Virus record (IMG/VR): IMGVR_UViG_3300044695_005296 | Coordinates: 1 to 58,493 of that record | Length of the DNA stretch: 58,493 nucleotides | Direction: 5' to 3' (one strand) | Source of the DNA: a virus | Part shown: piece by piece, positions 1 to 58,493 of the stretch | Numbering within the stretch: the first letter of the stretch is position 1 | How the letters are laid out: every line of letters starts with the position of its first letter | Notes under the pieces: model-generated | The model's input: only the letters and a program-made list of their open reading frames with translations | Databases searched by the model: none | Told to the model about the DNA's origin: nothing | Translations under genes and position numbers: made by a program

Positions 1-44
1 AGGGAGACGGTAGTAGAGCTTAACTATTCGGAGGTTACAAAGCA

Positions 45-560
45 GTGACTAATTCGATTATGGTCCAGTTAAACCAGAAGCAGATTGAGCGTGCCGTAGT
101 CGCAGGCGCCCTTAGGGAGCTGCGTGCGATTAAGGACGGGCTAAAGGACAGGTATAACTGGGAGCGCGATGGCTGGAAGCAGCACATTGAGGGCGCAATG
201 GGCGAAGTTGCCGCTGCCGTTGCCACCGGCTTGCCGTGGACAGGAGAAGACATTGACACATTTAAGGGGGCAGATGTCGGAGAGAACGTGCAGGTTCGCT
301 TCCGACCTGGTCGCTACCAGGATCTCTCTATCCGCAAGGGGGACAGCAAGAAGTCAATCTACGTTCTTGTGTTGCCGGCGGATATGAGGAACTTTATTTT
401 TGAAGTGGTTGGATGGATGTCTGCGAAAGAAGGCATGGAGGAGAAGTACTACCACGAAGATAAGGCGCTGTACTTTGTGCCCAAGGCTCATCTGCATGAC
501 ATTACAACGCTTCCAGGATACGTACCGCCGCCACCGTCAGAATACGGGCTGTGGGGCTAG
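45..560 (+). CDS. Hypothetical phage protein, 171 aa
   Basis: I do not recognise a certain function. GTG at 45 is chosen because a GGAGG box lies at 30-34; an ATG at 60 is the alternative. The protein has a conserved-looking pattern: a GEVAAAVATG helix near residue 53, then DTFKGADVG and VQVRF near residues 70-85, and a GWMS segment further on. This GE-DV-QVR-GW arrangement resembles a family of small phage proteins that may have a degenerate PD-(D/E)XK-like core, but that link is inference. The stop overlaps the stop of the opposing gene at 557-742 by the four bases CTAG. Confidence 0.75.
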   Translation: MTNSIMVQLNQKQIERAVVAGALRELRAIKDGLKDRYNWERDGWKQHIEGAMGEVAAAVATGLPWTGEDIDTFKGADVGENVQVRFRPGRYQDLSIRKGDSKKSIYVLVLPADMRNFIFEVVGWMSAKEGMEEKYYHEDKALYFVPKAHLHDITTLPGYVPPPPSEYGLWG

Positions 561-742
561 GCGCACTTTGCGTGATGGTGCAAAAGACGCGAGCTGCTCT
601 TTGCGCCAACAAAGCTAATTACATACTTAGACCTTATCTGGCTTGCAAGCATGGGCTGATCGCATACTGAGCATATACGCTTTGTAAGCGTTTCGGCTTT
701 CTTTTCACCCTTAGTTTTTGCGAGAGCTTTATTACCTGCCAT
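557..742 (-). CDS. Small zinc-finger-like protein, 61 aa
   Basis: The ATG at 742 has an AGAGGTG ribosome-binding site just upstream. The protein has a basic N-terminal tail rich in Lys and Ala, then CSVC and, near the C-terminus, a His-His-His-x-x-x-Cys cluster, which together could bind one zinc ion. It ends convergently with the first gene, sharing CTAG at 557-560; two other secure convergent pairs in this window show the same overlap, which supports the call. A longer reading from 829 (GTG) is possible but would run through the GC-rich structured region. Function unknown; a DNA- or RNA-binding accessory protein is plausible. Confidence 0.55.
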   Translation of the reverse strand: MAGNKALAKTKGEKKAETLTKRICSVCDQPMLASQIRSKYVISFVGAKSSSRLLHHHAKCA

Positions 743-950
743 ATACACCTCTATCAATAGGTCGGCGGGAAGGCAACGGAGGAACGCCTGGATGCGACGC
801 AGCCCGTCGGCTCGCGCGGCCGCCAACACCGTTTCATGAGGCCCTCAAAGCCTCGTTAACCTTCCCGCCCTAGCCGACCATACCGTCGGCGAGCTGTCGC
901 CCATTGAGGAGGGACGACAAATTACATACTATCACGGTTTTATAAGACTT
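743..950. other. GC-rich structured intergenic region between divergent genes
   Basis: About 208 bases without a convincing gene. A 14-base arm at 760-773 is complementary to 860-879, where the match is interrupted by a 6-base bulge. Inside or beside it lie GAGGC/GCCTC near 835-855 and GGCGA/TCGCC near 889-902. This pattern could be a structured RNA, an operator region or a replication or packaging site. No tRNA or known ribozyme core was seen. A TATAAG box sits at 941-946 just before the next gene. Confidence 0.4.
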
Positions 951-1196
951 GTGGACTTCTACAAAATCTGCCATACTGCGCCAATGGAAAACCTTTTGTT
1001 CCCTAGCCAACGAGCTCGGGCGATCTGGATTCTCTGGTCGCAAGACAATCCAATTACCCTTACCCTGGAGCCTCGGTCCCAGGACGACGAAGAGCCGTAT
1101 CTGGTAATCTGTGGTCAGCACATTGATGCAGCCGTGCTCATGCGAGTTACGGAGAAGGAGGCAAATTGGCTAATCCACCAAAGGGCAGGGTTGTAG
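951..1196 (+). CDS. Hypothetical protein, 81 aa
   Basis: Start uncertain: GTG at 951, preceded by TATAAG at 941-946 with no clear ribosome-binding site, or ATG at 984. The protein has no recognised domain; it is small and mixed charged/hydrophobic, with an acidic SQDDEEPYLVI segment. Its 3' end overlaps the following gene by 31 bases, and the AAGGAGG for that gene lies inside it, so the two are probably co-transcribed. An antisense reading at 870-1121 covers the same bases and was judged a shadow. Confidence 0.5.
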   Translation: MDFYKICHTAPMENLLFPSQRARAIWILWSQDNPITLTLEPRSQDDEEPYLVICGQHIDAAVLMRVTEKEANWLIHQRAGL

Positions 1197-1633
1197 CTTC
1201 GGCAGAGCAGAGCTTTGAGGCAACGTTCGCAGAGATTTACTCCGAGGCATACGCACTTCTTGTGCGAAAGCAAGAGCGATACGGAGACTCCAACATCCAG
1301 CACCTTGGGATTCACGGGGTGATTAGCCGAATTGCGTACGACAAGATCGAGCGCGCTAAGCGCTTTCTTAATGGCAAGGTTGTTGACGGAGAAGTGATCC
1401 TTGACCCGCTGCCAGATGGTGGCGACGAATCTCTTGCCGACACTATGCTAGATATTGCAAACTACGCGCTCATTGCGGTTGCGCTACAGCGCTCTAAGTG
1501 GGGCCGACCACTAGACGGCCTCACGGCAGAGCTTCATCGTTTTGAACAGGAGAAGAAGGCGCCACGAGGGGATGCACCCAATCTTTCGCTGGCAAACCTT
1601 AGGGTGAATGTGATGGGAGCAAAGAAGAAGTGA
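1166..1633 (+). CDS. DUF1599 / Nmad1-like protein, 155 aa
   Basis: The TTG at 1166 follows AAGGAGG by four bases, so this start is well supported although rare. The middle of the protein (residues ~30-115) has the pattern expected of the DUF1599 family, also called nucleotide modification associated domain 1: ALLVRKQERYG, then a GVISRIAYDKIERAKR helix, then a LADTMLDIANYALIA helix followed by KWGRP. Family members are phage and bacterial proteins linked by context to modified-nucleotide metabolism; no enzymatic activity is visible here. It is directly followed, with a GTGA overlap, by a glycosyltransferase gene, a pairing that fits a role in DNA base modification or its control. Confidence 0.6.
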   Translation: MANPPKGRVVASAEQSFEATFAEIYSEAYALLVRKQERYGDSNIQHLGIHGVISRIAYDKIERAKRFLNGKVVDGEVILDPLPDGGDESLADTMLDIANYALIAVALQRSKWGRPLDGLTAELHRFEQEKKAPRGDAPNLSLANLRVNVMGAKKK

Positions 1634-2466
1634 GCAAGAAGTCAAAGCGAGTACGAAACCCTAGGTCATTTGACTCACAAAGTATTGCTGCGCCTCAAAA
1701 GCGCCTTGGCATTTGTGTCGCAACGCCGACACTTGACGGCCGACTTCATGCTGGGTGCGTGGCAACCGTTATGCAATTGCAAAAGCTTTGCATTGAAGAA
1801 GGCATTTCCTTTACGTGGAAGGTGCTTGCTGGAAACTCTATTCTTCCCTTGGCGCGCAACGAGCTTGCTAAGCAGTTCCTGGACACAAAGGCAACGCACT
1901 TGTTTATGATTGACAGCGACATCCAGGTTGATCCAAGGCACATCTTGTATCTTCTGAGCCATGATCGAATGGTTAGTGCGCTTCCGTGCTCCAAGCGGGA
2001 AGTTCTTTGGAATCGCCTGGGTGAATTTATTTCTGCATACCCAAACACGAGCCTAGAAATGTATCCAGCCCTTATTGCGGAAGGCAACTTCTCAACAGAA
2101 GAGGACGTCTTCAAGGTGGATGAGTTTGGCTTTGCAAAGGTGCTAAAGGTGGGCACGGGCGCTATGATGGTCAAGCGGGAAGTGTTCGAGAAGATGATTG
2201 CAGAAAGCCCTGACAACTACTTCAACACAACGCAGGGGAAGCTTCACCAGTTCTTTAGCTACTCGCAAGACAACGAGACCAAGACTCAATACGGAGAGGA
2301 CTACACTTTCTGCAACACCTGGAGAAAGCTTGGTGGCGAGATTGATTTGCTGGTAGCGGCCAAGACCAAGCACCACGGACAATTAGCTATTGAGTTTAAC
2401 TGGAAGGGTATTGCCGAAACAATTACGGAATTTATGGCAGGGAAGGAGTCAAAGGATGCGGTCTGA
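1630..2466 (+). CDS. GT-A fold glycosyltransferase, 278 aa
   Basis: The GTG at 1630 overlaps the previous stop (GTGA). After a short basic N-terminus, residues ~27-35 (GICVATPTLDG) begin a nucleotide-binding Rossmann-like half, AGNSILPLARNELAK is the typical acceptor/donor helix, and FMIDSDIQV carries the metal-binding DxD motif. Further on, YGEDYTFCNTWRK and KTKHHGQ match the late catalytic segments of phage GT-A enzymes. It likely transfers a sugar to a virion protein, DNA base or host surface; the acceptor cannot be told from sequence. Its neighbour is the DUF1599-like gene, and a second, unrelated-looking glycosyltransferase lies at 52989-53756. Confidence 0.75.
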   Translation: MSKKSKRVRNPRSFDSQSIAAPQKRLGICVATPTLDGRLHAGCVATVMQLQKLCIEEGISFTWKVLAGNSILPLARNELAKQFLDTKATHLFMIDSDIQVDPRHILYLLSHDRMVSALPCSKREVLWNRLGEFISAYPNTSLEMYPALIAEGNFSTEEDVFKVDEFGFAKVLKVGTGAMMVKREVFEKMIAESPDNYFNTTQGKLHQFFSYSQDNETKTQYGEDYTFCNTWRKLGGEIDLLVAAKTKHHGQLAIEFNWKGIAETITEFMAGKESKDAV

Positions 2467-2959
2467 TTTACTTGCGCAAATCGCCCAATCTGTTTTCCCA
2501 AACAACTCGCGGGGCAGCGCAGCAAAGATGCTTGCCAATCGGATGAACGAGATCCTTGCCCCAGATCATCGGCGCTCGCCGCGCACGGTTGAGGCTTATG
2601 CAAGCAATCAGCGCGCCATCCCCGCAGACTACTCGGTGGCTGTTATTGAGTACGTAAAGAATAACCACCCGGAGTTGGTTGACATTATTGCCGAGGCAGA
2701 AGAGGACAGCGGCGCTGAGGTCAGCAGCGTTATCTCCAAGATTGACACGTTAACTGAAACGGTAGACAAGATTGAGAAGTCTGTTAACAAGCTGCAAGGA
2801 GCGACGCAAGCCGCTGGCATGTTGCTTGCTATTCGCAAGATGTGCGAAGATTGCGTTGGCGGCACGGCGGATAGCAAGGAAAGCTATTGCCACTGGAGTA
2901 ATTGTTCTCTTCGGGAATACAGTGATATGCGATTGTCACCCAACGCTAAGAGGATGTAG
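2456..2959 (+). CDS. Hypothetical DNA-binding-like protein with Cys motif, 167 aa
   Basis: The ATG at 2456 sits after GGAAGGAG and overlaps the glycosyltransferase gene by 11 bases; a longer reading from 2390 has no ribosome-binding site. The N-terminal third looks like a small helical DNA-binding region (MLANRMNEI, RRSPRTVEAY). Residues ~85-125 form a heptad-like coiled coil (VISKIDTLTETVDKIEKSV). The C-terminus carries MCEDCVGG, then YCHWSNCSLR, a C-x2-C-x-GG ... C-x4-C pattern that recurs in small phage proteins and probably binds zinc. A dimeric regulator is plausible but unproven. Confidence 0.6.
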   Translation: MRSDLLAQIAQSVFPNNSRGSAAKMLANRMNEILAPDHRRSPRTVEAYASNQRAIPADYSVAVIEYVKNNHPELVDIIAEAEEDSGAEVSSVISKIDTLTETVDKIEKSVNKLQGATQAAGMLLAIRKMCEDCVGGTADSKESYCHWSNCSLREYSDMRLSPNAKRM

Positions 2960-3195
2960 TGGTCTGGTTTCCCGCTGTTTACACAACACTAGAAGACGGA
3001 CAGTGCTCTTCTGAGGTGTATGACAGCGAAACAATGATGGTCATTGGTTCCATTCAGGCGGGAGATCCAGAAAAAGTCTATGCCGAGACAGAAAGACTGC
3101 TGTCGTTCGTAAAGTATGTGTCAGATTCTCCTTCGCTATTGAAAGGATATGTGCTGAATGGTCAAGAAGAAGGCAAAGATGAACCAGGACTATGA
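2959..3195 (+). CDS. Hypothetical protein, 78 aa
   Basis: The GTG at 2959 shares one base with the preceding TAG stop, typical of translational coupling in this strand. The product is acidic in its centre (DPEKVYAETERLLSFV) and has no recognised motif, signal peptide or membrane segment. It overlaps the following gene by 38 bases in another frame. Retained because it lies in a continuous run of coupled small genes. Confidence 0.5.
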   Translation: MVWFPAVYTTLEDGQCSSEVYDSETMMVIGSIQAGDPEKVYAETERLLSFVKYVSDSPSLLKGYVLNGQEEGKDEPGL

Positions 3196-3574
3196 TCACG
3201 ACTGGCTGCGCGGCTGGCTAAACGCCTCGTACAGTTCAACAGCAAGGACGCTTGGCCTGCTCCCAGAGCGCTGGACCCCAGGGGCAGAAGCCGCACTGGA
3301 GGAAGAGATTAGTCGAAACATTGCAGACATTTTACTTATTGGTAATTATGAGAAGTGCGAAATTGAAGGGGCGATCCTGCCGCCCTCTGAGGGGCATTCT
3401 AATTGGCGATTTATTGCAGTTGTCAAGTTGAACAAGATTCCATTTACCTGTATGGTGGGTTCCAAGAGCCCTGCTGGGCTCATTGATGCGGCAAGCGCTT
3501 GGGCCAACCATGTTGTTGCTCGCAAGTCACAACTGACAAAGAAGAAAATGAAAGAGGAGACAAGTGTCGATTGA
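3158..3574 (+). CDS. Hypothetical protein, 138 aa
   Basis: ATG at 3158, with a second ATG at 3179 preceded by AAGAAGG as a possible alternative. The sequence looks like a soluble alpha/beta protein: WLRGWLNASYSSTARTL, then PGAEAALEEEISRNIADIL, then a beta-rich middle with HSNWRFIAVVKLNK, and a Lys-rich C-terminal tail. I do not recognise the family. It is embedded in the run of coupled small genes and overlaps the following gene by 11 bases. Confidence 0.6.
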   Translation: MVKKKAKMNQDYDHDWLRGWLNASYSSTARTLGLLPERWTPGAEAALEEEISRNIADILLIGNYEKCEIEGAILPPSEGHSNWRFIAVVKLNKIPFTCMVGSKSPAGLIDAASAWANHVVARKSQLTKKKMKEETSVD

Positions 3575-3872
3575 GCGAGTGTTCCAGTACGTAGACGACA
3601 AGGCTGGCGACGCCTTGCTGAAGGTTGTGCAGGACGAGGATGGTTGCTATGCAGTTATGGCAGACACGGGCGAACCCTACGCTCGAATCTCATGCCTCAT
3701 TGAGAAGCAAAAGCCCATCGAGGGCTGGTTCTGGCTTAAGTGGTGGAGCGAAAATGAAGAGCTTGTTCGCCAGCTTGTAAACAAGGGGGTGCTGCAAACC
3801 CGAGACGATAAGATTATTCCTGTTTCAATGTGGCTGAACACTTGCGAGGCTCGCCTTGTCGAAGAAGAGTGA
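3564..3872 (+). CDS. Hypothetical protein, 102 aa
   Basis: GTG start at 3564, seven bases after AGAGGAGA. The protein is acidic and aromatic-rich in its centre (GWFWLKWWSENEELV), with no known motif. The length and composition suggest a compact soluble domain. It overlaps the next gene by 17 bases. Function unknown. Confidence 0.55.
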   Translation: MSIERVFQYVDDKAGDALLKVVQDEDGCYAVMADTGEPYARISCLIEKQKPIEGWFWLKWWSENEELVRQLVNKGVLQTRDDKIIPVSMWLNTCEARLVEEE

Positions 3873-4068
3873 CACCATTGGGTACGCATACACCCAGCCG
3901 CAGGACCTTTGGGTTTGTTCGGTTTGTGGGGATGAGCGGCAAAGCGAAGCAGTCCAATCTACCCGCAGCAACACGCTGCATCAAGATTTTAAGCACGCCT
4001 CCTGTGTGGTGTGCCGGAGTACGCGGCTGTTTCGCGTAAAAAGGAGGGAAGATGAACGAGAAGTCTAG
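3856..4068 (+). CDS. Zinc-ribbon-like small protein, 70 aa
   Basis: Uses a TTG at 3856 inside the previous gene, with GAGG upstream. The protein has two Cys-x2-Cys pairs, VCSVCGDE and SCVVCRST, about 25 residues apart, the expected spacing for a single zinc ribbon. The C-terminus is basic and charged (VKRREDEREV) and overlaps the start of the next gene. A role in nucleic-acid binding is plausible but not shown. Confidence 0.5.
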   Translation: MSKKSDTIGYAYTQPQDLWVCSVCGDERQSEAVQSTRSNTLHQDFKHASCVVCRSTRLFRVKRREDEREV

Positions 4069-4387
4069 TGTTCCTGCTTACGATGTCTTGCTGGCTGACG
4101 GCTGGGAGGACTGCATCATTGGCTTAGGGTGGCAATTTAATAAGCCGCTTATTGTTTACAGCAAGAACAAGATTCTGGCAAAGCTTGTTAATGAGTTTGC
4201 TGCGGATGCCCGCGACAACAAGGAGTTTGACGACAACGACGTCTACCGTGGGGACCGAGACTTTTTTGCTGAGGCAGAGGAATACTTTTCGTTTAACATC
4301 CAAGGCGCTTGGGTGGGCGAGTCAACCCCAGTCTTTGTTGACGAAGATGCCAACACCCCCGAAGCCATTAACGAGCAGTTGGCATGA
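4052..4387 (+). CDS. Hypothetical acidic protein, 111 aa
   Basis: ATG at 4052 with AAAGGAGGG directly upstream, the strongest ribosome-binding site in this gene run. The product is strongly acidic (DARDNKEFDDNDVYRGDRD) and begins with a likely beta-rich segment (ILLADGWEDCIIGLGW is the approximate pattern, read as DVLLADGWEDC). No family recognised. It overlaps the following protease gene as ATGA. Acidity could indicate DNA mimicry or simply a soluble accessory protein; nothing decides between them. Confidence 0.6.
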   Translation: MNEKSSVPAYDVLLADGWEDCIIGLGWQFNKPLIVYSKNKILAKLVNEFAADARDNKEFDDNDVYRGDRDFFAEAEEYFSFNIQGAWVGESTPVFVDEDANTPEAINEQLA

Positions 4388-5316
4388 TCCGCTTTATCCT
4401 TGCGGCTGCCCTGTTGGCAGTTCCAAACACTCCTGACCCAAACCAGTTCTCCGTTGCTGGGTGGGAGCACGACCGAGTCAATCAGCGCGCTCACATCATG
4501 GATGGCAAGAGCTGGAACGGCAAGGAGTACGGCGCTGGCATTACCGTCTATGTAGTAGACAGCGGCGTATACGACTCCAAGATGTTCAACGGTGGCGTTG
4601 AGCAGGGGTACAGCGCATTTTCCGACGGGAAGGTTGCGTGTGGCGCCTACCACGGGAGCATGATTGCCTCAATTATTGCGGGTCGAAACATCGGCCTTGC
4701 GCAAAAGGCAAAGATTGTTTCTGTGCGCGTTATGAATTGCGCGGGTAAGGGAAACCCAAAGAACATCATTGCTGGGCTAAATTGGATTTTGCAAAATGCT
4801 GAACCAGGAACATCCGTAGTAAACATGTCGGTTAGCGGGGCGGCAACCCAGTCCCTTGACGACAAGGTAAACGAGATGGTTGACGCTGGCTTCCCAGTAG
4901 TTGTTGCCGCAGGAAACGAAGGGCGAGACGCCTGCCGATACAGCCCAGCGCGAGCGGCTAACGTTGTTACAATCGGCTCTTCCACCCGATTGGACCTGCG
5001 GTCCAGGGCAAGCAACATCGGTCCATGCATTTCCCTCTATGCCCCTGGGGAGAACCTTACCGTGTATCACCCTCTTAACGGGCAGATGAGGCAAACTGGT
5101 ACCTCTGGTGCTGCGGCATTCGTAAGCGGCGCTATTGCTGCAACTGCGTCTATGTATGGCCTAGAAACATATGACGCAATGACCGTGTTGTTCTACGGAT
5201 CAACTGCTGGGGCAATTTGCTGCGGCTACCGCACCACTTCAAGCGACCTGCTCTACCTCAATACTGACCTGTACAACATCAGTGACGGGGAGTGGTGGGC
5301 TGACTGGTGGGACTAG
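4384..5316 (+). CDS. Secreted subtilisin-like serine protease (S8), 310 aa
   Basis: ATG at 4384 overlaps the previous stop. Residues 2-13 form a short hydrophobic signal-like segment (RFILAAALLAV). The catalytic triad is complete: Asp59 in YVVDSGV, His90 in AYHGSM and Ser241 in GTSGAAA, with the oxyanion Asn178 in AAGNEG. Order and spacing match peptidase family S8, closest in style to the proteinase K group; the usual Met-Ala-Ala-Pro after the serine is changed to Gly-Ala-Ala-Ala. Several Cys residues suggest disulfides, which fits export. No obvious propeptide domain is present. It ends convergently with the large terminase gene, sharing CTAG. Secreted subtilisins are unusual in phages; targets could be host surface proteins or virion proteins. 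Confidence 0.9.
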   Translation: MIRFILAAALLAVPNTPDPNQFSVAGWEHDRVNQRAHIMDGKSWNGKEYGAGITVYVVDSGVYDSKMFNGGVEQGYSAFSDGKVACGAYHGSMIASIIAGRNIGLAQKAKIVSVRVMNCAGKGNPKNIIAGLNWILQNAEPGTSVVNMSVSGAATQSLDDKVNEMVDAGFPVVVAAGNEGRDACRYSPARAANVVTIGSSTRLDLRSRASNIGPCISLYAPGENLTVYHPLNGQMRQTGTSGAAAFVSGAIAATASMYGLETYDAMTVLFYGSTAGAICCGYRTTSSDLLYLNTDLYNISDGEWWADWWD

Positions 5317-6740
5317 AAGAACCTTCTGCCAGCAGTAAAGTAGAAAGAATTACCGCTTAGGTCTGCCGCATACACCAGCGCATCGACAAGGTCGTCGTGC
5401 TCCCCGTTTGGGAATGAGAGCATCTCATGCTCCAGGCTGTCAATCCCTGGAGCCCCGTTAAGGTGGAAAACTTTCCCCGCCTCATATCGTGCGGCAAGCG
5501 CGCGGCTTCTGCTTACCTTGTCCTTGTCCGGCCGAATGGCGCGAGCAGGAAGGCTGGTAGTGCCAAGGATCTCCCGAACAAACGTGCTCTGGTGCTGCAC
5601 GGCCTCAATGTTGAGCGACTCAATAAATCGTGGCTCTTCCGCCTCGTAGTTAAGACCACGAAGGCTGAGCATTCTCTGCGGCCAAAGGATCTTGGGGCCC
5701 TTGGAGCTGCCAATCTCCCCGTGCCGCGTAATGCCAGTCAGCCACTCCTGGTGACCCTCGTTGATCCGCTCCTTCCAGGCGCCAATCACGTAGAGATTGT
5801 GGTCGTCGTCCTCTAGGACTTCTACTGCAGTCGTATAGTCGCTGCGCTCGCTAATGGACGAAGCAAGGTCAACACCAATTCTCCTGGCGCCTTGCGGAAG
5901 TTTGTCTGTGCGCTGAAACCAGTCGTGGCGGAAGATGTTTCCACCCATAGAGGTAACGTCATTTTGGAACTGAAGCATAAAGATTGGGGTGCCGAGCTCT
6001 TCCTTCTTCTGGTTGAGCGTATCAACGGTGTACATTTCTGGCCAAAGAGGTTGGTTTTCCTCTAGCGCCCTTCGCTGATACGCCTGAATCCCCTTGCGCA
6101 TAAGCTCGGCATAGAAGTCATCTTCGTGCCAGCGCGTACCCACGTACCACTTCTTTGAACCAGGAACAAGCATTGGGTCAACAACTTGCCAGTACGTATC
6201 TGAGGCCTTTTGTCGTTGCCCAGCAGTAGCGTTCTCCTTCATGCCAACCATGTCGTCTGCAAACAACAAGTCAAGGCGGGCTCCTGGCTTAATAGATCCA
6301 AGGCCATCAGCAAAGCATGTGGCATCTTTACCCATGTTGACGCCCTTAATAGTCCAAGTTTCGTCGGTCCACTTGTTTCCAACCACGCCGTCGGCTGCCC
6401 AAGGGAACACTTCGGCGAAGAGCGGGCTCTCTATAAGGGTCTTGATAGCGCGGGATCTTGACATGGAGTCTGCAAGAACGGCTGTAAGGATGCCGATACG
6501 AATGTTTCCCTTGGTCATGCCAATGATTCGCGCAGCACGGAAGATTAAAGCAGTAGTCTTTGCATGTCCACGGGGCATGAGCACTAGTGCGCGGTCATGG
6601 TTGTCCATAAACTTTTCCATCTCTCGCAAGTGCCTAGGAAATACTAAGCCGCTCATGTACTCGGCAAATGCCGCATCTGAGGTTGCGGCCTTCTTGCGTA
6701 GCCAATCTCGGTATTCGCTGTTGCTAATACTAAGGCTCAA
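5313..6740 (-). CDS. terL: Terminase large subunit, 475 aa
   Basis: Packaging motor ATPase and nuclease. Walker A-type motif MPRGHAKTT at residues 55-63, Walker B LLFADD at 158-163, followed by a likely coupling segment around YVGTRWHEDD. The C-terminal RNase H-like nuclease shows Asp291 in IGVDLASS and the late acidic EHDDLVDA near residue 450. Length is normal for the family. The start overlaps the small subunit gene by 11 bases, so they are coupled. It drives DNA into the prohead through the portal, which here lies far away on the other strand (50858-52987). Confidence 0.95.
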   Translation of the reverse strand: MSLSISNSEYRDWLRKKAATSDAAFAEYMSGLVFPRHLREMEKFMDNHDRALVLMPRGHAKTTALIFRAARIIGMTKGNIRIGILTAVLADSMSRSRAIKTLIESPLFAEVFPWAADGVVGNKWTDETWTIKGVNMGKDATCFADGLGSIKPGARLDLLFADDMVGMKENATAGQRQKASDTYWQVVDPMLVPGSKKWYVGTRWHEDDFYAELMRKGIQAYQRRALEENQPLWPEMYTVDTLNQKKEELGTPIFMLQFQNDVTSMGGNIFRHDWFQRTDKLPQGARRIGVDLASSISERSDYTTAVEVLEDDDHNLYVIGAWKERINEGHQEWLTGITRHGEIGSSKGPKILWPQRMLSLRGLNYEAEEPRFIESLNIEAVQHQSTFVREILGTTSLPARAIRPDKDKVSRSRALAARYEAGKVFHLNGAPGIDSLEHEMLSFPNGEHDDLVDALVYAADLSGNSFYFTAGRRFF

Positions 6741-7242
6741 TTTCCGTCGCCTTGCCTTCGATAGGCTCTTCTTTCATGGCCTCCGCCCAAGCCTGCAAAC
6801 GTGTTGCCAGTTGATCCCTGGGCAGGGTGTCAATTTCATGGGGGACAGCGGACAGCTGGATTGCTGCCCCGTTCCGTCCCGTAATCTCAGTTCGGTCTGG
6901 CTCGTAAGCGCCAGTTAGCCTGGCTATACGATCAATTACTTCAAGCTGAATCTTTAAGAATTGGGCCTCATTGCTGGTGCCCTTGGCGCGGGCAGCCGCC
7001 GCAGCAGCCATCTTAGACACAAGGTTGGCCCGCTCAATGAGCTCACCCTTGTTTGTAGCGGGGTCTGGGTTTGGGTCAACCCATGATTTCTTGATGACGT
7101 AGCTGTGCTTTCGCACTGTTTCTTCGCTAAGGCTAACAATTCCTGCAATTTCGGACAGGGAAACACCCTGGAGCATCAACATTTTAATGCGCTCCCTGAG
7201 TGCTGCTAGTTGTTCTGCCGGCATGCGGCCTGGTCTTGCCAT
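6730..7242 (-). CDS. terS: Terminase small subunit, 170 aa
   Basis: Putative DNA-recognition subunit of the packaging machine. N-terminal helix-turn-helix at residues ~10-45 (LRERIKMLMLQGVSLSEIAGIVSLSEETVRKH), written here in pieces: GVSLSEIAG and LSEETVRKH are the two helices. A central Ala-rich helical region and a proline/acid-rich C-terminal tail follow, as expected for oligomerisation and TerL contact. I place the start at ATG 7242 rather than TTG 7263, because a TGT-TATCAT -10 box ends six bases before that ATG, which fits a leaderless transcript. Confidence 0.8.
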   Translation of the reverse strand: MARPGRMPAEQLAALRERIKMLMLQGVSLSEIAGIVSLSEETVRKHSYVIKKSWVDPNPDPATNKGELIERANLVSKMAAAAAARAKGTSNEAQFLKIQLEVIDRIARLTGAYEPDRTEITGRNGAAIQLSAVPHEIDTLPRDQLATRLQAWAEAMKEEPIEGKATEIEP

Positions 7243-7248
7243 GTAACA

Positions 7249-7257
7249 ATGATAACA
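7249..7257 (-). promoter_or_regulatory. Extended -10 promoter of terS, leaderless
   Basis: Minus strand reads TGT-TATCAT then six bases then ATG at 7242. The extended TGN and the distance put the transcription start at or next to the start codon. No good -35 box was seen. Confidence 0.55.
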
Positions 7258-7293
7258 TACCAATCGTAGAAACTACCGTTCTGGTCATTTGCC

Positions 7294-7317
7294 TGCCCGC
7301 ACCATAAAATGCGGGCA
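7294..7317 (+). promoter_or_regulatory. Perfect inverted repeat ahead of tail gene
   Basis: TGCCCGCA and TGCGGGCA, eight bases each, separated by eight bases containing ATAAAA. The right arm abuts the AAGGGGG ribosome-binding site of the gene at 7330, so a folded RNA could limit ribosome access; as DNA it could be an operator overlapping a TAAAAT -10-like box at 7305-7310. Confidence 0.45.
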
Positions 7318-7329
7318 AGGGGGATTCCT

Positions 7330-7686
7330 ATGGCCACGACTTACGATATTACAGCGGAACAAGGCAGCTACCTGACCATCAGCCTTGAATACCGTGACGC
7401 GGCTGGCAGCCTTGTCAATCTTACGGGGGCCACTGCGGCTATGCACGTTCGAAGAAGACAAGGCGCACAAGAGGCATTCTTGCGTCTTTCCAGCACGAAC
7501 GGAACCACAACCGGCATCGCCCTTGGAACCACCAATGGCGCAATAACCGTTTACGTATCAGACGAAGCCCTGAGCCTTATCGCCCCAGGGACGTATGTCT
7601 ACGACCTTGAAGTAAACCCTGTTGGCGGCGCCATGGTGAAGCTCATCTCTGGCCTGTTTACAGTGGCTGGAGAAGTAACCAGATGA
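7330..7686 (+). CDS. BppU-like N-terminal domain protein, baseplate or tail, 118 aa
   Basis: ATG at 7330 after AAGGGGGA; a further in-frame ATG at 7309 lacks a site. The pattern [18 protein letters not shown], then [15 protein letters not shown], then a closing [10 protein letters not shown] and FTVAGEVT strand is a small beta-sandwich common in phage tail or baseplate proteins (BppU N-terminal-like). It is directly coupled by ATGA to a collagen-like fibre gene, so it probably anchors or decorates the fibre. First gene of the plus-strand fibre operon. Confidence 0.6.
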
Positions 7687-8216
7687 CAGTTGAGGTTTCC
7701 GAACAAACACGAACCATTAACGTTACGCAGCAAAGTAATAGCGTTACTGCAACAACCAGCCCTGTTTCCGTATCGGTAAGTGCGCCAACACTAAGTATTA
7801 CCAGCGCCAGCGGCGGCACAGTGCAGGGCCTCCAGGGGCCCACTGGTCCGCAGGGTCCCACCGGGGCAACTGGACCAACTGGCTCAACCGGATCGACGGG
7901 CGCCACTGGCGCTACTGGCTCAACCGGCCCGCAAGGCCCGCAAGGCGTGCAGGGGCCAACTGGATCTACCGGAGCAACGGGCGCAACCGGGCCGCAAGGG
8001 GCGCAAGGCAGCGGCGCTTCCCACTCAACTTACGTCTTCACGCAGAACTCCGCCTCAGCGACGTGGACAATTACGCACAACTTGGCGTGTTTTCCATCAG
8101 TAGAAATTGTTGATAGCGCAGGAACGCTAGTCATTGGCGATATCTCGTACATAGATAATAATAGCCTGACTGTCAGCTTTGTTGCTGCGTTTGGCGGCAA
8201 AGCATATTTAAACTAG
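7683..8216 (+). CDS. Collagen-like tail fibre protein, 177 aa
   Basis: ATGA overlap with the previous gene. Residues ~45-110 are Gly-x-y triplets ([13 protein letters not shown] style) that would form a collagen-like triple helix. A Thr/Ser/Val-rich N-terminus precedes it, and a C-terminal beta domain follows, with [17 protein letters not shown] and NNSLTVSF. This last part resembles the C-terminus of the next fibre protein and probably folds as a trimeric tip that recognises the host. Phage collagen repeats are known in fibres as trimer-forming shafts. Confidence 0.8.
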
Positions 8217-8225
8217 GAGAGAGAA

Positions 8226-9701
8226 ATGAAGTTTTTAGCCAATCTTGACCTTCAGAAGAATGAGCTGCAGAACGCGGCAATTCAGAACCTTGCTACTGAC
8301 CCAGCATCTCCTGTTCAGGGGCAGATTTATTACAACACTGTTTCTGACGCCATCAAGGTTTATGACGGGGCTGCGTGGGTCACGCTTGCAACCGGTGGTG
8401 GCACCGTTACCTCCGTAACTGCCTCCAGCCCGCTTGCCTCTTCCGGCGGAAACACGCCAAACATTACCATCCAAGACGGCACGACTAGCCAAAAGGGTGC
8501 TGTCCAGCTAGAAGATTCATACACCAGCACGTCGACAACCAAGGCCGCAACGCCTGCTGCGGTTAAGGCTGCGTACGACCTTGCCAACGGTAAGGCAAAC
8601 CCTTCAGATACCACCTTTGTTGGTACAACAAGCGTTGCGCTCAACCGCTCATCTGCAAACCTTGCGCTTACTGGAATCACCAGCGTTGCCATGCCGGGAA
8701 GCACTTCAGGGACAACAACCCTTCAGCCTTCTGCTACTGCTGGTACGACAACCGTAACGCTTCCTGCCGCAACCGGCACTGTAGCGCTGACCGCAAACAA
8801 GCTAAGCGACTTTGCCGCAACAAGCTCTGCTGAGCTTGCTGGTGTCATTTCCGATGAGACTGGTACTGGTGCATTGGTCTTTGCCAACACGCCAACCCTT
8901 GTCACGCCAAACATTGGCGCAGCAACTGGTACAAGCCTTGTGCTTTCTGGCGACCTGACGGTCAACGGAACGACCACAACGATCAACTCAACAGAAATCA
9001 CTATCGATGATAAGAACCTTGTTCTTGGAGCAGTTACGAGCCCAACGGATGCTGGCGCCGATGGCGGCGGTATTACCCTTAAGGGCGCTACGGACAAGAC
9101 CATCAACTGGGTTGATGCAACCGACGCCTGGACCCTTTCTGAGCATGTCAATATTGCCAATGGCAAAGTATACAGAATTAATGGGACGGAAGTACTTAGT
9201 GGCACTGCACTTGGTTCAGGGGTTGTTGGGTCAAGCCTTACCTCGGTTGGCACGATTGCCACCGGTGTGTGGAACGGCACCGCAATCGCTATTGCAAACG
9301 GTGGTACTGGCGCAACTGACGCTGGCGCTGCCCGCACGGCCCTCGGCCTTGCAATTGGCACGGACGTTCAGGCATACAACGCAACCCTCGCCGCAGTGGC
9401 TGGCGGAACATACAGCGGTGATGACAGCATCACGACCGTTGGCACGATCTCTGCTGGTACGTGGCAGGGCACTGCTATTGCCTCAACCTACGGTGGAGCG
9501 CTCCGCTACAACACCAGTGCTACTTGGACTGCTGGAGAGGCTAAGACGGTCACCCACAGCCTTGGGACGAAGGCAGTGGTCGTTTCCGTGTACGACTCTG
9601 GCGATGCTGCGGTGCTCTGTGACGTGGTAACGGCCACGACCAACACCCTGACCGTCACAATCAGCCTGGCCGGGACATACCGAGTCGTCGTTCTAGGGTA
9701 A
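8226..9701 (+). CDS. Tail fibre protein, 491 aa
   Basis: ATG at 8226 after AGGAGAGAG. Starts with a region common in phage fibres (NELQNAAIQNL, then GQIYYNTVSDAIKVYDG), continues with Ser/Thr/Gly/Ala-rich beta repeats (TGTTTIN-like, LVLGAV, KGATDKTINW), and ends with a tip module (TVTHSLGTKAVVVSVYDSG, NTLTVTI) that resembles the tip of the upstream collagen-like protein. No cysteine-rich or enzymatic motif seen. Likely a trimeric, receptor-binding or connecting fibre. Confidence 0.75.
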   Translation: MKFLANLDLQKNELQNAAIQNLATDPASPVQGQIYYNTVSDAIKVYDGAAWVTLATGGGTVTSVTASSPLASSGGNTPNITIQDGTTSQKGAVQLEDSYTSTSTTKAATPAAVKAAYDLANGKANPSDTTFVGTTSVALNRSSANLALTGITSVAMPGSTSGTTTLQPSATAGTTTVTLPAATGTVALTANKLSDFAATSSAELAGVISDETGTGALVFANTPTLVTPNIGAATGTSLVLSGDLTVNGTTTTINSTEITIDDKNLVLGAVTSPTDAGADGGGITLKGATDKTINWVDATDAWTLSEHVNIANGKVYRINGTEVLSGTALGSGVVGSSLTSVGTIATGVWNGTAIAIANGGTGATDAGAARTALGLAIGTDVQAYNATLAAVAGGTYSGDDSITTVGTISAGTWQGTAIASTYGGALRYNTSATWTAGEAKTVTHSLGTKAVVVSVYDSGDAAVLCDVVTATTNTLTVTISLAGTYRVVVLG

Positions 9702-9704
9702 GAT
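9699..9704 (+). promoter_or_regulatory. TAAGAT -10 box, leaderless start of fibre gene
   Basis: TAAGAT overlaps the stop of the preceding gene and lies six bases before the ATG at 9711. No ribosome-binding site precedes that ATG, matching the leaderless pattern seen elsewhere in this window. Confidence 0.4.
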
Positions 9705-9710
9705 ACCTCC

Positions 9711-10202
9711 ATGGTGAGAATTCTTAGCGACCTAACGCTTGACGCGGCAACAGACGACTTGACAGTTGACGGCACTATTACTTCTGCCGGATACATCAAG
9801 AGCGGCATGACTGCCCAACGCTATACCAACGGCGGATCTGCAGTCAGTACCACTAGCGTTGGCACTGATTACGTTGATATTTCCGGGCACACGGTAACGT
9901 TTACGCCAAACTATGTTGGTCAGCGGTGGCTGATTACCTTCACGGCGGCATCCCATACGAATACAAACACTGACCAATACATTATTTATCAAATCTTTAT
10001 TGACGGCGCCGCTTTTTTCTTTGTTCGAACAGTGAACATCGAAGGCACACTTAACTACACAACTAACGTTAGCGGAATGGATGTATACACATCTGTTGGC
10101 ACAAGCGCCGTTGTGTGCAAGGTCGGGGTTCGCATGCAGACAACCACGGGAGTTACTGTAAGCACATACTATGGCCGGCTCAACGCCGTACCGCTAACGT
10201 AA
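9711..10202 (+). CDS. Tail fibre or receptor-binding-type protein, 163 aa
   Basis: Begins with an LTLDAATDDLTVDGTI repeat-like segment similar in style to fibre N-termini, then a globular beta domain with SVGTDYVDISG, FTPNYVGQRWLITF, and a GTSAVVCKVGVRM strand pair, similar to TNF/C1q-like jelly-roll heads used by phage receptor-binding proteins. That fold assignment is inference. It lies between a fibre gene and a terminator and would be the last fibre gene of the group. Confidence 0.55.
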   Translation: MVRILSDLTLDAATDDLTVDGTITSAGYIKSGMTAQRYTNGGSAVSTTSVGTDYVDISGHTVTFTPNYVGQRWLITFTAASHTNTNTDQYIIYQIFIDGAAFFFVRTVNIEGTLNYTTNVSGMDVYTSVGTSAVVCKVGVRMQTTTGVTVSTYYGRLNAVPLT

Positions 10203-10211
10203 GGGGAAGCC

Positions 10212-10376
10212 ATGAGCGAAATTGTTTTTATCATGACTGCAATTTGCCGGACAGCTGAGTGTGAGGCGAGCGGCATCCCAAACGTGTATGAGCAAGAGGA
10301 TGGTATTGATTTTCTTGTGCATTGTGGGCAATGCCAACACATTATTGAAGACATTACGGCAACGCCTAAAGAATAA
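10212..10376 (+). CDS. Small Cys-containing protein, 54 aa
   Basis: ATG at 10212 preceded by AAGGGGAAG. The 54 residues include AICRTAECEASG and later HCGQCQH, giving two Cys pairs suited to a single zinc site. Ends just before a strong terminator, so it closes the fibre operon. Function unknown. Confidence 0.65.
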   Translation: MSEIVFIMTAICRTAECEASGIPNVYEQEDGIDFLVHCGQCQHIIEDITATPKE

Positions 10377-10401
10377 TACAAACATAATCTTTTTTTCGTA
10401 G

Positions 10402-10430
10402 ACGCAATTGCTAATGCAATTGCGTTTTTT
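10402..10430 (+). terminator. Rho-independent terminator
   Basis: Perfect 10-base stem ACGCAATTGC / GCAATTGCGT with a TAAT loop, followed by a run of T. It ends the fibre operon on the plus strand. Confidence 0.9.
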
Positions 10431-10471
10431 ATTTGAGATAATCAATGCGTCACCAAGGAGATGGAGGGCGC

Positions 10472-10657
10472 ATGACAAAATCACAATCAGAAATTATTTT
10501 GGATCGTCTTGATCGCATTCAGCGAGACATTGACGCGCTCAAAAACGAAATGGCTGAAACGAGGGGCGCTTTTCGACTTGCAAAGTTTGTCCTTGCCATT
10601 CTCGGACTTTCAGGAGTTGGCGGACTCATTACGTGGCTATCGGGGCAGGGACAATGA
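10472..10657 (+). CDS. XhlA-like small membrane protein, holin-class candidate, 61 aa
   Basis: ATG at 10472 after GGAGGG; an upstream in-frame start at 10445 lacks a site. The N-terminal 30 residues form an amphipathic coiled coil ([19 protein letters not shown]) and residues ~42-57 form one membrane helix ([18 protein letters not shown]). This arrangement resembles XhlA-type proteins that act with holins and endolysins. It overlaps the next gene by ATGA. The endolysin candidate is on the other strand, 2.7 kb away. Confidence 0.55.
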
Positions 10658-12189
10658 ATACTAGGTTTCTTACTATCCTTGCTTCTATTTGGCTTATTGC
10701 AGCCACGCTTGCGTACAGCGTCATTGCCTCGCCAGTTTCTGGCGCGCAAAGCAACTACGTAGACGCAACCAAAGACTTCTGGATTACCGTCCCCGAAGCT
10801 GGGTCGCTGCACCTTTGGACCGACCTGTGCGACGACAGCACCGCCCCTTGGTGCCCCGGCACGGTTGACTCCATGCTTTGGCTGTACGACAGCAACGGCA
10901 CTCTTCTCGCTGCCAACGACGACTCGTACACGGATCACACTGGCGGCTACTCTCTTGCCTCAACCATCATTATCACCGTAGACGCCGGCGAGTATCGTGT
11001 GCGCGCTGGGGTGTGCTGCGGCGATCCTACGGCAGACCGCTTCTACGGCAATCACTACTACCTCATTAGCAACTTTGACGCTGAGCTTGCTCCTGGAACG
11101 CCGTCTGCAACGTGGACGCCAACGCCTCAGCCAACTCCCACGCCCACACCAACTCCTACCCCGACACCAGAGCCAACGCCTACGCCTGTGCCAGACCCAT
11201 ACCTCAACGCCCCTACCGGCCTTATGGTCACCGTGTACACAGATGGCAACGTCTATCTGACGTGGAACGCCCCAGAGGCAAGCGGTACCGACGTTGAGCG
11301 ATACGGCGTGTTCTGGACCACTGGGGATTTTGCTGGTTGGGCTGCCGCCTCCAGCGAAACCAATATGGGCATTGCCAGCAACGTCTTCGTTATTACGGGC
11401 GGCGTTGACCAAACGTACACATTCTGGGTAAGGGCTGACAACGACACGCTTAGCGTGTATTCGCCTATCTCAGGCACGGTGTCCGTGTTTGTGCCAGCCC
11501 CGCCGCCACCAACCCCAAGCCCAACGCCTGAACCGACCCCTACGCCGACCCCAGAGCCCACACCTGAGCCGACCCCTTCTCCTACCCCAGAAACCCCAGC
11601 ACCAAGCCCTAGCGTGGCTCCTACGCCCACGCCAGAGCCTTCTGTAAGCCCGTCGCCGGTGCCAACACCGACGCCAACCCCGGAGGTAACAAATGAGCCG
11701 ACACCGGACCCGACTGCCACACCCGAGCCGACGCCCGAGCCAACAGAAACCCCTACGGAGTCTCCTGCCCCTTCTGTTGATCCCAGCCCTGTACCTACTG
11801 ACACACCTGGACCAATTGATCCGGGCGCTGCAGTAGAGGCTGTTACGGAAGCCGTAGGAGAGGCTGTCGCGGCAGTCGGAGAGGCAGTAAGCGCTGCTGT
11901 TGACACTGTTGCAAACCTTGGTAATGATATTACCGAAGAAGAAAAGGAAGAGGCCCGCACGGTTGTTGGGCCCGCAGTAATCATGACGACTATTGCACAG
12001 GCCGCAGTGTCAGCAGCTGCCGCAAAAAGTGCCACCAATTCTGGTGGTGGCTTTAGCGGTGGTGGTGGAGACGGCAAGAGCAAGGGTCGGGCGGGTGGTC
12101 GTCGCCAGGGGGGCGGCGGCGCAAAGCCGCAACAGGCTAAGGCGCAAGGAAAAACAGCCCAAATCGGGCAGAGGAGAGGTCTAAGATGA
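10654..12189 (+). CDS. Secreted PT-rich multi-domain surface protein, 511 aa
   Basis: ATG at 10654 overlaps the previous stop. Residues 1-32 look like a signal peptide ([16 protein letters not shown] then ASPVSGAQ). An N-terminal beta domain (~35-145) contains [14 protein letters not shown] and [13 protein letters not shown] and resembles the pre-peptidase C-terminal (PPC)-type sandwich. A proline-threonine linker, a fibronectin type III-like domain ([18 protein letters not shown]) and a much longer P-T-E-rich linker follow. The C-terminus has an Ala/Val-rich helix, then Gly/Lys/Arg-rich low-complexity sequence. It could be a host-displayed protein or a virion decoration. PT linkers are typical of exported proteins of several bacterial groups, so host origin is possible. 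Confidence 0.7.
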
Positions 12190-12386
12190 GCAAGTGGAAG
12201 AGCCTGTTAGTGCAGGCAATTAACGACGTGGTAAGCCAGTCGTGGACCATCTTTGGTCTTCTGGTTGGTTGGATTGTTCTGCCAGACGGCGAGACGCGAA
12301 ACTTTGTAGGGGCAACCCTTGGAGTCCTAACGCTTGCCTGGGTAGTCACCATGCCGCTTCGTGTGTCCTTTGACGACGAAGAGTAG
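12186..12386 (+). CDS. Small two-helix membrane protein, holin-class candidate, 66 aa
   Basis: ATG at 12186 overlaps the previous TGA. Two hydrophobic stretches ([13 protein letters not shown] and [16 protein letters not shown]) separated by a short polar turn, with a charged C-terminus (FDDEE). Size and topology fit a class II holin or a small phage membrane protein. Its position after the secreted protein and coiled-coil membrane protein suggests a membrane-directed set of three genes. Confidence 0.5.
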
Positions 12387-12388
12387 TG

Positions 12389-12394
12389 TATAAT
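12389..12394 (+). promoter_or_regulatory. Consensus TATAAT box, leaderless promoter
   Basis: A perfect TATAAT ends six bases before the ATG at 12401, and no ribosome-binding site precedes that ATG. TTGACG at 12370-12375 is only 13 bases upstream, too close for an ideal -35. Confidence 0.6.
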
Positions 12395-12400
12395 CGCCCT

Positions 12401-12604
12401 ATGGCGACATATGATTACGCATGCAAAAAGTGCAAGGTTGTGGTGGAGATCGTTCACCCCATGTCCGATGACTCGGAACACCCCTGCCCGCGCTGCAAAA
12501 AGTCCATGCGCAAAATGATTTCTCTTAGCGGTGTTGTGTTCAAGGGAGAAGGTTGGTCCAAGATTGACCGCAGGGGCACAGGCACCGACATTTATCTTGA
12601 CTAA
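12401..12604 (+). CDS. FmdB-like zinc-ribbon protein, 67 aa
   Basis: The protein begins YDYACKKCK and continues to HPCPRCKKSMRKMIS, the two Cys-x2-Cys pairs of the FmdB regulatory-protein zinc ribbon, a family often found next to phage structural genes. The rest is short and basic (VVFKGEGWSK). Start chosen at ATG 12401 because TATAAT ends six bases upstream. Function in phages is not established. It ends 55 bases before a convergent gene, with a hairpin between. Confidence 0.75.
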   Translation: MATYDYACKKCKVVVEIVHPMSDDSEHPCPRCKKSMRKMISLSGVVFKGEGWSKIDRRGTGTDIYLD

Positions 12605-12611
12605 AGAGAAA

Positions 12612-12631
12612 CGCCCCGCACATGCGGGGCG
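12612..12631. terminator. GC hairpin between convergent genes
   Basis: CGCCCCGC and GCGGGGCG with a four-base loop, between genes ending at 12604 (+) and 12660 (-). No T-run follows on either side, so if it terminates it does so as a U-less hairpin in both directions. Confidence 0.5.
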
Positions 12632-12659
12632 CTCTCCGTATCAGCCGTCCTAGTTGGCG

Positions 12660-12869
12660 TTAACGCTTAAACCAGGACCCGACCTTCCCAAGAAGGGACT
12701 TCTTTTCAGCCTTTGGGGCCACAACGGCCTTCTTGGCAGGAGCCTTCTTCACCGGCTTTGCAGCTGCCTTAACGGCAGGCTTCGCAGCTGGCTTAGCAGC
12801 AACCTTCGCAGCAGGCTTTGCAGCCGGCTTAACTGGGGCCTTTGGGGCCACCTTGTTATTCTTGACCAT
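12660..12869 (-). CDS. Lys/Ala/Pro-repeat basic protein, 69 aa
   Basis: ATG at 12869 with AAGGAGG upstream. Residues ~8-50 are repeats of PAAK/PVK type (KPAAKPAAKVAAKPAAK style), similar to histone H1-like and AlgP-type C-terminal tails; the end is KSLLGKVGSWFKR, a possible amphipathic membrane- or DNA-contacting helix. Likely role: compaction of DNA, either phage DNA or host nucleoid, or capsid cargo; inference. It is the last gene of the minus-strand lysis group and has its own promoter candidate. Confidence 0.7.
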   Translation of the reverse strand: MVKNNKVAPKAPVKPAAKPAAKVAAKPAAKPAVKAAAKPVKKAPAKKAVVAPKAEKKSLLGKVGSWFKR

Positions 12870-12909
12870 TACTGGCCTCCTTGTACTTGCGGCTTTCTGC
12901 CGTAAGACA

Positions 12910-12918
12910 ACTATACCA
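12910..12918 (-). promoter_or_regulatory. Extended -10 promoter (TGG-TATAGT)
   Basis: Minus strand TGG-TATAGT in the gap after the holin candidate. Predicted start of RNA is ~7 bases downstream, leaving a ~35-base leader with AAGGAGG before the repeat-protein gene at 12869. No clear -35. Confidence 0.5.
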
Positions 12919-12920
12919 CA

Positions 12921-13301
12921 TTACTTTGCGGCTTCGTCGTCCCACGTCTCGCCGGCAAGGCTGCCAGCAAGCTCGTCGGCAATGCCGTCGCCGTCAGTGT
13001 CAATGGCCGAGCCCTGGATGTGCGCGGTGCTTGCTGCCTCTTCGCGGGCAACCTTCACCTTTCCGACGCCAAACTTCGTGTCCTCTGGGTTGAGGGCTCG
13101 GACGATTACCTGGAGGGTTGCCGCAATGGCACCCGAGGCAACAGTTCGGAAGTCGTCGTTGCTCATGTCAAGGATTGGGGCGCCGGTGGCAAGCATTACT
13201 GCAATACCGGTGGCCAGTCCGACGCGGAACGCTTCAAGAAGCGCTTCGTCTACACCCGTGTTGTCAAGAATCCACTTAATCTTTGTGCCAATTGCGCTCA
13301 T
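12921..13301 (-). CDS. Holin candidate with Ca-binding-like tail, 126 aa
   Basis: ATG at 13301 preceded by AGGAGG; the longer reading from 13352 is not supported. Residues ~18-40 (LLEAFRVGLATGIAVMLATG) and ~55-72 (ASGAIAATLQVIVRAL) could be membrane helices. The C-terminus has a DTDGDGIADEL motif, the aspartate-rich calcium-binding loop of thrombospondin type 3 or dockerin-like repeats. Fourteen bases separate it from the endolysin candidate upstream, so the two form a lysis pair. Confidence 0.55.
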   Translation of the reverse strand: MSAIGTKIKWILDNTGVDEALLEAFRVGLATGIAVMLATGAPILDMSNDDFRTVASGAIAATLQVIVRALNPEDTKFGVGKVKVAREEAASTAHIQGSAIDTDGDGIADELAGSLAGETWDDEAAK

Positions 13302-13315
13302 AATGAACCTCCTAA

Positions 13316-14053
13316 TTACTTCTTGATGCCAGTGCCGCCGCAGGCTGGGCAAGGAACCGGCTTAACCGGAACTGGCGCAGGCGCTGGGGCTGGTGCTGGA
13401 GTTGGTACTGGCGCAGCAGCCACAACGGTGCCCGCCTCAATGATGATGGTGTGCTTGAATGCTGGGGCAACGTGCTTCTTTGAGAGGCGCTTGCTGTCGC
13501 AAAGCTTCAGCAGGGTCTCCTCGCTGATTCGCACGCCGAACTGCTCCTTGCCCTTGCCGGATCGCGTTGGGCATGCCCACTGCCATCCGAGCTCTGGGTC
13601 CCACACTGCGGCAGTCATGTGACCGTAGGTTCGGTTAGGCTGCTTCTGCTTAACCCACCACCAACGCTGCCACTTTGCATGCCACTCGGACACTTCAAGG
13701 TCCTTTGGGTAGCCAAATGGCTGCTCCACCCAGACGCCAATTGCAGCGCCCTTCTTGGCGCTAGTAATGACGTCGTTCCAGTCCTTGGCCCAGCGCGCCT
13801 TAGCGCCAAGCACCCGGGCGGTCTTAATAAGGTCGCCAAGGCTTGAACCGTTGTCGGACACGCCCTGCTTCTCAACAAATCCAGTAGCCTTTGCCTTGGC
13901 GGCAATGCCATCCCCTGCGGAAAAGTCTCCGCCTGGGGCGTACTTGTTCACCCAAGAAACGCATGCTGCTATAGACGATGGACCGCAGTCATCAAGAATG
14001 CCGCCCTTCTCCTCGTGGTCAAGCTGTGACTTAACCCTAAACTGAACTCCCAT
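13316..14053 (-). CDS. C39-like cysteine peptidase, endolysin candidate, 245 aa
   Basis: ATG at 14053 follows GGAGG. Cys23 in DDCGPSS starts a helix, as in C39-type papain-like folds, with His145 in YGHMTAAVWD and Asp152 as likely triad members. A Trp-rich middle segment (KWQRWWWVK) may contact the substrate. The C-terminus is a Pro-Ala-rich linker (VPTPAPAPAPAP style) that ends in CPACGGTG, a short zinc-knuckle-like tail. Its position before a holin candidate and after fibre genes supports cell-wall lysis by peptide bridge cleavage. No muramidase or amidase domain was seen in the window, so this is the best endolysin candidate. Confidence 0.6.
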   Translation of the reverse strand: MGVQFRVKSQLDHEEKGGILDDCGPSSIAACVSWVNKYAPGGDFSAGDGIAAKAKATGFVEKQGVSDNGSSLGDLIKTARVLGAKARWAKDWNDVITSAKKGAAIGVWVEQPFGYPKDLEVSEWHAKWQRWWWVKQKQPNRTYGHMTAAVWDPELGWQWACPTRSGKGKEQFGVRISEETLLKLCDSKRLSKKHVAPAFKHTIIIEAGTVVAAAPVPTPAPAPAPAPVPVKPVPCPACGGTGIKK

Positions 14054-14115
14054 AAGAACCTCCATACTGAATTGCCCTCTCGTGGGCTTACAGTATTTTA
14101 CCTGGAGGTAGTTAT

Positions 14116-17100
14116 TTATTCACGCCCTTCGAGTTCTGCGAGCCTGGCTTCTAAATCGTTGATCCGGTGTAGTAGCGCGGCAATGATGACGCGTTCGTCG
14201 TATCCGTCTGGCAAGCCTTCGCCGTCATAGGTCACGGCGCAGCCAAGCCCCGCCTCTGCAATCTCTTCAGCAATAAGTCCAAGCGTATGCTTGCCGCTCG
14301 GCACCACATTGCCCTCAGCATCTTTCTCCAAGGCTTCGTAGTGGACTGCTCGCAGGTTTTTTGCTGCAGCCAGCACTGCATCATCAGCCTCAACGATGTT
14401 GGTCTTGGCGCGGCGCGTTGATGAGTCGCGGCGCAAAGCGTATTCGCCATCGCCAAGGAGAACCCAACGTGCGCTGTTGGTCGTCAGGGTAGTAGTGTTT
14501 GGGATTGCAGTAAGTTCACCGTTACCGGTGACCGGAACGGTAACGTCGGGTCCGTATAGATAAATGTCGCCACCGCCAGATGCATTGAGTGCTGTGCCTG
14601 AAGTGCTGGCCGTGAACGCTGCTGCGCTAACGCTTGAAGTAGCGGTGATTGCGCCTGTTACATCTAGGGAGTCATTGAGGTCAAAGTTGCCGTCGTGGTC
14701 TAGCCGGAAAGATCCCTGACCACCCGGGAAGAATGTGTCGGCCACAAGCGCCGTGTACGCTGAGCCGTCGGTGTTTTTAATTGCAATGCTGTCGTTTCCC
14801 GCAGTAGCAGAAAACGCGCGAATAGATCCGCCGTTGCCGCCCTTGAAAATGATAGCACCTAGTGCACTTGTGTCGGATACCCCTATCTCAAAGTCGCCCG
14901 ATGTGGCAATATCGTCTTTTCCGCTTCTTGAAAATAGGTTTGCGCCGCCGGTGTAGGCGGGGCTGGTAAGCGGTGTGGTAAAGACGATTTCCCCATCTTT
15001 TGGTTTTGGCGTCCCTCCCCCGGTAACCGCTGGGTCGCCGCCAATGTTTTCAAAGTTAGAACCTAGAGCAATGGAGCCAACGCCAATCATTCCTGGGCTG
15101 AGGGTTGCTGCGATTGCATCGGCAATAAACACGCCACCGGGGGCCACAAGGGTCAATGTTTTGTAGCCACGCACCGTTGCGGAGGAAAGTGTCGCCGTGC
15201 CCATTGCATACGGTGCGGTAAAAGTAAATGTTGTTGCACTGACAGTTTTTACGCGAACTGCTTCACTTTGACTGTCTGTGCTAGTCCAGTTTGTTCCAGA
15301 AACACCGTGGAACGATACGTATTGACCGACACCAATGTCGTGGCCGGATTCAATTGTAACGGTAATAGTCGCGCCAACAGTAGAAGAGGGGCCATCTCCA
15401 GTAATATCGCTAATTGTCCAAGAAGAATACGTAGATGCGGCCATTGATGCGGCGTCGTGATCAGACCAAACCGTAAGAAGCGAACCGCCGACGTTTGTTG
15501 TGCCAACGGCGTTTGGCTTTAGGTTTATAGATCCGACTTGCGATGCGCCAACAGCGGCAACGTTTGAGTTGCTGAGGGTCACATCTGAGGCAGTGACGGA
15601 GCCGGTATTGCTAACAATAAAATTTGTTGATGTAATTGCTGCGGCACTAAGGCCGCTTAGAGTTAGGGTATTAGTTTGAATTTTATCAGCAGAGACAGTA
15701 GCAATTTTTGCGTTAGTGACTACCCCTGACCCGAGAACGTCGGATACGGTAATGGCGTCAATGGCGCTAATGCTTCCAATTCCTGTCAGGCTGAAAGAAC
15801 GAGCGGTAATGTTTCCAGCTTTGTCTACCACAAAGTTTGCCGTAGCGGCGTTTGAGTCGCCTGCCCAGAAACGATAGTTAGCATCCGCGCCGCTCATCAC
15901 CGCCACGTTGTTGCCAGAGCCAACGCTTACATAGCCAGAGCTATCCGCGACGATGTTTGTAGCCGTTAGGGCAGTTGCCCCAATAGTGAAGCCGCCAATG
16001 CGGCCACTTGCCGCCGTAACAGTGCCAGTAAAGGAACCGCTGGTAGCGGTAACTGCCCCCGTAATAGTGGCGTTAGTCGCCACAAGATTGCCGTCAAGGT
16101 CAACAGAGAACTCTGCGGAGGCCGGTGTAGCATTGCCTGCCCAGATACCCTGGAACGTTGGTGAAGTAGCGTCTGGGTAGTTGCCAACGCGCACAACCTG
16201 GTTTGCATTGATGTCCCCGCCCACGGTAATCTCGTCCGCCGTGACCGTGCCGATGTCAATGAACGATCCGCCAGCAGTTACGCCCAGCAAAACGGTGCCG
16301 TCTGACTTACGGATAACAATGCTGTCGTTGAGCACCTGGAAGACTGGCTCTCCGCCATCCTGGGTCTTGGCCGTGCGGATGTTTAATGAGGCAGAGGTCA
16401 GGTCGCCGTTTGACGTGACGGAGTATGCCTTGCGCACGCGGATTGCCACAGGGGCGTCAATGGACGGAAGCGACTCGGAGGAGATGACCGCACCAAAGTC
16501 AAGGTTAAAGCGGTGGCGGAAGTAAAACTCTCTTGTTGAGGGAACGCTCACGACATACCAGACGCCAGAATAAACTGGACCGCATGATGCAAGCTCAACG
16601 TAATCGCCAATGACAAAGTCATGGTCAGTTACGGTTGTAACAAATACGGAGTAGATTCCCGCTGGGTTTGGGCCAGAGATGCGCTGCGCATCTATGGAGA
16701 GAACCTGATTGGCCTTAGACATTGTTGGGATGTATTGCTGGCTCTTTGCGACTAGGCCGGATTCCAGCGTGCTCTTACTCGTGTTGGTCACCGTGTAGGT
16801 AACGCCGGTGCCTACGGTGTCAACCGCAACAATCTCCGCGTAGCCAAGAGGACCGTCGTGCTGGTCAATGATGCCGACGTTAGCGTTCTGGCCCGTAGGG
16901 CGAGTGAGTTCGTTTGGGTCGCCAAAGTAGGCGCCAGTAACGCGAACGTAATCGCCGACCTCAAACATTGCACTTGCCCCAACGGTAGCGGTGGTAGTGC
17001 CAGACTCATACGTACCCCAGGAAGCAAACTCGGCGTAGACGGTGTTCTCGGACACCGTAGACCAGTCTTGCAGGTAAACATAGCCGCCAGTAAAGCCCTG

Positions 17101-17430
17101 CTGAGCCTCAATGGCATCAAAGTCGGAACCGTAGGAGCGGCTATTCCACGAGGCAATCGTTTGTATTTGCCCCGTACGCATGAGGTTTGCATCAAGCACG
17201 CCGGTCTTAATGTATGAGGCGTTAATGGTTGCGCTGTTTGGACCAACGGAAATAATGGAAGAGCCAGCGGGCACCACTTGTCCCGAAGAGTTTTGAGTTG
17301 GTGCCGGGTTGACAATGTTAATTTCCGGCCCGTCAATAGATATCCCAGAGACGGATTGCCCAGCGGACGCAACGGGGTCGCTGCGAAATAGTGTTCTCTT
17401 TCTTTTGCCAGATATTCTTTGCATTGCCAT
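14116..17430 (-). CDS. Tail fibre with C-terminal S74 self-cleaving chaperone, 1104 aa
   Basis: ATG at 17430 with GGAAG upstream, directly after the tail-tip gene. The N-terminus is basic and short, then a long fibre of beta repeats with many T/S/G-rich strands (TVTADEITVGGDIN-like) follows. The last ~101 residues match the intramolecular chaperone of endosialidase (peptidase S74): predicted cleavage at Ser ~1004 in SSTRRAKTN, then NLRAVHYEAL, LGLIAEEIA and a coiled coil (RINDLEARLAEL). The chaperone trimerises the fibre and then removes itself. It is probably the central or side fibre that meets the host. Confidence 0.8.
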   Translation of the reverse strand: MAMQRISGKRKRTLFRSDPVASAGQSVSGISIDGPEINIVNPAPTQNSSGQVVPAGSSIISVGPNSATINASYIKTGVLDANLMRTGQIQTIASWNSRSYGSDFDAIEAQQGFTGGYVYLQDWSTVSENTVYAEFASWGTYESGTTTATVGASAMFEVGDYVRVTGAYFGDPNELTRPTGQNANVGIIDQHDGPLGYAEIVAVDTVGTGVTYTVTNTSKSTLESGLVAKSQQYIPTMSKANQVLSIDAQRISGPNPAGIYSVFVTTVTDHDFVIGDYVELASCGPVYSGVWYVVSVPSTREFYFRHRFNLDFGAVISSESLPSIDAPVAIRVRKAYSVTSNGDLTSASLNIRTAKTQDGGEPVFQVLNDSIVIRKSDGTVLLGVTAGGSFIDIGTVTADEITVGGDINANQVVRVGNYPDATSPTFQGIWAGNATPASAEFSVDLDGNLVATNATITGAVTATSGSFTGTVTAASGRIGGFTIGATALTATNIVADSSGYVSVGSGNNVAVMSGADANYRFWAGDSNAATANFVVDKAGNITARSFSLTGIGSISAIDAITVSDVLGSGVVTNAKIATVSADKIQTNTLTLSGLSAAAITSTNFIVSNTGSVTASDVTLSNSNVAAVGASQVGSINLKPNAVGTTNVGGSLLTVWSDHDAASMAASTYSSWTISDITGDGPSSTVGATITVTIESGHDIGVGQYVSFHGVSGTNWTSTDSQSEAVRVKTVSATTFTFTAPYAMGTATLSSATVRGYKTLTLVAPGGVFIADAIAATLSPGMIGVGSIALGSNFENIGGDPAVTGGGTPKPKDGEIVFTTPLTSPAYTGGANLFSRSGKDDIATSGDFEIGVSDTSALGAIIFKGGNGGSIRAFSATAGNDSIAIKNTDGSAYTALVADTFFPGGQGSFRLDHDGNFDLNDSLDVTGAITATSSVSAAAFTASTSGTALNASGGGDIYLYGPDVTVPVTGNGELTAIPNTTTLTTNSARWVLLGDGEYALRRDSSTRRAKTNIVEADDAVLAAAKNLRAVHYEALEKDAEGNVVPSGKHTLGLIAEEIAEAGLGCAVTYDGEGLPDGYDERVIIAALLHRINDLEARLAELEGRE

Positions 17431-17431
17431 A

Positions 17432-20400
17432 TTAAAGTACTTCCTTGCCACCAACGGTGACGGCATCATCGGCCATTGGGTACTGTACCCAATCGGAGTA
17501 ATTATACACTGGTGTTGTGGCTGTGCCAAATTGCGCTATTGCGCGAATGCGGAACTGATAATCTTGGTCAATGTTGAGGTCGCCAGCGCCATCATCTCCG
17601 TCCACTGCTAGTGCGGCAGCGTTCCATGAGGCCCTTGTTGTAGTCCCCTTGCCTGTCTTAAGCGTCGTTTTCGTATCTGTTAGCCAGGGACCATAGGCAC
17701 CCTTCAGTGCTGTTTTATAAGCAACGTTAAGATCTGGCGCGGATTTTCCAAGGATAAAGCCAGCGGGGGTGCTCTTGAATTGCTCTTCAGTTGCCTCGTT
17801 AGTGTCTTCTGGCGTCATAACGTAGTACTTAAACCCGTTTTGTATTTTATCTTGAATTCTAAACGTTCCGTTAAGAGTTAAACCAGAAGGAACAGTTTTA
17901 TTGCCTAAATTCTCCGGTGCTCCTGAAATTGTTACAGGAGATCCAATTACCATGCCTGTGTATTTACCATAAACAGTAACAAGTGTTTGCGGGTTACCCC
18001 CGGAAGCAGCGAAGGCTATTAATTTTTCTCCATCTTTAATACTAGATCCCTTTTTACTAACCTGTGCCAACTTGCGCTTACGTGTGCGCACTTGGATTTC
18101 AAACCCACCAGTCTCTACCCCCCTAGTTGTTGCGTCGCCAAAAGGATACGACCAACTCAAATCAAAAATAGTCTCAATAGTGTTTGCAAAACCGTCTGGG
18201 TCCGTTGCCTCTACGATAAACCTTTGCGGGGCCGGTGGTTTTTCTGTCGCTGGCGAAGCAGAAGCAAGATCCACGGCAATAACGCGGCGCCCGATTAGCA
18301 CCAGAGCATTCTTTTGATAGTCTGGCTCCTGCTGAAGGGTGACCGTGTGGTACATCTCTGGGCCAATAAGTTTGGTGCTCTGGCTCTTGACAATCATTGG
18401 CTCCCAGATATCTACCTCAGACCACAGGTACGGGATTACAGAGCCAGGCGTAAGTAGCCCCGGCAGTCCGTTATTAGGGTGCTCAAATTGATAGCTACCC
18501 GATGCTTGGCCGCTCTCGCTAAAGAACGCCTCAGCTTTTCCAGAGACTTCTTTCAAAGTCCTAGCGGATTCCTCTGCCTTGCTTCCCTCTACAATCTTGC
18601 CGTGTGAATTCCAAACACCCTGAACATGGTCAAAGGTGTACTCCATTAGTTCTTGGTTTGAGGAAATAGCGGTAGTAGTTATTCCGTTTTCGTCAGAATC
18701 TGGAATAGTGGTGTAGAGGTACAGCCTGTTTGCCGAAGCTCCTGCGCTGCGGATATTGTCGGGGGACTCAAATGGATAGGTTGCCATCGGCATGTCGGAA
18801 CTTGTTTCCCCGCTGTTTAGCAGCAAAACGTCGTTGCTGTAATTCCCCTCGTCCGCAAAGCCAAATTCGCCAGTAAGTTTTACTGCGCGGATATCGGTCC
18901 AGTAGTGAGTCTCTGATGCTCCGCCTGCAAGCGCAAGAAGACCAACCGTAAATTTAGAGCTCCCGACTGGGATTTTTACAATCTTCCACATCTTGCGCCA
19001 TTCGTCGTTGTTGGCCCAGCCGCTGTACAGGTCCACGTAGCTGTTTGCATAGCCAGAACCAACCGTGTTTGTGGCAGCGGAGTAAAAGTGAACGCGCACT
19101 GCCATGCGGCTAGTGTCCGAAGACTTTACATACGCAGAAACAAAGAACAGGTCACCAGCAGCTAGTGTCTCCTCTGATGGCCCAATATTAATAAAATCTG
19201 AGTAGACTGATGTTGCGGAGGTTCCAGATGACTTCATAGCGTAGCCATATCCCCACGGGCCTGCAGTCCGGTCAAATTCGCCAGCGGTATCCTTTGCAAG
19301 GGTGTGATTTTCGGTGGTGCCGTTCCAGCGCTTCACGCTCCCAGTGCCCCGATCATTCTCAAACATTGGGTTCTCTACCAGATTGGCGGTGCTAATCTTG
19401 CGGTATTCTAGCTCCTTGTTTTTGTTAACCCAGAATTGCGCTCCACTATTCTTTGAAATGAAGTCAAGAACCTGACGAAGTGTCCTGCCGCCAAACTGCG
19501 TGTCCTTTACCTGGGATGCTTCAGCCAGGCGCTGGTTTGGGACATTATTAATGTCTCTGTAGTCTGGCTCATAGTCTGGGTCAATCAGCGAAACGAGCCC
19601 GTACTTGTGAAGGAGCCAAGCGCGCAGCAGCTCGGATTCATTCTTTGGGCTTGAAGCAGGGAGGCGATCAAAGCCTATGATCTCGCCAATGTATCCGTCA
19701 AACGGCTCTTCGTATGTATTAAGAGACGCGATTCCCGCGCCAACAACAACAGTGCCAGGGCCATAGCCGACTGAGTCTAGGCTGTCGTGATCAATCTCAA
19801 TGCCCGTGGACTGATAGAGGACACCGCTTGTTGCCGTGCCGGTTTCGTCAAAGTTTTTGTAAGCGGTAATAGACGCAATTCTGGTTGACCTATTGACGTT
19901 CACGACAAATTGCAGAACGCACTCTTCTTCATCTTCAATAGTGATGTCGTCAATAGAATACTTTGTAAACGAACCAGCGCTTACGCACAGCTGAACAAAC
20001 GGGTGGTTAGATGAATTTATACCAAACGCCATGTATGTGGATTTATCCCCTCGCTGCAGTATCCTCATGTCGGACGTCGTGGTATTTGGCCTAATGACAA
20101 ATGTCCACCACTGGTGGTAGTCAAGGCTGTCGGTTCCGACGCTATAGTCCTTAAACGATGGGTAAAGCGTGTCAGTGCGCAACAGGTTGTACTTGCTTTT
20201 AACAAAGTTTAATGCCTTTCTTCCCCCGATAAACACATCTGGGTTTCTTGGCATAGTCGGAGCCGTTGCTCCAGGCACATAGGCTGCCCTTGTTAGGATG
20301 GTGCAGTCTGTCGGGGACCCAACTGTCAGGCTGCCGCTTTGGAACGTAAACGTATTGCTACCAGTAACGGTTAACTGCTTTGCCGTATCGTCAATTGCGC

Positions 20401-23400
20401 TTAGGTTGATTGGGCTGCCCGCACTAGGCGTAAATACAATGCCGGGCTGCCGGTCACCAAGGTTATGCGGCTCGTCGGTCTCAACAAGGTATGTTCCGTT
20501 AGTTGATGTAAAGGAGCCATTTCTCGCTTTGGCCAAATATTCATAGTAGTACATCTCCGCAAGGGCTCCGCTGCCGTCCTTAGGAATCTTCAAATCGTTT
20601 GCGTAGTTTTTGTCTGAGGTCCCATCGGTTGCCTTGACAGTAAATGGGGTTGTTAGCGTTGAGGCTCCCGTAGAGTCAATCCAGTTAGTGGTTTTTGTTG
20701 TGCTTGGTCTTTTCCCAGTAAAAGTTGCTTGTGGCTTTGTGGCAAAAGAATTTAGAAGCTCTGCCTTAAAAGTAATAGTTGCGGCGCTTGTAGCGGACAT
20801 TACGCCGTTTGCGGCAATTCCGCCAACTCCAAACGAAGTCTCAAAGGTAAATTTTCTGGCATTAATTCGGCCAATCCCAGAAAGGTTAATGTTATTGGCA
20901 AGAGAAACCCCTGCAACCCCGCCTATGCCCTTAAGGGTAAAACCAAGAGTCGGGAAATATAGCTCTGCACAGTCTTCCGAAAGCTCAACCTCAAAAGCGT
21001 CTTTTTGTGTCGTTGGATTTGTGCAGCGAATAGACTTAATCTTGTACGATCCGTCCCCCACGGAAACACCAAAGACATTGCCAGCATTGCCGACAATAGT
21101 GATTTTCTTTTTTGCGGTTGTTGGCGCAACGTTGTTAAAATTCCATTGGCCCGCCCTAGTCATTTCTCCAATTGAGGCAAAGTACACCTGATCGCCAGCA
21201 ATGCGGCCGTGCTTTTTTACTGTAGTGAAACGGAATACGCCGTTGAGGTAGCTCCAGTCATTTATCGAAGATTGACTTACCTTAGTTACGCTTCCTGTTT
21301 TCCTTTCAAAATCGGCTACTCTGTAAGGAATGGAGTCCCCTTTTTGAGTGTCTACGTATTCAATAATATCTGCGCTTACAACAGATCCAGCAGCAACGGT
21401 ATATGCGCCAATCTCTGCAGTCAACGGCTGATCCTGTAACCATTGAATGTAGGGCTTACCTTCTGTTTTTCCTCGCTGGTCGTTGTGCTCGTCGTTGCCA
21501 AGCACTGAACCAGCGTTAATAATTGTGCGGATACCAGCAAACTTGTTTTCATATCCAAGGTTTGTCGTGCTAAGGTCAAGGTATACAGATCGACCTGAGG
21601 AAAATGCGTCTTTAAGCTCTTCGGTTAGCGTATCTGCAAAATACAGCGTCACTATGCCGTTAGCCTGCCAGTATAGGGACATAGCATTATAATTGGAAGA
21701 AACGCCGTAGTGCTTGATTCCACCGATTCTCCTTGGAACACTTGTGTCGAAAAGTGATCCGCCAACGCCGCTTACTGTAATCGCCTCGTGCTCAACCATC
21801 CCCTCTCCAATTCTTGACACTACGATTCCCAGGGCGGATGAGGTATCAGCGCCAAAGTTGCCAAAAGTTTTATCAATAATCATGTCAAACGGAGTCCCTG
21901 CGGAGGTTAGTGTGCCTGTTGAATCTGCCCCCACGACAAAATCTTGACCGCTATTTACCGCAAGGATTGTTGCTACGCCGCCTTCTGCTTCTAATGCTTG
22001 AATGACGTTAAGCGGCACAATGTCAATTATGGAAGTTGGGTTGCGAACAAGGCCATGGCTATCAGTTGTTGAAAGCTGTAAAACATCACGCTTAAAGTTG
22101 GTGTCAAATGACCTTTGCAAACTTGATACCGTTGTTTGCTCTGGCACCTCTCCAAGTACCAGGGAGCCGGTTGCAACCCCAACGTCTGCGCCTGTTTCTA
22201 CAAGAACGTTACTTTTTGTTACGGAGGTGACCTTGGCATTTGTGCAGTAAACGTTGCCTGGGATGGAAACTCTATCGCCAGAAGAAAATGCGTGTGCCGC
22301 AGCGGTAAATGTGGTTACTCCGCCTACCGAATTTACCGCACTGTAAGACTGCGCGGTAAATGCGGCAACATAACCAGCGGCGGCCCGGTAGTTTGTCAGC
22401 GCTCCAAGTCCTGGATTAAAAGGCCTGGCAATAGTGAAGGTGTTAGTGGCTTTTGCCACAACCTTTTCCCTATGAATGACGGAGCCGGAGCCGCTGTTGG
22501 GGTAAATGTTTACATAGTCACCAAGGGAAAATGGGTGAGCGGTTGCTGTGACGGTTAGCCTTTTTGTCGTGGTGTCCCACGTTGGAGTTCCAGATACGGC
22601 TGCGCTCTCTGCGGTAAAGATGTTTGCACTGCCATATGAAGTGAGCGTAACCGTCTTTCCGCTCACGGCGCTGACTGAATAAAGCCCAGAGAATGGCGGA
22701 ATTAAGCCAAGGATTCTTACAACCTGGTTTGTTGTAAAGGAATCCGCCTCCACGTTAAGCGTTATTTTAATTTGATTTGCGGCAACAAGCTCATAAGCAA
22801 CAATGACTTCAGCAATAATTGCAGTTAGCTCTCCAATCCCGCTCTCTTTTCTTGCGTGGATAATGCGGTATCGGTTTGTGCGGGATTCAAGATATTTCTG
22901 ATCTTCCTCAAACGTTGTTACCCTGCTTGGCGTTTCCCGGCTTGGGAATACTTCCATTCCTGGGTCTTCTGATCCGACAATCAGGCTAATGCTGCTAAAA
23001 TCTTTGGTGTTATCTTCAAGCTTAGCGCTAACATCTTCAACAGAAAACGTGTTGTCAAAGCCCCCTTCAAACTGTTGGGTTTCGTTAATTTTAAAGTTAT
23101 TTAACCTGATTGTTTCGCCTGGTTTAATAGCATGATGCTTGCTAGTGTAAAACTTCAAGGTACCGGCTTGTGCGTTGTGCACCGGCACCATGACAATCTC
23201 TGCAGTTGCAGAGCCGCCCAGGGTAAATACTGCATCGGCACTATTAATTGTCGCGTGGATTACGGAAGAAGTAGTATTTTCGTTAATTTCAAATATTCTG
23301 TATGCTGGAATGTCTCCGGTTAGAACGTCGTCTACTTTTCTTAGGTAAAACTTATCTCCTTCTACAAAGTTATTTGCCACCGTGACCAGCAATTCTCCGC

Positions 23401-25366
23401 CAGAGATTGCAATGCTGGCCCGGAATGTACTTTGCAGCCGGTGTTGCTTTGGTGCTCCGTTATTAATGATGACTTTTGGAACATGCTTGATAACGCTAGT
23501 GTTGGTCGCCACAATAGGATCATAGGCATACGCATTAAGGTTTGGCGAAAACTCCGCAACGAAATCCGCAACTGTCGTAATGCGATCAATGGCGTTGCTG
23601 TCTTCGTAGGCTTGTGCTGGGTAGCCAGGAAGCCACTGTCGAAGGATTGGGTTGTAGCGAAGGGTTTCTATGTGGTCAACGTTGTCTAAGTAGTTAATTC
23701 CAAGACCGTCGTAGTCTTCGTTGTATGGGTCCGTAGATCGAATAGACTCAAAGATAGAGGTAGTGATTGCTTGAATTTCAAGAGGGTGTTCCTCATCGTA
23801 ATAGAGCAAGCGCGCCTCCGCCTCTCCGCCAGAGCTTTCATACGCAATTTTAAAATTGTTTGCGTCGGCAACGTCTGCAACTGTTGCTGAGTACCAAGTC
23901 CCATCGGCGGTTGTAACGGCAATAAAACTACCAGTCCACGGGGCGAGCTGATTGTAGGTCTCAGGAGATATTAATACGGTATCCCCGCCAGACAGACCAT
24001 GCGACGTGCCAGTCGTAAATGTGGCTATGGTTGTGCTCTCTTTTCTCGCAACCGGATCGTATCCAGAAGCAAGGAATGGGGAAACAATATTCGCGTTAGT
24101 AAACGGGGTGGAGGCGGTTGCGGATGGGGTCGCTACGCGGTGAACAAAGAAAAACTTGCGAGAGTTTTCAATAATGTCAACAATGTATTTTGTGTTGGAA
24201 AGTTTAGCAATGCCGTTCCATAGGCTTGTGTCCGTGTGCGATTGATTGTTTACCTTTAACGCCTGCCCGACTTGCAGCTGATGGTCTTCCGCGCTGTCAA
24301 CTACGACCTCATGATTCCACAGCTTGAACTGCTGGCCATCCGCAATCATGGCCCCAGCATTTGCGGAATCGCACACCTGGTAGTAAATACCAGAGGAGTT
24401 TGTACCCTCCCAAAGCCCAACAACTTGATACTCATAGCCGCTGCTGCTGTATTTAAATCTTTCGTTACGGCGGATTCCGTGAGTGGTTGTGGTTTCGGCT
24501 TTTTGCACTCCGTTGTCTGAATCATATGAGACCTGGGTAAACGTGTACGAGGGAACATCAGGCGTGCTAATAGAGATTCTATTGACGCCTATTCTTCCCG
24601 CCTCATACAGCTCGCCACCAACAATCATCTCCCAGCCGTAGGTGTCCTGAGGTACGCGGTAGCGATCAATAACGCGCTCGTCTAGCAGGGCGGTATAGTC
24701 CGCACACGTGAGCTGCTGCAAGATCACCCCGCCAGCGCGCTTCTCCTCTACGGACATCATGACGCCACCGAAGAGCAGCTCGCTTACTTGAACATAAAGT
24801 ATTGCGGTATTGGTACCAGAAGCAACAGCGGTCTGGGAAATGGTTCTGGACGTTGCTTCGAGGTAGCTAATTGTGGTGCTGGTAACGGCGGTAATCGTTC
24901 GTTGGCCGCCAAGCATTAAGGGGTCTGGCGAACGCGCGGTGTCCCCAGCCAGGGTAACCACCAACGAGTTGCCCACAGTAAGCGTGTGGGACTGATTGAG
25001 TGTGAGCGTTACCGTAGTGCCGCTTTGGCTGTAGTGCGTTACTGCGTAGTACTTAGATAGGTCGCCATACGACTGAGATATCTTTATCTCGCTGCGTAGC
25101 GGGATCTCAAACCTAAACGTTGGGTCTAGCAGCGCTTCGGCAATAGACTCAGCTTCAGTTGCAGCGTACTCGTTCCAGCGCTTGCCAGAAAAGGGAAATA
25201 GCGTATACAGGCCAATGTCCGCATTGGCAGTTGATCCGTCAGCACTTGATGTAAATTCAAAAGCGTCGGAGTCTACTCGACCCGTGACGTCGTAAAACGC
25301 CAACGGGTCGGTAGCACCTTCAAACCTGGGCTGTATTTCTACTTTCAGGTCTTTTGTTATATTCAT
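17432..25366 (-). CDS. Giant tail-tip protein, 2644 aa
   Basis: ATG at 25366 overlaps the tape measure stop (ATGA). Starts with a head region of tail-hub style (DLKVEIQPRFEG), continues with many repeated small beta domains that use similar phrases (HAFSSGDRVSIPG, HPFSLGDYVNIYP, SHGLSGGDTVLISP), and has a LamG/concanavalin-type domain (GSFTKYSIDD, FDGYIGEIIGFDR, LLHKYGLVS) around residues 1720-1940. The end has a fibronectin-like domain (FDLSWSYPFGD). Gene order (tape measure, this, S74 fibre) matches tail-tip or central-fibre proteins of long-tailed phages. Its carbohydrate-type LamG domain suggests host-surface binding. No peptidase motif was seen. Confidence 0.75.
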   Translation of the reverse strand: MNITKDLKVEIQPRFEGATDPLAFYDVTGRVDSDAFEFTSSADGSTANADIGLYTLFPFSGKRWNEYAATEAESIAEALLDPTFRFEIPLRSEIKISQSYGDLSKYYAVTHYSQSGTTVTLTLNQSHTLTVGNSLVVTLAGDTARSPDPLMLGGQRTITAVTSTTISYLEATSRTISQTAVASGTNTAILYVQVSELLFGGVMMSVEEKRAGGVILQQLTCADYTALLDERVIDRYRVPQDTYGWEMIVGGELYEAGRIGVNRISISTPDVPSYTFTQVSYDSDNGVQKAETTTTHGIRRNERFKYSSSGYEYQVVGLWEGTNSSGIYYQVCDSANAGAMIADGQQFKLWNHEVVVDSAEDHQLQVGQALKVNNQSHTDTSLWNGIAKLSNTKYIVDIIENSRKFFFVHRVATPSATASTPFTNANIVSPFLASGYDPVARKESTTIATFTTGTSHGLSGGDTVLISPETYNQLAPWTGSFIAVTTADGTWYSATVADVADANNFKIAYESSGGEAEARLLYYDEEHPLEIQAITTSIFESIRSTDPYNEDYDGLGINYLDNVDHIETLRYNPILRQWLPGYPAQAYEDSNAIDRITTVADFVAEFSPNLNAYAYDPIVATNTSVIKHVPKVIINNGAPKQHRLQSTFRASIAISGGELLVTVANNFVEGDKFYLRKVDDVLTGDIPAYRIFEINENTTSSVIHATINSADAVFTLGGSATAEIVMVPVHNAQAGTLKFYTSKHHAIKPGETIRLNNFKINETQQFEGGFDNTFSVEDVSAKLEDNTKDFSSISLIVGSEDPGMEVFPSRETPSRVTTFEEDQKYLESRTNRYRIIHARKESGIGELTAIIAEVIVAYELVAANQIKITLNVEADSFTTNQVVRILGLIPPFSGLYSVSAVSGKTVTLTSYGSANIFTAESAAVSGTPTWDTTTKRLTVTATAHPFSLGDYVNIYPNSGSGSVIHREKVVAKATNTFTIARPFNPGLGALTNYRAAAGYVAAFTAQSYSAVNSVGGVTTFTAAAHAFSSGDRVSIPGNVYCTNAKVTSVTKSNVLVETGADVGVATGSLVLGEVPEQTTVSSLQRSFDTNFKRDVLQLSTTDSHGLVRNPTSIIDIVPLNVIQALEAEGGVATILAVNSGQDFVVGADSTGTLTSAGTPFDMIIDKTFGNFGADTSSALGIVVSRIGEGMVEHEAITVSGVGGSLFDTSVPRRIGGIKHYGVSSNYNAMSLYWQANGIVTLYFADTLTEELKDAFSSGRSVYLDLSTTNLGYENKFAGIRTIINAGSVLGNDEHNDQRGKTEGKPYIQWLQDQPLTAEIGAYTVAAGSVVSADIIEYVDTQKGDSIPYRVADFERKTGSVTKVSQSSINDWSYLNGVFRFTTVKKHGRIAGDQVYFASIGEMTRAGQWNFNNVAPTTAKKKITIVGNAGNVFGVSVGDGSYKIKSIRCTNPTTQKDAFEVELSEDCAELYFPTLGFTLKGIGGVAGVSLANNINLSGIGRINARKFTFETSFGVGGIAANGVMSATSAATITFKAELLNSFATKPQATFTGKRPSTTKTTNWIDSTGASTLTTPFTVKATDGTSDKNYANDLKIPKDGSGALAEMYYYEYLAKARNGSFTSTNGTYLVETDEPHNLGDRQPGIVFTPSAGSPINLSAIDDTAKQLTVTGSNTFTFQSGSLTVGSPTDCTILTRAAYVPGATAPTMPRNPDVFIGGRKALNFVKSKYNLLRTDTLYPSFKDYSVGTDSLDYHQWWTFVIRPNTTTSDMRILQRGDKSTYMAFGINSSNHPFVQLCVSAGSFTKYSIDDITIEDEEECVLQFVVNVNRSTRIASITAYKNFDETGTATSGVLYQSTGIEIDHDSLDSVGYGPGTVVVGAGIASLNTYEEPFDGYIGEIIGFDRLPASSPKNESELLRAWLLHKYGLVSLIDPDYEPDYRDINNVPNQRLAEASQVKDTQFGGRTLRQVLDFISKNSGAQFWVNKNKELEYRKISTANLVENPMFENDRGTGSVKRWNGTTENHTLAKDTAGEFDRTAGPWGYGYAMKSSGTSATSVYSDFINIGPSEETLAAGDLFFVSAYVKSSDTSRMAVRVHFYSAATNTVGSGYANSYVDLYSGWANNDEWRKMWKIVKIPVGSSKFTVGLLALAGGASETHYWTDIRAVKLTGEFGFADEGNYSNDVLLLNSGETSSDMPMATYPFESPDNIRSAGASANRLYLYTTIPDSDENGITTTAISSNQELMEYTFDHVQGVWNSHGKIVEGSKAEESARTLKEVSGKAEAFFSESGQASGSYQFEHPNNGLPGLLTPGSVIPYLWSEVDIWEPMIVKSQSTKLIGPEMYHTVTLQQEPDYQKNALVLIGRRVIAVDLASASPATEKPPAPQRFIVEATDPDGFANTIETIFDLSWSYPFGDATTRGVETGGFEIQVRTRKRKLAQVSKKGSSIKDGEKLIAFAASGGNPQTLVTVYGKYTGMVIGSPVTISGAPENLGNKTVPSGLTLNGTFRIQDKIQNGFKYYVMTPEDTNEATEEQFKSTPAGFILGKSAPDLNVAYKTALKGAYGPWLTDTKTTLKTGKGTTTRASWNAAALAVDGDDGAGDLNIDQDYQFRIRAIAQFGTATTPVYNYSDWVQYPMADDAVTVGGKEVL

Positions 25367-28300
25367 CAACTTGGCCTCATGAAGCCTGCCGCACGGAGGG
25401 TGCGTACCTGTGCCGAACTTACCTTCTCGGCAAGTTTATCAATATCTGCGGCATCCGACACAACAGGGTTGTTAATGGTGACGGACGCATTGATTGTCGC
25501 GCCTCCGCCAGCCATTCGCAAGTCCCCTGGAGCCTGCAACGCTTGCAGGCCAGTATTTGGCAACATGTAGCCACTGCTGTCAGGGATCATAAGCTCTGGC
25601 CCACGCTCACCAACAAGGTACGGTGTGTACTGCTTGATTGGCCCACCGAAGGCTCGCGCAACTGGCTCCGTTGACTTTCCGCCAACCATCGTTGAGCCAG
25701 TGCCGCCCTTAACAGGATTCCAGTTTTTTGGCATGACCTTTGACCATTCCCTAAAACCAGTAAACCCTGGCAGCATTTCGGTATAGTTTTTAACCCACCT
25801 AGGTTCCATTCCCATAAGCGAGAACAGCTCTTCGCTTGACCTAAATTTGCCAATATTCTCTGGTCTCCACATAAATGGAGGAATAATCATTCTTTGGGCA
25901 GCGAGCATCTTGTCTTGTGCTTGCTCTTTTTCGGCAGCGGTTAAAAGCTCTGTGTCAAAAAACGCTCGGCCAAGATTAAACGGTATTCCATAATCTTGCT
26001 TATTTTGCTTAACCAGGTCTTCGTAAGAAGTTCCGCCTGGATCACCCTTACCAAAAATGCTTTCCCATCCCATTTGGCCAAGATAACCAATGAATGGCGC
26101 AACTTTTCCGACAACGTCGGCAATGCCACCAGGCAAATCCCAAAGCATGCCGCCCGTCTTGTTTCCAACGTGATACGCGCCCGTTGTTAGCGCAAGAGAA
26201 GCAAGCAGGGAACCACCCAGCGTTTCTGGGGCAACTGCTGCCAGTTTTACGGCCGTAATCGTTTCTGCCAACGCGCCAAATCCAACTCTAGCAATTGAAC
26301 GACCGAGAGGCTCTTTCAGCTTGTCAAGTTCTTCTTTAGTTGCTTCAGACAAAACAATTGGCGGACCAGGGTTGAAATCGCCAGAGGCAAGGCCCTCTGC
26401 AATTGTGTAATCCTTCAGGGTGTCATACTTTTTATTTGGATCAAAGCTATCAAAAATTCCCGTAATTGACTCAGTAAAATTAAGCGGGCCACTGCCCAAC
26501 TGTAGATTTTCGTTTAACGTGGCACGCGCTAGTTCAGATTCAAGAGTCCCGTTTCTTTCAAACTCTCTTTTCTTATTTACCCAATAAGCTTCACTCATTT
26601 CCTCAATTCGAATTTGCTCTAGGCGCTTTTCCCACCAATTTCCGTCTTTCTCTTGCGCCTCGTAAAGGTCTGTTGCCCACCCAAAAGAGCTAAGTCCAAT
26701 AGAACCCTTCTTCCAGAATGGGTACATTTTTCGTTCTGCTTTTCGCAGCAGGTTAGAGTGCTTAAAGAAATCTTCAAGTATGCCACGGCCTTTTCCGCCC
26801 ACGCCCTCTGGGTAGAATTTGGCGCCCCTGCTCTGCGGAGAAACGTTTGGATCTCCAACAGTTTTTACAATTCCGAGTTCGTTAGGTTGCAAATGCGGCA
26901 GCAACCTGCCTGGCTGCAGCAGCAAATCGGCAAAAGGAGTTCCCTTAATGAAAGGAAGCTTTGCAAGTTGGGCAAACCAGCCATACTTGTATTTCCAACC
27001 AGTTCCGCCCCTTACAACCGCACCAACTTCACCACCGTGATTTGGTCCTGGCTTTAGCTGCATTCTTACTGGTCCGCCAGCAGCTTGTGTTACCTCGTCG
27101 CCAAATTGTCCGCCTGGAACCTCGTCAAGAAGCCTGGTCTCTCCTCCTTCACCTGGCCCAAATGGCGCAAAGATTTGCGTTCTTGCACCAGGAATTGGAC
27201 GAGATTTTCCTGTTTTTGGATCAACCGTATACGGGAATTCAACGTTTGCCGCAATATCCCCAAGGCTGTCAAGCAGCATTGGGTAAAGCTTCCAGTTGAA
27301 AGGAATTGTGGCGGTATCTGGGTCAATTATCGGCGGCTCTGGTGGATCAATTACTGTTGTAACCTTTTCACAATAGTAGCCGCCCTCGCTCCAAACCTTA
27401 ATATACCCAGGTGGGCAATCCCACGTTGGCGGCTCTGGCGGAATTGGTGGCTCTGGGGTAATTGGATCGTCCATTGGGATAGGCCCACGGCCCCTACCAA
27501 CGTACCCGCCCGCTGCCCGACCCATGACTGGGCTCCAGCCCATTCGTCCGCCACCGCGAATCTTGCTTGCTACATAGCGAGCGTAATTCTTTGGATAGCG
27601 ACGCATCATTTCGTTCTTCTGCGCTTTTGTGTTATTTGGGTTAGCCATAAACTCGTTGAAAGAGTTTTGCTGGAAGCCCATAGGGTCGCCAACAAAGCCC
27701 AAGCTTCTCTGGAAGCTATCTGTTGGGCTCCAGAACGGATCGTCTTTCCCTACGGGTCCGACATATCCGCCGCCAGCTCGACCAGTTACACCAACCAGAC
27801 CGCCGTAGTATCGTCCCTGCTTGCCCGCCTTAAGCGCGCCAGAAGAGGACTGCATGCTACTTGGAAGCTGGTGGTTTGGCGTGACGTAGCCGCCACCATT
27901 TTGGAACATGGTGAGCATTTCTGGCCCACGCTCCCCAACAATGTATTGACCAGCGCCAACAGGTCCGCCGGCCGCCATTGGCTGCCAGTTCCATGCAGTG
28001 CCGCTCCATACCCAGTCACCGTTTGTTGCATACGGTGGCTTATATGTTGGCTTAGGCGGCTTTGTGACCGTTCCTGAGCCAGTAGATGGGGCAAAGCCTT
28101 CCCCGCCCGTTCTGGCAATCGTTGGAAGATCGCCAAACTTCTTATAAATCGCGTCAAATTGTGCGTACAAACCATCAAATATTTCGTTGAACTGTGAGCG
28201 CTGGATGAATTCATCATAGCCATCGAAAGGCATATTTTGTAGTTTTACCGCAAAATCTCCAAGGTTATCAATAACGCCCGCTGCTTCTTTCGCTGCTTGG

Positions 28301-31300
28301 GTGCCTTTGTTTTCTATCGCAAATCCTGTAAGTCCCGCTTGCGCCCTGGTGACCACACCCTTTAGGCGATCCCGCTCTGCCAGGACTTTCTTTTTGCTAA
28401 TCTTGTCAAGACCTTTTTCTACGCGCTCTTGCTGGGCAACTATTGCATCAACGTTTGCCTCTGCGGCAGCAGCTGCCATTGCGGCCCTAACGACATCTGC
28501 CATGGTGGTGGAAATAATGTCGCCAAGTTCCTGGAATCGCGTAGCAAATGCGGTGCCCATAATGTCTGCCAAGGCCTCGCCCTGGAATTGACCCGTTGCA
28601 AGAATAGATTCAATTGGCAGTCCGGCGTCGCCAAACATTGCGTAGAATTCTTCCTGGGCATCGGCCGCCTTGATCTTTCCTTCTTGAATATCCTTAAGGA
28701 GCTTCTGCGCTCGTTCCTGAAGCCTCCTAGCCCGCTCTTGCTGGTCCGCCCCAAGGGTTTGTTCTTTTTCTTGATAATATGTTGAGACCTGCTGATATTG
28801 AACGCTGTTTTTTGCTTGCTCAATTGACGTCTCCATAGACGACAGCTGATAATCCGCCTCTTCTTCTTGTAGCTTTTTGGCGGCCTCTCGTGCGGCAATA
28901 GCGGCCTCGATTGGATCCTTTTGTGCGTCAAACAGGCCAAGGGTTGCGCGCGCTGCGTTTTCCTGAGCGTCGTTTAATGCATTAAGCTTTTCCTGCTCAG
29001 CACGCTGCTCTTTCATTGCAGTGTACTGTTCTTCCAAAACACCAAGCCGCATAATTTCGCCGTTGTGCAACGCGTCAACGTTGTAGATGGCGTCTTCTTG
29101 CTCGGCCTTCAACTGCGCGGTTTCTTCCGCGAATGTTTTATTAAGAAGCTCCATTGCCCTTGAAAGGAATTGATCAAATGCAGTTGCAAATGGATCAAAG
29201 ATCTTGGCAAGCGCCTTGGAAAGCTTGTCTAGGTTCTTTTGCGCGTCGTCTAGGCTTTCATTGAGAAGCTTAAGCGAATCACTTGTGGAGAAGAGCGCCT
29301 CGTCTGGCGTGCCCTCTTTATTAAATTCTCCCGTGAACGCCATTCCCTTTCCGCCCAAGCCGAATTTACTAAAAATCATTTCGTCTATTTGCGCTTGGCC
29401 AAAGTTCTCTGCAAGATATGCAGCCGGGTCAATTATCGCTGCTGGGAGTGTCGAGGTTGGGAGGCGGTAACCGCCAGCGTAATACATACCCTTTTCGCCA
29501 GTGACCGCGCCACTTGACATCCCCGCCCCCGCCGCGAGCTCTGTAATGAGAGAAGTCCCGTCGTCCCTAGACATGATGCCCATAGATACCAAGGCATAAA
29601 GCTTGTCGGCCATTTCACTGCCGATTCTTGCTGCAGCATTAGTGTTTGTAGCCTGATTGAATGCGACCATTTGCGAATCAAACGGGCGCATTGCCTCTCT
29701 ACTCAGGGCGCCAGACTGATATGCCGCAACTTCTTTTTCTACAGTTGCCTTTAAGTAGCCTGCTGTTTTTCCAGCTTTTGTCGGGGTGTAAATTGAAACG
29801 CCGGTTTCCCCTTCAAGGTTGTTTGCGGTGTACATTCCAGAAGCAACCAGCTCGTCCATTTCGGACGCTGATTTCTTTATGGTTTCTATCTGATCGTCGA
29901 TTACCTGCTTAGTGCTATAAGAAGCCTGTCCGGTAAGCGGGTCTTTCTTAATTTCCTTAACTGCAAGCCCACTGTCCTTCCAGGTCTTGGCAACATCTTG
30001 CATCTGCTTGCGGTCATTAGCACGACTTTCTTCGTAAGACATAACGGCAGCTTTGTTAGCAGAATTTACTGCTTCATTTGCAAGTACAAGACCTCCCAAT
30101 AGTGTGCCGAGGCCCATCATGCCGCCGCCCTTGCCAAAGAAGCCGCCTACTTTTCCAAGAATCCCCGAAACTCCGCCCATTGGCGCTATAGCTAGAGCAA
30201 CCTGGGAAGCAGTCTGCAAAACTGCCGCAAAGCCAATAAGTCCTTGTGACGCTTGCGCAAGTCCATCAATCTGCATACCAAACGCAGACGTAATTGCCTG
30301 CACGGCCATTCCGAGGCCACCAAGGGTCATGGCAGCCTTGGATGCCATGCCGGTCATTTCGGCAAAGGCCTCGGTACCGCCACCCATTAGTTGAATGTCG
30401 TCAATCGTTGAAGCGGCCGCCACAACAGCAGCTTCTATTTTTTCTTTTGCGGTTACCGGAAGATTTCGGTCTCTTTCCGGTCGACGATTTATAATGTCTT
30501 GCAAAGCGCGAGCTTTATTAATCTCGTAGGCAAGCCCCGTTGGGGAACCAGCCAATCCCTGTAGCCCCTCGACGCCTTGGGCAGCTACCCGTTGCGCCGG
30601 AGTCATGTATTCTTCGTCAATTGGGAGAGGGTTTAATCCCTGCTCTTTCCTTGCGTTGTTCTCCCTATGTTGTTCAGCCCTTCGCTCATCGCGCATTTTT
30701 CTGTATTCGTCAATGTTTAAACCAGATTCAAGAGCCAAAAGCTTTTCATCAGATTCGTATTTATCTAAAAGAATTGACCTGCCGCTCTTTGTAATCTGAG
30801 GATCTGCAATAGAGCCAGAGAGAAGGCCTGCCTTCAGCAATTGAACTGTTTTTGCGTGAGTCCTTTGGGCCAAGGCGAGCTCTTCCGCCGAGGCCGCCTC
30901 GCCAAGGGCTCGATATCTGGTGACTGGCTTCTGAACGGCCATGCCATCTGGGCGAACCTCGCCAGTGATCTCATATCCGGTGTACGGGATTGGCGCTCCA
31001 GCGTATATCCCTGTTGCGTGTTCCTTAAAGTAGCTTGGCGCGGCCCCCTGGCCCGCAAAATCTCCAGGCTTAAAGCCCGTAGTTTGACTAATTCCAATCC
31101 CGCGAGGCTCCATCGCCGATACCGTTTTGGGCTCCATCATTGGCTCGCCTGTTTCCGGATTGGACAAAGGCATTCCAGTTGCTGGGTCTATAACGGGAAC
31201 CATTACTTCTTTTGTTGGCCCAAGAATGCCGTATCTAGAGGCTCCGGTTCGACCGTATGAGCTCATTTCCACAGCAGCAACCTGCATATTTTGCTGCAAG

Positions 31301-34300
31301 CCTGCAAGCAAACCCGATACGCCGTTAGTGAGAATGGCCATACCTTCGATTGCTGCCTTCTTTACAACAAACGCGCCCATCAAGGATCCGATAAGCGGAG
31401 CAAGTTTTTCCAGAACTCCGGCCATTGCACCAAGCCCTGCGGCTATGCTTGAAATTAGCGGAAGGGCTGCCTTTAGGGCAATTACCAATCCCCCGCCAAT
31501 AATCTGTGCCGCAGCCGCGCCAAGCGCTTTAATTGCAGGGATTAGTGCCTCGGCAATATCTGGCCCAATTTCCATAAGCGGCGCAGCCGCCTGATCAACA
31601 GTGTCTGCAAAGCCAAGGAAGTTTGTTTCGTATGCGTTACGCAGAGCGCCAAGAGCCGCAATTGCAAGAGTGATTGTTGCGACTAGCGGGTTTGTGCTTA
31701 CCGCAGTCATCAGTGCCTTGATTGCCAAGGAGGCAACGACCGCTGCTCGGACTAGGTTATTAGAGAGCAAGTCCCCGATAGTTGCAATGCCGCTGCGCAA
31801 GAAATCTATTGCACTTCCCGTTTCTGATCCGCCGAATACCTTGGCAAACAAGTTACCAAAATACAGCATTGAATTAGCAATTACCTTCATTGATGCAGGA
31901 ATTGCCTCTCTTAGCGTATTCGCAAATCCTTGCAGGCTTTGTCCAATCTTTACAAATATCCCGTATGTTCCCTTTTGCTGCAACAATTCTGAGAAGCGCA
32001 CAAGCAAGTCACGGATGGCGTTATAAAGAGGGCCAGTCATAACCGCAACAAGCGATTGCGACATATCCGAAATGGTGCTCATGGCACCGGTCATCGTCTT
32101 AGAGAGGCGCTCCATTCCGCCGCCGTACTTCTCGCCAAGCCCCTCAATAATTGCCCCTGAGGCAGCCTTTCCTGAAATTCTTCCTGCGGTTGTTAGCCGA
32201 CGGATTGCTTCAATAGGGTTTGCATACAGGTCATTAAGAATTCTTCTTTGCTCATTAGTCATCTTGTCGCCAGTTGCTTCAATTTCTTGAATCAAAGCCT
32301 CTGACAAGATTTCGTAACCAGCAATACCGGCGTTAGCTAGCTGCATCATGTCGTTTTGATACACGCGACCAGCTGATCGCATCTGGCCCAAGGCGTACGT
32401 AATGCGCATGATGCGCTCGTCGCCACCACCAAGAGCCGCAACGGCGTCACCGATGTCCTTGATATAGCCGACTAGTTGCCCGGATTCATCTCTTTGGATA
32501 ACGTCACCAATGTTGAATCCGAACGCTTGCATTCGGACAGCCGCTTCCTGCAGCTGCGTGAAGTAGAACGGCGTAATGTTGGCGAACTCTTTAAGTCGGT
32601 CGATCATGCCGGTAGCACGACCCTCAGCAACTCCCATAGAGTCGCCTGCGTTATAGAACAACGTCGAGAACCCAACCTTTGCGTCTTCAAGCGCCTGGTT
32701 GAACTGGATAAAGCCTGAAGAAAGGTGGCTAATAGATCGGTAAATAGCGTTTGCTGCGTTCTGCGTAAGAACGAATGCAACAGCCAGTTTTGCCGTATCC
32801 TTAAAGGTGCTGATTAATCCGCTGCCGCTGCTTGTTGCAGCGTCTAGCGCCTGGCTAAAGTCAAGCGATCCCTCAGATGCTCGCATAACGGCATCGTCAA
32901 AGTCTTGCATGATCCCGACCATTGGCCGAGTCGCCATAAAGGCATTTTTCATTCCAGAGGCCATGTCGCCAATTTTGCTAAGCCCAGGGAACGTATTCAT
33001 TCCTTGCATGACGTTGTCGAGATCTGAGAAGCCTTGCCCGCCAAATGCAAATGGCATGCTTGTTGCGCCAGCGTCCCCGCCAATCAGCTCCCTGTAATTG
33101 CTATCAAATATTGCCTTGCTGATAGATTCGGCAAGATCGGTTGATAGTGGGTCAAAGTATGGCTGCACTGCTGTTGATCCAGAAACAACTGGGCCAACAG
33201 GTCCGCCACGTCTCCCTCGCTTTGTTGCAGGAACCCTAGTTCCTGGCTGCGCGCCAAGGAGAGGATGGTCTGGTCTGTACTCTCGTACAAATGGGAGAAG
33301 CTCTGGGAACTGCTCTGCAAGTCCGGCAATTGCCGACGAGGCCAAGCTTGTTCTTGCCAGTTCTGTTCCGGCAAGCGGTCTGTCTGGAAGACCGGCCATC
33401 CTGCGTACTTGTCCCCTGTAAATCTGATTTTCTTTTCCGCCGCCAACAACTCCGGTGAGAAGAAGCTCAGAAATTGTAGAAAGAAGGTTTTGGCCCGCTG
33501 CGGAAACTGCAGCAACCCTGCCTGCTGGCTCTGGAACAAAACCAGGACCAGTGCTTGGTGGTGCCGCAGGTCCAGCCGGCTTCTTCTTTCCCCCCTTACG
33601 CTTAGCGCCACCTGCTGCCTCTACGAGTGTGGCAAGCTGCTCTGGATCATCTGCGTCGCTACCTACAATTCCGTGTGGAACCGTCGGACTTGCAGCAACG
33701 CCCAGCTTATCCGTAAGCATTGCCGTAAGCGCTGGTATGTTTTTTGCTCTGCCTAAAGTGTCAAGAACAACAGCGGCGTCAAGGATTCTTTCTGGCCTAA
33801 TTGACTCAAAGACCTTGCTTCGCTCGCTGGCTGGAGTTGCCTTAAGCGCACCTTCAAGTGCTCTGGCAAACATTGCGCCAAGGTCCTTAGGGTTGACGCC
33901 GCCCGCAGCGGCAGCGCCAGTAAGCTGGCCAGACATATTCCTTCTCAGTCGAGCAGCAAATTCAGCAACTGGCTTAAGCGCCGTTCCAAAATGTTGCGAA
34001 AGATCAAAGGCTCTAAGCAAACCGCCCTGATAGGGATTTGCGCCACCGGCAATTCCAGGAAGGATTGAGCCAATGTCCGTAATTCCGCCTGGGCTGCCGG
34101 CTTTTCTTGCTCCGGCATTCATCTGCCGAGTAGAAAGAGCCAAGCTGGCTTCTGTCTCTCCGGGTTGCAATATCTGCGTTGATTGCGCAAGCAGTTCTGC
34201 GTACTGGCTTAGGCCCGCACCACGGGATGCTTCCAGCATCCTTACCTGTGGGCCAAAGTGCCCAGGAACGTTGATATGCATACCTTGTGCATTTGGGTCA

Positions 34301-37300
34301 ATGTCAGCTGCCGTTTTTTGGTCAACATATGCTGGCTCATACCCAGCTTTTTCCTTAGGGCTTAGGGCCTTGTACTTAGAGGCCGCAATTGCCCCCTTTG
34401 GCAAATCAAAATAGCTAAAGCCTTCAAGATTGTTAGCATCTCCAAGTGGTATGGTCTTTCCGCCGACCTTGCTTCCTTTTGGAACAAACATGTCTTCGCC
34501 AGAAATTCCAGAGAATACTCGGTACTGCGAAGGCACCGGGACGCCAATCTTCTTATATACTTCCCGCTCAATGCGGGCGCGCTCTGCTGGATCGGTTACG
34601 CCTTTTACGCGATCCGCAGTTTCCAGTCTTGCATTGTCAACTTTTGCGTGAGTAAACTCGTGCGCAAGCGTAGTCAGCGCGCCGCCAAGCGTAACGTTGA
34701 CTGGATCTTGCCTCCTGCCGCCCAGGTCCATATCGACAGTTCCCGTGCCGCCCTTGCTTACTGGCGAGTAAGACGCCCAAGCTCCCTGGGTCGCAATAGG
34801 ATTTCCAAATTGAAGATCTATACCGCCAGGAACCCCTGGAGGTGCAAACTTTTGAGCAAAGTCTGCAAGGATATTTGCCAAACCACCAACTGCTTTTGGA
34901 TCATTGCCAAACTGAGTAAGGTGCGAAGCAAGAGTTGCCGATCCGGCAAGTCTTAGGCCAGGTGGGATTGGAGCCCCACCAAGTCGCGTAAGATTTGATG
35001 GTCCGTCTCCGTATTGAACGGTGCTTATTGAAGGAAGCCTTACCGCCCCTGGTCCGCTTGGCTTCTTCTTTTGCAACGCTGGGTTTGCGGCAATCTGCGC
35101 AATGTCTGGCGCATAGGTTGAAGGAACCTGACCAAGCATGCTAAACAGCACCTTGCGAAGAGGGATACCCTTCAGGTCGCCGCTCTTAAATGCTGCGGTG
35201 CCCGTGTCTTCGATATCCTTAAGGATGCCGCTGAACATGCCCATGATGGACTTGCGTGCCTTTGGTGCAATGCCGCGCAGGGCTTTCTGCATTGATCCGC
35301 CAGCAAACTCTCCCTGGCCCGTAGCGGCTTCAAGGATGGTCTTTTGGAACGACTCAATACTCTGCCTGAACAGGCTTGGGTTCATCTTTTGGCCAGCAAG
35401 AGATACCTTCAGGTTCTTGATGGCGGTAAGGGTTACCTGCTCAAAGGCGGTCTGCAGGGCTGTGTACGGGGTGCCAGTAGCAGCTCCACCGCTGCGCTTG
35501 CTGTATTCGGCAAAGGGGTTTGTCAGGCCGTTCATACTGCCACCCCCTGATCTTCGTGATAGTTCCCGACCGTCCGGCCGGGCTGCGCCCCGCGATTCAG
35601 CCATGCGACTCCTAAACGCTTCACGTGCGCGTCTGAAGATAGCATCGACTGTTGCGAGTGCTTCCTGCTCACTATATCCCCCTGCTCGCAATGCTTCAAG
35701 CAATTGCGGCTCTATAACTTTTCGCCGCGTCATGATGCCCGCAAGGGTAGCGGCTTCTTCCCTTGCGAGTTTTGTTTGAGTGTCCCGGAACTTTCCGGGG
35801 ATTCCAATTGGCACATCGCTGGCTGGGCGATATGGCTGTTGTCCAATCCTGCCGGTGCCCGGTGGGCTCAGGGTCAGGTCGTGATCAATGGCGGTCACGC
35901 GATAATTTCCAGGAGAGCCTACGCCGCCCTTCGGGTCGGCTAAATTGAGGAGGTAGTTAAGTCCGTGTCGGTCAAATGTCTGCCCAAGATGATCAAGGAT
36001 CTGCATGCGCCTTCCGCCCCTGCTTGCAAGCCACGGCTTATCGCGAAGGGCTGGATCATCTGAGCGCGGGCCTAGGGGCTGGGAGAAGCGACCGATAATC
36101 TCGTCGTCTTCCCATACATCAACCATCTTTGACGGAGGTGCGTTGCGCTTGTTGACAAAGTCAATTGCGGTTTCCCCTGGGGCCATTGGCTGAATTGCCA
36201 TTCTCCTGCCACCAATGCTGCGCTCCAGAATTGTTGGGGTGTCCACCCCGAGAAGCCCAGCAAGGATCTCCATTGCCTTGTTTGGGAATTTACCCTCCAT
36301 CGGCTGCGCAAGGACATTTCTTACTTCTCCAGTAAGAGTTTTCAAAGCAAGGATTTGTTTGCCAGCCCCGCCAGACCAGTGGCCGATGCCGTGCGAGCCC
36401 ATGCCGGTAATGTCTCCGCCCAGCAAGTCCTGCAGCGTCATCCCATAGGTTTGTCCACCAGTAATCTGCTGCATGATGTTTGGCCTGCCCCTACCAAAGA
36501 GACCGCCAAGCATTCCACCAATGCCGCCAGAGCGCTTGCTGTATTCAGCCCATTGGTTGTTTCTTGCCAAAATGCGCGCAACTCGATAGCCAAGTTTATT
36601 TTTTGCGTCTACATCGGGATGCCCGCCAAGGGCAGCGTCTGGCGCCCCCCATGCGCGACTGCTCCATTTTGCAAACATTTGAGCCATCCACTCGGTCCCA
36701 ACATGCATTTGCCCTCTAATAGAGCCATATCCGCCAATTTTCCAAAGCTCTTGCATTGCTTCATTAATATTTTTATATTGCTTTGGAAGGACGCTGGCAA
36801 GCGGACCCTGCTTCCCCATCAGCATCATTTCGCCAATTTTTCGCATTTGGAGTTGCTCAGTAACATCCTCTACCATAAATCCTGTTTTGTTACTTCCATA
36901 CATCGTTTTTTGTTTCTTACTGCCAGGATGGAAAAAGCCACTGTAAGCGCCGCCCTGCCTGTTGCTTTTGCCGTCTATTTCTCCAGGCAAATAAAAATCT
37001 TCTGGCTTTAATCTTCCGCCAGTAGTCTCTTCAACATTTGCAAGCGCGGCCATCTGCGCCATGCCCTTTTTGTAGTCATAATGGTAGCCCCTGGCGCCGC
37101 GACCCATGCCATCTCTTCTGTCTCCGTATACAAACTCATCATATGGCTGATACCCGTAAAAACTAATACCTTTTTGTTTCATTGCTTCTTGATATTTGTC
37201 AACAGCCATTACGTGACCGAGCTCATGGGCAAAGATGCCGTGTATGCTCTGCGCCCTGCCAGCAAGGCCATCCTTGCTCGCAAAACGAGGATTCTTTGAC

Positions 37301-40300
37301 TTGTAGTAATCAAAGTATGCATTCTTGTCGTGTGCCGAATCTGGCGTAAGCAAATAATCCATCAGGTTTATCGGTCCAGAACCGACTGATGCCGTGCCAG
37401 TAGCGCCCCCATGCAATTTTTCGTATGACATCCTGATTCCGGTACTTCTTGGACCAGCAAGCTCTTGCATTTGTTCTGGATACTTCTTGTGGAAGCTTTC
37501 TACAGCTGCAATAATTTCTTGCAGTCGCCCTCGGTGAGCATCAGCCGGAACATTGTCAATTCGCAAGCCGCTAGGTGTCACTACTTGGTAATACGGAATG
37601 CCTCGGTGTCCGCTTGGCCTTGGGATTGGCTGTCCTTTACGGGGTCCAGCTACATACGTTTCGTTCTGGGGGTAAAATCTTGTTCCGCGCGTAAATGAAC
37701 CAAGCAAATTTTCTTCGCTTAATCTAAAAGCGGTTTGCCCTAGGTAATTTGGGTCTCCCGGACCCATCCTTCTAACAAGTTTTTCTTGCATTGGGTACGA
37801 TGTCTTGCCAGACCTTCGCGCAAACTCCATTGGGCTGTAGGCAATGCCCTGCTCTGCAAGGCGGGCTTCTACTCTCTTGATCTCTGCACGGATTTTTCCG
37901 TACATGTCAACAACCTTGTCTCCACCCATATGCATAAAGCTGCTTCTAGCGCCTAGGTCGGTAAATTCAAACCCGAGCGCCTCGTACAGGCCCATACCTC
38001 TTTCACTGGCTTTTAAGCTCAGTCCACCAGGGCTGCCTGGTCGCATGTTGAGGCGGGGGAGATCTTCTGGGGACACACCGTATTTAGCCTCTAGGGCGCC
38101 GGGGTATCTTCTTCGAGCCTCCATAGTTGCCCGAGCGTGCCGACGCAACTCATACGCCATAAGGCTTGTGCCGACACCTGGCACCCCAAGGCCGGACAGG
38201 CCAGCAAGTTTGCCTTGCTCGCCAGTGCCTGGCATTCTATGGGTCATTGCGCCAACAACAAGATTTCTTAGGCCAGCAGCGTCTTCCATGCCTGGGACAT
38301 AAAACCTATTTGGCGCGGTAGCAATAAACCCGCCCGTAAGCCCAATGCGGCGATTGCCGCTTTGGCCGGCCCTCCTATCTCTTCGCGCACCAGGCGTACC
38401 CGCGCTCACCTCTCTAAACGCATCAAAACCACTCATTTCGTCAAGGGCAGAACCAACCATATCCGCACGCGCCCTTCGATCAGTGTCCGTTGCATCCATC
38501 AAAGCTGAGCTTGTGAGCACTGAGCCCGGAGCCAATGTGGCAATTGATCCCATTCCTGATCGCTGGCGTCTAAACAGTTGGTACGCCCGAGCTGCAGCCA
38601 TTTGATCTGCTCGTGAAGTAATTCTTCTAACGTTTCCATCGTTCTGAACTGAAACGCCCATAGCCTGAAGCTGAGCATTAATCAACCGCTCAGGGTCTGG
38701 GGCAATTTCCCGAACCCGCATACCGGCGTTGTGGGATGCCACAAGAGCTTCCGCAAAAATCTGCTCGGGGCTTCTGCCAGCAAGGTTTTGAGGAATTATA
38801 GGCCTAGATCCCCTGCTTGCTCGACCAGGAATGAACTCTTTTCCTGTAACCAAAGACGTCCTAGTTTCATCTTCAAAAGTCACTGGTCGAGCTTTTTGGT
38901 CCCTCTGTTTTCTTTGCAGCATTTCGCCAAGCAGCCGAATCGGTCTTGGGAGCTCAGCAAAATCCCCACTAGGAAGATCTTGTGGAAGCATGACCCCGCG
39001 TCCAGTTGCCCTGGTTCTTGCAGCAAGTTTTCTCTGGGCCCCAGAACGGCGCGACATTTGCAGCATTTGATAATACTGTCCGGCATCGGTCGATCCCGAA
39101 GATGCCTCTGCCTCTCTTGTAATTGCAGCAGCCTCTAGCCGTGTTCGAAGGGTCTCCATGTACTTTTTAGTGTCTCTATATGAATATCCAGCAGACAAGA
39201 AAGATTCTTCAACAATCTTCATTGACCTCTTGCCGCCAAGAATTCCCCTTAGAGTTTTTGCTTCTCGCGCAGATGCGTCTTGTTCTTGCTTGTTTAATTT
39301 TACTCTTGAAAGTGTTCCGCCACCTTTATTCCACGGCAGCAGTGCGCTCAATGACTGAGGAATCTCTCGCGGCTTATAGCGCGCAGAGAATGAGGAGAAT
39401 TGCGGCGTATTGTTTAACTGCCTATCAAGGTCTGAGATGGGCCTATCAAGGCCGCGCATGCTAAATAAATGCTCATTATCAATGCCGACGATTCTTTTTC
39501 TTCCGCTTCGACCCTTGCCGACCATGATGTTGCTGCCGTGTCGATCTGACTGGCCAAGGATCTGATCAAGGAGCATGATGCGTCGCATGTCTCTTGTTGA
39601 GCCAAGGTGCCTAGTTGCTTGCGTTTCAATTTCATTGTTAAATACAGGATTTCCAGGAAGCGACTTGCCCATTGTTTCAAAATTTTCAAGCCAAGGAATC
39701 ATCCATGCATTGCGGCTAAGTGGCCGGTGTTGACGAACTTCTGTGTGTTGGAATTTCCCAGAAGCGATTCTGCGGGTTGCGCCAATGTTTGTTCTAGCCG
39801 AAGAGCCAACTTGCGGTAGTCTTCCGCCAGTTGCCAGTTGCTGCTCTAATGGAGTTAGCCTTCTCCTAACGACAGCGGGCGTTGGAGCCCCAAGCATCCC
39901 GCCAAGAACCTCATATACTTTTTCTGCCATTGGGCTATATGGAGAAAGTTTCTTTCTTCTAGTTTTTCTGTCCCCCTGCCCAAGGTTTCTCCCGACCTCT
40001 CGGCCATCTCGTTGTCCTTTGAGCCCCCTGTCGTTCTCGGGGATCATGGCGATAGCTGTGCCTCGCACTCGATCTCGCCCCGTGCCCATGGAAACGGTGG
40101 TGGATAGTCTTTTTGTGTTTAGGCGTTGGGCGCCAATCTCTTGGCCGAACGACATGTCGCCTCTGCGGATTGCCTCCAGGATTCGACGATCTGGCACAAA
40201 TCCAAAGGCTGTCTCGGCAACGGAGCGGGAGCCAGAGCGTCGTGACATTTCGCGCGGTCCGCCCTTGCCCTCCTTGCCGCCGTAGCCACGACCGTCAACA

Positions 40301-41646
40301 ACTGCACCCTTTTTGCGCAACGTAGAAATAAAGTTTTGTAGCGCTCGGCGGTCTGATGCAGAAGATGGATAAAACACTGGGGCGCCAGATGGGGAAACAA
40401 GTTTTTTATGATTTTTCCCTTTTTCAATTCTCCAGCCTTGCCCGAGAACCTGACCAACTATTCGGTCAATATCCTTGTTGCCGCCACTACCGCCCCTGCC
40501 GGATTTCTTGGAAAACTCCATGAGGCCGCGACCCGGAACGTGGACCGACATTGGCTTTCCCGGTGAAGTTCTTGGGAAGAACGTGCTGCTGCGACGTCTG
40601 GCTCTTCTTGCTGTCTCAATCATTCTTTGCAAATAAGCAGGCATGCGTCGCACGTCTTCTCTCATGCGACCTTGTGGGGCTCGAAGAGCTGATTGAAGAA
40701 GGCTTAGATTTTCTTGCTCTATTGCCGCCTCAAAAAGAGCAAGATCTCCTTGCTGCACATCGTAGCGACCCGAGCGCCTCTTTGGCTTTGGCGGACCAAA
40801 GCGATTGCCACGCCAGGCAAAATTTCTAAGGTCTAACGGCTCAGATGGATATGAGACGTCGCCAGTTTCTGATGCAACAAGCCTTGAAATGAAACGACCA
40901 AGATCACGCGAAGAAAGACGGGAAAGAAGCTGTGATCTTGCCTCTCTTCTAATAAAGTCTGGGTCTGTGTCGTAAGATGGGCCGGTGTCGCCCGTGCGGC
41001 CCTCAATGGCAATGCCTGCCTTGCGCATACCAGAGCGCTTAGACAGCTCCAGGCCAAGCGCGGCCCTTGATATGCCCGCTATGCTGGGTATAGAGCGGGC
41101 AGCCGCCCCGGAATCGTCTAGTGAGGAGCGGGCGCCGCGCGTTCCTGCGGCTCCCGTACCTGCCCCACCTCGACCGAAGGAACCGCTACCAGAGCGACCA
41201 GCATTTCTAAATGCCATCGCTCCGGTGCGGTTTTGCGACATGGCAGCACGCGCCATCGCGTCTGCGGTTCGCATTGCCTGGCGCTCTTGTGCCGCCAAGG
41301 CATTGGTAACTCGCTGGATGCCAGAAACGGCGTTATTGGGCTGTGCCCCAATATTAAATACTCGGCTTAGGCTTGCAGCAGAGGCGTTTGCCTGCGTCTG
41401 CAGCTTTCTAAGTGCGGGTATCGCGTCCGCGTCAACAGCGTTTCTGAATTGCTTAAGGGAGAGAGAGGCTTGGCGCAAACCTCGGAAAGACGAGCCGACC
41501 TTGCTTCCCGCTACCTCAAACTGATTAAGACCCTGTGTAAGCAGTCGGATATCTGCAAGGATGGCCTGTGTTCCAGCCTTGAATTGGCTGGTATCAAGAC
41601 CAATGGATATCTGTCCAGTACTGGACTGATCTGCCGAATCTGCCAC
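25366..41646 (-). CDS. Tape measure protein with embedded enzyme-like modules, 5426 aa
   Basis: GTG at 41646 follows GAGGAAAA; its stop overlaps the tail-tip start. The first ~200 residues resemble tape measure N-termini (ISIGLDTSQFKAGTQ). Residues ~200-2500 look like separate modules: HicA-like (~390-450), PI3/4-kinase-like 1 (~560-735), GNAT-like (~1110-1240), zincin 1 (HELGH at 1474-1478), kinase-like 2 (~1755-1935), zincin 2 (HEFTH at 2329-2333). Short S-K/R-R-S-G motifs lie at the module borders. From ~2880 it is a classical tape measure (TPFYFTQLQEAAVRMQAFG near 3030), with hydrophobic stretches near 3315, 3410, 3830 and 5150 and a coiled coil near 4170-4330. Two VGERGPE motifs sit at ~4570 and ~5345. 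In the order: chaperone G/GT, this, tail-tip. Confidence 0.9.
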   Translation of the reverse strand: MADSADQSSTGQISIGLDTSQFKAGTQAILADIRLLTQGLNQFEVAGSKVGSSFRGLRQASLSLKQFRNAVDADAIPALRKLQTQANASAASLSRVFNIGAQPNNAVSGIQRVTNALAAQERQAMRTADAMARAAMSQNRTGAMAFRNAGRSGSGSFGRGGAGTGAAGTRGARSSLDDSGAAARSIPSIAGISRAALGLELSKRSGMRKAGIAIEGRTGDTGPSYDTDPDFIRREARSQLLSRLSSRDLGRFISRLVASETGDVSYPSEPLDLRNFAWRGNRFGPPKPKRRSGRYDVQQGDLALFEAAIEQENLSLLQSALRAPQGRMREDVRRMPAYLQRMIETARRARRRSSTFFPRTSPGKPMSVHVPGRGLMEFSKKSGRGGSGGNKDIDRIVGQVLGQGWRIEKGKNHKKLVSPSGAPVFYPSSASDRRALQNFISTLRKKGAVVDGRGYGGKEGKGGPREMSRRSGSRSVAETAFGFVPDRRILEAIRRGDMSFGQEIGAQRLNTKRLSTTVSMGTGRDRVRGTAIAMIPENDRGLKGQRDGREVGRNLGQGDRKTRRKKLSPYSPMAEKVYEVLGGMLGAPTPAVVRRRLTPLEQQLATGGRLPQVGSSARTNIGATRRIASGKFQHTEVRQHRPLSRNAWMIPWLENFETMGKSLPGNPVFNNEIETQATRHLGSTRDMRRIMLLDQILGQSDRHGSNIMVGKGRSGRKRIVGIDNEHLFSMRGLDRPISDLDRQLNNTPQFSSFSARYKPREIPQSLSALLPWNKGGGTLSRVKLNKQEQDASAREAKTLRGILGGKRSMKIVEESFLSAGYSYRDTKKYMETLRTRLEAAAITREAEASSGSTDAGQYYQMLQMSRRSGAQRKLAARTRATGRGVMLPQDLPSGDFAELPRPIRLLGEMLQRKQRDQKARPVTFEDETRTSLVTGKEFIPGRASRGSRPIIPQNLAGRSPEQIFAEALVASHNAGMRVREIAPDPERLINAQLQAMGVSVQNDGNVRRITSRADQMAAARAYQLFRRQRSGMGSIATLAPGSVLTSSALMDATDTDRRARADMVGSALDEMSGFDAFREVSAGTPGARRDRRAGQSGNRRIGLTGGFIATAPNRFYVPGMEDAAGLRNLVVGAMTHRMPGTGEQGKLAGLSGLGVPGVGTSLMAYELRRHARATMEARRRYPGALEAKYGVSPEDLPRLNMRPGSPGGLSLKASERGMGLYEALGFEFTDLGARSSFMHMGGDKVVDMYGKIRAEIKRVEARLAEQGIAYSPMEFARRSGKTSYPMQEKLVRRMGPGDPNYLGQTAFRLSEENLLGSFTRGTRFYPQNETYVAGPRKGQPIPRPSGHRGIPYYQVVTPSGLRIDNVPADAHRGRLQEIIAAVESFHKKYPEQMQELAGPRSTGIRMSYEKLHGGATGTASVGSGPINLMDYLLTPDSAHDKNAYFDYYKSKNPRFASKDGLAGRAQSIHGIFAHELGHVMAVDKYQEAMKQKGISFYGYQPYDEFVYGDRRDGMGRGARGYHYDYKKGMAQMAALANVEETTGGRLKPEDFYLPGEIDGKSNRQGGAYSGFFHPGSKKQKTMYGSNKTGFMVEDVTEQLQMRKIGEMMLMGKQGPLASVLPKQYKNINEAMQELWKIGGYGSIRGQMHVGTEWMAQMFAKWSSRAWGAPDAALGGHPDVDAKNKLGYRVARILARNNQWAEYSKRSGGIGGMLGGLFGRGRPNIMQQITGGQTYGMTLQDLLGGDITGMGSHGIGHWSGGAGKQILALKTLTGEVRNVLAQPMEGKFPNKAMEILAGLLGVDTPTILERSIGGRRMAIQPMAPGETAIDFVNKRNAPPSKMVDVWEDDEIIGRFSQPLGPRSDDPALRDKPWLASRGGRRMQILDHLGQTFDRHGLNYLLNLADPKGGVGSPGNYRVTAIDHDLTLSPPGTGRIGQQPYRPASDVPIGIPGKFRDTQTKLAREEAATLAGIMTRRKVIEPQLLEALRAGGYSEQEALATVDAIFRRAREAFRSRMAESRGAARPDGRELSRRSGGGSMNGLTNPFAEYSKRSGGAATGTPYTALQTAFEQVTLTAIKNLKVSLAGQKMNPSLFRQSIESFQKTILEAATGQGEFAGGSMQKALRGIAPKARKSIMGMFSGILKDIEDTGTAAFKSGDLKGIPLRKVLFSMLGQVPSTYAPDIAQIAANPALQKKKPSGPGAVRLPSISTVQYGDGPSNLTRLGGAPIPPGLRLAGSATLASHLTQFGNDPKAVGGLANILADFAQKFAPPGVPGGIDLQFGNPIATQGAWASYSPVSKGGTGTVDMDLGGRRQDPVNVTLGGALTTLAHEFTHAKVDNARLETADRVKGVTDPAERARIEREVYKKIGVPVPSQYRVFSGISGEDMFVPKGSKVGGKTIPLGDANNLEGFSYFDLPKGAIAASKYKALSPKEKAGYEPAYVDQKTAADIDPNAQGMHINVPGHFGPQVRMLEASRGAGLSQYAELLAQSTQILQPGETEASLALSTRQMNAGARKAGSPGGITDIGSILPGIAGGANPYQGGLLRAFDLSQHFGTALKPVAEFAARLRRNMSGQLTGAAAAGGVNPKDLGAMFARALEGALKATPASERSKVFESIRPERILDAAVVLDTLGRAKNIPALTAMLTDKLGVAASPTVPHGIVGSDADDPEQLATLVEAAGGAKRKGGKKKPAGPAAPPSTGPGFVPEPAGRVAAVSAAGQNLLSTISELLLTGVVGGGKENQIYRGQVRRMAGLPDRPLAGTELARTSLASSAIAGLAEQFPELLPFVREYRPDHPLLGAQPGTRVPATKRGRRGGPVGPVVSGSTAVQPYFDPLSTDLAESISKAIFDSNYRELIGGDAGATSMPFAFGGQGFSDLDNVMQGMNTFPGLSKIGDMASGMKNAFMATRPMVGIMQDFDDAVMRASEGSLDFSQALDAATSSGSGLISTFKDTAKLAVAFVLTQNAANAIYRSISHLSSGFIQFNQALEDAKVGFSTLFYNAGDSMGVAEGRATGMIDRLKEFANITPFYFTQLQEAAVRMQAFGFNIGDVIQRDESGQLVGYIKDIGDAVAALGGGDERIMRITYALGQMRSAGRVYQNDMMQLANAGIAGYEILSEALIQEIEATGDKMTNEQRRILNDLYANPIEAIRRLTTAGRISGKAASGAIIEGLGEKYGGGMERLSKTMTGAMSTISDMSQSLVAVMTGPLYNAIRDLLVRFSELLQQKGTYGIFVKIGQSLQGFANTLREAIPASMKVIANSMLYFGNLFAKVFGGSETGSAIDFLRSGIATIGDLLSNNLVRAAVVASLAIKALMTAVSTNPLVATITLAIAALGALRNAYETNFLGFADTVDQAAAPLMEIGPDIAEALIPAIKALGAAAAQIIGGGLVIALKAALPLISSIAAGLGAMAGVLEKLAPLIGSLMGAFVVKKAAIEGMAILTNGVSGLLAGLQQNMQVAAVEMSSYGRTGASRYGILGPTKEVMVPVIDPATGMPLSNPETGEPMMEPKTVSAMEPRGIGISQTTGFKPGDFAGQGAAPSYFKEHATGIYAGAPIPYTGYEITGEVRPDGMAVQKPVTRYRALGEAASAEELALAQRTHAKTVQLLKAGLLSGSIADPQITKSGRSILLDKYESDEKLLALESGLNIDEYRKMRDERRAEQHRENNARKEQGLNPLPIDEEYMTPAQRVAAQGVEGLQGLAGSPTGLAYEINKARALQDIINRRPERDRNLPVTAKEKIEAAVVAAASTIDDIQLMGGGTEAFAEMTGMASKAAMTLGGLGMAVQAITSAFGMQIDGLAQASQGLIGFAAVLQTASQVALAIAPMGGVSGILGKVGGFFGKGGGMMGLGTLLGGLVLANEAVNSANKAAVMSYEESRANDRKQMQDVAKTWKDSGLAVKEIKKDPLTGQASYSTKQVIDDQIETIKKSASEMDELVASGMYTANNLEGETGVSIYTPTKAGKTAGYLKATVEKEVAAYQSGALSREAMRPFDSQMVAFNQATNTNAAARIGSEMADKLYALVSMGIMSRDDGTSLITELAAGAGMSSGAVTGEKGMYYAGGYRLPTSTLPAAIIDPAAYLAENFGQAQIDEMIFSKFGLGGKGMAFTGEFNKEGTPDEALFSTSDSLKLLNESLDDAQKNLDKLSKALAKIFDPFATAFDQFLSRAMELLNKTFAEETAQLKAEQEDAIYNVDALHNGEIMRLGVLEEQYTAMKEQRAEQEKLNALNDAQENAARATLGLFDAQKDPIEAAIAAREAAKKLQEEEADYQLSSMETSIEQAKNSVQYQQVSTYYQEKEQTLGADQQERARRLQERAQKLLKDIQEGKIKAADAQEEFYAMFGDAGLPIESILATGQFQGEALADIMGTAFATRFQELGDIISTTMADVVRAAMAAAAAEANVDAIVAQQERVEKGLDKISKKKVLAERDRLKGVVTRAQAGLTGFAIENKGTQAAKEAAGVIDNLGDFAVKLQNMPFDGYDEFIQRSQFNEIFDGLYAQFDAIYKKFGDLPTIARTGGEGFAPSTGSGTVTKPPKPTYKPPYATNGDWVWSGTAWNWQPMAAGGPVGAGQYIVGERGPEMLTMFQNGGGYVTPNHQLPSSMQSSSGALKAGKQGRYYGGLVGVTGRAGGGYVGPVGKDDPFWSPTDSFQRSLGFVGDPMGFQQNSFNEFMANPNNTKAQKNEMMRRYPKNYARYVASKIRGGGRMGWSPVMGRAAGGYVGRGRGPIPMDDPITPEPPIPPEPPTWDCPPGYIKVWSEGGYYCEKVTTVIDPPEPPIIDPDTATIPFNWKLYPMLLDSLGDIAANVEFPYTVDPKTGKSRPIPGARTQIFAPFGPGEGGETRLLDEVPGGQFGDEVTQAAGGPVRMQLKPGPNHGGEVGAVVRGGTGWKYKYGWFAQLAKLPFIKGTPFADLLLQPGRLLPHLQPNELGIVKTVGDPNVSPQSRGAKFYPEGVGGKGRGILEDFFKHSNLLRKAERKMYPFWKKGSIGLSSFGWATDLYEAQEKDGNWWEKRLEQIRIEEMSEAYWVNKKREFERNGTLESELARATLNENLQLGSGPLNFTESITGIFDSFDPNKKYDTLKDYTIAEGLASGDFNPGPPIVLSEATKEELDKLKEPLGRSIARVGFGALAETITAVKLAAVAPETLGGSLLASLALTTGAYHVGNKTGGMLWDLPGGIADVVGKVAPFIGYLGQMGWESIFGKGDPGGTSYEDLVKQNKQDYGIPFNLGRAFFDTELLTAAEKEQAQDKMLAAQRMIIPPFMWRPENIGKFRSSEELFSLMGMEPRWVKNYTEMLPGFTGFREWSKVMPKNWNPVKGGTGSTMVGGKSTEPVARAFGGPIKQYTPYLVGERGPELMIPDSSGYMLPNTGLQALQAPGDLRMAGGGATINASVTINNPVVSDAADIDKLAEKVSSAQVRTLRAAGFMRPS
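25591..27939 (-). repeat. Duplicated VGERGPE segment near the tape measure C-terminus
   Basis: YIVGERGPEM at ~4570 and YLVGERGPEL at ~5345, each preceded by a Gly-Gly-Pro turn and followed by a GYxxPN pattern. The DNA is nearly identical over about 22 bases around the core, so the copies are recently duplicated or under conversion. Such motifs are common in tape measure C-termini. Confidence 0.7.
34177..34959 (-). other. Zincin metallopeptidase module 2 inside the tape measure
   Basis: Residues ~2230-2490. TLAHEFTHAKVD carries HExxH at 2329-2333. A candidate third ligand is the Glu of QYAELLAQS near 2483. The module lies between the repeats region and the ruler region. Different from zincin 1 in sequence around the motif. 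Confidence 0.55.
35842..36384 (-). other. PI3/4-kinase-like module 2 inside the tape measure
   Basis: Residues ~1755-1935. QILALKTLTGE offers ATP-binding Lys1769; NKAMEILAGLLGV the glutamate helix; ILDHLGQTFDRHGLNYLLN the DRHxxN loop (1892-1897); VTAIDHDLTL the metal-binding Asp1921. It has all the key residues and aligns by eye with copy 1, as if duplicated. Flanked by the recurring motif at 1703 and 2030. Confidence 0.6.
36667..37449 (-). other. Zincin metallopeptidase module 1 inside the tape measure
   Basis: Residues ~1400-1660. IFAHELGHVMAVD carries HExxH at 1474-1478. A likely third ligand is Glu1652 in GTEWMAQMFAKW, a helix pattern seen in phage polyvalent zincins and M34/M78-style relatives. 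Between them are Gly/Tyr-rich stretches. Flanked by the recurring motif at 1276 and 1703. Confidence 0.65.
37927..38319 (-). other. GNAT-like acetyltransferase module inside the tape measure
   Basis: Residues ~1110-1240. LSGLGVPGVGTSLMAYELRRHA has the look of GNAT motif A (strand, acetyl-CoA loop with G-x-G, helix), followed by GGLSLKASERGMGLYEALGFEF, the typical L-x-A-x...LYEALGF of motif B. No catalytic residue can be assigned. The substrate is unknown. Confidence 0.4.
39442..39969 (-). other. PI3/4-kinase-like module 1 inside the tape measure
   Basis: Residues ~560-735. MAEKVYEVLGGMLG and APTPAVV match the glutamate helix region; ILGQSDRHGSNIMVG gives the DRHxxN catalytic loop (701-706); VGIDNEHLF gives the metal-binding Asp723. 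This DRHxxN plus ID pattern is that of PI3/PI4-kinases and HipA-like kinases. The usual ATP-binding Lys is not obvious in this copy, so activity is less sure than for copy 2. Confidence 0.55.
40297..40479 (-). other. HicA-like module inside the tape measure
   Basis: Residues ~390-450 of the tape measure. Pattern: a helix (DIDRIVGQVLGQG), W-R-x-x-K-G, then NHKKLVSPSG with candidate catalytic His413, then VFYPSSASD and a final helix (ALQNFISTLRKKG). This is the order of the small HicA/YcfA-type RNA-binding toxins. It is flanked by the recurring S-K-K-S-G (379) and S-R-R-S-G (468) motifs. Moderate confidence: the fold is short and the similarity rests on pattern reading only. Confidence 0.45.
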
Positions 41647-41665
41647 GGGTTTTCCTCACAAGAGA

Positions 41666-41887
41666 CTAGGACGAGCCGAATCCCGGCTTACCGAATGTTG
41701 CCACTAACTGCTCAATGGAGTCAATGCTTGCTGTTCCTGCGCCCTTTTTATTTCCTTGGCTCTTGGAACGCTTCTTCATATCATCATCGCGCTTCTCAGC
41801 GTACTGAGAAAAGGCATTGAGCTGGGCAAGAGTTAAGTTGAAAAAATCACTGGGGGTAAAGCCAAAGCTGTCCGCGTAGGAAGCCAT
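41666..41887 (-). CDS. Tail assembly chaperone T part, 73 aa as separate frame
   Basis: This frame is continuous, without stop, from the -1 frameshift site at 41941-41947 in the preceding gene, so the main product is probably a 183-residue G-T fusion. The T part shows WSEIDWGSIM, then GFTPSDFFNLTLAQLNAF, the typical Trp and P-x-x-F-x-x-LT pattern of the chaperone C-terminus. The ATG at 41887 lacks a convincing ribosome-binding site. The protein loads the tape measure for tail tube assembly. Confidence 0.85.
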   Translation of the reverse strand: MASYADSFGFTPSDFFNLTLAQLNAFSQYAEKRDDDMKKRSKSQGNKKGAGTASIDSIEQLVATFGKPGFGSS

Positions 41888-41916
41888 GATGCTCCCCCAG
41901 TCGATTTCGCTCCAAC

Positions 41917-42216
41917 CTAAGCCTTTGCCGCCTCCTCGCTTTTTCCCGCAGCGCCCTCAACCTCACCGCCAAGAAGACCGCTTGCGCGCATGACCTTATC
42001 GATCTCTTCTCGCATGGTGTCAAGGCTAAAGCGGTCGCCCACTTCGCGCTCGGTAAGCTGCGGCTCGTCCTTCTTCAGAACTAGCCAAAGGATATAGCGA
42101 ATAACGGTAAACTTGGTCAGGTCGATCTGATCAAGCGATCCGTATTTCTCCTCGATATCGGCGAGGTCGTTAAGGGTTAGAACCTTTGTGGGTCTAACCT
42201 GGGACAGGTTTGCCAT
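41917..42216 (-). CDS. Tail assembly chaperone G part, 99 aa
   Basis: ATG at 42216 after AGGAGTAAATC. Small helical protein (LNDLADIEEKYG, FTVIRYILWLVLKK) that ends in a Glu/Ala-rich tail. It has the size and position (between tail tube and tape measure) of the G protein of the lambda G/GT pair. The GGGAAAA heptamer at 41941-41947 lies in frame as G-GGA-AAA. Confidence 0.9.
   Translation of the reverse strand: MANLSQVRPTKVLTLNDLADIEEKYGSLDQIDLTKFTVIRYILWLVLKKDEPQLTEREVGDRFSLDTMREEIDKVMRASGLLGGEVEGAAGKSEEAAKA
41941..41947 (-). other. -1 programmed frameshift site GGGAAAA
   Basis: Canonical X-XXY-YYZ heptamer in the correct zero frame (G GGA AAA). After a -1 slip the frame stays open for 18 codons into the T gene, giving a 183-residue fusion. 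Same type as lambda's GGGAAAG. Confidence 0.8.
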
Positions 42217-42428
42217 GATTTACTCCTGCTACTACTCTGCATGCGTTCCGTCAACGTAACGGCACTGCTGCAAACAAATGATACACCAAGATGGTGCGAA
42301 TCTACGGGGAGCGTAGACGGTGTGTGGCCCCGGTTGGGGGTAATTGGGTGCGACTCTTGTAGCGGTCGCTTGGGGCCGCCAGGATTACTCCTAGCGGCCC
42401 CTTGCTGTCTAGTCGTTAAGAACCTAAA
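42217..42428 (-). other. Intergenic leader between tail tube and chaperone genes
   Basis: About 212 bases without a gene. It holds a strong hairpin at 42372-42401 (listed separately), a TATCAT -10-like box near 42277-42282 on the minus strand without a good -35, and a small CACCA/TGGTG repeat. It probably sets different levels for the abundant tube protein and the rare chaperone and ruler. Confidence 0.55.
42372..42401 (-). terminator. Hairpin after the tail tube gene, partial terminator candidate
   Basis: GGGGCCGC/GCGGCCCC with inner AGGA/TCCT, one mismatch between, loop of four. No T-run follows on the minus strand. It lies 28 bases past the tube stop. As a leaky terminator or RNA end protector it would reduce tail chaperone and tape measure expression relative to the tube. 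Confidence 0.6.
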
Positions 42429-43181
42429 TTAGGCCTGAACGAACACAATTGACGGGGTAACCGTGCCCGAAACCTTGCAGCTTCGATCAACGGTTCCCGA
42501 GAAGTCCAAGTCCATCGTCGCGATATCTTCGCGGGTGAACGGGAACATCAACTGCATGCTGTACGCCTTTGGAAGATGGATGCGGACCGTCTGGGACGGG
42601 TCATCCGAACGTCGGTGCGTAAAGCGAACGTAGATAGGACGTGGCAGACCCATCGGGGCTGACTGTCCACCCTGCCCAGCGACGCGCGTGTTACCGACGA
42701 AGCCGGTGCCAGCGCCTGGAAGCTGACCGCTGAGCTTTGGCTCAGTGGCATCATTCGTTACGCCGGCGCCAGTTGACGGGCGGAACAAATAGTCTCCTGG
42801 GGTTGCGTCATGGGTGTCAATGGCATAGCCATAAACAAGGGCGGTGGTCGTTGTGCCTTCGCCAAGGTCGTTGTGGAAGAGGTTCTTCAGGTTATCCCAG
42901 TTGACCTCAACGCCACGTGCACGAACTTCGCAGCGGCCGCCGAAGAAGGCCTTTGCTACTGGGAAGTTCTGCTGACCGTAGAACTCGCGCTCCTGGAAGT
43001 TGATGTCGAACTCGACGTCGCCGCCGACTTCGCCGATGGTTACAAGCTCGGTGCCATAAGCGCCCGTGTTGCCATAACCTACCGTGCCATCAAAATAGGG
43101 AACTGTGCGGCTTCCCGAGCCGGCTTCCGCGCCAGGCTTCCAGAAAGCAATATCAATAGTACCGGAACCAAGTGTAAGCAT
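42429..43181 (-). CDS. Major tail tube protein, 250 aa
   Basis: ATG at 43181 after AAGGGGAG. Beta-rich (TVGYGNTGAYG, GEVGGDVEFDINF, REFYGQQNFPVAKAFFGG), no hydrophobic helices, and ends VTPSIVFVQA. Size, position between tail terminator and G/GT, and the strong ribosome-binding site fit the tube protein of siphoviruses. It polymerises as rings around the tape measure. Expected to be the most abundant tail protein. Confidence 0.8.
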   Translation of the reverse strand: MLTLGSGTIDIAFWKPGAEAGSGSRTVPYFDGTVGYGNTGAYGTELVTIGEVGGDVEFDINFQEREFYGQQNFPVAKAFFGGRCEVRARGVEVNWDNLKNLFHNDLGEGTTTTALVYGYAIDTHDATPGDYLFRPSTGAGVTNDATEPKLSGQLPGAGTGFVGNTRVAGQGGQSAPMGLPRPIYVRFTHRRSDDPSQTVRIHLPKAYSMQLMFPFTREDIATMDLDFSGTVDRSCKVSGTVTPSIVFVQA

Positions 43182-43193
43182 TTTTTGCTCCCC

Positions 43194-43592
43194 TTAAGTT
43201 TTTATGACTTGATATCGGATTACTCGCCGATATTCTAAACTGTTTGGGTCATATCCGTCACGTTGTGCGATTTTACGCGCTACGTGCAAGACTGCCCCGT
43301 TTGGTCCAGACAGACGCTCGCGGTTAAGTACCGCATCTATGGCACTACCAATATTATTCAGCTCTGTTGCGCTGGCGTTGCTTGCAATAAGCACGTCAAC
43401 AACAGGTCTGTCAATAGGCAGCCCCAAGTCGCTACTACCCGCTACTACTGCGATTCGCACCGCAGGAAGCGTGCTCCGTCCCGTGTTTGTGATCGGATAT
43501 ACCTTCTTGTCTGTCGCCGAGCCGCCCAGCAAGGTTTGCAGGGACGAGTCCCCGCTCAGCGCCGTAAAGAAAGCTTCATATATACCGTCCAC
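43194..43592 (-). CDS. Tail terminator-like protein, 132 aa
   Basis: GTG at 43592. The pattern IYEAFFTALSGDSSLQTLLGG, then VYPITNTG and PAVRIAVVAGSSD matches the DUF3168/tail completion family that closes the tail tube at the head-proximal end. No ribosome-binding site; a TGG-TAATCT box ends six bases before the GTG, so the transcript is probably leaderless. First gene of the tail operon. Confidence 0.75.
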   Translation of the reverse strand: MDGIYEAFFTALSGDSSLQTLLGGSATDKKVYPITNTGRSTLPAVRIAVVAGSSDLGLPIDRPVVDVLIASNASATELNNIGSAIDAVLNRERLSGPNGAVLHVARKIAQRDGYDPNSLEYRRVIRYQVIKT

Positions 43593-43598
43593 GTGTGT

Positions 43599-43607
43599 AG
43601 ATTACCA
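43599..43607 (-). promoter_or_regulatory. Extended -10 promoter of tail operon, leaderless
   Basis: Minus strand TGG-TAATCT, then six bases, then GTG at 43592. It overlaps the left arm of an eight-base inverted repeat (43595-43602 with 43637-43644). Confidence 0.55.
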
Positions 43608-43675
43608 ACTATTCAGTAAGTTTCCAGCCCACAGACATCTACACGCAAAAAAATGCGCGCAGGTTGCGTAGCAGG

Positions 43676-43681
43676 TATACT
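43676..43681 (+). promoter_or_regulatory. TATACT -10 box of the metallophosphoesterase gene
   Basis: TATACT with RNA start predicted near 43688 and a leader of ~32 bases carrying GGAGG. No clear -35. It faces the tail-operon promoter from the other side. Confidence 0.5.
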
Positions 43682-43719
43682 ATGGGCGCGGCGACTATGC
43701 CGAAAATATTGGAGGTTTT

Positions 43720-45003
43720 GTGGAAAAAGGTCATGACCGATTAGTGCTCTCATGGACCCCCCAAGAGAAGGCGGATGCCGTGAGCATGGAGTGGGAAGAT
43801 TTCCACGCAAAGTATCCAACCCGAACACCCAACGCCTATCGCATTAAGCGCAACACCCTCCTAAACGGGAAGGCTTCGTTTATTGACAGGCGGGTTCACA
43901 ACGGCTCAGTGCGCAACGTGTTCCCCGGAACGCTTGCCGCTAAAGTTGCAAGCGAGGGTCGAATTGACCGCAACGCTGTTGCCAAGGTTGTAGAAGATGA
44001 GCTGTCATCAGAAGCGGTGCGAAGCGAGATTGAGCAGTTGAAGCAGGCCCATCGCGCGGCCCTTCGCAAGTTGTCCCAAAAGGACGACGACCGAGCGGAG
44101 CTGGTTCGCGCTGTTTACCAGGCCGCAAGCGACGCTGCTGCTGCCATTACGCTCCCTACTGTTAAGGCTCCAGCCAAGGACAAGCGTAAGGGCGCACCAG
44201 AGACCGCCATTTTGCTTCTCTCCGATTGGCAGCTTGGCAAGATTACCCCAACCTACAACAGCGACATTTGCGCAGAGCGGATTGAGCTGCTTGCGGCAAA
44301 GGTAGAGTCACTTGTTGCGATTCAGCGAGCAGACCACCCAGTAACGGATTTGCGGGTGTATCTGCTTGGCGATCTGGTTGAGGGAGAAGACATCTTCCCT
44401 GGCCAGGCGCACTTGATTGACGCATCCCTCTACAACCAGACTTTCCGTGGCGCGGAAATCCTTGCTGGGCTTGTTCGCCGATTGGCGGCAACCTTTGAGA
44501 ACATTCGCGTTGTTGGCGCAATTGGCAACCATGGGCGACTTGGCCGAAAGGGCACGTTCCACCCAGAGTCCAATGCCGACGCAATGATGTACAAGGTTGC
44601 CTCTATGTTGGTTAAGGACATCAAGCACGTTGATTGGGTAGAGACCATCTCCAAGGGCGAGCGGGCTTGGTTCGGCACCGACGAGGTGTACGGCAAGCGC
44701 TGGTTCCTATTCCATGGCGACCAGGTTGGTGGCGGCTTTGCTGGCTTCCCCTGGTACGGATTCGGGAAGAAGATCCAGGGCTGGAATATGACCGTTGCCC
44801 CGTTTGACTACAGCGTAGCTGGGCACTTCCACACACCAGTGCGGATGTACCTTAACGGCATCGTTCACTGGAACGGCGGCTCAACAGAGAGCAGCAACAC
44901 CTACGCCCAGGAGCAACTTGCTTCGGCTGGTGAGCCTTGCCAGTGGCTGTTGTTCCAGCACCCAGACGGCGTATCTGCGGAGTACCTGATTCGCCTTACC
45001 TAG
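43720..45003 (+). CDS. Calcineurin-like metallophosphoesterase, 427 aa
   Basis: GTG at 43720 after GGAGGTTTT. The N-terminal ~150 residues hold a charged helical region (EEQLKQAH-like, KLSQKDDDRAEL). The phosphoesterase fold follows with metal-binding motifs in order: LLSDWQLGK, LLGDLVEGEDIF, GNHGRLG, LFHGDQVGGG and AGHFHTP. These match SbcD/Mre11-like or small calcineurin-type enzymes. Substrate unknown; nucleic acid is plausible. It lies on the plus strand inside the otherwise minus-strand structural run and ends with a shared CTAG against the connector gene, so it looks like an inserted, separately controlled gene. Confidence 0.85.
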   Translation: MEKGHDRLVLSWTPQEKADAVSMEWEDFHAKYPTRTPNAYRIKRNTLLNGKASFIDRRVHNGSVRNVFPGTLAAKVASEGRIDRNAVAKVVEDELSSEAVRSEIEQLKQAHRAALRKLSQKDDDRAELVRAVYQAASDAAAAITLPTVKAPAKDKRKGAPETAILLLSDWQLGKITPTYNSDICAERIELLAAKVESLVAIQRADHPVTDLRVYLLGDLVEGEDIFPGQAHLIDASLYNQTFRGAEILAGLVRRLAATFENIRVVGAIGNHGRLGRKGTFHPESNADAMMYKVASMLVKDIKHVDWVETISKGERAWFGTDEVYGKRWFLFHGDQVGGGFAGFPWYGFGKKIQGWNMTVAPFDYSVAGHFHTPVRMYLNGIVHWNGGSTESSNTYAQEQLASAGEPCQWLLFQHPDGVSAEYLIRLT

Positions 45004-45611
45004 GCGGCGCTACCGTACTTTTTCAGGATGTACCTTCTCTGGCGGAAGATCTTTAACTGACGGGAGCGGGGCAGCGATGCAAGCTTTGCTGGTCCGTATC
45101 CGCGCCCAGTTCTTGTTCGAACAAAACTTTTGTCTAACGCTCTCTCAAAAAGTTGCACCAAAAATTCTTCTGCCGCGCTTCTTACCGCCCCGGTAACGGC
45201 CTGGTTGATCATGGGTCGGTACTTCTGAACGTTAAACTTTACAAACTGCCCGTAGTAATGCTCCCCGCCATCTTTTGATTCTTCAAATGGGTCGCTTCCG
45301 TACTCAACAGTAATGTCGTCACCATATGGGGTTAAATCAAAAACTGGGTTTGAGTACCTGGCGGCTTTGCGCTTGCTGGAAGTAAATGCTCCCCACTGTC
45401 CAGAAAGACCAGCCTGAAATGCGCCGGAGTCAACGGGGGCGGCCCCTGCGGCTTTGGGTGCAACCTCTGAGTACACCGCTTGGAACGCGGCGGCCTGAAC
45501 CGCCCGGGCAAACTGCGCCTCTGCCTCTTTTGGCACTCCGCCCAGATTCTTTGCAAGCGCGCTAAGGCCGCCAATTACACCTTTGACGCGCACCCTGACA
45601 GCCTTGCTCAT
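45000..45611 (-). CDS. HK97 gp10-like head-tail connector protein, 203 aa
   Basis: ATG at 45611 with a GAGGTA site. Residues ~15-75 (KNLGGVPKEAEAQFARAVQ, then VAPKAAGAAPVDSGAFQAGLSG) match the gp10/tail-component family pattern, including the P-V-D-S/T-G-x-F turn. A Tyr-rich middle (HYYGQFVKF) and a basic C-terminus follow. The family acts at the head-tail joint or neck. Convergent with the metallophosphoesterase. Confidence 0.7.
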   Translation of the reverse strand: MSKAVRVRVKGVIGGLSALAKNLGGVPKEAEAQFARAVQAAAFQAVYSEVAPKAAGAAPVDSGAFQAGLSGQWGAFTSSKRKAARYSNPVFDLTPYGDDITVEYGSDPFEESKDGGEHYYGQFVKFNVQKYRPMINQAVTGAVRSAAEEFLVQLFERALDKSFVRTRTGRGYGPAKLASLPRSRQLKIFRQRRYILKKYGSAA

Positions 45612-45938
45612 TTATACCTCGGAGATTCTTGCCTTAACCGTTAGGTGGTGACGAAGAGATTCCTGCAAGATGCCAATAACAATAAAGGTCTTTCCATGGA
45701 CAACCAGGCGGTCGTCTGGTGCCGGTCGACTTGTTCCGGTTAGGAACGGCAGGTAGAACTCATAAAACTCTTCAGCCCGGCGGCCGGTGTCATTCTGCTG
45801 TTCAATGTTGTAACGCTTCTGGTAGTGACCCTTCTTGGTCCAGACTACAGACGTGGTCCGGATAGGCGTGCCCATTGCGTCTTGGGACGTTGTTCCCGGT
45901 CGGGCAAGCTGTATGGAGGCATTGAATCCTGGAATCAT
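45612..45938 (-). CDS. Head-tail stopper-like protein, 108 aa
   Basis: ATG at 45938 overlaps the connector stop. A compact beta protein with VVWTKKGHYQKRY, PAPDDRLVVHGKTFIVIGI and a closing HLTVKARI strand, similar to head closure or stopper proteins that seal the neck. One residue separates the neighbouring reading frames. Placement between adaptor and gp10-like genes supports the call. Confidence 0.65.
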   Translation of the reverse strand: MIPGFNASIQLARPGTTSQDAMGTPIRTTSVVWTKKGHYQKRYNIEQQNDTGRRAEEFYEFYLPFLTGTSRPAPDDRLVVHGKTFIVIGILQESLRHHLTVKARISEV

Positions 45939-46870
45939 CGCAGTGCTGTTCCTTGATACTGGTCAAGGAGGGCCATGGCCGAACGTGGGATTCTTATGCT
46001 GCTTCCCATCTTGCCACCCTCACGCTCTCCTTGTGGGTTTGCGGCATACATTTCAAACTCGCCAATGCGGAACCGGGAAAGCCCGCCCATGCCCTGCTTA
46101 ATAAGGTTGTCCTTAGCAAGTAGGTCTACCGTGATCAGTGCCACGGCGTCCTTAACGGGCTGCGGGGCGGCCTGATAGCCGTGCGTGTAGGTAATCTCCA
46201 CAACGGGCTCAATCATTCCCAAGGCGACAATCGCCGGGAAAAGCGAATAGGTAACAGCGGCCAAAGAGGTGACCTCCACGTACCCGCGATCTTCGTTAAT
46301 GTAAAAGTCATTAACAGTAAAGCTGGCGCTCTGCTGGGCGCTAACGTGAACGCTCACTTCTGAAACTGAAACAATTGGGCGCTGGCGCACGTAGATGCGG
46401 CGGTTGGAGTGATTCCACGGGTGCTTCTCAGTGTTCTGGACGTACTCAAACGAGTAGCCCACGTAGGAGTCAGCAAGCCCGCCGGCAGCCTTAATAAGGC
46501 GCTCAATCTTCTGGTCGCTGAGTGGGGTGCCGTCTGGGTCGGTTAGGTCGCCAATCTCGTAAGAGCGGAACTCATCAACCGTAATATAGCCAAGGGGCTG
46601 ACCCTGGAATGGGGTTGCCCAAGAGCCAGATGCCAGGGTACTGGTGTTGTACAGGCGCCATGTGCTGAATTGATTACTGGCGCAGCTAGTGTCAATGTAC
46701 TCGTAGGCGGAGACGACCGCGTTGAGGGTGATGACCGAACCAATGTTAATAAAGGTGCCGCTCTGGGCCGCTGCTTCTGCAGACGTGGCTGCCCTGCCCA
46801 CCTGGATGGCGTTATACGTTGCCACGGCGGTCTGGATGTCTGAAACGTTGATTGTTAGTTTTACAGCCAT
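45935..46870 (-). CDS. Head-tail adaptor-like protein, 311 aa
   Basis: ATG at 46870 after TTGGAG; a longer TTG reading from 46885 is less likely. The second half (residues ~110-290) has ITVDEFRSYEIGDLTD, LIKAAGGLADSYVGYSF and DLLAKDNLIKQG, the helix pattern of gp6/adaptor families, with an inserted beta region between. The N-terminal ~95 residues (NIGSVITLNAV, TWRLYNTS) look like an extra domain. It bridges portal and stopper. Confidence 0.65.
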   Translation of the reverse strand: MAVKLTINVSDIQTAVATYNAIQVGRAATSAEAAAQSGTFINIGSVITLNAVVSAYEYIDTSCASNQFSTWRLYNTSTLASGSWATPFQGQPLGYITVDEFRSYEIGDLTDPDGTPLSDQKIERLIKAAGGLADSYVGYSFEYVQNTEKHPWNHSNRRIYVRQRPIVSVSEVSVHVSAQQSASFTVNDFYINEDRGYVEVTSLAAVTYSLFPAIVALGMIEPVVEITYTHGYQAAPQPVKDAVALITVDLLAKDNLIKQGMGGLSRFRIGEFEMYAANPQGEREGGKMGSSIRIPRSAMALLDQYQGTALR

Positions 46871-46917
46871 ATTCGTATTCTCCAAAATTTATCGGTTTGA
46901 CGCCATAGGGAGGCTAT

Positions 46918-47169
46918 CTACGCTTTGCCTTCAATTAATCGGCAACCGTTGCGCTCAGCGCTGTCTAAATGCTTTGCAGGTATCTTGGCCCTTTTGTTAA
47001 CAAAACGCACAAAATATCCGCCATCTAGCCCCAGAACGCCGTCCATAATCCACTCAATTTCTACAAGCTGATCGGATTTACGAAAGGCAACTTCTCGAAT
47101 ATGCCTTTTTGCAAGATTGGCTGCATGATCTTCCATGGTTAGCGGTTTGATAATTTTCTTACGCGGCAT
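46918..47169 (-). CDS. Hypothetical protein, 83 aa
   Basis: ATG at 47169 with AGAGGTAG upstream. Small basic protein (MPRKKIIKPLT, AKRHIREVAFRK) with a beta hairpin (VEIEWIMDGVLGLDGGYFVRF). Located between capsid and adaptor genes, so it may be a minor capsid or decoration protein. Its ribosome-binding site lies in a region that can form two competing hairpins. Confidence 0.6.
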   Translation of the reverse strand: MPRKKIIKPLTMEDHAANLAKRHIREVAFRKSDQLVEIEWIMDGVLGLDGGYFVRFVNKRAKIPAKHLDSAERNGCRLIEGKA

Positions 47170-47184
47170 TTCTACCTCTAAATA

Positions 47185-47214
47185 GTAGAGGCGGAGCCTA
47201 AGCCCCGCCTCTAC
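47185..47214 (-). promoter_or_regulatory. Hairpin between capsid and downstream gene
   Basis: GTAGAGGCGG and CCGCCTCTAC, a perfect 10-base stem with a 10-base loop. The TAGAGG at 47186-47191 can instead pair with CCTCTA at 47175-47180, which overlaps the ribosome-binding site of the gene starting at 47169. The two folds exclude each other. Confidence 0.5.
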
Positions 47215-47234
47215 ATTAGTTCCTATCGAAAAGA

Positions 47235-48461
47235 TTACACGTTTACGCGAATCTTGCCGTTGAACTGCGGTGCCTTGTTCGCAAGACCGAACATTACATA
47301 CATAATGTACAGGCGCGAAAGGGAACCGGCCACGCCAATTGGAATCTCCAACGTCGTGATCGAGTCCGAGCCAAGGTATGGCATCGACCAGGAATCCTCG
47401 TCCACGACATACATGTCGCGGTGGCCCTGGGCGCTGATGGTGTACGTACCAATGCTGTCGCCTGGAACTGGAAGGAGTGGAAGCTCACCAGCGGCCGTAA
47501 CTACGGTGCCGAGGGTAAGTCCCATTGCCTGCTGTCCCTGCGATGGGGCATTGTAACGAACAAGGTTCGTTACTTCGTTAACAAGACCGGCGTAATCCGT
47601 TGGCGAGCAAAGGATTGCCGATGGGTTTCCACCCGCGTTAAGAATCGAAGCAACGTTATCGTTGATCGTCGCAAGATAGGTGGCAGACGACTTGTTTACG
47701 ATCTGCGCAGCAGCAGCGGCGGAGCCGAGGTGCTTGCGGAGGCCGGTAAAGCCGTTTGCATCGTATGCGCCAAGCTCAGTTGCAGCGCCGGCCGAAGCCG
47801 TCGTGTCAGCGTTACCCTGGAACAGGGCAGTCTGAAGCTTTGCCGCTATGGCAGTGACGCCACCCGCAAGCTCGGTTGAAAGGCCGTTGAACGGCCCGCC
47901 ACCCTGACCAAGTGCAAACTGTGACTTCAGCGTGATCCCACGGCGCGTTGCAAGCACAGCGACGTTAGTCGTCTGGCGAGCATAGGTCGAGGAATCATCG
48001 GTTACGGTGCCAGTTTCCGTCTGGAAAACTGCGGTACCGTAAGCGCTCTGCTGATTGAACGCGTGCACGAGGCCGTTTGCCGGCTCCTTGCGGATGCGCT
48101 CGAAGAATGGGAACTTCTTTACGAACAGCGAGTAAAGGATTGGCTCTAGGTCCTGTCGGATAAGGGCCGATCCACCGCTGCTGTCAAGAAGCTTGGCAAT
48201 GTTGGGGTTAGCAACTGCCAACTGATTAAGGACGTCGGACGAAGCCTGCTTGCCGGTCTCGCGGGCTGCCTGAATGTCAAGCATCTCGTGAAGGTCGGAC
48301 GTGTTCATCTTCGAGAACTTCTTGCGAAGGTCCTTCTGAATCGCGTAGGCCTCGGCGGCGTCGAAAGTCTTCCCTGCGCCCGAATCTCGGGTCACTACGG
48401 ACTCGTTAAGGGTTTCAAGACCCTGCTCGAATCCGCCTAGGATCTCTCGGTTGTCGCTCAT
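47235..48461 (-). CDS. Major capsid protein, HK97-like, 408 aa
   Basis: ATG at 48461 after AGGAGTAATAAATC. N-terminal ~85 residues are helical and charged (KDLRKKFSKMNTSDL), a possible delta/scaffold region removed by the neighbouring protease. Then the HK97 fold: SALIRQDLEPILYSLFVKKFP, FFERIRKEPANGLVH, AVFQTETGTVTDDSSTY, long Ala/Gly-rich segment, IAAKLQTALFQGN and a final QGHRDMYVVDEDSW. The order protease then capsid supports it. Assembles the icosahedral shell. Confidence 0.9.
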   Translation of the reverse strand: MSDNREILGGFEQGLETLNESVVTRDSGAGKTFDAAEAYAIQKDLRKKFSKMNTSDLHEMLDIQAARETGKQASSDVLNQLAVANPNIAKLLDSSGGSALIRQDLEPILYSLFVKKFPFFERIRKEPANGLVHAFNQQSAYGTAVFQTETGTVTDDSSTYARQTTNVAVLATRRGITLKSQFALGQGGGPFNGLSTELAGGVTAIAAKLQTALFQGNADTTASAGAATELGAYDANGFTGLRKHLGSAAAAAQIVNKSSATYLATINDNVASILNAGGNPSAILCSPTDYAGLVNEVTNLVRYNAPSQGQQAMGLTLGTVVTAAGELPLLPVPGDSIGTYTISAQGHRDMYVVDEDSWSMPYLGSDSITTLEIPIGVAGSLSRLYIMYVMFGLANKAPQFNGKIRVNV

Positions 48462-48467
48462 GATTTA

Positions 48468-50051
48468 TTACTCCTGAGTCTCCAGCACACGCTGGATGTA
48501 TGGGCTTAGCCAAGGTGCGGATGTTGCCATCTCGCCCGTGGCGCGCTTGATGGCTGGAACGTGACTGACGGGGACGTCAATCAGTCTACCAACCAGGTCC
48601 AATGTCTTTTCCAACTCCAGCTCGACCTTGGCCTTTGCGGCAATGACTTCGGCAACGCTCTTCTTCAGGGCTGTTACCTCTGCCTGTGCTGCAAGTGCTG
48701 CATCTAGCGCAGACTTGGCAATTTCGGCGACCTCGGCAAGAGCTGCTGTATCGACCGACTTATCATCCGCAGCAGCTTCTGGCTCTGCGGCATGTTCAAT
48801 TTCCGTTGCTGGCGCTTCTACCGGAGCCTCTGGCTCAACGGCTGGCGCCTCAACGGCGGGGGTCTCTTCGACCTTCTCTTCTGCTGGGGCCTCTGGCTCC
48901 ACAGCATTTGCCGCAGCTTCAGCGGCCTGTCGGGCCTGCCGGGCGGCAATCTCTAGGTCGGTATCCTTGACAACTTCTGCGCCAAGGGCCTCTAGGGCCA
49001 CAACGTGCGCAGGCTCGTCCTCTGCTGCAGCCTCTTCTGCTGGTGCGTCTACGGCCGGCTCTTCAGCCGGAGCCTCTACTGGCGCCTCTGGGGCGACTTC
49101 TGCTGCTGGCACTACGGCCTCTTCAGCAATAATCTCGTTCTCGTTTTCCACGTTCTTTACCTCCAATGGTTCGCCCTGTGGGCGCTGATCTTGCTCGATG
49201 CCCGAGGTCAGTACTTCTGCCTCTCCTGGCTCTTCAACTTCATGCGTCTCGACAACAAGGCTGTCAAAAGACTTTGCGGCACGAAGGGTGGACATTTTGT
49301 GCCCAACAATTGTGTCCGTTGCCTTGTCATCTTTATAAACGCGAATAAGGACAGCCGGATCGCCTTCCTCTGCGTTAATTGTAAACGAAGAACCAGGCAC
49401 CTTAACGCTGCCTTCGCGAACAATCTTAGTGATTTTTCCGCGAGCCGTTCCACCGCTAGAGCCCCAGCTGACCATATCGCCAACGCTAAAGTTGCCATGG
49501 GCCTTTTGCTCTTCGACAGCAGTGCTGCGAAGGCTCTTAACAGCGTTCTGTAGGTATGAGCGCTGGTTTGCTGGAATACCAACAACTGAGGCTTCCATCA
49601 ACTTGACGCTATCAATAACGTATGTCTCTTCCCCGGTTGACTTATCAACCTTTTTGCTTACTCTGTCAACTCTTGCGCCAATTGAAAGGCCAAGCTTGAC
49701 ACCACGCTTGATTGCGCGATAGGCACGAATTGCCTCTGGGTTCTCGTCCTCAGAAACAACAGATATATCGACGTCAAGGTCAAAGACCTCTTGGCCATCT
49801 TCGTCAATGCGCTTGACAATGCGAGCGTCCTTGACTGAGCCAAACAGGTCATCAGGGACCTGGTACTCGTGGTTGAGCCAAATGGTCATGTTCTGCTTTG
49901 CGGTTGCCTCCATGCTCTTTAAAGCAGATAGGGTCATCTCATCTCCGTGGAGGTCCCTAATCGTGGAAGAAGTGGTGCCGGTTACAAAACGGTCGCCGTT
50001 ATCAGCTTCGTAAGCCTTTAACGCATTTGTATAGATCTTGAAATCAGACAT
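48468..50051 (-). CDS. Prohead protease fused to tudor-like and scaffold regions, 527 aa
   Basis: ATG at 50051 after GAGGGG; the longer frame to 50120 lacks a site. Residues 1-175 match the HK97 prohead protease: His61 (WLNHEYQ), Ser123 (GLSIGAR) and acidic EAS at 154. Residues ~188-258 (VGDMVSWGSSGG, RGKITKI, DPAVLIRVY) match a DUF2945 / hypervirulence-associated tudor domain. Residues ~290-440 are Ala/Glu/Pro-rich, and ~440-500 form a coiled coil (EIAKSALDAALAAQAEV). So one chain combines protease, tudor-like insert and scaffold. The protease likely cleaves the capsid N-terminus and its own scaffold tail. Confidence 0.8.
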   Translation of the reverse strand: MSDFKIYTNALKAYEADNGDRFVTGTTSSTIRDLHGDEMTLSALKSMEATAKQNMTIWLNHEYQVPDDLFGSVKDARIVKRIDEDGQEVFDLDVDISVVSEDENPEAIRAYRAIKRGVKLGLSIGARVDRVSKKVDKSTGEETYVIDSVKLMEASVVGIPANQRSYLQNAVKSLRSTAVEEQKAHGNFSVGDMVSWGSSGGTARGKITKIVREGSVKVPGSSFTINAEEGDPAVLIRVYKDDKATDTIVGHKMSTLRAAKSFDSLVVETHEVEEPGEAEVLTSGIEQDQRPQGEPLEVKNVENENEIIAEEAVVPAAEVAPEAPVEAPAEEPAVDAPAEEAAAEDEPAHVVALEALGAEVVKDTDLEIAARQARQAAEAAANAVEPEAPAEEKVEETPAVEAPAVEPEAPVEAPATEIEHAAEPEAAADDKSVDTAALAEVAEIAKSALDAALAAQAEVTALKKSVAEVIAAKAKVELELEKTLDLVGRLIDVPVSHVPAIKRATGEMATSAPWLSPYIQRVLETQE

Positions 50052-50208
50052 GATTCCCCCTCTAAGGCCGACACAACTTGGCCAGCCGGTAGATAATACA
50101 CATGCTTTATCCTGTAACACAACGCGCTACAAATCTATACCTTTAGTATCTGCACGCAGTTGTGTGTCTAGTGTCATACCATGCTGGAAACATGATAACA
50201 TAGCCCCC
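50052..50208. other. Divergent intergenic region between protease and small zinc gene
   Basis: 157 bases. On the minus strand TTGTGT and TATTAT, 18 bases apart, form a candidate promoter for the head operon, followed by a leader with AGGGGG. On the plus strand TGA-TAACAT precedes the gene at 50209. No gene seen. Confidence 0.5.
50193..50201 (+). promoter_or_regulatory. Extended -10 promoter (TGA-TAACAT), leaderless
   Basis: The box ends seven bases before the ATG at 50209, and no ribosome-binding site precedes that ATG. It would drive the portal operon. Confidence 0.55.
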
Positions 50209-50643
50209 ATGGAAAAATGCATACTTTGCCAGCAGATACGCGAGTCCGGTTCTGAGGTGCAGGATCTGGCATCGGCACTGCTCCGCTTGCAGAGAACGAT
50301 CCAGCCAATCCTGGAGAGCTACGACCGGCAGCGCAAAGCCCACCATCGATGCGCCCTGTGCACCATCTTGGTTGGAGACTCCCACACGGAAAACACGCTG
50401 GTCCTTGAACCTATGGTTCCACGGGCTAAGGGGCAAAAGCGTTACGCGGTTTGTCCAAATTGCCACAAGCACTTAAAGTCACTGCGCATGAGTGTTCCTC
50501 AGGCAAGAAAATACCATCAAAGGCTTGACGAGATATTGCAAAAGGAAGAAGAGCTAGAAGAGGCAAGCCTGCCAACCCTGGAGGAAGCCGAGGCGGAGGC
50601 CAGAGCCTGGGCACTGGAGTCCTTGACAGAAGATGAATCCTGA
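50209..50643 (+). CDS. Zinc-binding-type hypothetical protein, 144 aa
   Basis: ATG at 50209; a longer frame from 50038 is a chance extension through the promoter region. Three Cys-x2-Cys pairs: EKCILCQQ at the start, HRCALCTI near 50 and YAVCPNCHK near 85. Helices with charged heptads (ILQKEEELEEA, EAEARAWALES) follow. Probably a structural zinc protein. It heads the portal operon, so a role in head assembly or DNA packaging is possible. Confidence 0.65.
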   Translation: MEKCILCQQIRESGSEVQDLASALLRLQRTIQPILESYDRQRKAHHRCALCTILVGDSHTENTLVLEPMVPRAKGQKRYAVCPNCHKHLKSLRMSVPQARKYHQRLDEILQKEEELEEASLPTLEEAEAEARAWALESLTEDES

Positions 50644-50857
50644 CATTCAATCAACCGTAGAGGTTGAGTTTGTTGATATTACCTGCGTAGTTCCTGTATG
50701 GTGGAGCCCATACATGTCGCAGTACACGGTAACGTATCGCAACGGGAGAAGAGTGGTATCCTGTACAAGAGCAGAGATGCAGGACCACGTAAACAAGCAA
50801 ATGACGGATTCAATCTTTCGCAGGGCACTGCGGGGCGGGATTCGAGGGAGAGGCTAA
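50633..50857 (+). CDS. Hypothetical protein, 74 aa
   Basis: ATG at 50633 overlaps the previous gene by 11 bases. Beta-rich start (VEVEFVDITCVVPVWW) and a basic Gly/Arg C-terminus (IFRRALRGGIRGRG). No family recognised. Directly adjoins the portal start. Confidence 0.55.
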   Translation: MNPDIQSTVEVEFVDITCVVPVWWSPYMSQYTVTYRNGRRVVSCTRAEMQDHVNKQMTDSIFRRALRGGIRGRG

Positions 50858-52987
50858 ATGGCAGATGACAGGTCGCTAATTGACCGAATACTGAATCGAA
50901 ACCCCACAAGCGTAAAGGCTGGCGGAACAGCAATTGTTCCTGATTACGACATTGGGCCATACGCCCGTGGCGTCGGCACCGTGCAGATGACCCGCAGGAG
51001 CGTTCTTCAGCTCCGCAAGTGGTCTCGCAGCAACCCGTGGATTCGCTCGGCGATCAACCTTCGTCGCCAGCAGGTCAGCCGCGCCAAGTGGGACATTGTT
51101 ACCTACGACGGAGAAGAGCGCGGCACAGTTCGAAAGATTAACCAGGTAAAGGATCTCTTGCGCTCACCAAACCGCCGAATGGATTCTTGGCGTTCATTAA
51201 TTGAGCCAGTTGTTGAGGATATCCTTGTTCTTGACCAGGGTTGCATTGAAGTAATTCCAACTCGCGGCGGAGCAATTGGGCTAGAAAGCGCAAAGCCCGT
51301 AGCAGAGCTTATTGCCAGGAATGGCGGCAACATTGCGTTCAACAACGAGTGGGACGGAGAAGACGACGCTGACGCGCGCTATTTTGAGGTTGATGAAACT
51401 GGCCGACAGGTTCGAAAGTTTAAGAACCACGAGCTTTTGGTCATCATTGCAAACCCAGTTACCTATTCCCCAATTGGGCTTTCGCCGCTTGAAGTTTTGG
51501 CAGACACCATTGAGGCCGACCTTACGGCTGCCGCCTACAACGCAAAGGCCGTTTCGCAGGCAGCCCCTCCAGGGGTTCTGCATCTTGGCGAAGGAATTCG
51601 CGCAGACCAGGTTGATTCGTTTAAGGCGTACTGGGACACCGAGATTTCCGGACGCAGCCAGATTGCCATTACAGGCGGCGGCAAGGGCGTTCAGTGGATT
51701 CCCCTTGCGTCCACCAACCGCGACATGCAGTTCATGGAGTGGCAGGTCTACCTTGCCCGAAAGATCTGCGCGGTCTTTGGCGTTCAGCCACAGGACATCG
51801 GCATTACCATGGACGTTAACCGAGCAAGCGCCGAGGTTGGCGCGGCATTTACTGCCGACAACGGCATCGCCCCGCTGCTTGATCTTATCGCTGAGTACAT
51901 GACCCGTGAAATTATCTGGCGCTACGACAAGAATCTTCGTTTTGTGTACACGGAAGTTGGCCGAGAGAGCCAAAGCGCCATGTCTAGCTACTACAAGGCT
52001 GCACTCTCAGGAATGCCTTGGCTAAAGCTTAACGAAGCCCTGCAGGAGCGCGGTCACGAAAGCATTGGCGAAATGGGGGACGACATTTTTGTTCCTTCGC
52101 CCAAGGGCTATATCCCGCTTTCGCGCTATACGGAATACCTCGACAGTGCGCTTGGGAAGACAGAAGACCCAAACAGCCCAAATGAACCAGACGGCGACGA
52201 CGCACCACCATCACAGGGCGGCCCAGACAATCCGGGCGAAGAGCCCAATCAGGGCGAAACCATGAACCCGCAACAGCAAACCAGCAAGGCGCTTCTTGGC
52301 TTAATGATTGGCATTGAGGCCCTATACGACGAAGACTGGGAGATTCGACCGAAGGTGGCTGAGGCTATTGCCGAAGCCAAGGATTCCGGTCGGCGCATTG
52401 CTATCGTTGTTGGCTTTAAGAACGACAAGGAAGAGATTGCCGAGTGGCTTAGCGAGGACAACATTCCTTATGACGATTTGATTATTAATACGTGGCCAGA
52501 AGGCACAGAAAACCGATTCCGCCTGTATGCCGCAAGCAAGCTAATGCGAGATGGCGAGCTGGAAATCATTGAGAAGACCGACGAACTGGCTGAGGAGTAC
52601 AGGAAGATTGGCGCATCGTTTGTTGCGGTAAACATTTCTAACGACCCAATTGAAGCCCAGAAGGAAGGCGCGAGCACAGTCGCCCCAGCTGGAGCCAAGG
52701 CAGAAGCTCGCAAGGGATTGAAGTGGCGAGAAGAGTTTGGTCGTGGCGGAATTGGCCCAGGCCAAGCTACCGCGCGAATGATTATTGGCAACCGACTGAC
52801 TATTGCCCGAATCCGCAAGATGAGCGCCTACTTTGCTCGTCACGAAGTTGACAAGAAGGGCAAGGGCTGGGCTCCTGGCTCCGAAGGATTCCCAAGCAAC
52901 GGGCGAATCGCTTGGGCGCTATGGGGTGGAGACCCTGGGAGGACGTGGTCGGCAAAGGTATCTCGCCAAAGCAAGGAAAAGAAGTAG
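50858..52987 (+). CDS. Portal protein with C-terminal extra domains, 709 aa
   Basis: ATG at 50858 immediately after the previous stop. Residues ~20-430 match an HK97-type portal: LQLRKWSRSNPWIRSAINLRR, GCIEVIPTRGG, PVTYSPIGLSPLEVLAD, QYLARKICAVFGVQPQDIG. A short Pro/Asp-rich linker follows. Residues ~475-590 have a HAD-like look (RPKVAEAIAEAKDSGRRIAIVVG, LAASKLMR) but without the usual D-x-D motif. The last ~85 residues (GLKWREEFGRGG, RIRKMSAYFARHE, GRIAWALWGGDPGR) are a phage-specific domain seen as an appendage of head proteins. The portal forms the ring through which DNA enters and leaves. Confidence 0.85.
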   Translation: MADDRSLIDRILNRNPTSVKAGGTAIVPDYDIGPYARGVGTVQMTRRSVLQLRKWSRSNPWIRSAINLRRQQVSRAKWDIVTYDGEERGTVRKINQVKDLLRSPNRRMDSWRSLIEPVVEDILVLDQGCIEVIPTRGGAIGLESAKPVAELIARNGGNIAFNNEWDGEDDADARYFEVDETGRQVRKFKNHELLVIIANPVTYSPIGLSPLEVLADTIEADLTAAAYNAKAVSQAAPPGVLHLGEGIRADQVDSFKAYWDTEISGRSQIAITGGGKGVQWIPLASTNRDMQFMEWQVYLARKICAVFGVQPQDIGITMDVNRASAEVGAAFTADNGIAPLLDLIAEYMTREIIWRYDKNLRFVYTEVGRESQSAMSSYYKAALSGMPWLKLNEALQERGHESIGEMGDDIFVPSPKGYIPLSRYTEYLDSALGKTEDPNSPNEPDGDDAPPSQGGPDNPGEEPNQGETMNPQQQTSKALLGLMIGIEALYDEDWEIRPKVAEAIAEAKDSGRRIAIVVGFKNDKEEIAEWLSEDNIPYDDLIINTWPEGTENRFRLYAASKLMRDGELEIIEKTDELAEEYRKIGASFVAVNISNDPIEAQKEGASTVAPAGAKAEARKGLKWREEFGRGGIGPGQATARMIIGNRLTIARIRKMSAYFARHEVDKKGKGWAPGSEGFPSNGRIAWALWGGDPGRTWSAKVSRQSKEKK

Positions 52988-52988
52988 C

Positions 52989-53756
52989 GTGCAGCCACTC
53001 TCATTTTCCGACCAGCTTTGGGTCACGGGCGTAGCGAGAAACGTCGGACCGCACCTTGATGCAGTTTTGGCAAACTTTGATCGCCTATCCGAGATGTACC
53101 CAGACATTCATTTTAGCCTTTTTGAAAATGACTCTGACGATGACACGCGATCCAAGCTGGAAAGTTGGGTTGCCGAAAAGTACAATGCGCACCTGAACAT
53201 TCAAGACGGCCTAAGCGAGCGGATTAAGGACAGGGTTGACCGCATTGCCTACGCTCGCAACGTTGCACTTTCTGCCGTAAACTTTTATAAGGCAAAAATG
53301 ATTCTTAACGTAGACATGGATGAGGTTTTTACTAGGCCCCTAGAAACAAAATCGTTTGTTTCGGCTATGAATACCTTAACGGAGTGCGACGTTGTTACGG
53401 CAAACGGCCATGGTGGTTATTACGACATTTACGCACTGCGTATTCCCGAAATCCTGGAGTACGACTGCTGGGATCTTTATTACTGGCTCGTCCGAGAGCA
53501 AGGGTGGGAAAAAGAGAAGGCCATATATCATGCAATTGAAAAATGGAAAGATTTTATGCCCACTGTTGAAAAGCCAATGGAGGTATGGTCGGCGTTTAAC
53601 GCTGCCGCCTTGTACCGAGCCGATGCGTTTGAGGGCTTTGTGAAATACAACACACAAGACCTATTGGGACAGAAGGTTTGCGAGCACGTTGGCATGCACG
53701 AACGGATGCGGGTAAACGGCAAGCGCATTGTCTTTGACCCAAACTTCCGCGTATGA
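52989..53756 (+). CDS. GT69-like glycosyltransferase, 255 aa
   Basis: GTG at 52989 two bases after the portal stop, with AAGGAAAAG upstream. WVTGVARNVGPHLD and IHFSLFENDSDDDTRSKLESW match the start of cryptococcal mannosyltransferase-type (GT69) enzymes, ILNVDMDEVF gives the DxD metal site, and RNVALSAVNFY is the donor helix. Later Trp-rich segments and CEHVGMHERMR follow. The acceptor is unknown. A frame from 52833 inside the portal gene is not the true start. Confidence 0.7.
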   Translation: MQPLSFSDQLWVTGVARNVGPHLDAVLANFDRLSEMYPDIHFSLFENDSDDDTRSKLESWVAEKYNAHLNIQDGLSERIKDRVDRIAYARNVALSAVNFYKAKMILNVDMDEVFTRPLETKSFVSAMNTLTECDVVTANGHGGYYDIYALRIPEILEYDCWDLYYWLVREQGWEKEKAIYHAIEKWKDFMPTVEKPMEVWSAFNAAALYRADAFEGFVKYNTQDLLGQKVCEHVGMHERMRVNGKRIVFDPNFRV

Positions 53757-53899
53757 GCGATAAGTTTTATCACCCAGCAACATGCTTTTGCCTGCCTTGC
53801 CGCGCTCTTCGCCAAGAAGGCGTAGCCAAGCCCGCCAAGAAGGCGGTTCCGGAAGAGGAGCCAGCCAAGAAGCCTAAGAAGAAGAAACGTGGCGCATAA
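53753..53899 (+). CDS. Small basic Cys-containing protein, 48 aa
   Basis: ATG at 53753 overlaps the glycosyltransferase stop. Only 48 residues: HPATCFCLPCRALR at the start and a Lys-rich tail (PAKKPKKKKRG). Possible nucleic-acid-binding peptide. Overlaps the HNH gene by 11 bases. Confidence 0.55.
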   Translation: MSDKFYHPATCFCLPCRALRQEGVAKPAKKAVPEEEPAKKPKKKKRGA

Positions 53900-54185
53900 A
53901 GACCCCGTCACCCCAGACGTGTATGCGGCCGTTATGTTGCGGGACGAGCGATCCTGCATTGGCCCAGGCATTGGCATGGCTGGAGAGTGCGGTAGCCAGT
54001 GGGGGCCGGGAAGGCCTGTTGTCCTAGAGATTGACCATGTGAACAACGCTGGGTTTGGCAAGCGTGGGCCTTCCGTAGAAGAAAATCTTGTGGTATTATG
54101 CGGCTACCACCATCGCATCAAGACCGAGACAAGTCGGGTCTGGCGAGCGGCAATTAACGAATACCTACGGGGGCACTATGAATAA
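53889..54185 (+). CDS. HNH endonuclease, 98 aa
   Basis: GTG at 53889 within the previous gene. EIDHVNNAG carries the first His and Asp, ENLVVLCGYHHRIK the later His residues, a compact HNH core of about 50 residues. Phage HNH proteins often assist packaging by the terminase, but here terminase is distant, so it could instead be a homing-type or processing nuclease. Cys25 region (CIGPGIG, GECGS) may add a zinc site. Confidence 0.8.
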   Translation: MAHKDPVTPDVYAAVMLRDERSCIGPGIGMAGECGSQWGPGRPVVLEIDHVNNAGFGKRGPSVEENLVVLCGYHHRIKTETSRVWRAAINEYLRGHYE

Positions 54186-54414
54186 TTTTGGACGATGGGA
54201 CGGCAACAAGAGCATGTTTGGCAGGCTTGTGTGCGACATGCCTGAGTGCCTAAATAGGACTGCCGGATCTACGCACAAGACTGCATATTTCAAAGACCTT
54301 GGCCCCGTAGTTGAGGTTGGCTCTTCTCGAAAACACATCCGCTGCCTGGTTGCCAAGACCGAAAACGAGGTCGTTACCAAGGCTATCACAGAATCGGTTG
54401 ACCAAGCCGAATAG
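54178..54414 (+). CDS. Hypothetical protein, 78 aa
   Basis: ATG at 54178 overlaps the HNH stop, with GGGGGC upstream; a frame from 54088 is an artefact. CDMPECLNR and later HIRCLVAKT give scattered Cys residues, not a clear zinc motif. Function unknown. The strong promoter for the next operon overlaps its end. Confidence 0.5.
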   Translation: MNNFGRWDGNKSMFGRLVCDMPECLNRTAGSTHKTAYFKDLGPVVEVGSSRKHIRCLVAKTENEVVTKAITESVDQAE

Positions 54415-54426
54415 GTGTGATACTAT
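54398..54426 (+). promoter_or_regulatory. Strong sigma70-type promoter of replication operon
   Basis: TTGACC, a 17-base spacer and TGA-TACTAT. Best promoter in the window. RNA start predicted near 54433. Confidence 0.75.
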
Positions 54427-54433
54427 CCTTGCA

Positions 54434-54450
54434 GATAGCACTTTGCTATC
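54434..54450 (+). promoter_or_regulatory. 5' hairpin at the transcript start
   Basis: GATAGCA and TGCTATC with a three-base loop CTT, starting at or next to the predicted RNA start and followed by GGAGG before the ATG at 54466. It could stabilise the RNA or act as operator. Confidence 0.55.
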
Positions 54451-54465
54451 AGTATTGGAGGCTTT

Positions 54466-54714
54466 ATGCAGTACGAAGATGCATACATTCAGGGCGCCAG
54501 CGCCCTGGCGGAAATTCTCCCAGCTGAGCTCCCGGCTGACCCTGCAACACGGATTGCCGTCCTGCAAGACGCAATTCCTAAAGCCCAGGAAGTCCTTGGC
54601 AACAAGGGGCATTGGGAGCACGAAGATTGGCTATCGGCCTGCGAGGGAATCTCCCACGTGGCGGTTCGGTGGCTGGAGGATGGAGTAGTGGCAAAGGTGA
54701 ATGCAGATGAGTAA
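54466..54714 (+). CDS. Hypothetical protein, 82 aa
   Basis: ATG at 54466 with TTGGAGG upstream. Helical acidic protein (ALAEILPAELPADPATR, HWEHEDWLSACEGISHVAVRW). No family recognised. First gene of the operon driven by the TTGACC promoter and coupled to the regulator that follows. Confidence 0.6.
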   Translation: MQYEDAYIQGASALAEILPAELPADPATRIAVLQDAIPKAQEVLGNKGHWEHEDWLSACEGISHVAVRWLEDGVVAKVNADE

Positions 54715-54964
54715 GCAGAGCGGAGACGACTTTAAGCAGATCCGCCTTGCGCAAAAGCGGGAGACCGCAAAGGTATGGGAAATTATTCGAGAGTCTGGGA
54801 TTAAGCGGCGCTGGATTGCAAAGCATCTCGGAGTGTCGTATGGTTACCTCAACCAGGTGCAGTATGGTCACGCTCCAATGAGTGGGGCAATGCGCCAGCG
54901 CCTGAGTGAGTATTTAGGAATTCCCGAGAGCGAACTGTTCTCGGATCTGAAGGAGGAAAGTTAA
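54707..54964 (+). CDS. XRE/Cro-type helix-turn-helix regulator, 85 aa
   Basis: ATG at 54707 (an ATG at 54701 is possible). The helix-turn-helix runs at residues ~25-55: WEIIRESGIKRRWIAKHLGV then YGYLNQVQYGHAPM, ending with RLSEYLGIPESELF, the standard XRE fifth helix. It may repress the adjacent promoter at 54398. Overlaps the previous gene by 8 bases. Confidence 0.75.
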   Translation: MSKQSGDDFKQIRLAQKRETAKVWEIIRESGIKRRWIAKHLGVSYGYLNQVQYGHAPMSGAMRQRLSEYLGIPESELFSDLKEES

Positions 54965-55552
54965 GTGGCGTTTGATAAGAGTGCGCTAAAGGATTACGTT
55001 GATGTCGCAGAGCGGATTCGCGCGTGGTATGAAGCCTACCCAAACGGTCGCATTGAGACTGCCGTGCTGGATCACGACGACAAGCGCGTTGTGATTGAGG
55101 CTAAGGCGTATCGCGGCGACGTCCCAGACGAGAAGCCCGCAGGGGTTGGCCATAGCGCCATGCAGATCCCTGGCAGCACCCCATACACACGCGGCTCGGA
55201 GATTGAGAACTGCGAGACCTCTGCTGTTGGTCGTGCGCTAGTTATGGCTGGCTTGCCATCCAAGCGCATCGCTTCCGACGACGAGATTCGCTCCAAGGCA
55301 GGGGTTGCCAAGACCAGCCCAGTGCAGGAGCGCGAGAAGCAGAAGATTGATGACGAAGAGGTTCTTCGCGCAGCAGCGGCTGTGTTTGACGGACCAAGCC
55401 CTGCCGCCATTGAGTGGGCAGACGCTATCAACGGTGCAACGACTGCAGCGGAGCTTGGCAAGATTGGTCAGCAGATTGCGACGGCCAAGATTTCCGACGA
55501 CGACAAGACCTATCTCCAGAGCGTGTACAAGAGCCGCAAGGCTGCCTTGTAA
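54965..55552 (+). CDS. Single-strand annealing-type recombination protein, 195 aa
   Basis: GTG at 54965 after AAGGAGG. Residues ~1-110 (DVAERIRAWYEAYPNG, EAKAYRGDVPD, SEIENCETSAVGRALVMAG) match a phage protein family, often annotated Erf- or Rad52-like, with the conserved ENCETSAxGRAL segment. The C-terminus is a helical acidic extension. Followed by a RecB-type nuclease, a typical annealing plus exonuclease pair. Family assignment is by pattern only. Confidence 0.6.
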   Translation: MAFDKSALKDYVDVAERIRAWYEAYPNGRIETAVLDHDDKRVVIEAKAYRGDVPDEKPAGVGHSAMQIPGSTPYTRGSEIENCETSAVGRALVMAGLPSKRIASDDEIRSKAGVAKTSPVQEREKQKIDDEEVLRAAAAVFDGPSPAAIEWADAINGATTAAELGKIGQQIATAKISDDDKTYLQSVYKSRKAAL

Positions 55553-56424
55553 TGCATGAACGTGATGTAGAGCACATTAGCGTCAGCGAGATTCGGGAGT
55601 ACTTCTCGTGTCCGCTGCGCTGGTGGTATCGCTATCGCCTTGGTCTCTGGACCGATAAGACTGCGGCATTCTTTGCCCTGGGGACGTCGGTGCACGCTGG
55701 CCTTGCTGGCTGGTACGCGCCGCTTCACGGGGGCAAGTTGACTGGCGACATTGGGCTGGCATATCGGCAATACGATAAGACGTTTGCTGAAGAGTCGGCT
55801 AAGGTTGACTGGGCTGTCGAGAAGGACGCCGATCCGATTGGTCAAGGCCAAATGGGCAAGACGATGCTCCAGGCCGCAATCTATGCTGGCGACGACTGGA
55901 ACGGCAAGCACATTGAACACACGATGTTTGCCGACATTACCCATAGTCGCCTTGGCAAGCTTCCTATCAAGTTGAAGGCGCAGGTTGACCTGTTGCTTGA
56001 TACCAACGATGTGGTTGAGCACAAGACCGCATCGCGCAAGTGGGAAGAGGGTCGAGAGCATGGCGACATTCAGGCGACTGCCTACACGATGGCGGTTCGC
56101 CAGAACTATGAGCATGACCCAAGCGTGACTTTTAACATTATTAGCAAGAACGCTAAGGGTCCGCTTGTAGATCGACGGGTCACAACACGAAACCAGGGCG
56201 ACATTGACCGCCTGTACACGCAGGCGCGAGTGGTCCTGACTGCAATGGAACAAGGGATTGTGTATCCTAATCCAACGGCGTTTGCGCACGCCACGTGCGA
56301 GTATAAGGAGGCTTGCAACCGATGGGAGAGTCACCCGCAACAGCTACCGAAAACGGAGGAGGGCTTGAAGAAGCTCCTGCCAGTGGTGCGTATCTCGGAC
56401 AACCTGCGAGATCGCCTGAGGTAA
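55552..56424 (+). CDS. PD-(D/E)XK nuclease, RecB/Cas4-like, 290 aa
   Basis: ATG at 55552 overlaps the previous stop (TAATG). Catalytic pattern: Asp146 in QVDLLL, then Glu156-His-Lys158 in VVEHKTA, and Gln in DIQATAYTMA. Cys20 in YFSCPLRWWYRY and Cys residues in ATCEYKEACNRW near 260-270 resemble the iron-sulphur cysteine set of Cas4/AddB, but one is missing, so a cluster is uncertain. Works with the annealing-type protein in recombination. Confidence 0.8.
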   Translation: MHERDVEHISVSEIREYFSCPLRWWYRYRLGLWTDKTAAFFALGTSVHAGLAGWYAPLHGGKLTGDIGLAYRQYDKTFAEESAKVDWAVEKDADPIGQGQMGKTMLQAAIYAGDDWNGKHIEHTMFADITHSRLGKLPIKLKAQVDLLLDTNDVVEHKTASRKWEEGREHGDIQATAYTMAVRQNYEHDPSVTFNIISKNAKGPLVDRRVTTRNQGDIDRLYTQARVVLTAMEQGIVYPNPTAFAHATCEYKEACNRWESHPQQLPKTEEGLKKLLPVVRISDNLRDRLR

Positions 56425-57080
56425 TTGCGCGGCACTATTGGAAGTGCTACGCCGACCTGCCACGACACAAGAAGATCTGGCGACTACCAGACCACAATGC
56501 TCGCTGGGCATGGGTAACGATCCTTTGCGCAGCCTCAGAGTGTGGCGGCGTGTTTGAGTCTGACCAGCACATTGAGGCGATGGTTGGTACCCAGAACGCA
56601 AAGTACCTGCCAATCTTCCGAAGGGTTGGACTGCTTGACGGACTGGTCGTTCACGACTGGGACGAGTGGCAAGAGACCCCAGACTCTATCGGGGCGCAGG
56701 AGCGTGCGGAGAAGGCCGCTTCAGCAATTGCCCGACTAGAGCGGCTAGGCCTACGCGACGAAGAAGGCACAGAGATTGTCTACCGCACGATGAAGGAGTG
56801 GTTGGAATATGTCGTCTCTGGACCAAACACGCAAGGCCGGCTTGGCGAGTTTATGGGGGCGATGTTTGGCATTGTGCTTCAGCGTGGAGACTACAGCCGA
56901 ATCGCCAAGTTGATGAAAACCTACCCAGGCGGAATTCCTGCTATCATGTCTGCAATGGCTGACGCAGCCTTGCGGGACGTCACGGGAGACCCGTTGGCAT
57001 ACGTGCAGAAGATGAGCGGCTTCAAGAAGTGGGAGCCCGAAAAGAAAGTAGGAGGAAGGGATGCATTCATTGAGTCCTGA
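56322..57080 (+). CDS. Replication initiator-like protein, 252 aa
   Basis: ATG at 56322 after AAGGAGG; a TTG at 56313 is less likely. It overlaps the nuclease gene by about 100 bases. The segment with WRLPDHNARWAWVTILCAASECGG, FESDQHIEAM and FRRVGLLDGLVVHDWDEW matches the winged-helix N-terminal domain of phage initiators and DnaD-like loaders. The C-terminal part is helical. Followed by a DnaC-like ATPase, the usual partner. Confidence 0.7.
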   Translation: MGESPATATENGGGLEEAPASGAYLGQPARSPEVIARHYWKCYADLPRHKKIWRLPDHNARWAWVTILCAASECGGVFESDQHIEAMVGTQNAKYLPIFRRVGLLDGLVVHDWDEWQETPDSIGAQERAEKAASAIARLERLGLRDEEGTEIVYRTMKEWLEYVVSGPNTQGRLGEFMGAMFGIVLQRGDYSRIAKLMKTYPGGIPAIMSAMADAALRDVTGDPLAYVQKMSGFKKWEPEKKVGGRDAFIES

Positions 57081-57750
57081 GCTAGACCGCATTGCTGGGG
57101 CATTCCAGCTTGGCGAACACAGTGTTCCAAATGCCGAAGAGCTGCACCTTGCTCAACAGCGAGATGTACTGGAGCGCATGACAAAGGCAACCCTTATTCC
57201 CCCACGCTATGTGGGCGCTACATTTCTTGAGTTCGGAACAGAGAAGGGCAACCAGAAGGCCTACGACGTGGCACTCGACTGGTCCAACAGCACCGCAAAC
57301 CAGACACGTGGCGAAGGCTTCTTCCTTCTGGGCGAGCCAGGCACGGGCAAGACTCACTTGGTATGCGCAGCAGCAATGGAGCGCGTCCGCAAGGGTCAGT
57401 CAGGCATTCGCTACCTGAACGTTCCAATCTTTCTTGACCGTATCCGCGCCTCATTCAAGTTCTCAGAGTCTGCAGCCCAAGACCTGTTCGAGTTTGCCTG
57501 CACCAAGGCAACCCTTGTGGTTCTAGACGACTTTGGTAAGGAGAAGGCAACGGACTGGGCAACAGAGCGCCTCTATGTGCTAGTGGAGTCCCGCTACCAG
57601 AACATGCTCCCTATGCTTGTCACGTCCAATCGGACGCTGGACGAGCTAGACTCCCTTGGCTATGGGGCAACCGTATCGCGGCTACAGCAGATGTGCCGTA
57701 CGATTAAGCTGGAGACGGCGGACCACCGCCCATTACAGTGGAAGAAATAA
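57061..57750 (+). CDS. dnaC: DnaC-like helicase loader, AAA+ ATPase, 229 aa
   Basis: ATG at 57061 overlaps the initiator gene by 20 bases. Walker A GEPGTGKTH at residues 91-98, Walker B LVVLDDFG at 152-159, sensor 1 LVTSN, and a C-terminal Arg-rich sensor 2 region. Loads the replicative helicase onto DNA; since no helicase gene was seen in the window, it may load that of the host. Confidence 0.85.
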   Translation: MHSLSPELDRIAGAFQLGEHSVPNAEELHLAQQRDVLERMTKATLIPPRYVGATFLEFGTEKGNQKAYDVALDWSNSTANQTRGEGFFLLGEPGTGKTHLVCAAAMERVRKGQSGIRYLNVPIFLDRIRASFKFSESAAQDLFEFACTKATLVVLDDFGKEKATDWATERLYVLVESRYQNMLPMLVTSNRTLDELDSLGYGATVSRLQQMCRTIKLETADHRPLQWKK

Positions 57751-58184
57751 CATTCTCCCTCTTCATCCCTGGGCTTCCCATCCCGCAGGGATCTACTACT
57801 GCTTTCATGCATAACGGTCGGCCGGTGATTACATCGGCAAACCGCAAGCTGAAGGGTTGGCGGACCAAGGTGCGTACGGCAATTGCCATGCACCGACAGA
57901 CCCCGCCAGACAGTCCATATTGGGTTGTGTTGCGGTTTTGCCTGCCACGACCCAAGCATCACTACGGCGCTAAGGGGTTGAAAGACTCAGCCCCCATGAG
58001 CCATACGTCAAAGCCGGATTTGGACAAGTTGGTCCGAGCCGTGCTTGACGGTGTAACAGACGCAAAGGTGTGGGTGGACGATTCGCATGTTGTGCGGATT
58101 GTCGCATCCAAGGAGTATTGTGATTTGGACAAGATCGGTGTCCACGTCACCCTACGCCATGCAGAGCACCTTGGCGCATATTAA
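57738..58184 (+). CDS. rusA: RusA-family Holliday junction resolvase, 148 aa
   Basis: GTG at 57738 overlaps the loader gene. IPGLPIPQGSTTAF opens the fold; the catalytic acids are in SKPDLDKLVRAVLDG (Asp94, Asp96, Asp104) and VWVDDSHVV (Asp114, Asp115), with basic residues around. Normal length. Resolves recombination branches before packaging. Confidence 0.9.
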   Translation: MEEITFSLFIPGLPIPQGSTTAFMHNGRPVITSANRKLKGWRTKVRTAIAMHRQTPPDSPYWVVLRFCLPRPKHHYGAKGLKDSAPMSHTSKPDLDKLVRAVLDGVTDAKVWVDDSHVVRIVASKEYCDLDKIGVHVTLRHAEHLGAY

Positions 58185-58209
58185 TCCGATCAGGAAGAAG
58201 GGTTAAGCA

Positions 58210-58493
58210 ATGATCAAGGTACAGATGATCGGCCGCGTCGGCGGTGAGCCAACTACGCGACAGACCGCAAAGGGTCGCCCAGTCGCTAACTTCAACGTTG
58301 CCGTACACGGCGCGAAGAATGAGAAGGGCGAGTCGGAAGCCACGTGGTATCCGATTACCTGCTGGGATGGTCGCGCAGAGCTTGCAGAGAAGGTTGTCAA
58401 GAAGGGTGACCTTATCTGGATCGAGGGAACCCCACAGGTTTCTTCGTGGCAGGACAAGTCAGGAACCACACGGACTGACTTGAACATTCACGC
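58210..58493 (+). CDS. ssb: Single-stranded DNA-binding protein, cut at window edge
   Basis: ATG at 58210. OB-fold: MIKVQMIGRVGGEPTTRQT, RPVANFNVAVH, TWYPITCWDGRAE, KGDLIWIEGTPQ. Runs off the right edge after 94 residues, so the acidic C-terminal tail cannot be checked. Binds unwound DNA during replication. Intergenic gap of 25 bases from the resolvase. Confidence 0.9.
   Translation, partial: MIKVQMIGRVGGEPTTRQTAKGRPVANFNVAVHGAKNEKGESEATWYPITCWDGRAELAEKVVKKGDLIWIEGTPQVSSWQDKSGTTRTDLNIH

What the first reader, a model, noticed from the sequence alone, without database searches (positions are those of the whole stretch)
4384..5316. Phage-encoded secreted subtilisin
Complete catalytic set with a signal-like start and several Cys. 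Exported proteases of this family are rare in phages. The target may be surface proteins, competing phage receptors or virion proteins.
Basis: partly seen in the sequence, partly recalled or inferred. Interest (0 to 1): 0.55.

Follow-up and report, generated by a model that had tools for sequence, protein, structure and literature searches.

The report
Propeptide-less exported protease of phages
A group of tailed phages carries, as a standard gene beside its DNA-packaging gene, a proteinase K-like enzyme that looks built for export from the infected cell but lacks the folding helper such enzymes normally have; what it cuts is unknown.

Summary
Window 4384-5316 (+) encodes a 310-aa S8 subtilase of proteinase K type with a complete catalytic set (D59, H90, N178, S241) and a hydrophobic, signal-like start. 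It is not a recent pick-up of this contig: in viral contigs, 77 of 80 kept homologous loci have it convergent, end to end, with a homologous terminase gene, and it occurs in 33 of 38 contigs with a terminase at 70% identity or more (4 end too early, 1 lacks it). The catalytic residues are invariant where covered, selection is purifying, and the clade is one supported group. Two features are unusual. No I9 propeptide precedes the catalytic domain, while the two best-scoring cellular relatives have one. A sister subclade shortens the Asp-His spacing from 30-31 to 11 residues, against 31-51 in 30 of 30 cellular loci. A separate S78 prohead protease exists, so head maturation is unlikely. Best reading: an exported protease acting on host envelope or surface proteins. 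Export is inferred; target and host are unknown. New variant of a known kind.

The parts
4384..5316 (+). S8 (proteinase K-type) subtilase, 310 aa, signal-like start, no propeptide
4384..4446 (+). signal-like N-terminus and short linker (residues 1-21); solved enzymes align from model residue 22-23
   Evidence: hydropathy, structural alignment
4558..4560 (+). catalytic Asp59 codon
   Evidence: invariant; coordinates
4651..4653 (+). catalytic His90 codon
   Evidence: invariant; coordinates
4915..4917 (+). oxyanion-hole Asn178 codon
   Evidence: invariant; coordinates
5104..5106 (+). nucleophile Ser241 codon
   Evidence: invariant; coordinates
5313..5316 (.). CTAG that holds both stop codons: TAG of the protease (+, 5314-5316) and TAG of the terminase (-, 5315-5313)
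5313..6740 (-). terminase large subunit, the conserved convergent neighbour
   Evidence: phrog_38 4.1e-66
4052..4387 (+). upstream gene overlapping by ATGA, phrog_13182 of unknown function; no I9 domain found in this record
48468..50051 (-). separate S78 prohead protease: head maturation is covered by another gene
   Evidence: PF04586 1.5e-07, above cut-off; phrog_80 4.8e-06

Best explanation
The gene encodes an active proteinase K-type serine protease that the infected host exports through its general secretion route. It folds outside the cytoplasm without an I9 propeptide, held by disulfides, and cuts proteins of the host envelope or surface during infection. The likely benefit is removal of surface proteins such as S-layer subunits, receptors or adhesins, which would ease release of progeny and keep them from sticking to spent cells. 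Shown by sequence and model: S8 fold, intact and invariant catalytic set, purifying selection, syntenic core gene of one phage clade, no propeptide, hydrophobic signal-like start, conserved cysteines. Inferred: disulfides, export, activity, surface target and the benefit.
For: Identity. Conservation: D and H in 51 of 51 frames that reach those positions, N178 and S241 in 53 of 53 (of 54 distinct frames; both counts include L169 and L170, which lie outside the clade). NG86 dN/dS 0.040-0.088 (YN00 0.051-0.107) in the 8 of 10 pairs that could be computed. Core gene: 33 of 38 terminase-anchored contigs, 4 too short, 1 lacking; 77 of 80 protease loci convergent with the terminase. One group in the tree: A+B 100/95, A 99/95, B 100/99. 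Export: hydrophobic N-terminus in 48 of 49 frames; many subclade B members follow it, by eye, with A-x-A-like sites and a Lys-rich linker. C86, C119 and C215 are invariant in the 22 distinct members. C184 is lost in 3 of 22 (L026, L028, L030), and all three have a new Cys nine residues on, as expected if the bond to C215 is kept. No propeptide: only 11-33 residues lie between the hydrophobic stretch and the W..DR start of the mature domain in 22 of 22, against 82 positions of the I9 model; PF05922 is absent from 6 of 6 phage proteins of both subclades and above cut-off in the two best cellular relatives. Not head maturation: separate S78 protease.
Against: No experiment, expression or proteome data. 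No signal-peptide predictor was available; the window's own start has no clear A-x-A site. For mesophilic bacterial subtilases the propeptide is described as an obligatory chaperone (PMC10580911, abstract seen), so a propeptide-less enzyme might fold poorly. The motif after Ser is unusual (GTSGAAAFV in the window; GTSMASPHV occurs in 1 of 55 rows, the outsider L170). L027 lacks the gene, so it is dispensable at least there. Divergence faster than the terminase is shared by other neighbours. The host is not known.
Confidence: 0.5

Rival explanations
1. Lysis accessory: the exported protease weakens protein layers or lipoproteins of the envelope only at the end of infection, like a proteolytic counterpart of spanins.
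For: Signal-like start; core gene. The phage's lysis set is poorly known: the candidate at 13316-14065 has only a sub-cut-off C39-like hit (0.041, 14.9 bits against 24).
Against: It is not beside that candidate; it lies about 8 kb away. One relative lacks it (L027).
Confidence: 0.2
2. Maturation protease for the phage's own exported or tail-fibre proteins, acting outside the cytoplasm, for instance on the exported-looking PPC-like stalk protein at 10654-12189.
For: That protein also has a signal-like start by eye and a weak PPC match (0.029, 15.7 bits against 25.9).
Against: The PPC-like gene is kept in L027, which lacks the protease, and gave no hit in subclade B loci, some of which may be too short to show it.
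Confidence: 0.12
3. Virion-borne protease used at entry.
For: Phages do carry virion enzymes (general knowledge); the gene lies next to the packaging gene; portal and tail-fibre genes lie on the same strand elsewhere in the contig.
Against: Signal-like N-terminus in 48 of 49 frames; its own block, genes 1-9, showed no recognised structural gene among those searched.
Confidence: 0.1
4. Nutritional auxiliary gene: a secreted protease that feeds the infected host or community with amino acids.
For: Enzymes of this type are secreted scavenging proteases in bacteria (general knowledge of the family).
Against: It is a syntenic gene in 33 of 38 related contigs, more than the patchy pattern usual for auxiliary genes (general knowledge).
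Confidence: 0.1

Closest known systems
Proteinase K-type bacterial subtilases (VPR 1s2n/1sh7, Serratia 2b6n, aqualysin I 4dzt)
   Same: Fold, catalytic residues and cysteine positions; 32-36% identity in the structural alignments.
   Different: Those are made as propeptide precursors (recalled; the two best cellular relatives found here show I9). The phage enzymes have none, and subclade B lacks about 20 residues between Asp and His.
S8 enzymes of isolated phages: Bacillus phage BSP12, jumbo phages Atu_ph07 and Phosso
   Same: Same domain; 26-31% identity to the window protein.
   Different: By eye none of the three has a hydrophobic start, and the jumbo-phage proteins are 1251 and 1287 aa. 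They fall elsewhere in the tree.
Subtilisin-like proteases annotated in published phages (Pectobacterium phage Peat1, PMC4536668; Paenibacillus larvae phages Jimmer1/2 gp42, PMC4168068; P. larvae prophages, PMC9341999)
   Same: The papers list a subtilisin-like or S8 peptidase among phage genes (passages seen).
   Different: No export, propeptide or function is discussed in the passages seen; their sequences were not compared here one by one.
T7SS mycosin, QhpE and other S8 models in NCBIfam
   Same: The S8 domain matches TIGR03921 (1.6e-29) and NF049966 (1.5e-12).
   Different: All far below the curated cut-offs (103 against 279 bits; 47 against 165), so not members.
S8 models of anti-phage defence systems (PADLOC 'subtilase' PDLC03014, IetS)
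   Same: PDLC03014 at 1.9e-12 (window) to 4.9e-18 (L044); IetS models 1.9e-08 to 1.3e-04.
   Different: The NCBIfam IetS-type model is far below cut-off (28.5 against 900 bits for L028). The neighbours are a gene of unknown function and the terminase; no search for a defence partner was made.

Membership tests
Peptidase family S8 (subtilases) | Asp-His-Ser triad in S8 order with oxyanion Asn in an S8 domain | tested here: met
   PF00082 above cut-off for 6 of 6 phage proteins; residues invariant where covered
Peptidase family S8 (subtilases) | Subtilisin fold | tested here: met
   Models with pLDDT 83 and 80; VIA Z about 40 and 37 to proteinase K-type chains
Proteinase K-type subtilases | Closer to proteinase K/VPR/aqualysin than to true subtilisins | tested here: met
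   phmmer 2.5e-47 for 2b6n and 1.7e-22 for proteinase K against 2.1e-16 for Savinase; VIA Z about 40 against 35
Proteinase K-type subtilases | N-terminal I9 propeptide in the precursor (usual in the family, not part of the S8 definition) | tested here: not met
   Absent in 6 of 6 phage proteins and in 6 of 6 phage records, all close relatives of the window; only 11-33 residues of room in 22 of 22
Proteinase K-type subtilases | Secreted through a cleaved signal peptide | tested here: inconclusive
   Hydropathy supports a signal in 48 of 49 frames; no predictor or experiment
Proteinase K-type subtilases | Proteolytic activity | not testable with these tools
   Needs an assay
Phage prohead (head maturation) protease | Serves as the head-maturation protease of the phage | tested here: inconclusive
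   A separate S78 protease at 48468-50051 is above the Pfam cut-off, which makes this role unlikely but does not exclude it
T7SS mycosin | Score above the NCBIfam equivalog cut-off | tested here: not met
   103.2 bits against 278.75
IetAS defence system | S8 component score above the curated cut-off | tested here: not met
   28.5 bits against 900 for L028; the window protein and L044 are not listed for that model at E<=0.01

The most novel reading that the evidence does not exclude
The clade has evolved a stripped-down proteinase K that folds and becomes active outside the cell without any propeptide (in subclade B even without the Asp-to-His excursion), and the phages use it as a receptor-destroying protease: it shaves host surface proteins so that progeny are released, do not re-adsorb to spent cells, and competing phages are excluded.
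Probability: 0.15. Interest if true: 0.8.

Novelty: new variant of a known kind. Interest (0 to 1): 0.5.

Why it matters
An exported protease kept as a core gene by a whole phage clade points to proteolysis of the host surface as a regular step of infection, which is not a textbook part of the phage cycle. A proteinase K-type enzyme without a propeptide, including natural variants lacking about 20 residues between catalytic Asp and His, is also a direct test case for the view that the propeptide is an obligatory folding helper, and could be useful as a compact protease.

Tried and rejected
Recent host gene pick-up: rejected. Propeptide in trans: no I9 match at E<=10 in 6 of 6 phage records, all close relatives of the window, several of them fragments; no subclade B record was in that search. 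The frames just upstream of the protease differ between subclades by eye. Some phage frames stay open far upstream of the hydrophobic stretch (W..DR at residue 111 of the open frame in L163 and L166, 91-92 in L132, L143, L144); I take the start to be just before that stretch, so no propeptide fits between it and the mature domain. Head maturation: S78 gene present. PPC-like stalk as obligate partner: kept in L027, which has no protease. Defence-system or mycosin membership: below cut-offs. One scan of genome contigs with the near-identical alignment gave 60 pattern matches but no relative, its patterns being narrow. Host: terminase relatives (E<=1e-30) were found in 6 of 177 genomes of one class and 3 of 301 drawn from the phylum of an 'Anaerolinea sp.' MAG; the three are among the six. 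On that MAG contig, genes that I read by eye as transaldolase, transketolase and citrate synthase share the contig with prophage-like genes. These relatives have no protease in the stretches searched (about 4.4 kb around each of six terminases and about 62 kb of the MAG contig); of three whole genomes searched, G266 had no S8 match, G006 one weak and G220 three, all on other contigs than the terminase. Their GC is 68-77% in those stretches against 50-54% for the phages, so a Chloroflexota host for the window phage is only a lead. No other phylum was searched with the genome search. Habitat: no call told where the contigs come from. 'Acinetobacter phage MD-2021a' records at 38.6% identity: one of the two was viewed and its protease lies among bacterial genes; looks like misassigned bacterial DNA. 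Literature: 10 searches, judged by titles and abstract starts, listed nothing on this clade; seven papers were opened (PMC7824862, PMC6802176, PMC4536668, PMC13118943, PMC4168068, PMC9341999: term passages; PMC10580911: abstract). Three of them list subtilisin-like or S8 peptidases in other phages. This is not proof of absence from print. Changed on checking: I first used strand as an argument against a virion role; portal and tail-fibre genes share the strand, so I dropped it and raised that rival from 0.08 to 0.1.

Full report
WHAT IS THERE. The open reading frame at 4384-5316 (+) encodes 310 residues; the frame is open for 314 codons. It is an S8 peptidase: PF00082 at 5.6e-26, PHROG 3677 at 5.4e-47, closest in the PDB to proteinase K-type enzymes (2b6n 2.5e-47, VPR 1s2n 2.8e-40, aqualysin 1.7e-38). 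AlphaFold gives pLDDT 83.0 and pTM 0.85. Foldseek puts 2b6n first (TM 0.80 on the query) and VIA-align gives Z about 40 over about 271 residues. Solved enzymes align from model residue 22-23, so only a hydrophobic start and a short linker precede the catalytic domain.

IT IS A CORE GENE OF A PHAGE CLADE. The contig holds terminase, portal, capsid, head-tail adaptor, tail-fibre and S78 prohead protease genes. Anchoring on the terminase, 38 viral contigs with a best segment at 70% identity or more were examined. The protease lies convergent to the terminase in 33; in 4 the contig ends inside the terminase gene (L031, L051, L053, L054); in L027 it is missing and the upstream gene ends 36 bases from the terminase stop, with no profile match anywhere in that 28-kb record. 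None of 41 loci with terminases at 24-32% identity had a hit, many of them short. A profile-guided scan of viral contigs confirmed 86 loci and kept the best 80. In 77 of 80 the terminase is convergent, at gaps of 0 (43), -28 (29), 4 (4) or -13 (1); L169, L170 and L172 show none, L170 and L172 being cut by the contig end. In the window both stops sit inside one CTAG. A tree of 83 rows groups all 47 clade proteins in it (100/95), split into A (18 rows, 99/95) and B (29 rows, 100/99). The S8 proteins of BSP12, Atu_ph07 and Phosso fall elsewhere. Six frames cut by contig ends were left out before the tree, and the program warned of long outer branches.

IT LOOKS FUNCTIONAL. Among 54 distinct frames from the 80 loci, D and H are present in 51 of 51 that reach the positions, and N178 and S241 in 53 of 53 (both counts include the outsiders L169 and L170). 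NG86 dN/dS between near relatives is 0.040-0.088 in 8 of 10 pairs (YN00 0.051-0.107); two pairs could not be computed, and dS is high in some. The terminase gives 0.008-0.039 over 6 pairs, so the protease is under purifying but somewhat weaker constraint. Beyond the near relatives it is 33-47% identical (end-cut fragments aside) where the terminase is 70-87%, but neighbours such as genes 8, 11 and 12 also diverge fast, so this is no special evidence of an arms race.

EXPORT. A simple rule (a 10-residue window with mean hydropathy of 2 or more and no charged, amide or His residue) is met by 48 of 49 frames with an intact 5' part; in the exception, L110, the chosen window held an Arg although a hydrophobic stretch follows (the 49 include L169, L170 and L172). 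Many subclade B members continue, by eye, with A-x-A-like sites and a lysine-rich linker. In 22 distinct members C86, C119 and C215 are invariant; C184 is kept in 19, and the other three (L026, L028, L030) have a Cys nine residues further on. In the phmmer alignment C119, C184 and C215 fall on cysteines of 2b6n, and C86 beside one; that these form disulfides in such enzymes is recalled. The window's own start lacks an obvious A-x-A site, so export is inferred, not shown.

TWO UNUSUAL FEATURES. First, no propeptide. Pfam I9 is absent from six phage proteins of both subclades and above cut-off in the two best-scoring cellular relatives, L199 and L200; the other two cellular proteins tested show only sub-threshold prodomain hits. 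Between the hydrophobic stretch and the mature W..DR motif lie 11-33 residues in 22 of 22 members, too few for the 82-position I9 model. The I9 search of 6 phage records, all close relatives of the window, was empty, while the same search rang in 5 of 14 control genomes, over the cut-off in 2. The abstract of PMC10580911 calls the propeptide of mesophilic bacterial prosubtilases an obligatory chaperone. Second, the Asp-His spacing is 30 or 31 in clade A and 11 in clade B (32 rows with 11, 10 with 30, 8 with 31 including the window, 2 outsiders with 33), against 31-51 in 30 of 30 cellular loci. phmmer splits a B member at this place in its three best PDB alignments. Its model (pLDDT 80.0, pTM 0.80) lacks the strand seen at 72-77 in the window model but still aligns over about 247 residues at Z 37.

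HOW IT MOST LIKELY WORKS. The gene is the last of a + strand block (genes 1-9) in which the family searches recognised no structural gene (the two small genes at 2959-3195 and 3158-3574 were not searched), and it overlaps its upstream neighbour by ATGA. Strand alone is no guide, since portal and tail-fibre genes are also on +. The phage has its own S78 head protease. The most economical reading is an exported protease acting on host envelope or surface proteins during infection. Whether the gain is release, prevention of re-adsorption, exclusion of rivals, lysis or nutrition is open; I give surface shaving the largest share. Steps shown: enzyme type, intact residues, conservation, lack of propeptide. 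Steps inferred: export, activity, target, benefit.

HOST LEAD. The only relative of the terminase found in the genome collection by a two-pattern scan is in an 'Anaerolinea sp.' MAG contig (54% identity; Chloroflexota by taxonomy), where prophage-like genes share a contig with bacterial metabolic genes that I recognised by eye. Terminase relatives occur in 6 of 177 genomes of that class; 3 of 301 genomes drawn from the phylum have one, and all three are among the six. These show no protease in the stretches searched; three S8 matches in G220 and a weak one in G006 lie on other contigs. GC is 68-77% there against 50-54% for the phages, so this is a lead only. That many Chloroflexota are monoderm, some with S-layers, is recalled; the papers listed were not opened. 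The habitat of the contigs was told by no call.

NOVELTY AND SCORE. S8 proteases in phages are known but uncommon: 33 of 50,697 records match at E<=1e-5, none over 80% or more of the query, and published phage genomes list some (passages in PMC4536668, PMC4168068, PMC9341999). Ten literature searches listed nothing on this clade. I rate it a new variant of a known kind, interest 0.5.

Noticed in passing
window 10654-12189 (+): Second exported-looking protein: signal-like start by eye, weak PPC-like match (below cut-off), Thr-Pro-rich stalk. Found in 10 of the terminase-anchored loci besides the window, L027 without the protease among them.
   Followed up: partly
window 25366-41646 (-): A 5426-codon open reading frame, probably a giant tape measure protein (by length and position; no family search was run on it).
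   Followed up: no
window 48468-50051 (-): S78 prohead protease carrying a Hva1_TUDOR Pfam match at residues 191-239 (3.5e-09, above cut-off); the matching frame is 672 codons in the L006 contig.
   Followed up: no
window 1630-2466 and 52989-53756 (+): Two glycosyltransferase-like genes: the first by eye (phrog_1574, unknown function), the second by weak, sub-cut-off CAP59 and GT2 matches.
   Followed up: no
L181:8302-9067 (record of L006): Two adjacent thioredoxin-like frames beside the SSB-like gene in the related 90.8-kb contig, recognised by eye.
   Followed up: no
L027:7404-7761: Natural protease-minus relative: the upstream gene's stop lies 36 bases from the terminase stop.
   Followed up: partly
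L015 (CAKLQH020000012.1): 'Acinetobacter phage' record whose protease lies among cysteine desulfurase, transporter and hydrolase genes and has a propeptide-like N-terminus by eye; looks like misassigned bacterial DNA.
   Followed up: partly
L169:6001-6747: A phage-record S8 protein (611-codon open frame) without a neighbouring terminase match that joins the base of the clade in the tree (92/88), perhaps an outside relative of the propeptide-less group.
   Followed up: no

What the first reader, a model, noticed from the sequence alone, without database searches (positions are those of the whole stretch)
34177..41646. Tape measure protein that carries at least six enzyme-like modules
The N-terminal half of a 5,426-residue tape measure holds a HicA-like domain, two PI3/4-kinase-like domains, a GNAT-like domain and two HExxH zincins, before a normal ruler region begins near residue 2880. 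Known tape measures sometimes carry one cell-wall enzyme; a set of intracellular-type effectors in one tape measure is not something I know to be described. Since tape measures exit with the DNA, these could act in the host cell early in infection.
Basis: partly seen in the sequence, partly recalled or inferred. Interest (0 to 1): 0.92.

Follow-up and report, generated by a model that had tools for sequence, protein, structure and literature searches.

The report
Phage tape measure carrying effector-like cassettes
In an uncultured group of tailed phages, the protein that sets tail length has gained about 2,700 extra residues made of exchangeable enzyme-like blocks joined by eight near-identical short linkers, which may let the phage deliver several early-acting proteins into the host in one strand and cut them apart.

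Summary
The 5,426-residue tape measure ORF is real and not an assembly join: independent metagenome contigs encode the same architecture. A family of 76 related tape measures shows that the N-terminal blocks are an insertion, since compact relatives have none. Module calls vary in strength. The HicA-like fold is supported (HHalign 90%, AF2 fold). Kinase 1 is supported (Pfam PI3_PI4, E=1.8e-5) and kinase 2 is related to it. The two zincins rest on conserved HExxH motifs and weak M48 similarity. GNAT is not supported beyond a 12-residue motif. Two further modules are unassigned.

They are conserved at every position in all relatives, written with different codons, and absent from the ruler region. 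Divergent alleles of zincin module 1 break at these motifs. All modules are under purifying selection.

Best reading: a polyvalent-type effector array built into a tape measure, with linkers that are probably processing sites. Cleavage, virion presence, injection and catalysis are inferred. Polyvalent proteins (Iyer 2017) and the RNA polymerase fused to the P23-45 tape measure (2024) are close precedents, so this is a new variant rather than a new kind.

The parts
25366..41646 (-). Tape measure ORF, 5,426 aa, GTG start, upstream AGGA
   Evidence: TMP_3 and PHROG tail families
41047..41646 (-). N-terminal tape-measure segment, residues 1-200; 92-97% identical in relatives and 66% in clade 2
41029..41043 (-). 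Linker motif 1, SKRSG, residues 202-206
40513..41028 (-). Unassigned module, residues 207-378
40498..40512 (-). Linker motif 2, SKKSG, residues 379-383
40246..40497 (-). HicA-like module, residues 384-467, His413
   Evidence: phrog_2089; HHalign 89.9%; AF2 alpha-beta-beta-beta-alpha
40231..40245 (-). Linker motif 3, SRRSG, residues 468-472
39055..40230 (-). PI3/4-kinase-like module 1, residues 473-864 (D701-R-H-x-x-N706, D723)
   Evidence: PF00454 E=1.8e-5; conservation
39040..39054 (-). Linker motif 4, SRRSG, residues 865-869
37822..39039 (-).
37807..37821 (-). Linker motif 5, ARRSG, residues 1276-1280; 5' edge of allele swap
36541..37806 (-). Zincin-like module 1, residues 1281-1702 (H1474-E-L-G-H1478; conserved E1652 downstream); exists as divergent alleles
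36526..36540 (-). Linker motif 6, SKRSG, residues 1703-1707; 3' edge of allele swap
35560..36525 (-). Kinase-like module 2, residues 1708-2029 (D1892-R-H-x-x-N1897, D1921)
35545..35559 (-). Linker motif 7, SRRSG, residues 2030-2034
35488..35502 (-). Linker motif 8, SKRSG, residues 2049-2053
34087..35487 (-). Zincin-like module 2, residues 2054-2520 (H2329-E-F-T-H2333; invariant HxNxxxHFxPQ downstream)
33007..34086 (-). Unassigned, faster-evolving region, residues 2521-2880
25369..32874 (-). Tape-measure core and ruler, residues ~2925-5426, shared with compact tape measures

Best explanation
The N-terminal half of this tape measure is a cassette array of injected, host-directed modules of the polyvalent-protein type, inserted between the original N-terminal segment and the ruler. 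Each module is separated from the next by a short conserved dibasic linker. Most likely the whole protein is built into the tail, leaves it with the DNA, and is cut at the linkers, by one of its own zincin domains or by a host protease, to free a HicA-like RNA-binding domain or RNase, two kinase-like domains and other effectors that act early in infection. Shown by sequence: the insertion, the array, the linkers, selection at protein level, and exchange of a module between linkers. Inferred: virion location, injection, cleavage and catalytic activity.
For: Compact relatives of 1,500-1,900 aa lack the insert, while others carry inserts up to ~2,850 aa of different content. Eight copies of [FYLM][SAN][KR][KR]SG lie at the module edges; shuffles give a mean of 0.0 and a maximum of 1. 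All eight are kept in all relatives that cover them. Codons differ between copies, so selection is on the protein. The motif is absent from every other window ORF over 60 aa and from the ruler. Divergent zincin-1 alleles in L006 and L015 break at residues 1282 and 1699-1706, next to motifs 5 and 6. Ka/Ks is 0.05-0.30 for every module where it could be computed. Clade 2 has F-[AD]-[KR]-[KR]-G at the ends of four tandem repeats. DdrB-ParB, a polyvalent-protein domain, is in 8 of 26 relatives. Polyvalent proteins are proposed to be cut by their own zincins (PMC5512222), and P23-45 uses an RNA polymerase fused to its tape measure (PMC10770324).
Against: No cleavage, virion or activity data exist. 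Catalytic activity is unproven: no ATP-binding lysine was identified in either kinase-like module, the window's own HicA copy has a one-residue deletion next to the histidine, GNAT is unsupported, and AF2/Foldseek did not confirm the large modules. The major capsid protein has no such dibasic site, so the head protease is not an obvious processor. The secreted subtilase also occurs in relatives with compact tape measures, so it is not tied to the motif. Large insert-bearing relatives such as L016, L021 and L038 lack these linkers, so linkers are not needed for an insert to exist.
Confidence: 0.5

Rival explanations
1. The linkers are binding motifs or flexible tethers (for the tail-assembly chaperone, the tail tube lumen or a membrane) rather than cleavage sites. 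The modules are delivered as one uncut chain, as may be the case for the P23-45 tape-measure polymerase.
For: N4 virion RNA polymerase is packaged unprocessed despite a zincin (PMC5512222). Two small ORFs in the usual place of tail chaperones lie just upstream, 41666-41887 and 41917-42216. Motif 7 and motif 8 are only 19 residues apart, which is odd for a pair of cleavage sites.
Against: Motifs occur only at module edges and never in the 2,500-residue ruler, where chaperone or tube contacts would be expected.
Confidence: 0.25
2. The insert is cut off during assembly and the modules work in the producing cell as late proteins; only the ruler enters the tail.
For: Phage P1 DdrB is processed before packaging (PMC5512222). 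Globular domains of 30-45 kDa would not fit folded in a normal tail tube (general knowledge).
Against: The original N-terminal segment is kept upstream of the insert and is the most conserved part (92-97%), which is unexpected if it were cut away and lost.
Confidence: 0.15
3. The motifs are borders for cassette exchange, kept because recombination between conserved edges swaps modules, with no role in the protein.
For: Zincin-1 alleles break at the motifs; recent exchange tracts in L005 and L008 end 34-57 residues outside them.
Against: Copies within one gene use different codons, so the DNA is not the conserved thing, and every copy is kept in every genome regardless of exchange.
Confidence: 0.05
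4. The domain resemblances are mostly chance and the insert is an elongated structural spacer.
For: GNAT fails and AF2 is poor for most of the insert.
Against: HicA-like 89.9% and PI3/4-kinase 1.8e-5 are above chance. DRHxxN and HExxH residues are invariant between divergent copies.
Confidence: 0.05

Closest known systems
Polyvalent proteins of phages and conjugative elements (Iyer et al. 2017, PMC5512222)
   Same: Several unrelated enzymatic domains in one polypeptide encoded among late phage genes; zincins, kinases, GNATs and DdrB-ParB are listed there; autoprocessing by zincins and cassette recombination were proposed.
   Different: Here the array sits inside the tape measure. The words 'tape', 'HicA' and 'PI3' do not occur in that paper; its kinases are of the serine/threonine/tyrosine type, here PI3/4-like. 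The word 'linker' does not occur there either; here repeated conserved linkers lie between the modules.
Tape-measure-fused virion RNA polymerase of Thermus phage P23-45 (PMC10770324)
   Same: A giant tape measure (5,002 aa) whose N-terminal part is an intracellular enzyme used at the start of infection; also a metallopeptidase domain.
   Different: One polymerase there; here several unrelated modules in exchangeable order with conserved linkers and no polymerase found.
Sle1-type tape-measure-related effectors of actinobacterial contractile injection systems (PMC13277306)
   Same: Tape-measure-related protein carrying swappable functional domains.
   Different: A bacterial contractile system, not a phage; a single functional domain rather than an array.
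Mycobacteriophage TM4 tape measure with peptidoglycan hydrolase motif (PMC1796659)
   Same: Enzyme-like motif inside a tape measure.
   Different: Cell-wall enzyme, single motif.

Membership tests
Siphophage tape measure protein | TMP domain and long helical ruler encoded among tail genes | tested here: met
   PF20155 E=1.3e-10, PHROG tail length tape measure E=4.7e-16
Polyvalent proteins | Two or more unrelated enzymatic domains in one polypeptide of a phage or mobile element | tested here: met
   HicA-like and PI3/4-kinase-like supported, zincin-like by motif; in relatives also DdrB-ParB
Polyvalent proteins | Delivered into the host with the DNA | not testable with these tools
   inferred from tape measure identity only
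HicA (dsRBD-fold mRNA interferase) | Fold and catalytic histidine | tested here: met
   HHalign 89.9%, AF2 alpha-beta-beta-beta-alpha, His aligned with GSH of HicA; in the window copy KGK-NH with a one-residue deletion; Pfam PF07927 not hit
HicA (dsRBD-fold mRNA interferase) | Paired HicB antitoxin and mRNA cleavage | not tested
   no antitoxin was looked for; activity needs an assay
PI3/PI4-kinase superfamily | DRHxxN catalytic loop and metal-binding D | tested here: met
   D701-N706, D723; D1892-N1897, D1921; PF00454 E=1.8e-5 for module 1, below Pfam's cut-off
PI3/PI4-kinase superfamily | ATP-binding lysine in the N-lobe | tested here: inconclusive
   no confident lysine found; AF2 poor there
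GNAT acetyltransferase | Acetyl-CoA-binding motif A and fold | tested here: not met
   HHalign 3%, 12 residues only, positive control 99.8%; AF2 strand and helix order is compatible but Foldseek gave no match
Zincin (gluzincin) peptidase | HExxH plus third zinc ligand | tested here: inconclusive
   HExxH invariant; E1652 invariant in module 1; third ligand of module 2 unclear; M48 HHalign 35% and 18%

The most novel reading that the evidence does not exclude
A phage tape measure that is a true polyprotein: a ruler fused to a swappable array of injected effectors, cut apart at eight conserved K/R-K/R-S-G sites after delivery.
Probability: 0.35. Interest if true: 0.9.

Novelty: new variant of a known kind. 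Interest (0 to 1): 0.72.

Why it matters
If true, siphophages use the one protein that every tail must eject as a carrier for a set of early effectors, with built-in release sites and cassette exchange. That would explain giant tape measures whose N-terminal halves do not look like rulers, give a reason for tape measure length varying from about 1,500 to 5,600 residues among relatives, and offer a linker motif by which effector modules could be found in other uncultured phages. It makes the question of how folded enzymes travel through a narrow tail tube directly testable.

Tried and rejected
Assembly chimera: rejected, independent contigs share the architecture. Chance motif: rejected by shuffles and conservation. 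DNA-level repeat: rejected, codons differ. The phage subtilase as dedicated processor: not supported, it has a signal-like N-terminus and also occurs with compact tape measures. The head protease as processor: no dibasic site of this kind in the capsid protein. PDB profile searches of five modules: no meaningful hit. NCBIfam: nothing convincing. Foldseek on model 1: nothing below E=0.6; it was not run on model 2 because mean pLDDT was 37. GNAT: failed HHalign. Host search in 84,980 genomes: only one distant hit, in a MAG titled Dethiobacter alkaliphilus. INPHARED phages: no hit to the insert. Further IMG/VR scans with four insert modules or segments added no new genomes.

Full report
The window is a whole IMG/VR virus record of 58,493 bases, classed as linear. 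It encodes a tailed phage with a prohead protease, SU10-like capsid protein, portal, head-tail connectors, a terminase and tail proteins. The tape measure ORF runs from 41646 to 25366 on the minus strand, 5,426 residues, with an AGGA upstream of its GTG start. Its core matches Pfam TMP_3 and PHROG tape-measure families.

The N-terminal insert. A search with the core found 76 related tape measures in IMG/VR. In the compact ones (L018, L026-L030, L036, L047, L062; about 1,500-1,900 aa) fewer than 500 residues lie ahead of the core; in others, including the window, 1,200-2,850 residues do. The first 200 residues and the core are shared by the close relatives and by clade 2 (L009-L011, L013), so the modules are an insertion between them. 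Complete ORFs of the same order in L006 and L008 and long parts in L003, L004, L005, L014 and L015 exclude an assembly join.

The linkers. Eight copies of the motif [FYLM][SAN][KR][KR]SG lie at residues 202, 379, 468, 865, 1276, 1703, 2030 and 2049 of the window protein (positions are those of the [SA][KR][KR]SG part). They occur in no other window ORF over 60 aa and not in the ruler. Shuffled sequences give a mean of 0.0 copies and a maximum of 1. Every copy is kept in every relative that covers it. Within one gene the eight copies use different codons for the same residues, which points to selection on the protein. Clade 2 has a variant, F-[AD]-[KR]-[KR]-G, at the ends of four tandem repeats related to the module between motifs 4 and 5. 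Other insert-bearing relatives (for example L016, L021, L038) do not have it.

The modules. (a) 384-467: HicA-like. phrog_2089 E=3e-9; HHalign probability 89.9% against 14 genuine HicA proteins fetched for the purpose, with controls under 0.5%; AF2 gives alpha-beta-beta-beta-alpha at pLDDT 66-83. (b) 473-864: PI3/4-kinase-like, PF00454 E=1.8e-5, slightly under Pfam's cut-off, with DRHGSN and ID. (d) 1281-1702: HELGH and a distant conserved Glu; weak M48 similarity. (e) 1708-2029: kinase-like, HHalign 66% to (b). (f) 2054-2520: HEFTH with an invariant HxNxxxHFxPQ downstream, kept at 28% identity in clade 2. (g) 207-378 and 2521-2880: unassigned. AF2 with 9-16 sequences was too poor for the large modules.

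Selection and exchange. Ka/Ks is 0.05-0.30 for every module in the pairs where it could be computed; zincin 1 in L006 and L015 is saturated at silent sites. Zincin module 1 is about 90% identical in L005, L008 and L004, 53% in L003 and 36-37% in L006, L014 and L015, while its neighbours stay near 80%. For L006 and L015 the change points are residue 1282 and residues 1699 and 1706, that is, at motifs 5 and 6. In L005 and L008 the low-divergence tract reaches 34-57 residues beyond the motifs, as expected for homologous exchange through conserved edges.

Mechanism. The best reading is an array of injected polyvalent-type modules carried by the tape measure and probably released at the linkers. 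The dibasic pair between domains and the presence of two zincin-like domains fit proteolytic release, as was proposed for polyvalent proteins. No processing enzyme is identified: the secreted subtilase (4384-5316) is present in records with and without the motif, and the capsid protein lacks such a site. Binding motifs, assembly-time removal and cassette borders remain possible.

Novelty. The library searched holds no description of such an array in a tape measure, but it lacks most subscription papers. Known precedents are polyvalent proteins, the P23-45 tape-measure RNA polymerase and tape-measure-related effectors of contractile systems. I file it as a new variant of a known kind.

Noticed in passing
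4384-5316 (+): Subtilase (PF00082, E=5.6e-26) with a signal-like N-terminus; also in 8 of 29 related virus records, including some with compact tape measures.
   Followed up: partly
48468-50120 (-): Prohead protease S78 followed by an Hva1 Tudor domain and a long Ala/Glu/Pro-rich tail, likely a fused scaffold.
   Followed up: no
17432-25369 (-): A 2,645-residue ORF in the tail region without any PHROG match.
   Followed up: no
50858-52987 (+): The portal gene lies on the opposite strand to the capsid, protease and tail genes.
   Followed up: no
43720-45003 (+): An exonuclease-family ORF (phrog_284), metallophosphatase-like by eye, on the opposite strand inside the tail gene block.
   Followed up: no
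L016, L020, L021, L022, L031 and other relatives, tape measure N-terminal inserts: Inserts of different content; across 26 relatives scanned, 8 match DdrB-ParB, 8 match phrog_2089 (HicA-like) and 3 match PI3/4-kinase, suggesting a family-wide site for module gain.
   Followed up: partly
L010:3971-7723: Four tandem copies of the module between motifs 4 and 5 of the window protein, each ending in F-[AD]-[KR]-[KR]-G.
   Followed up: partly
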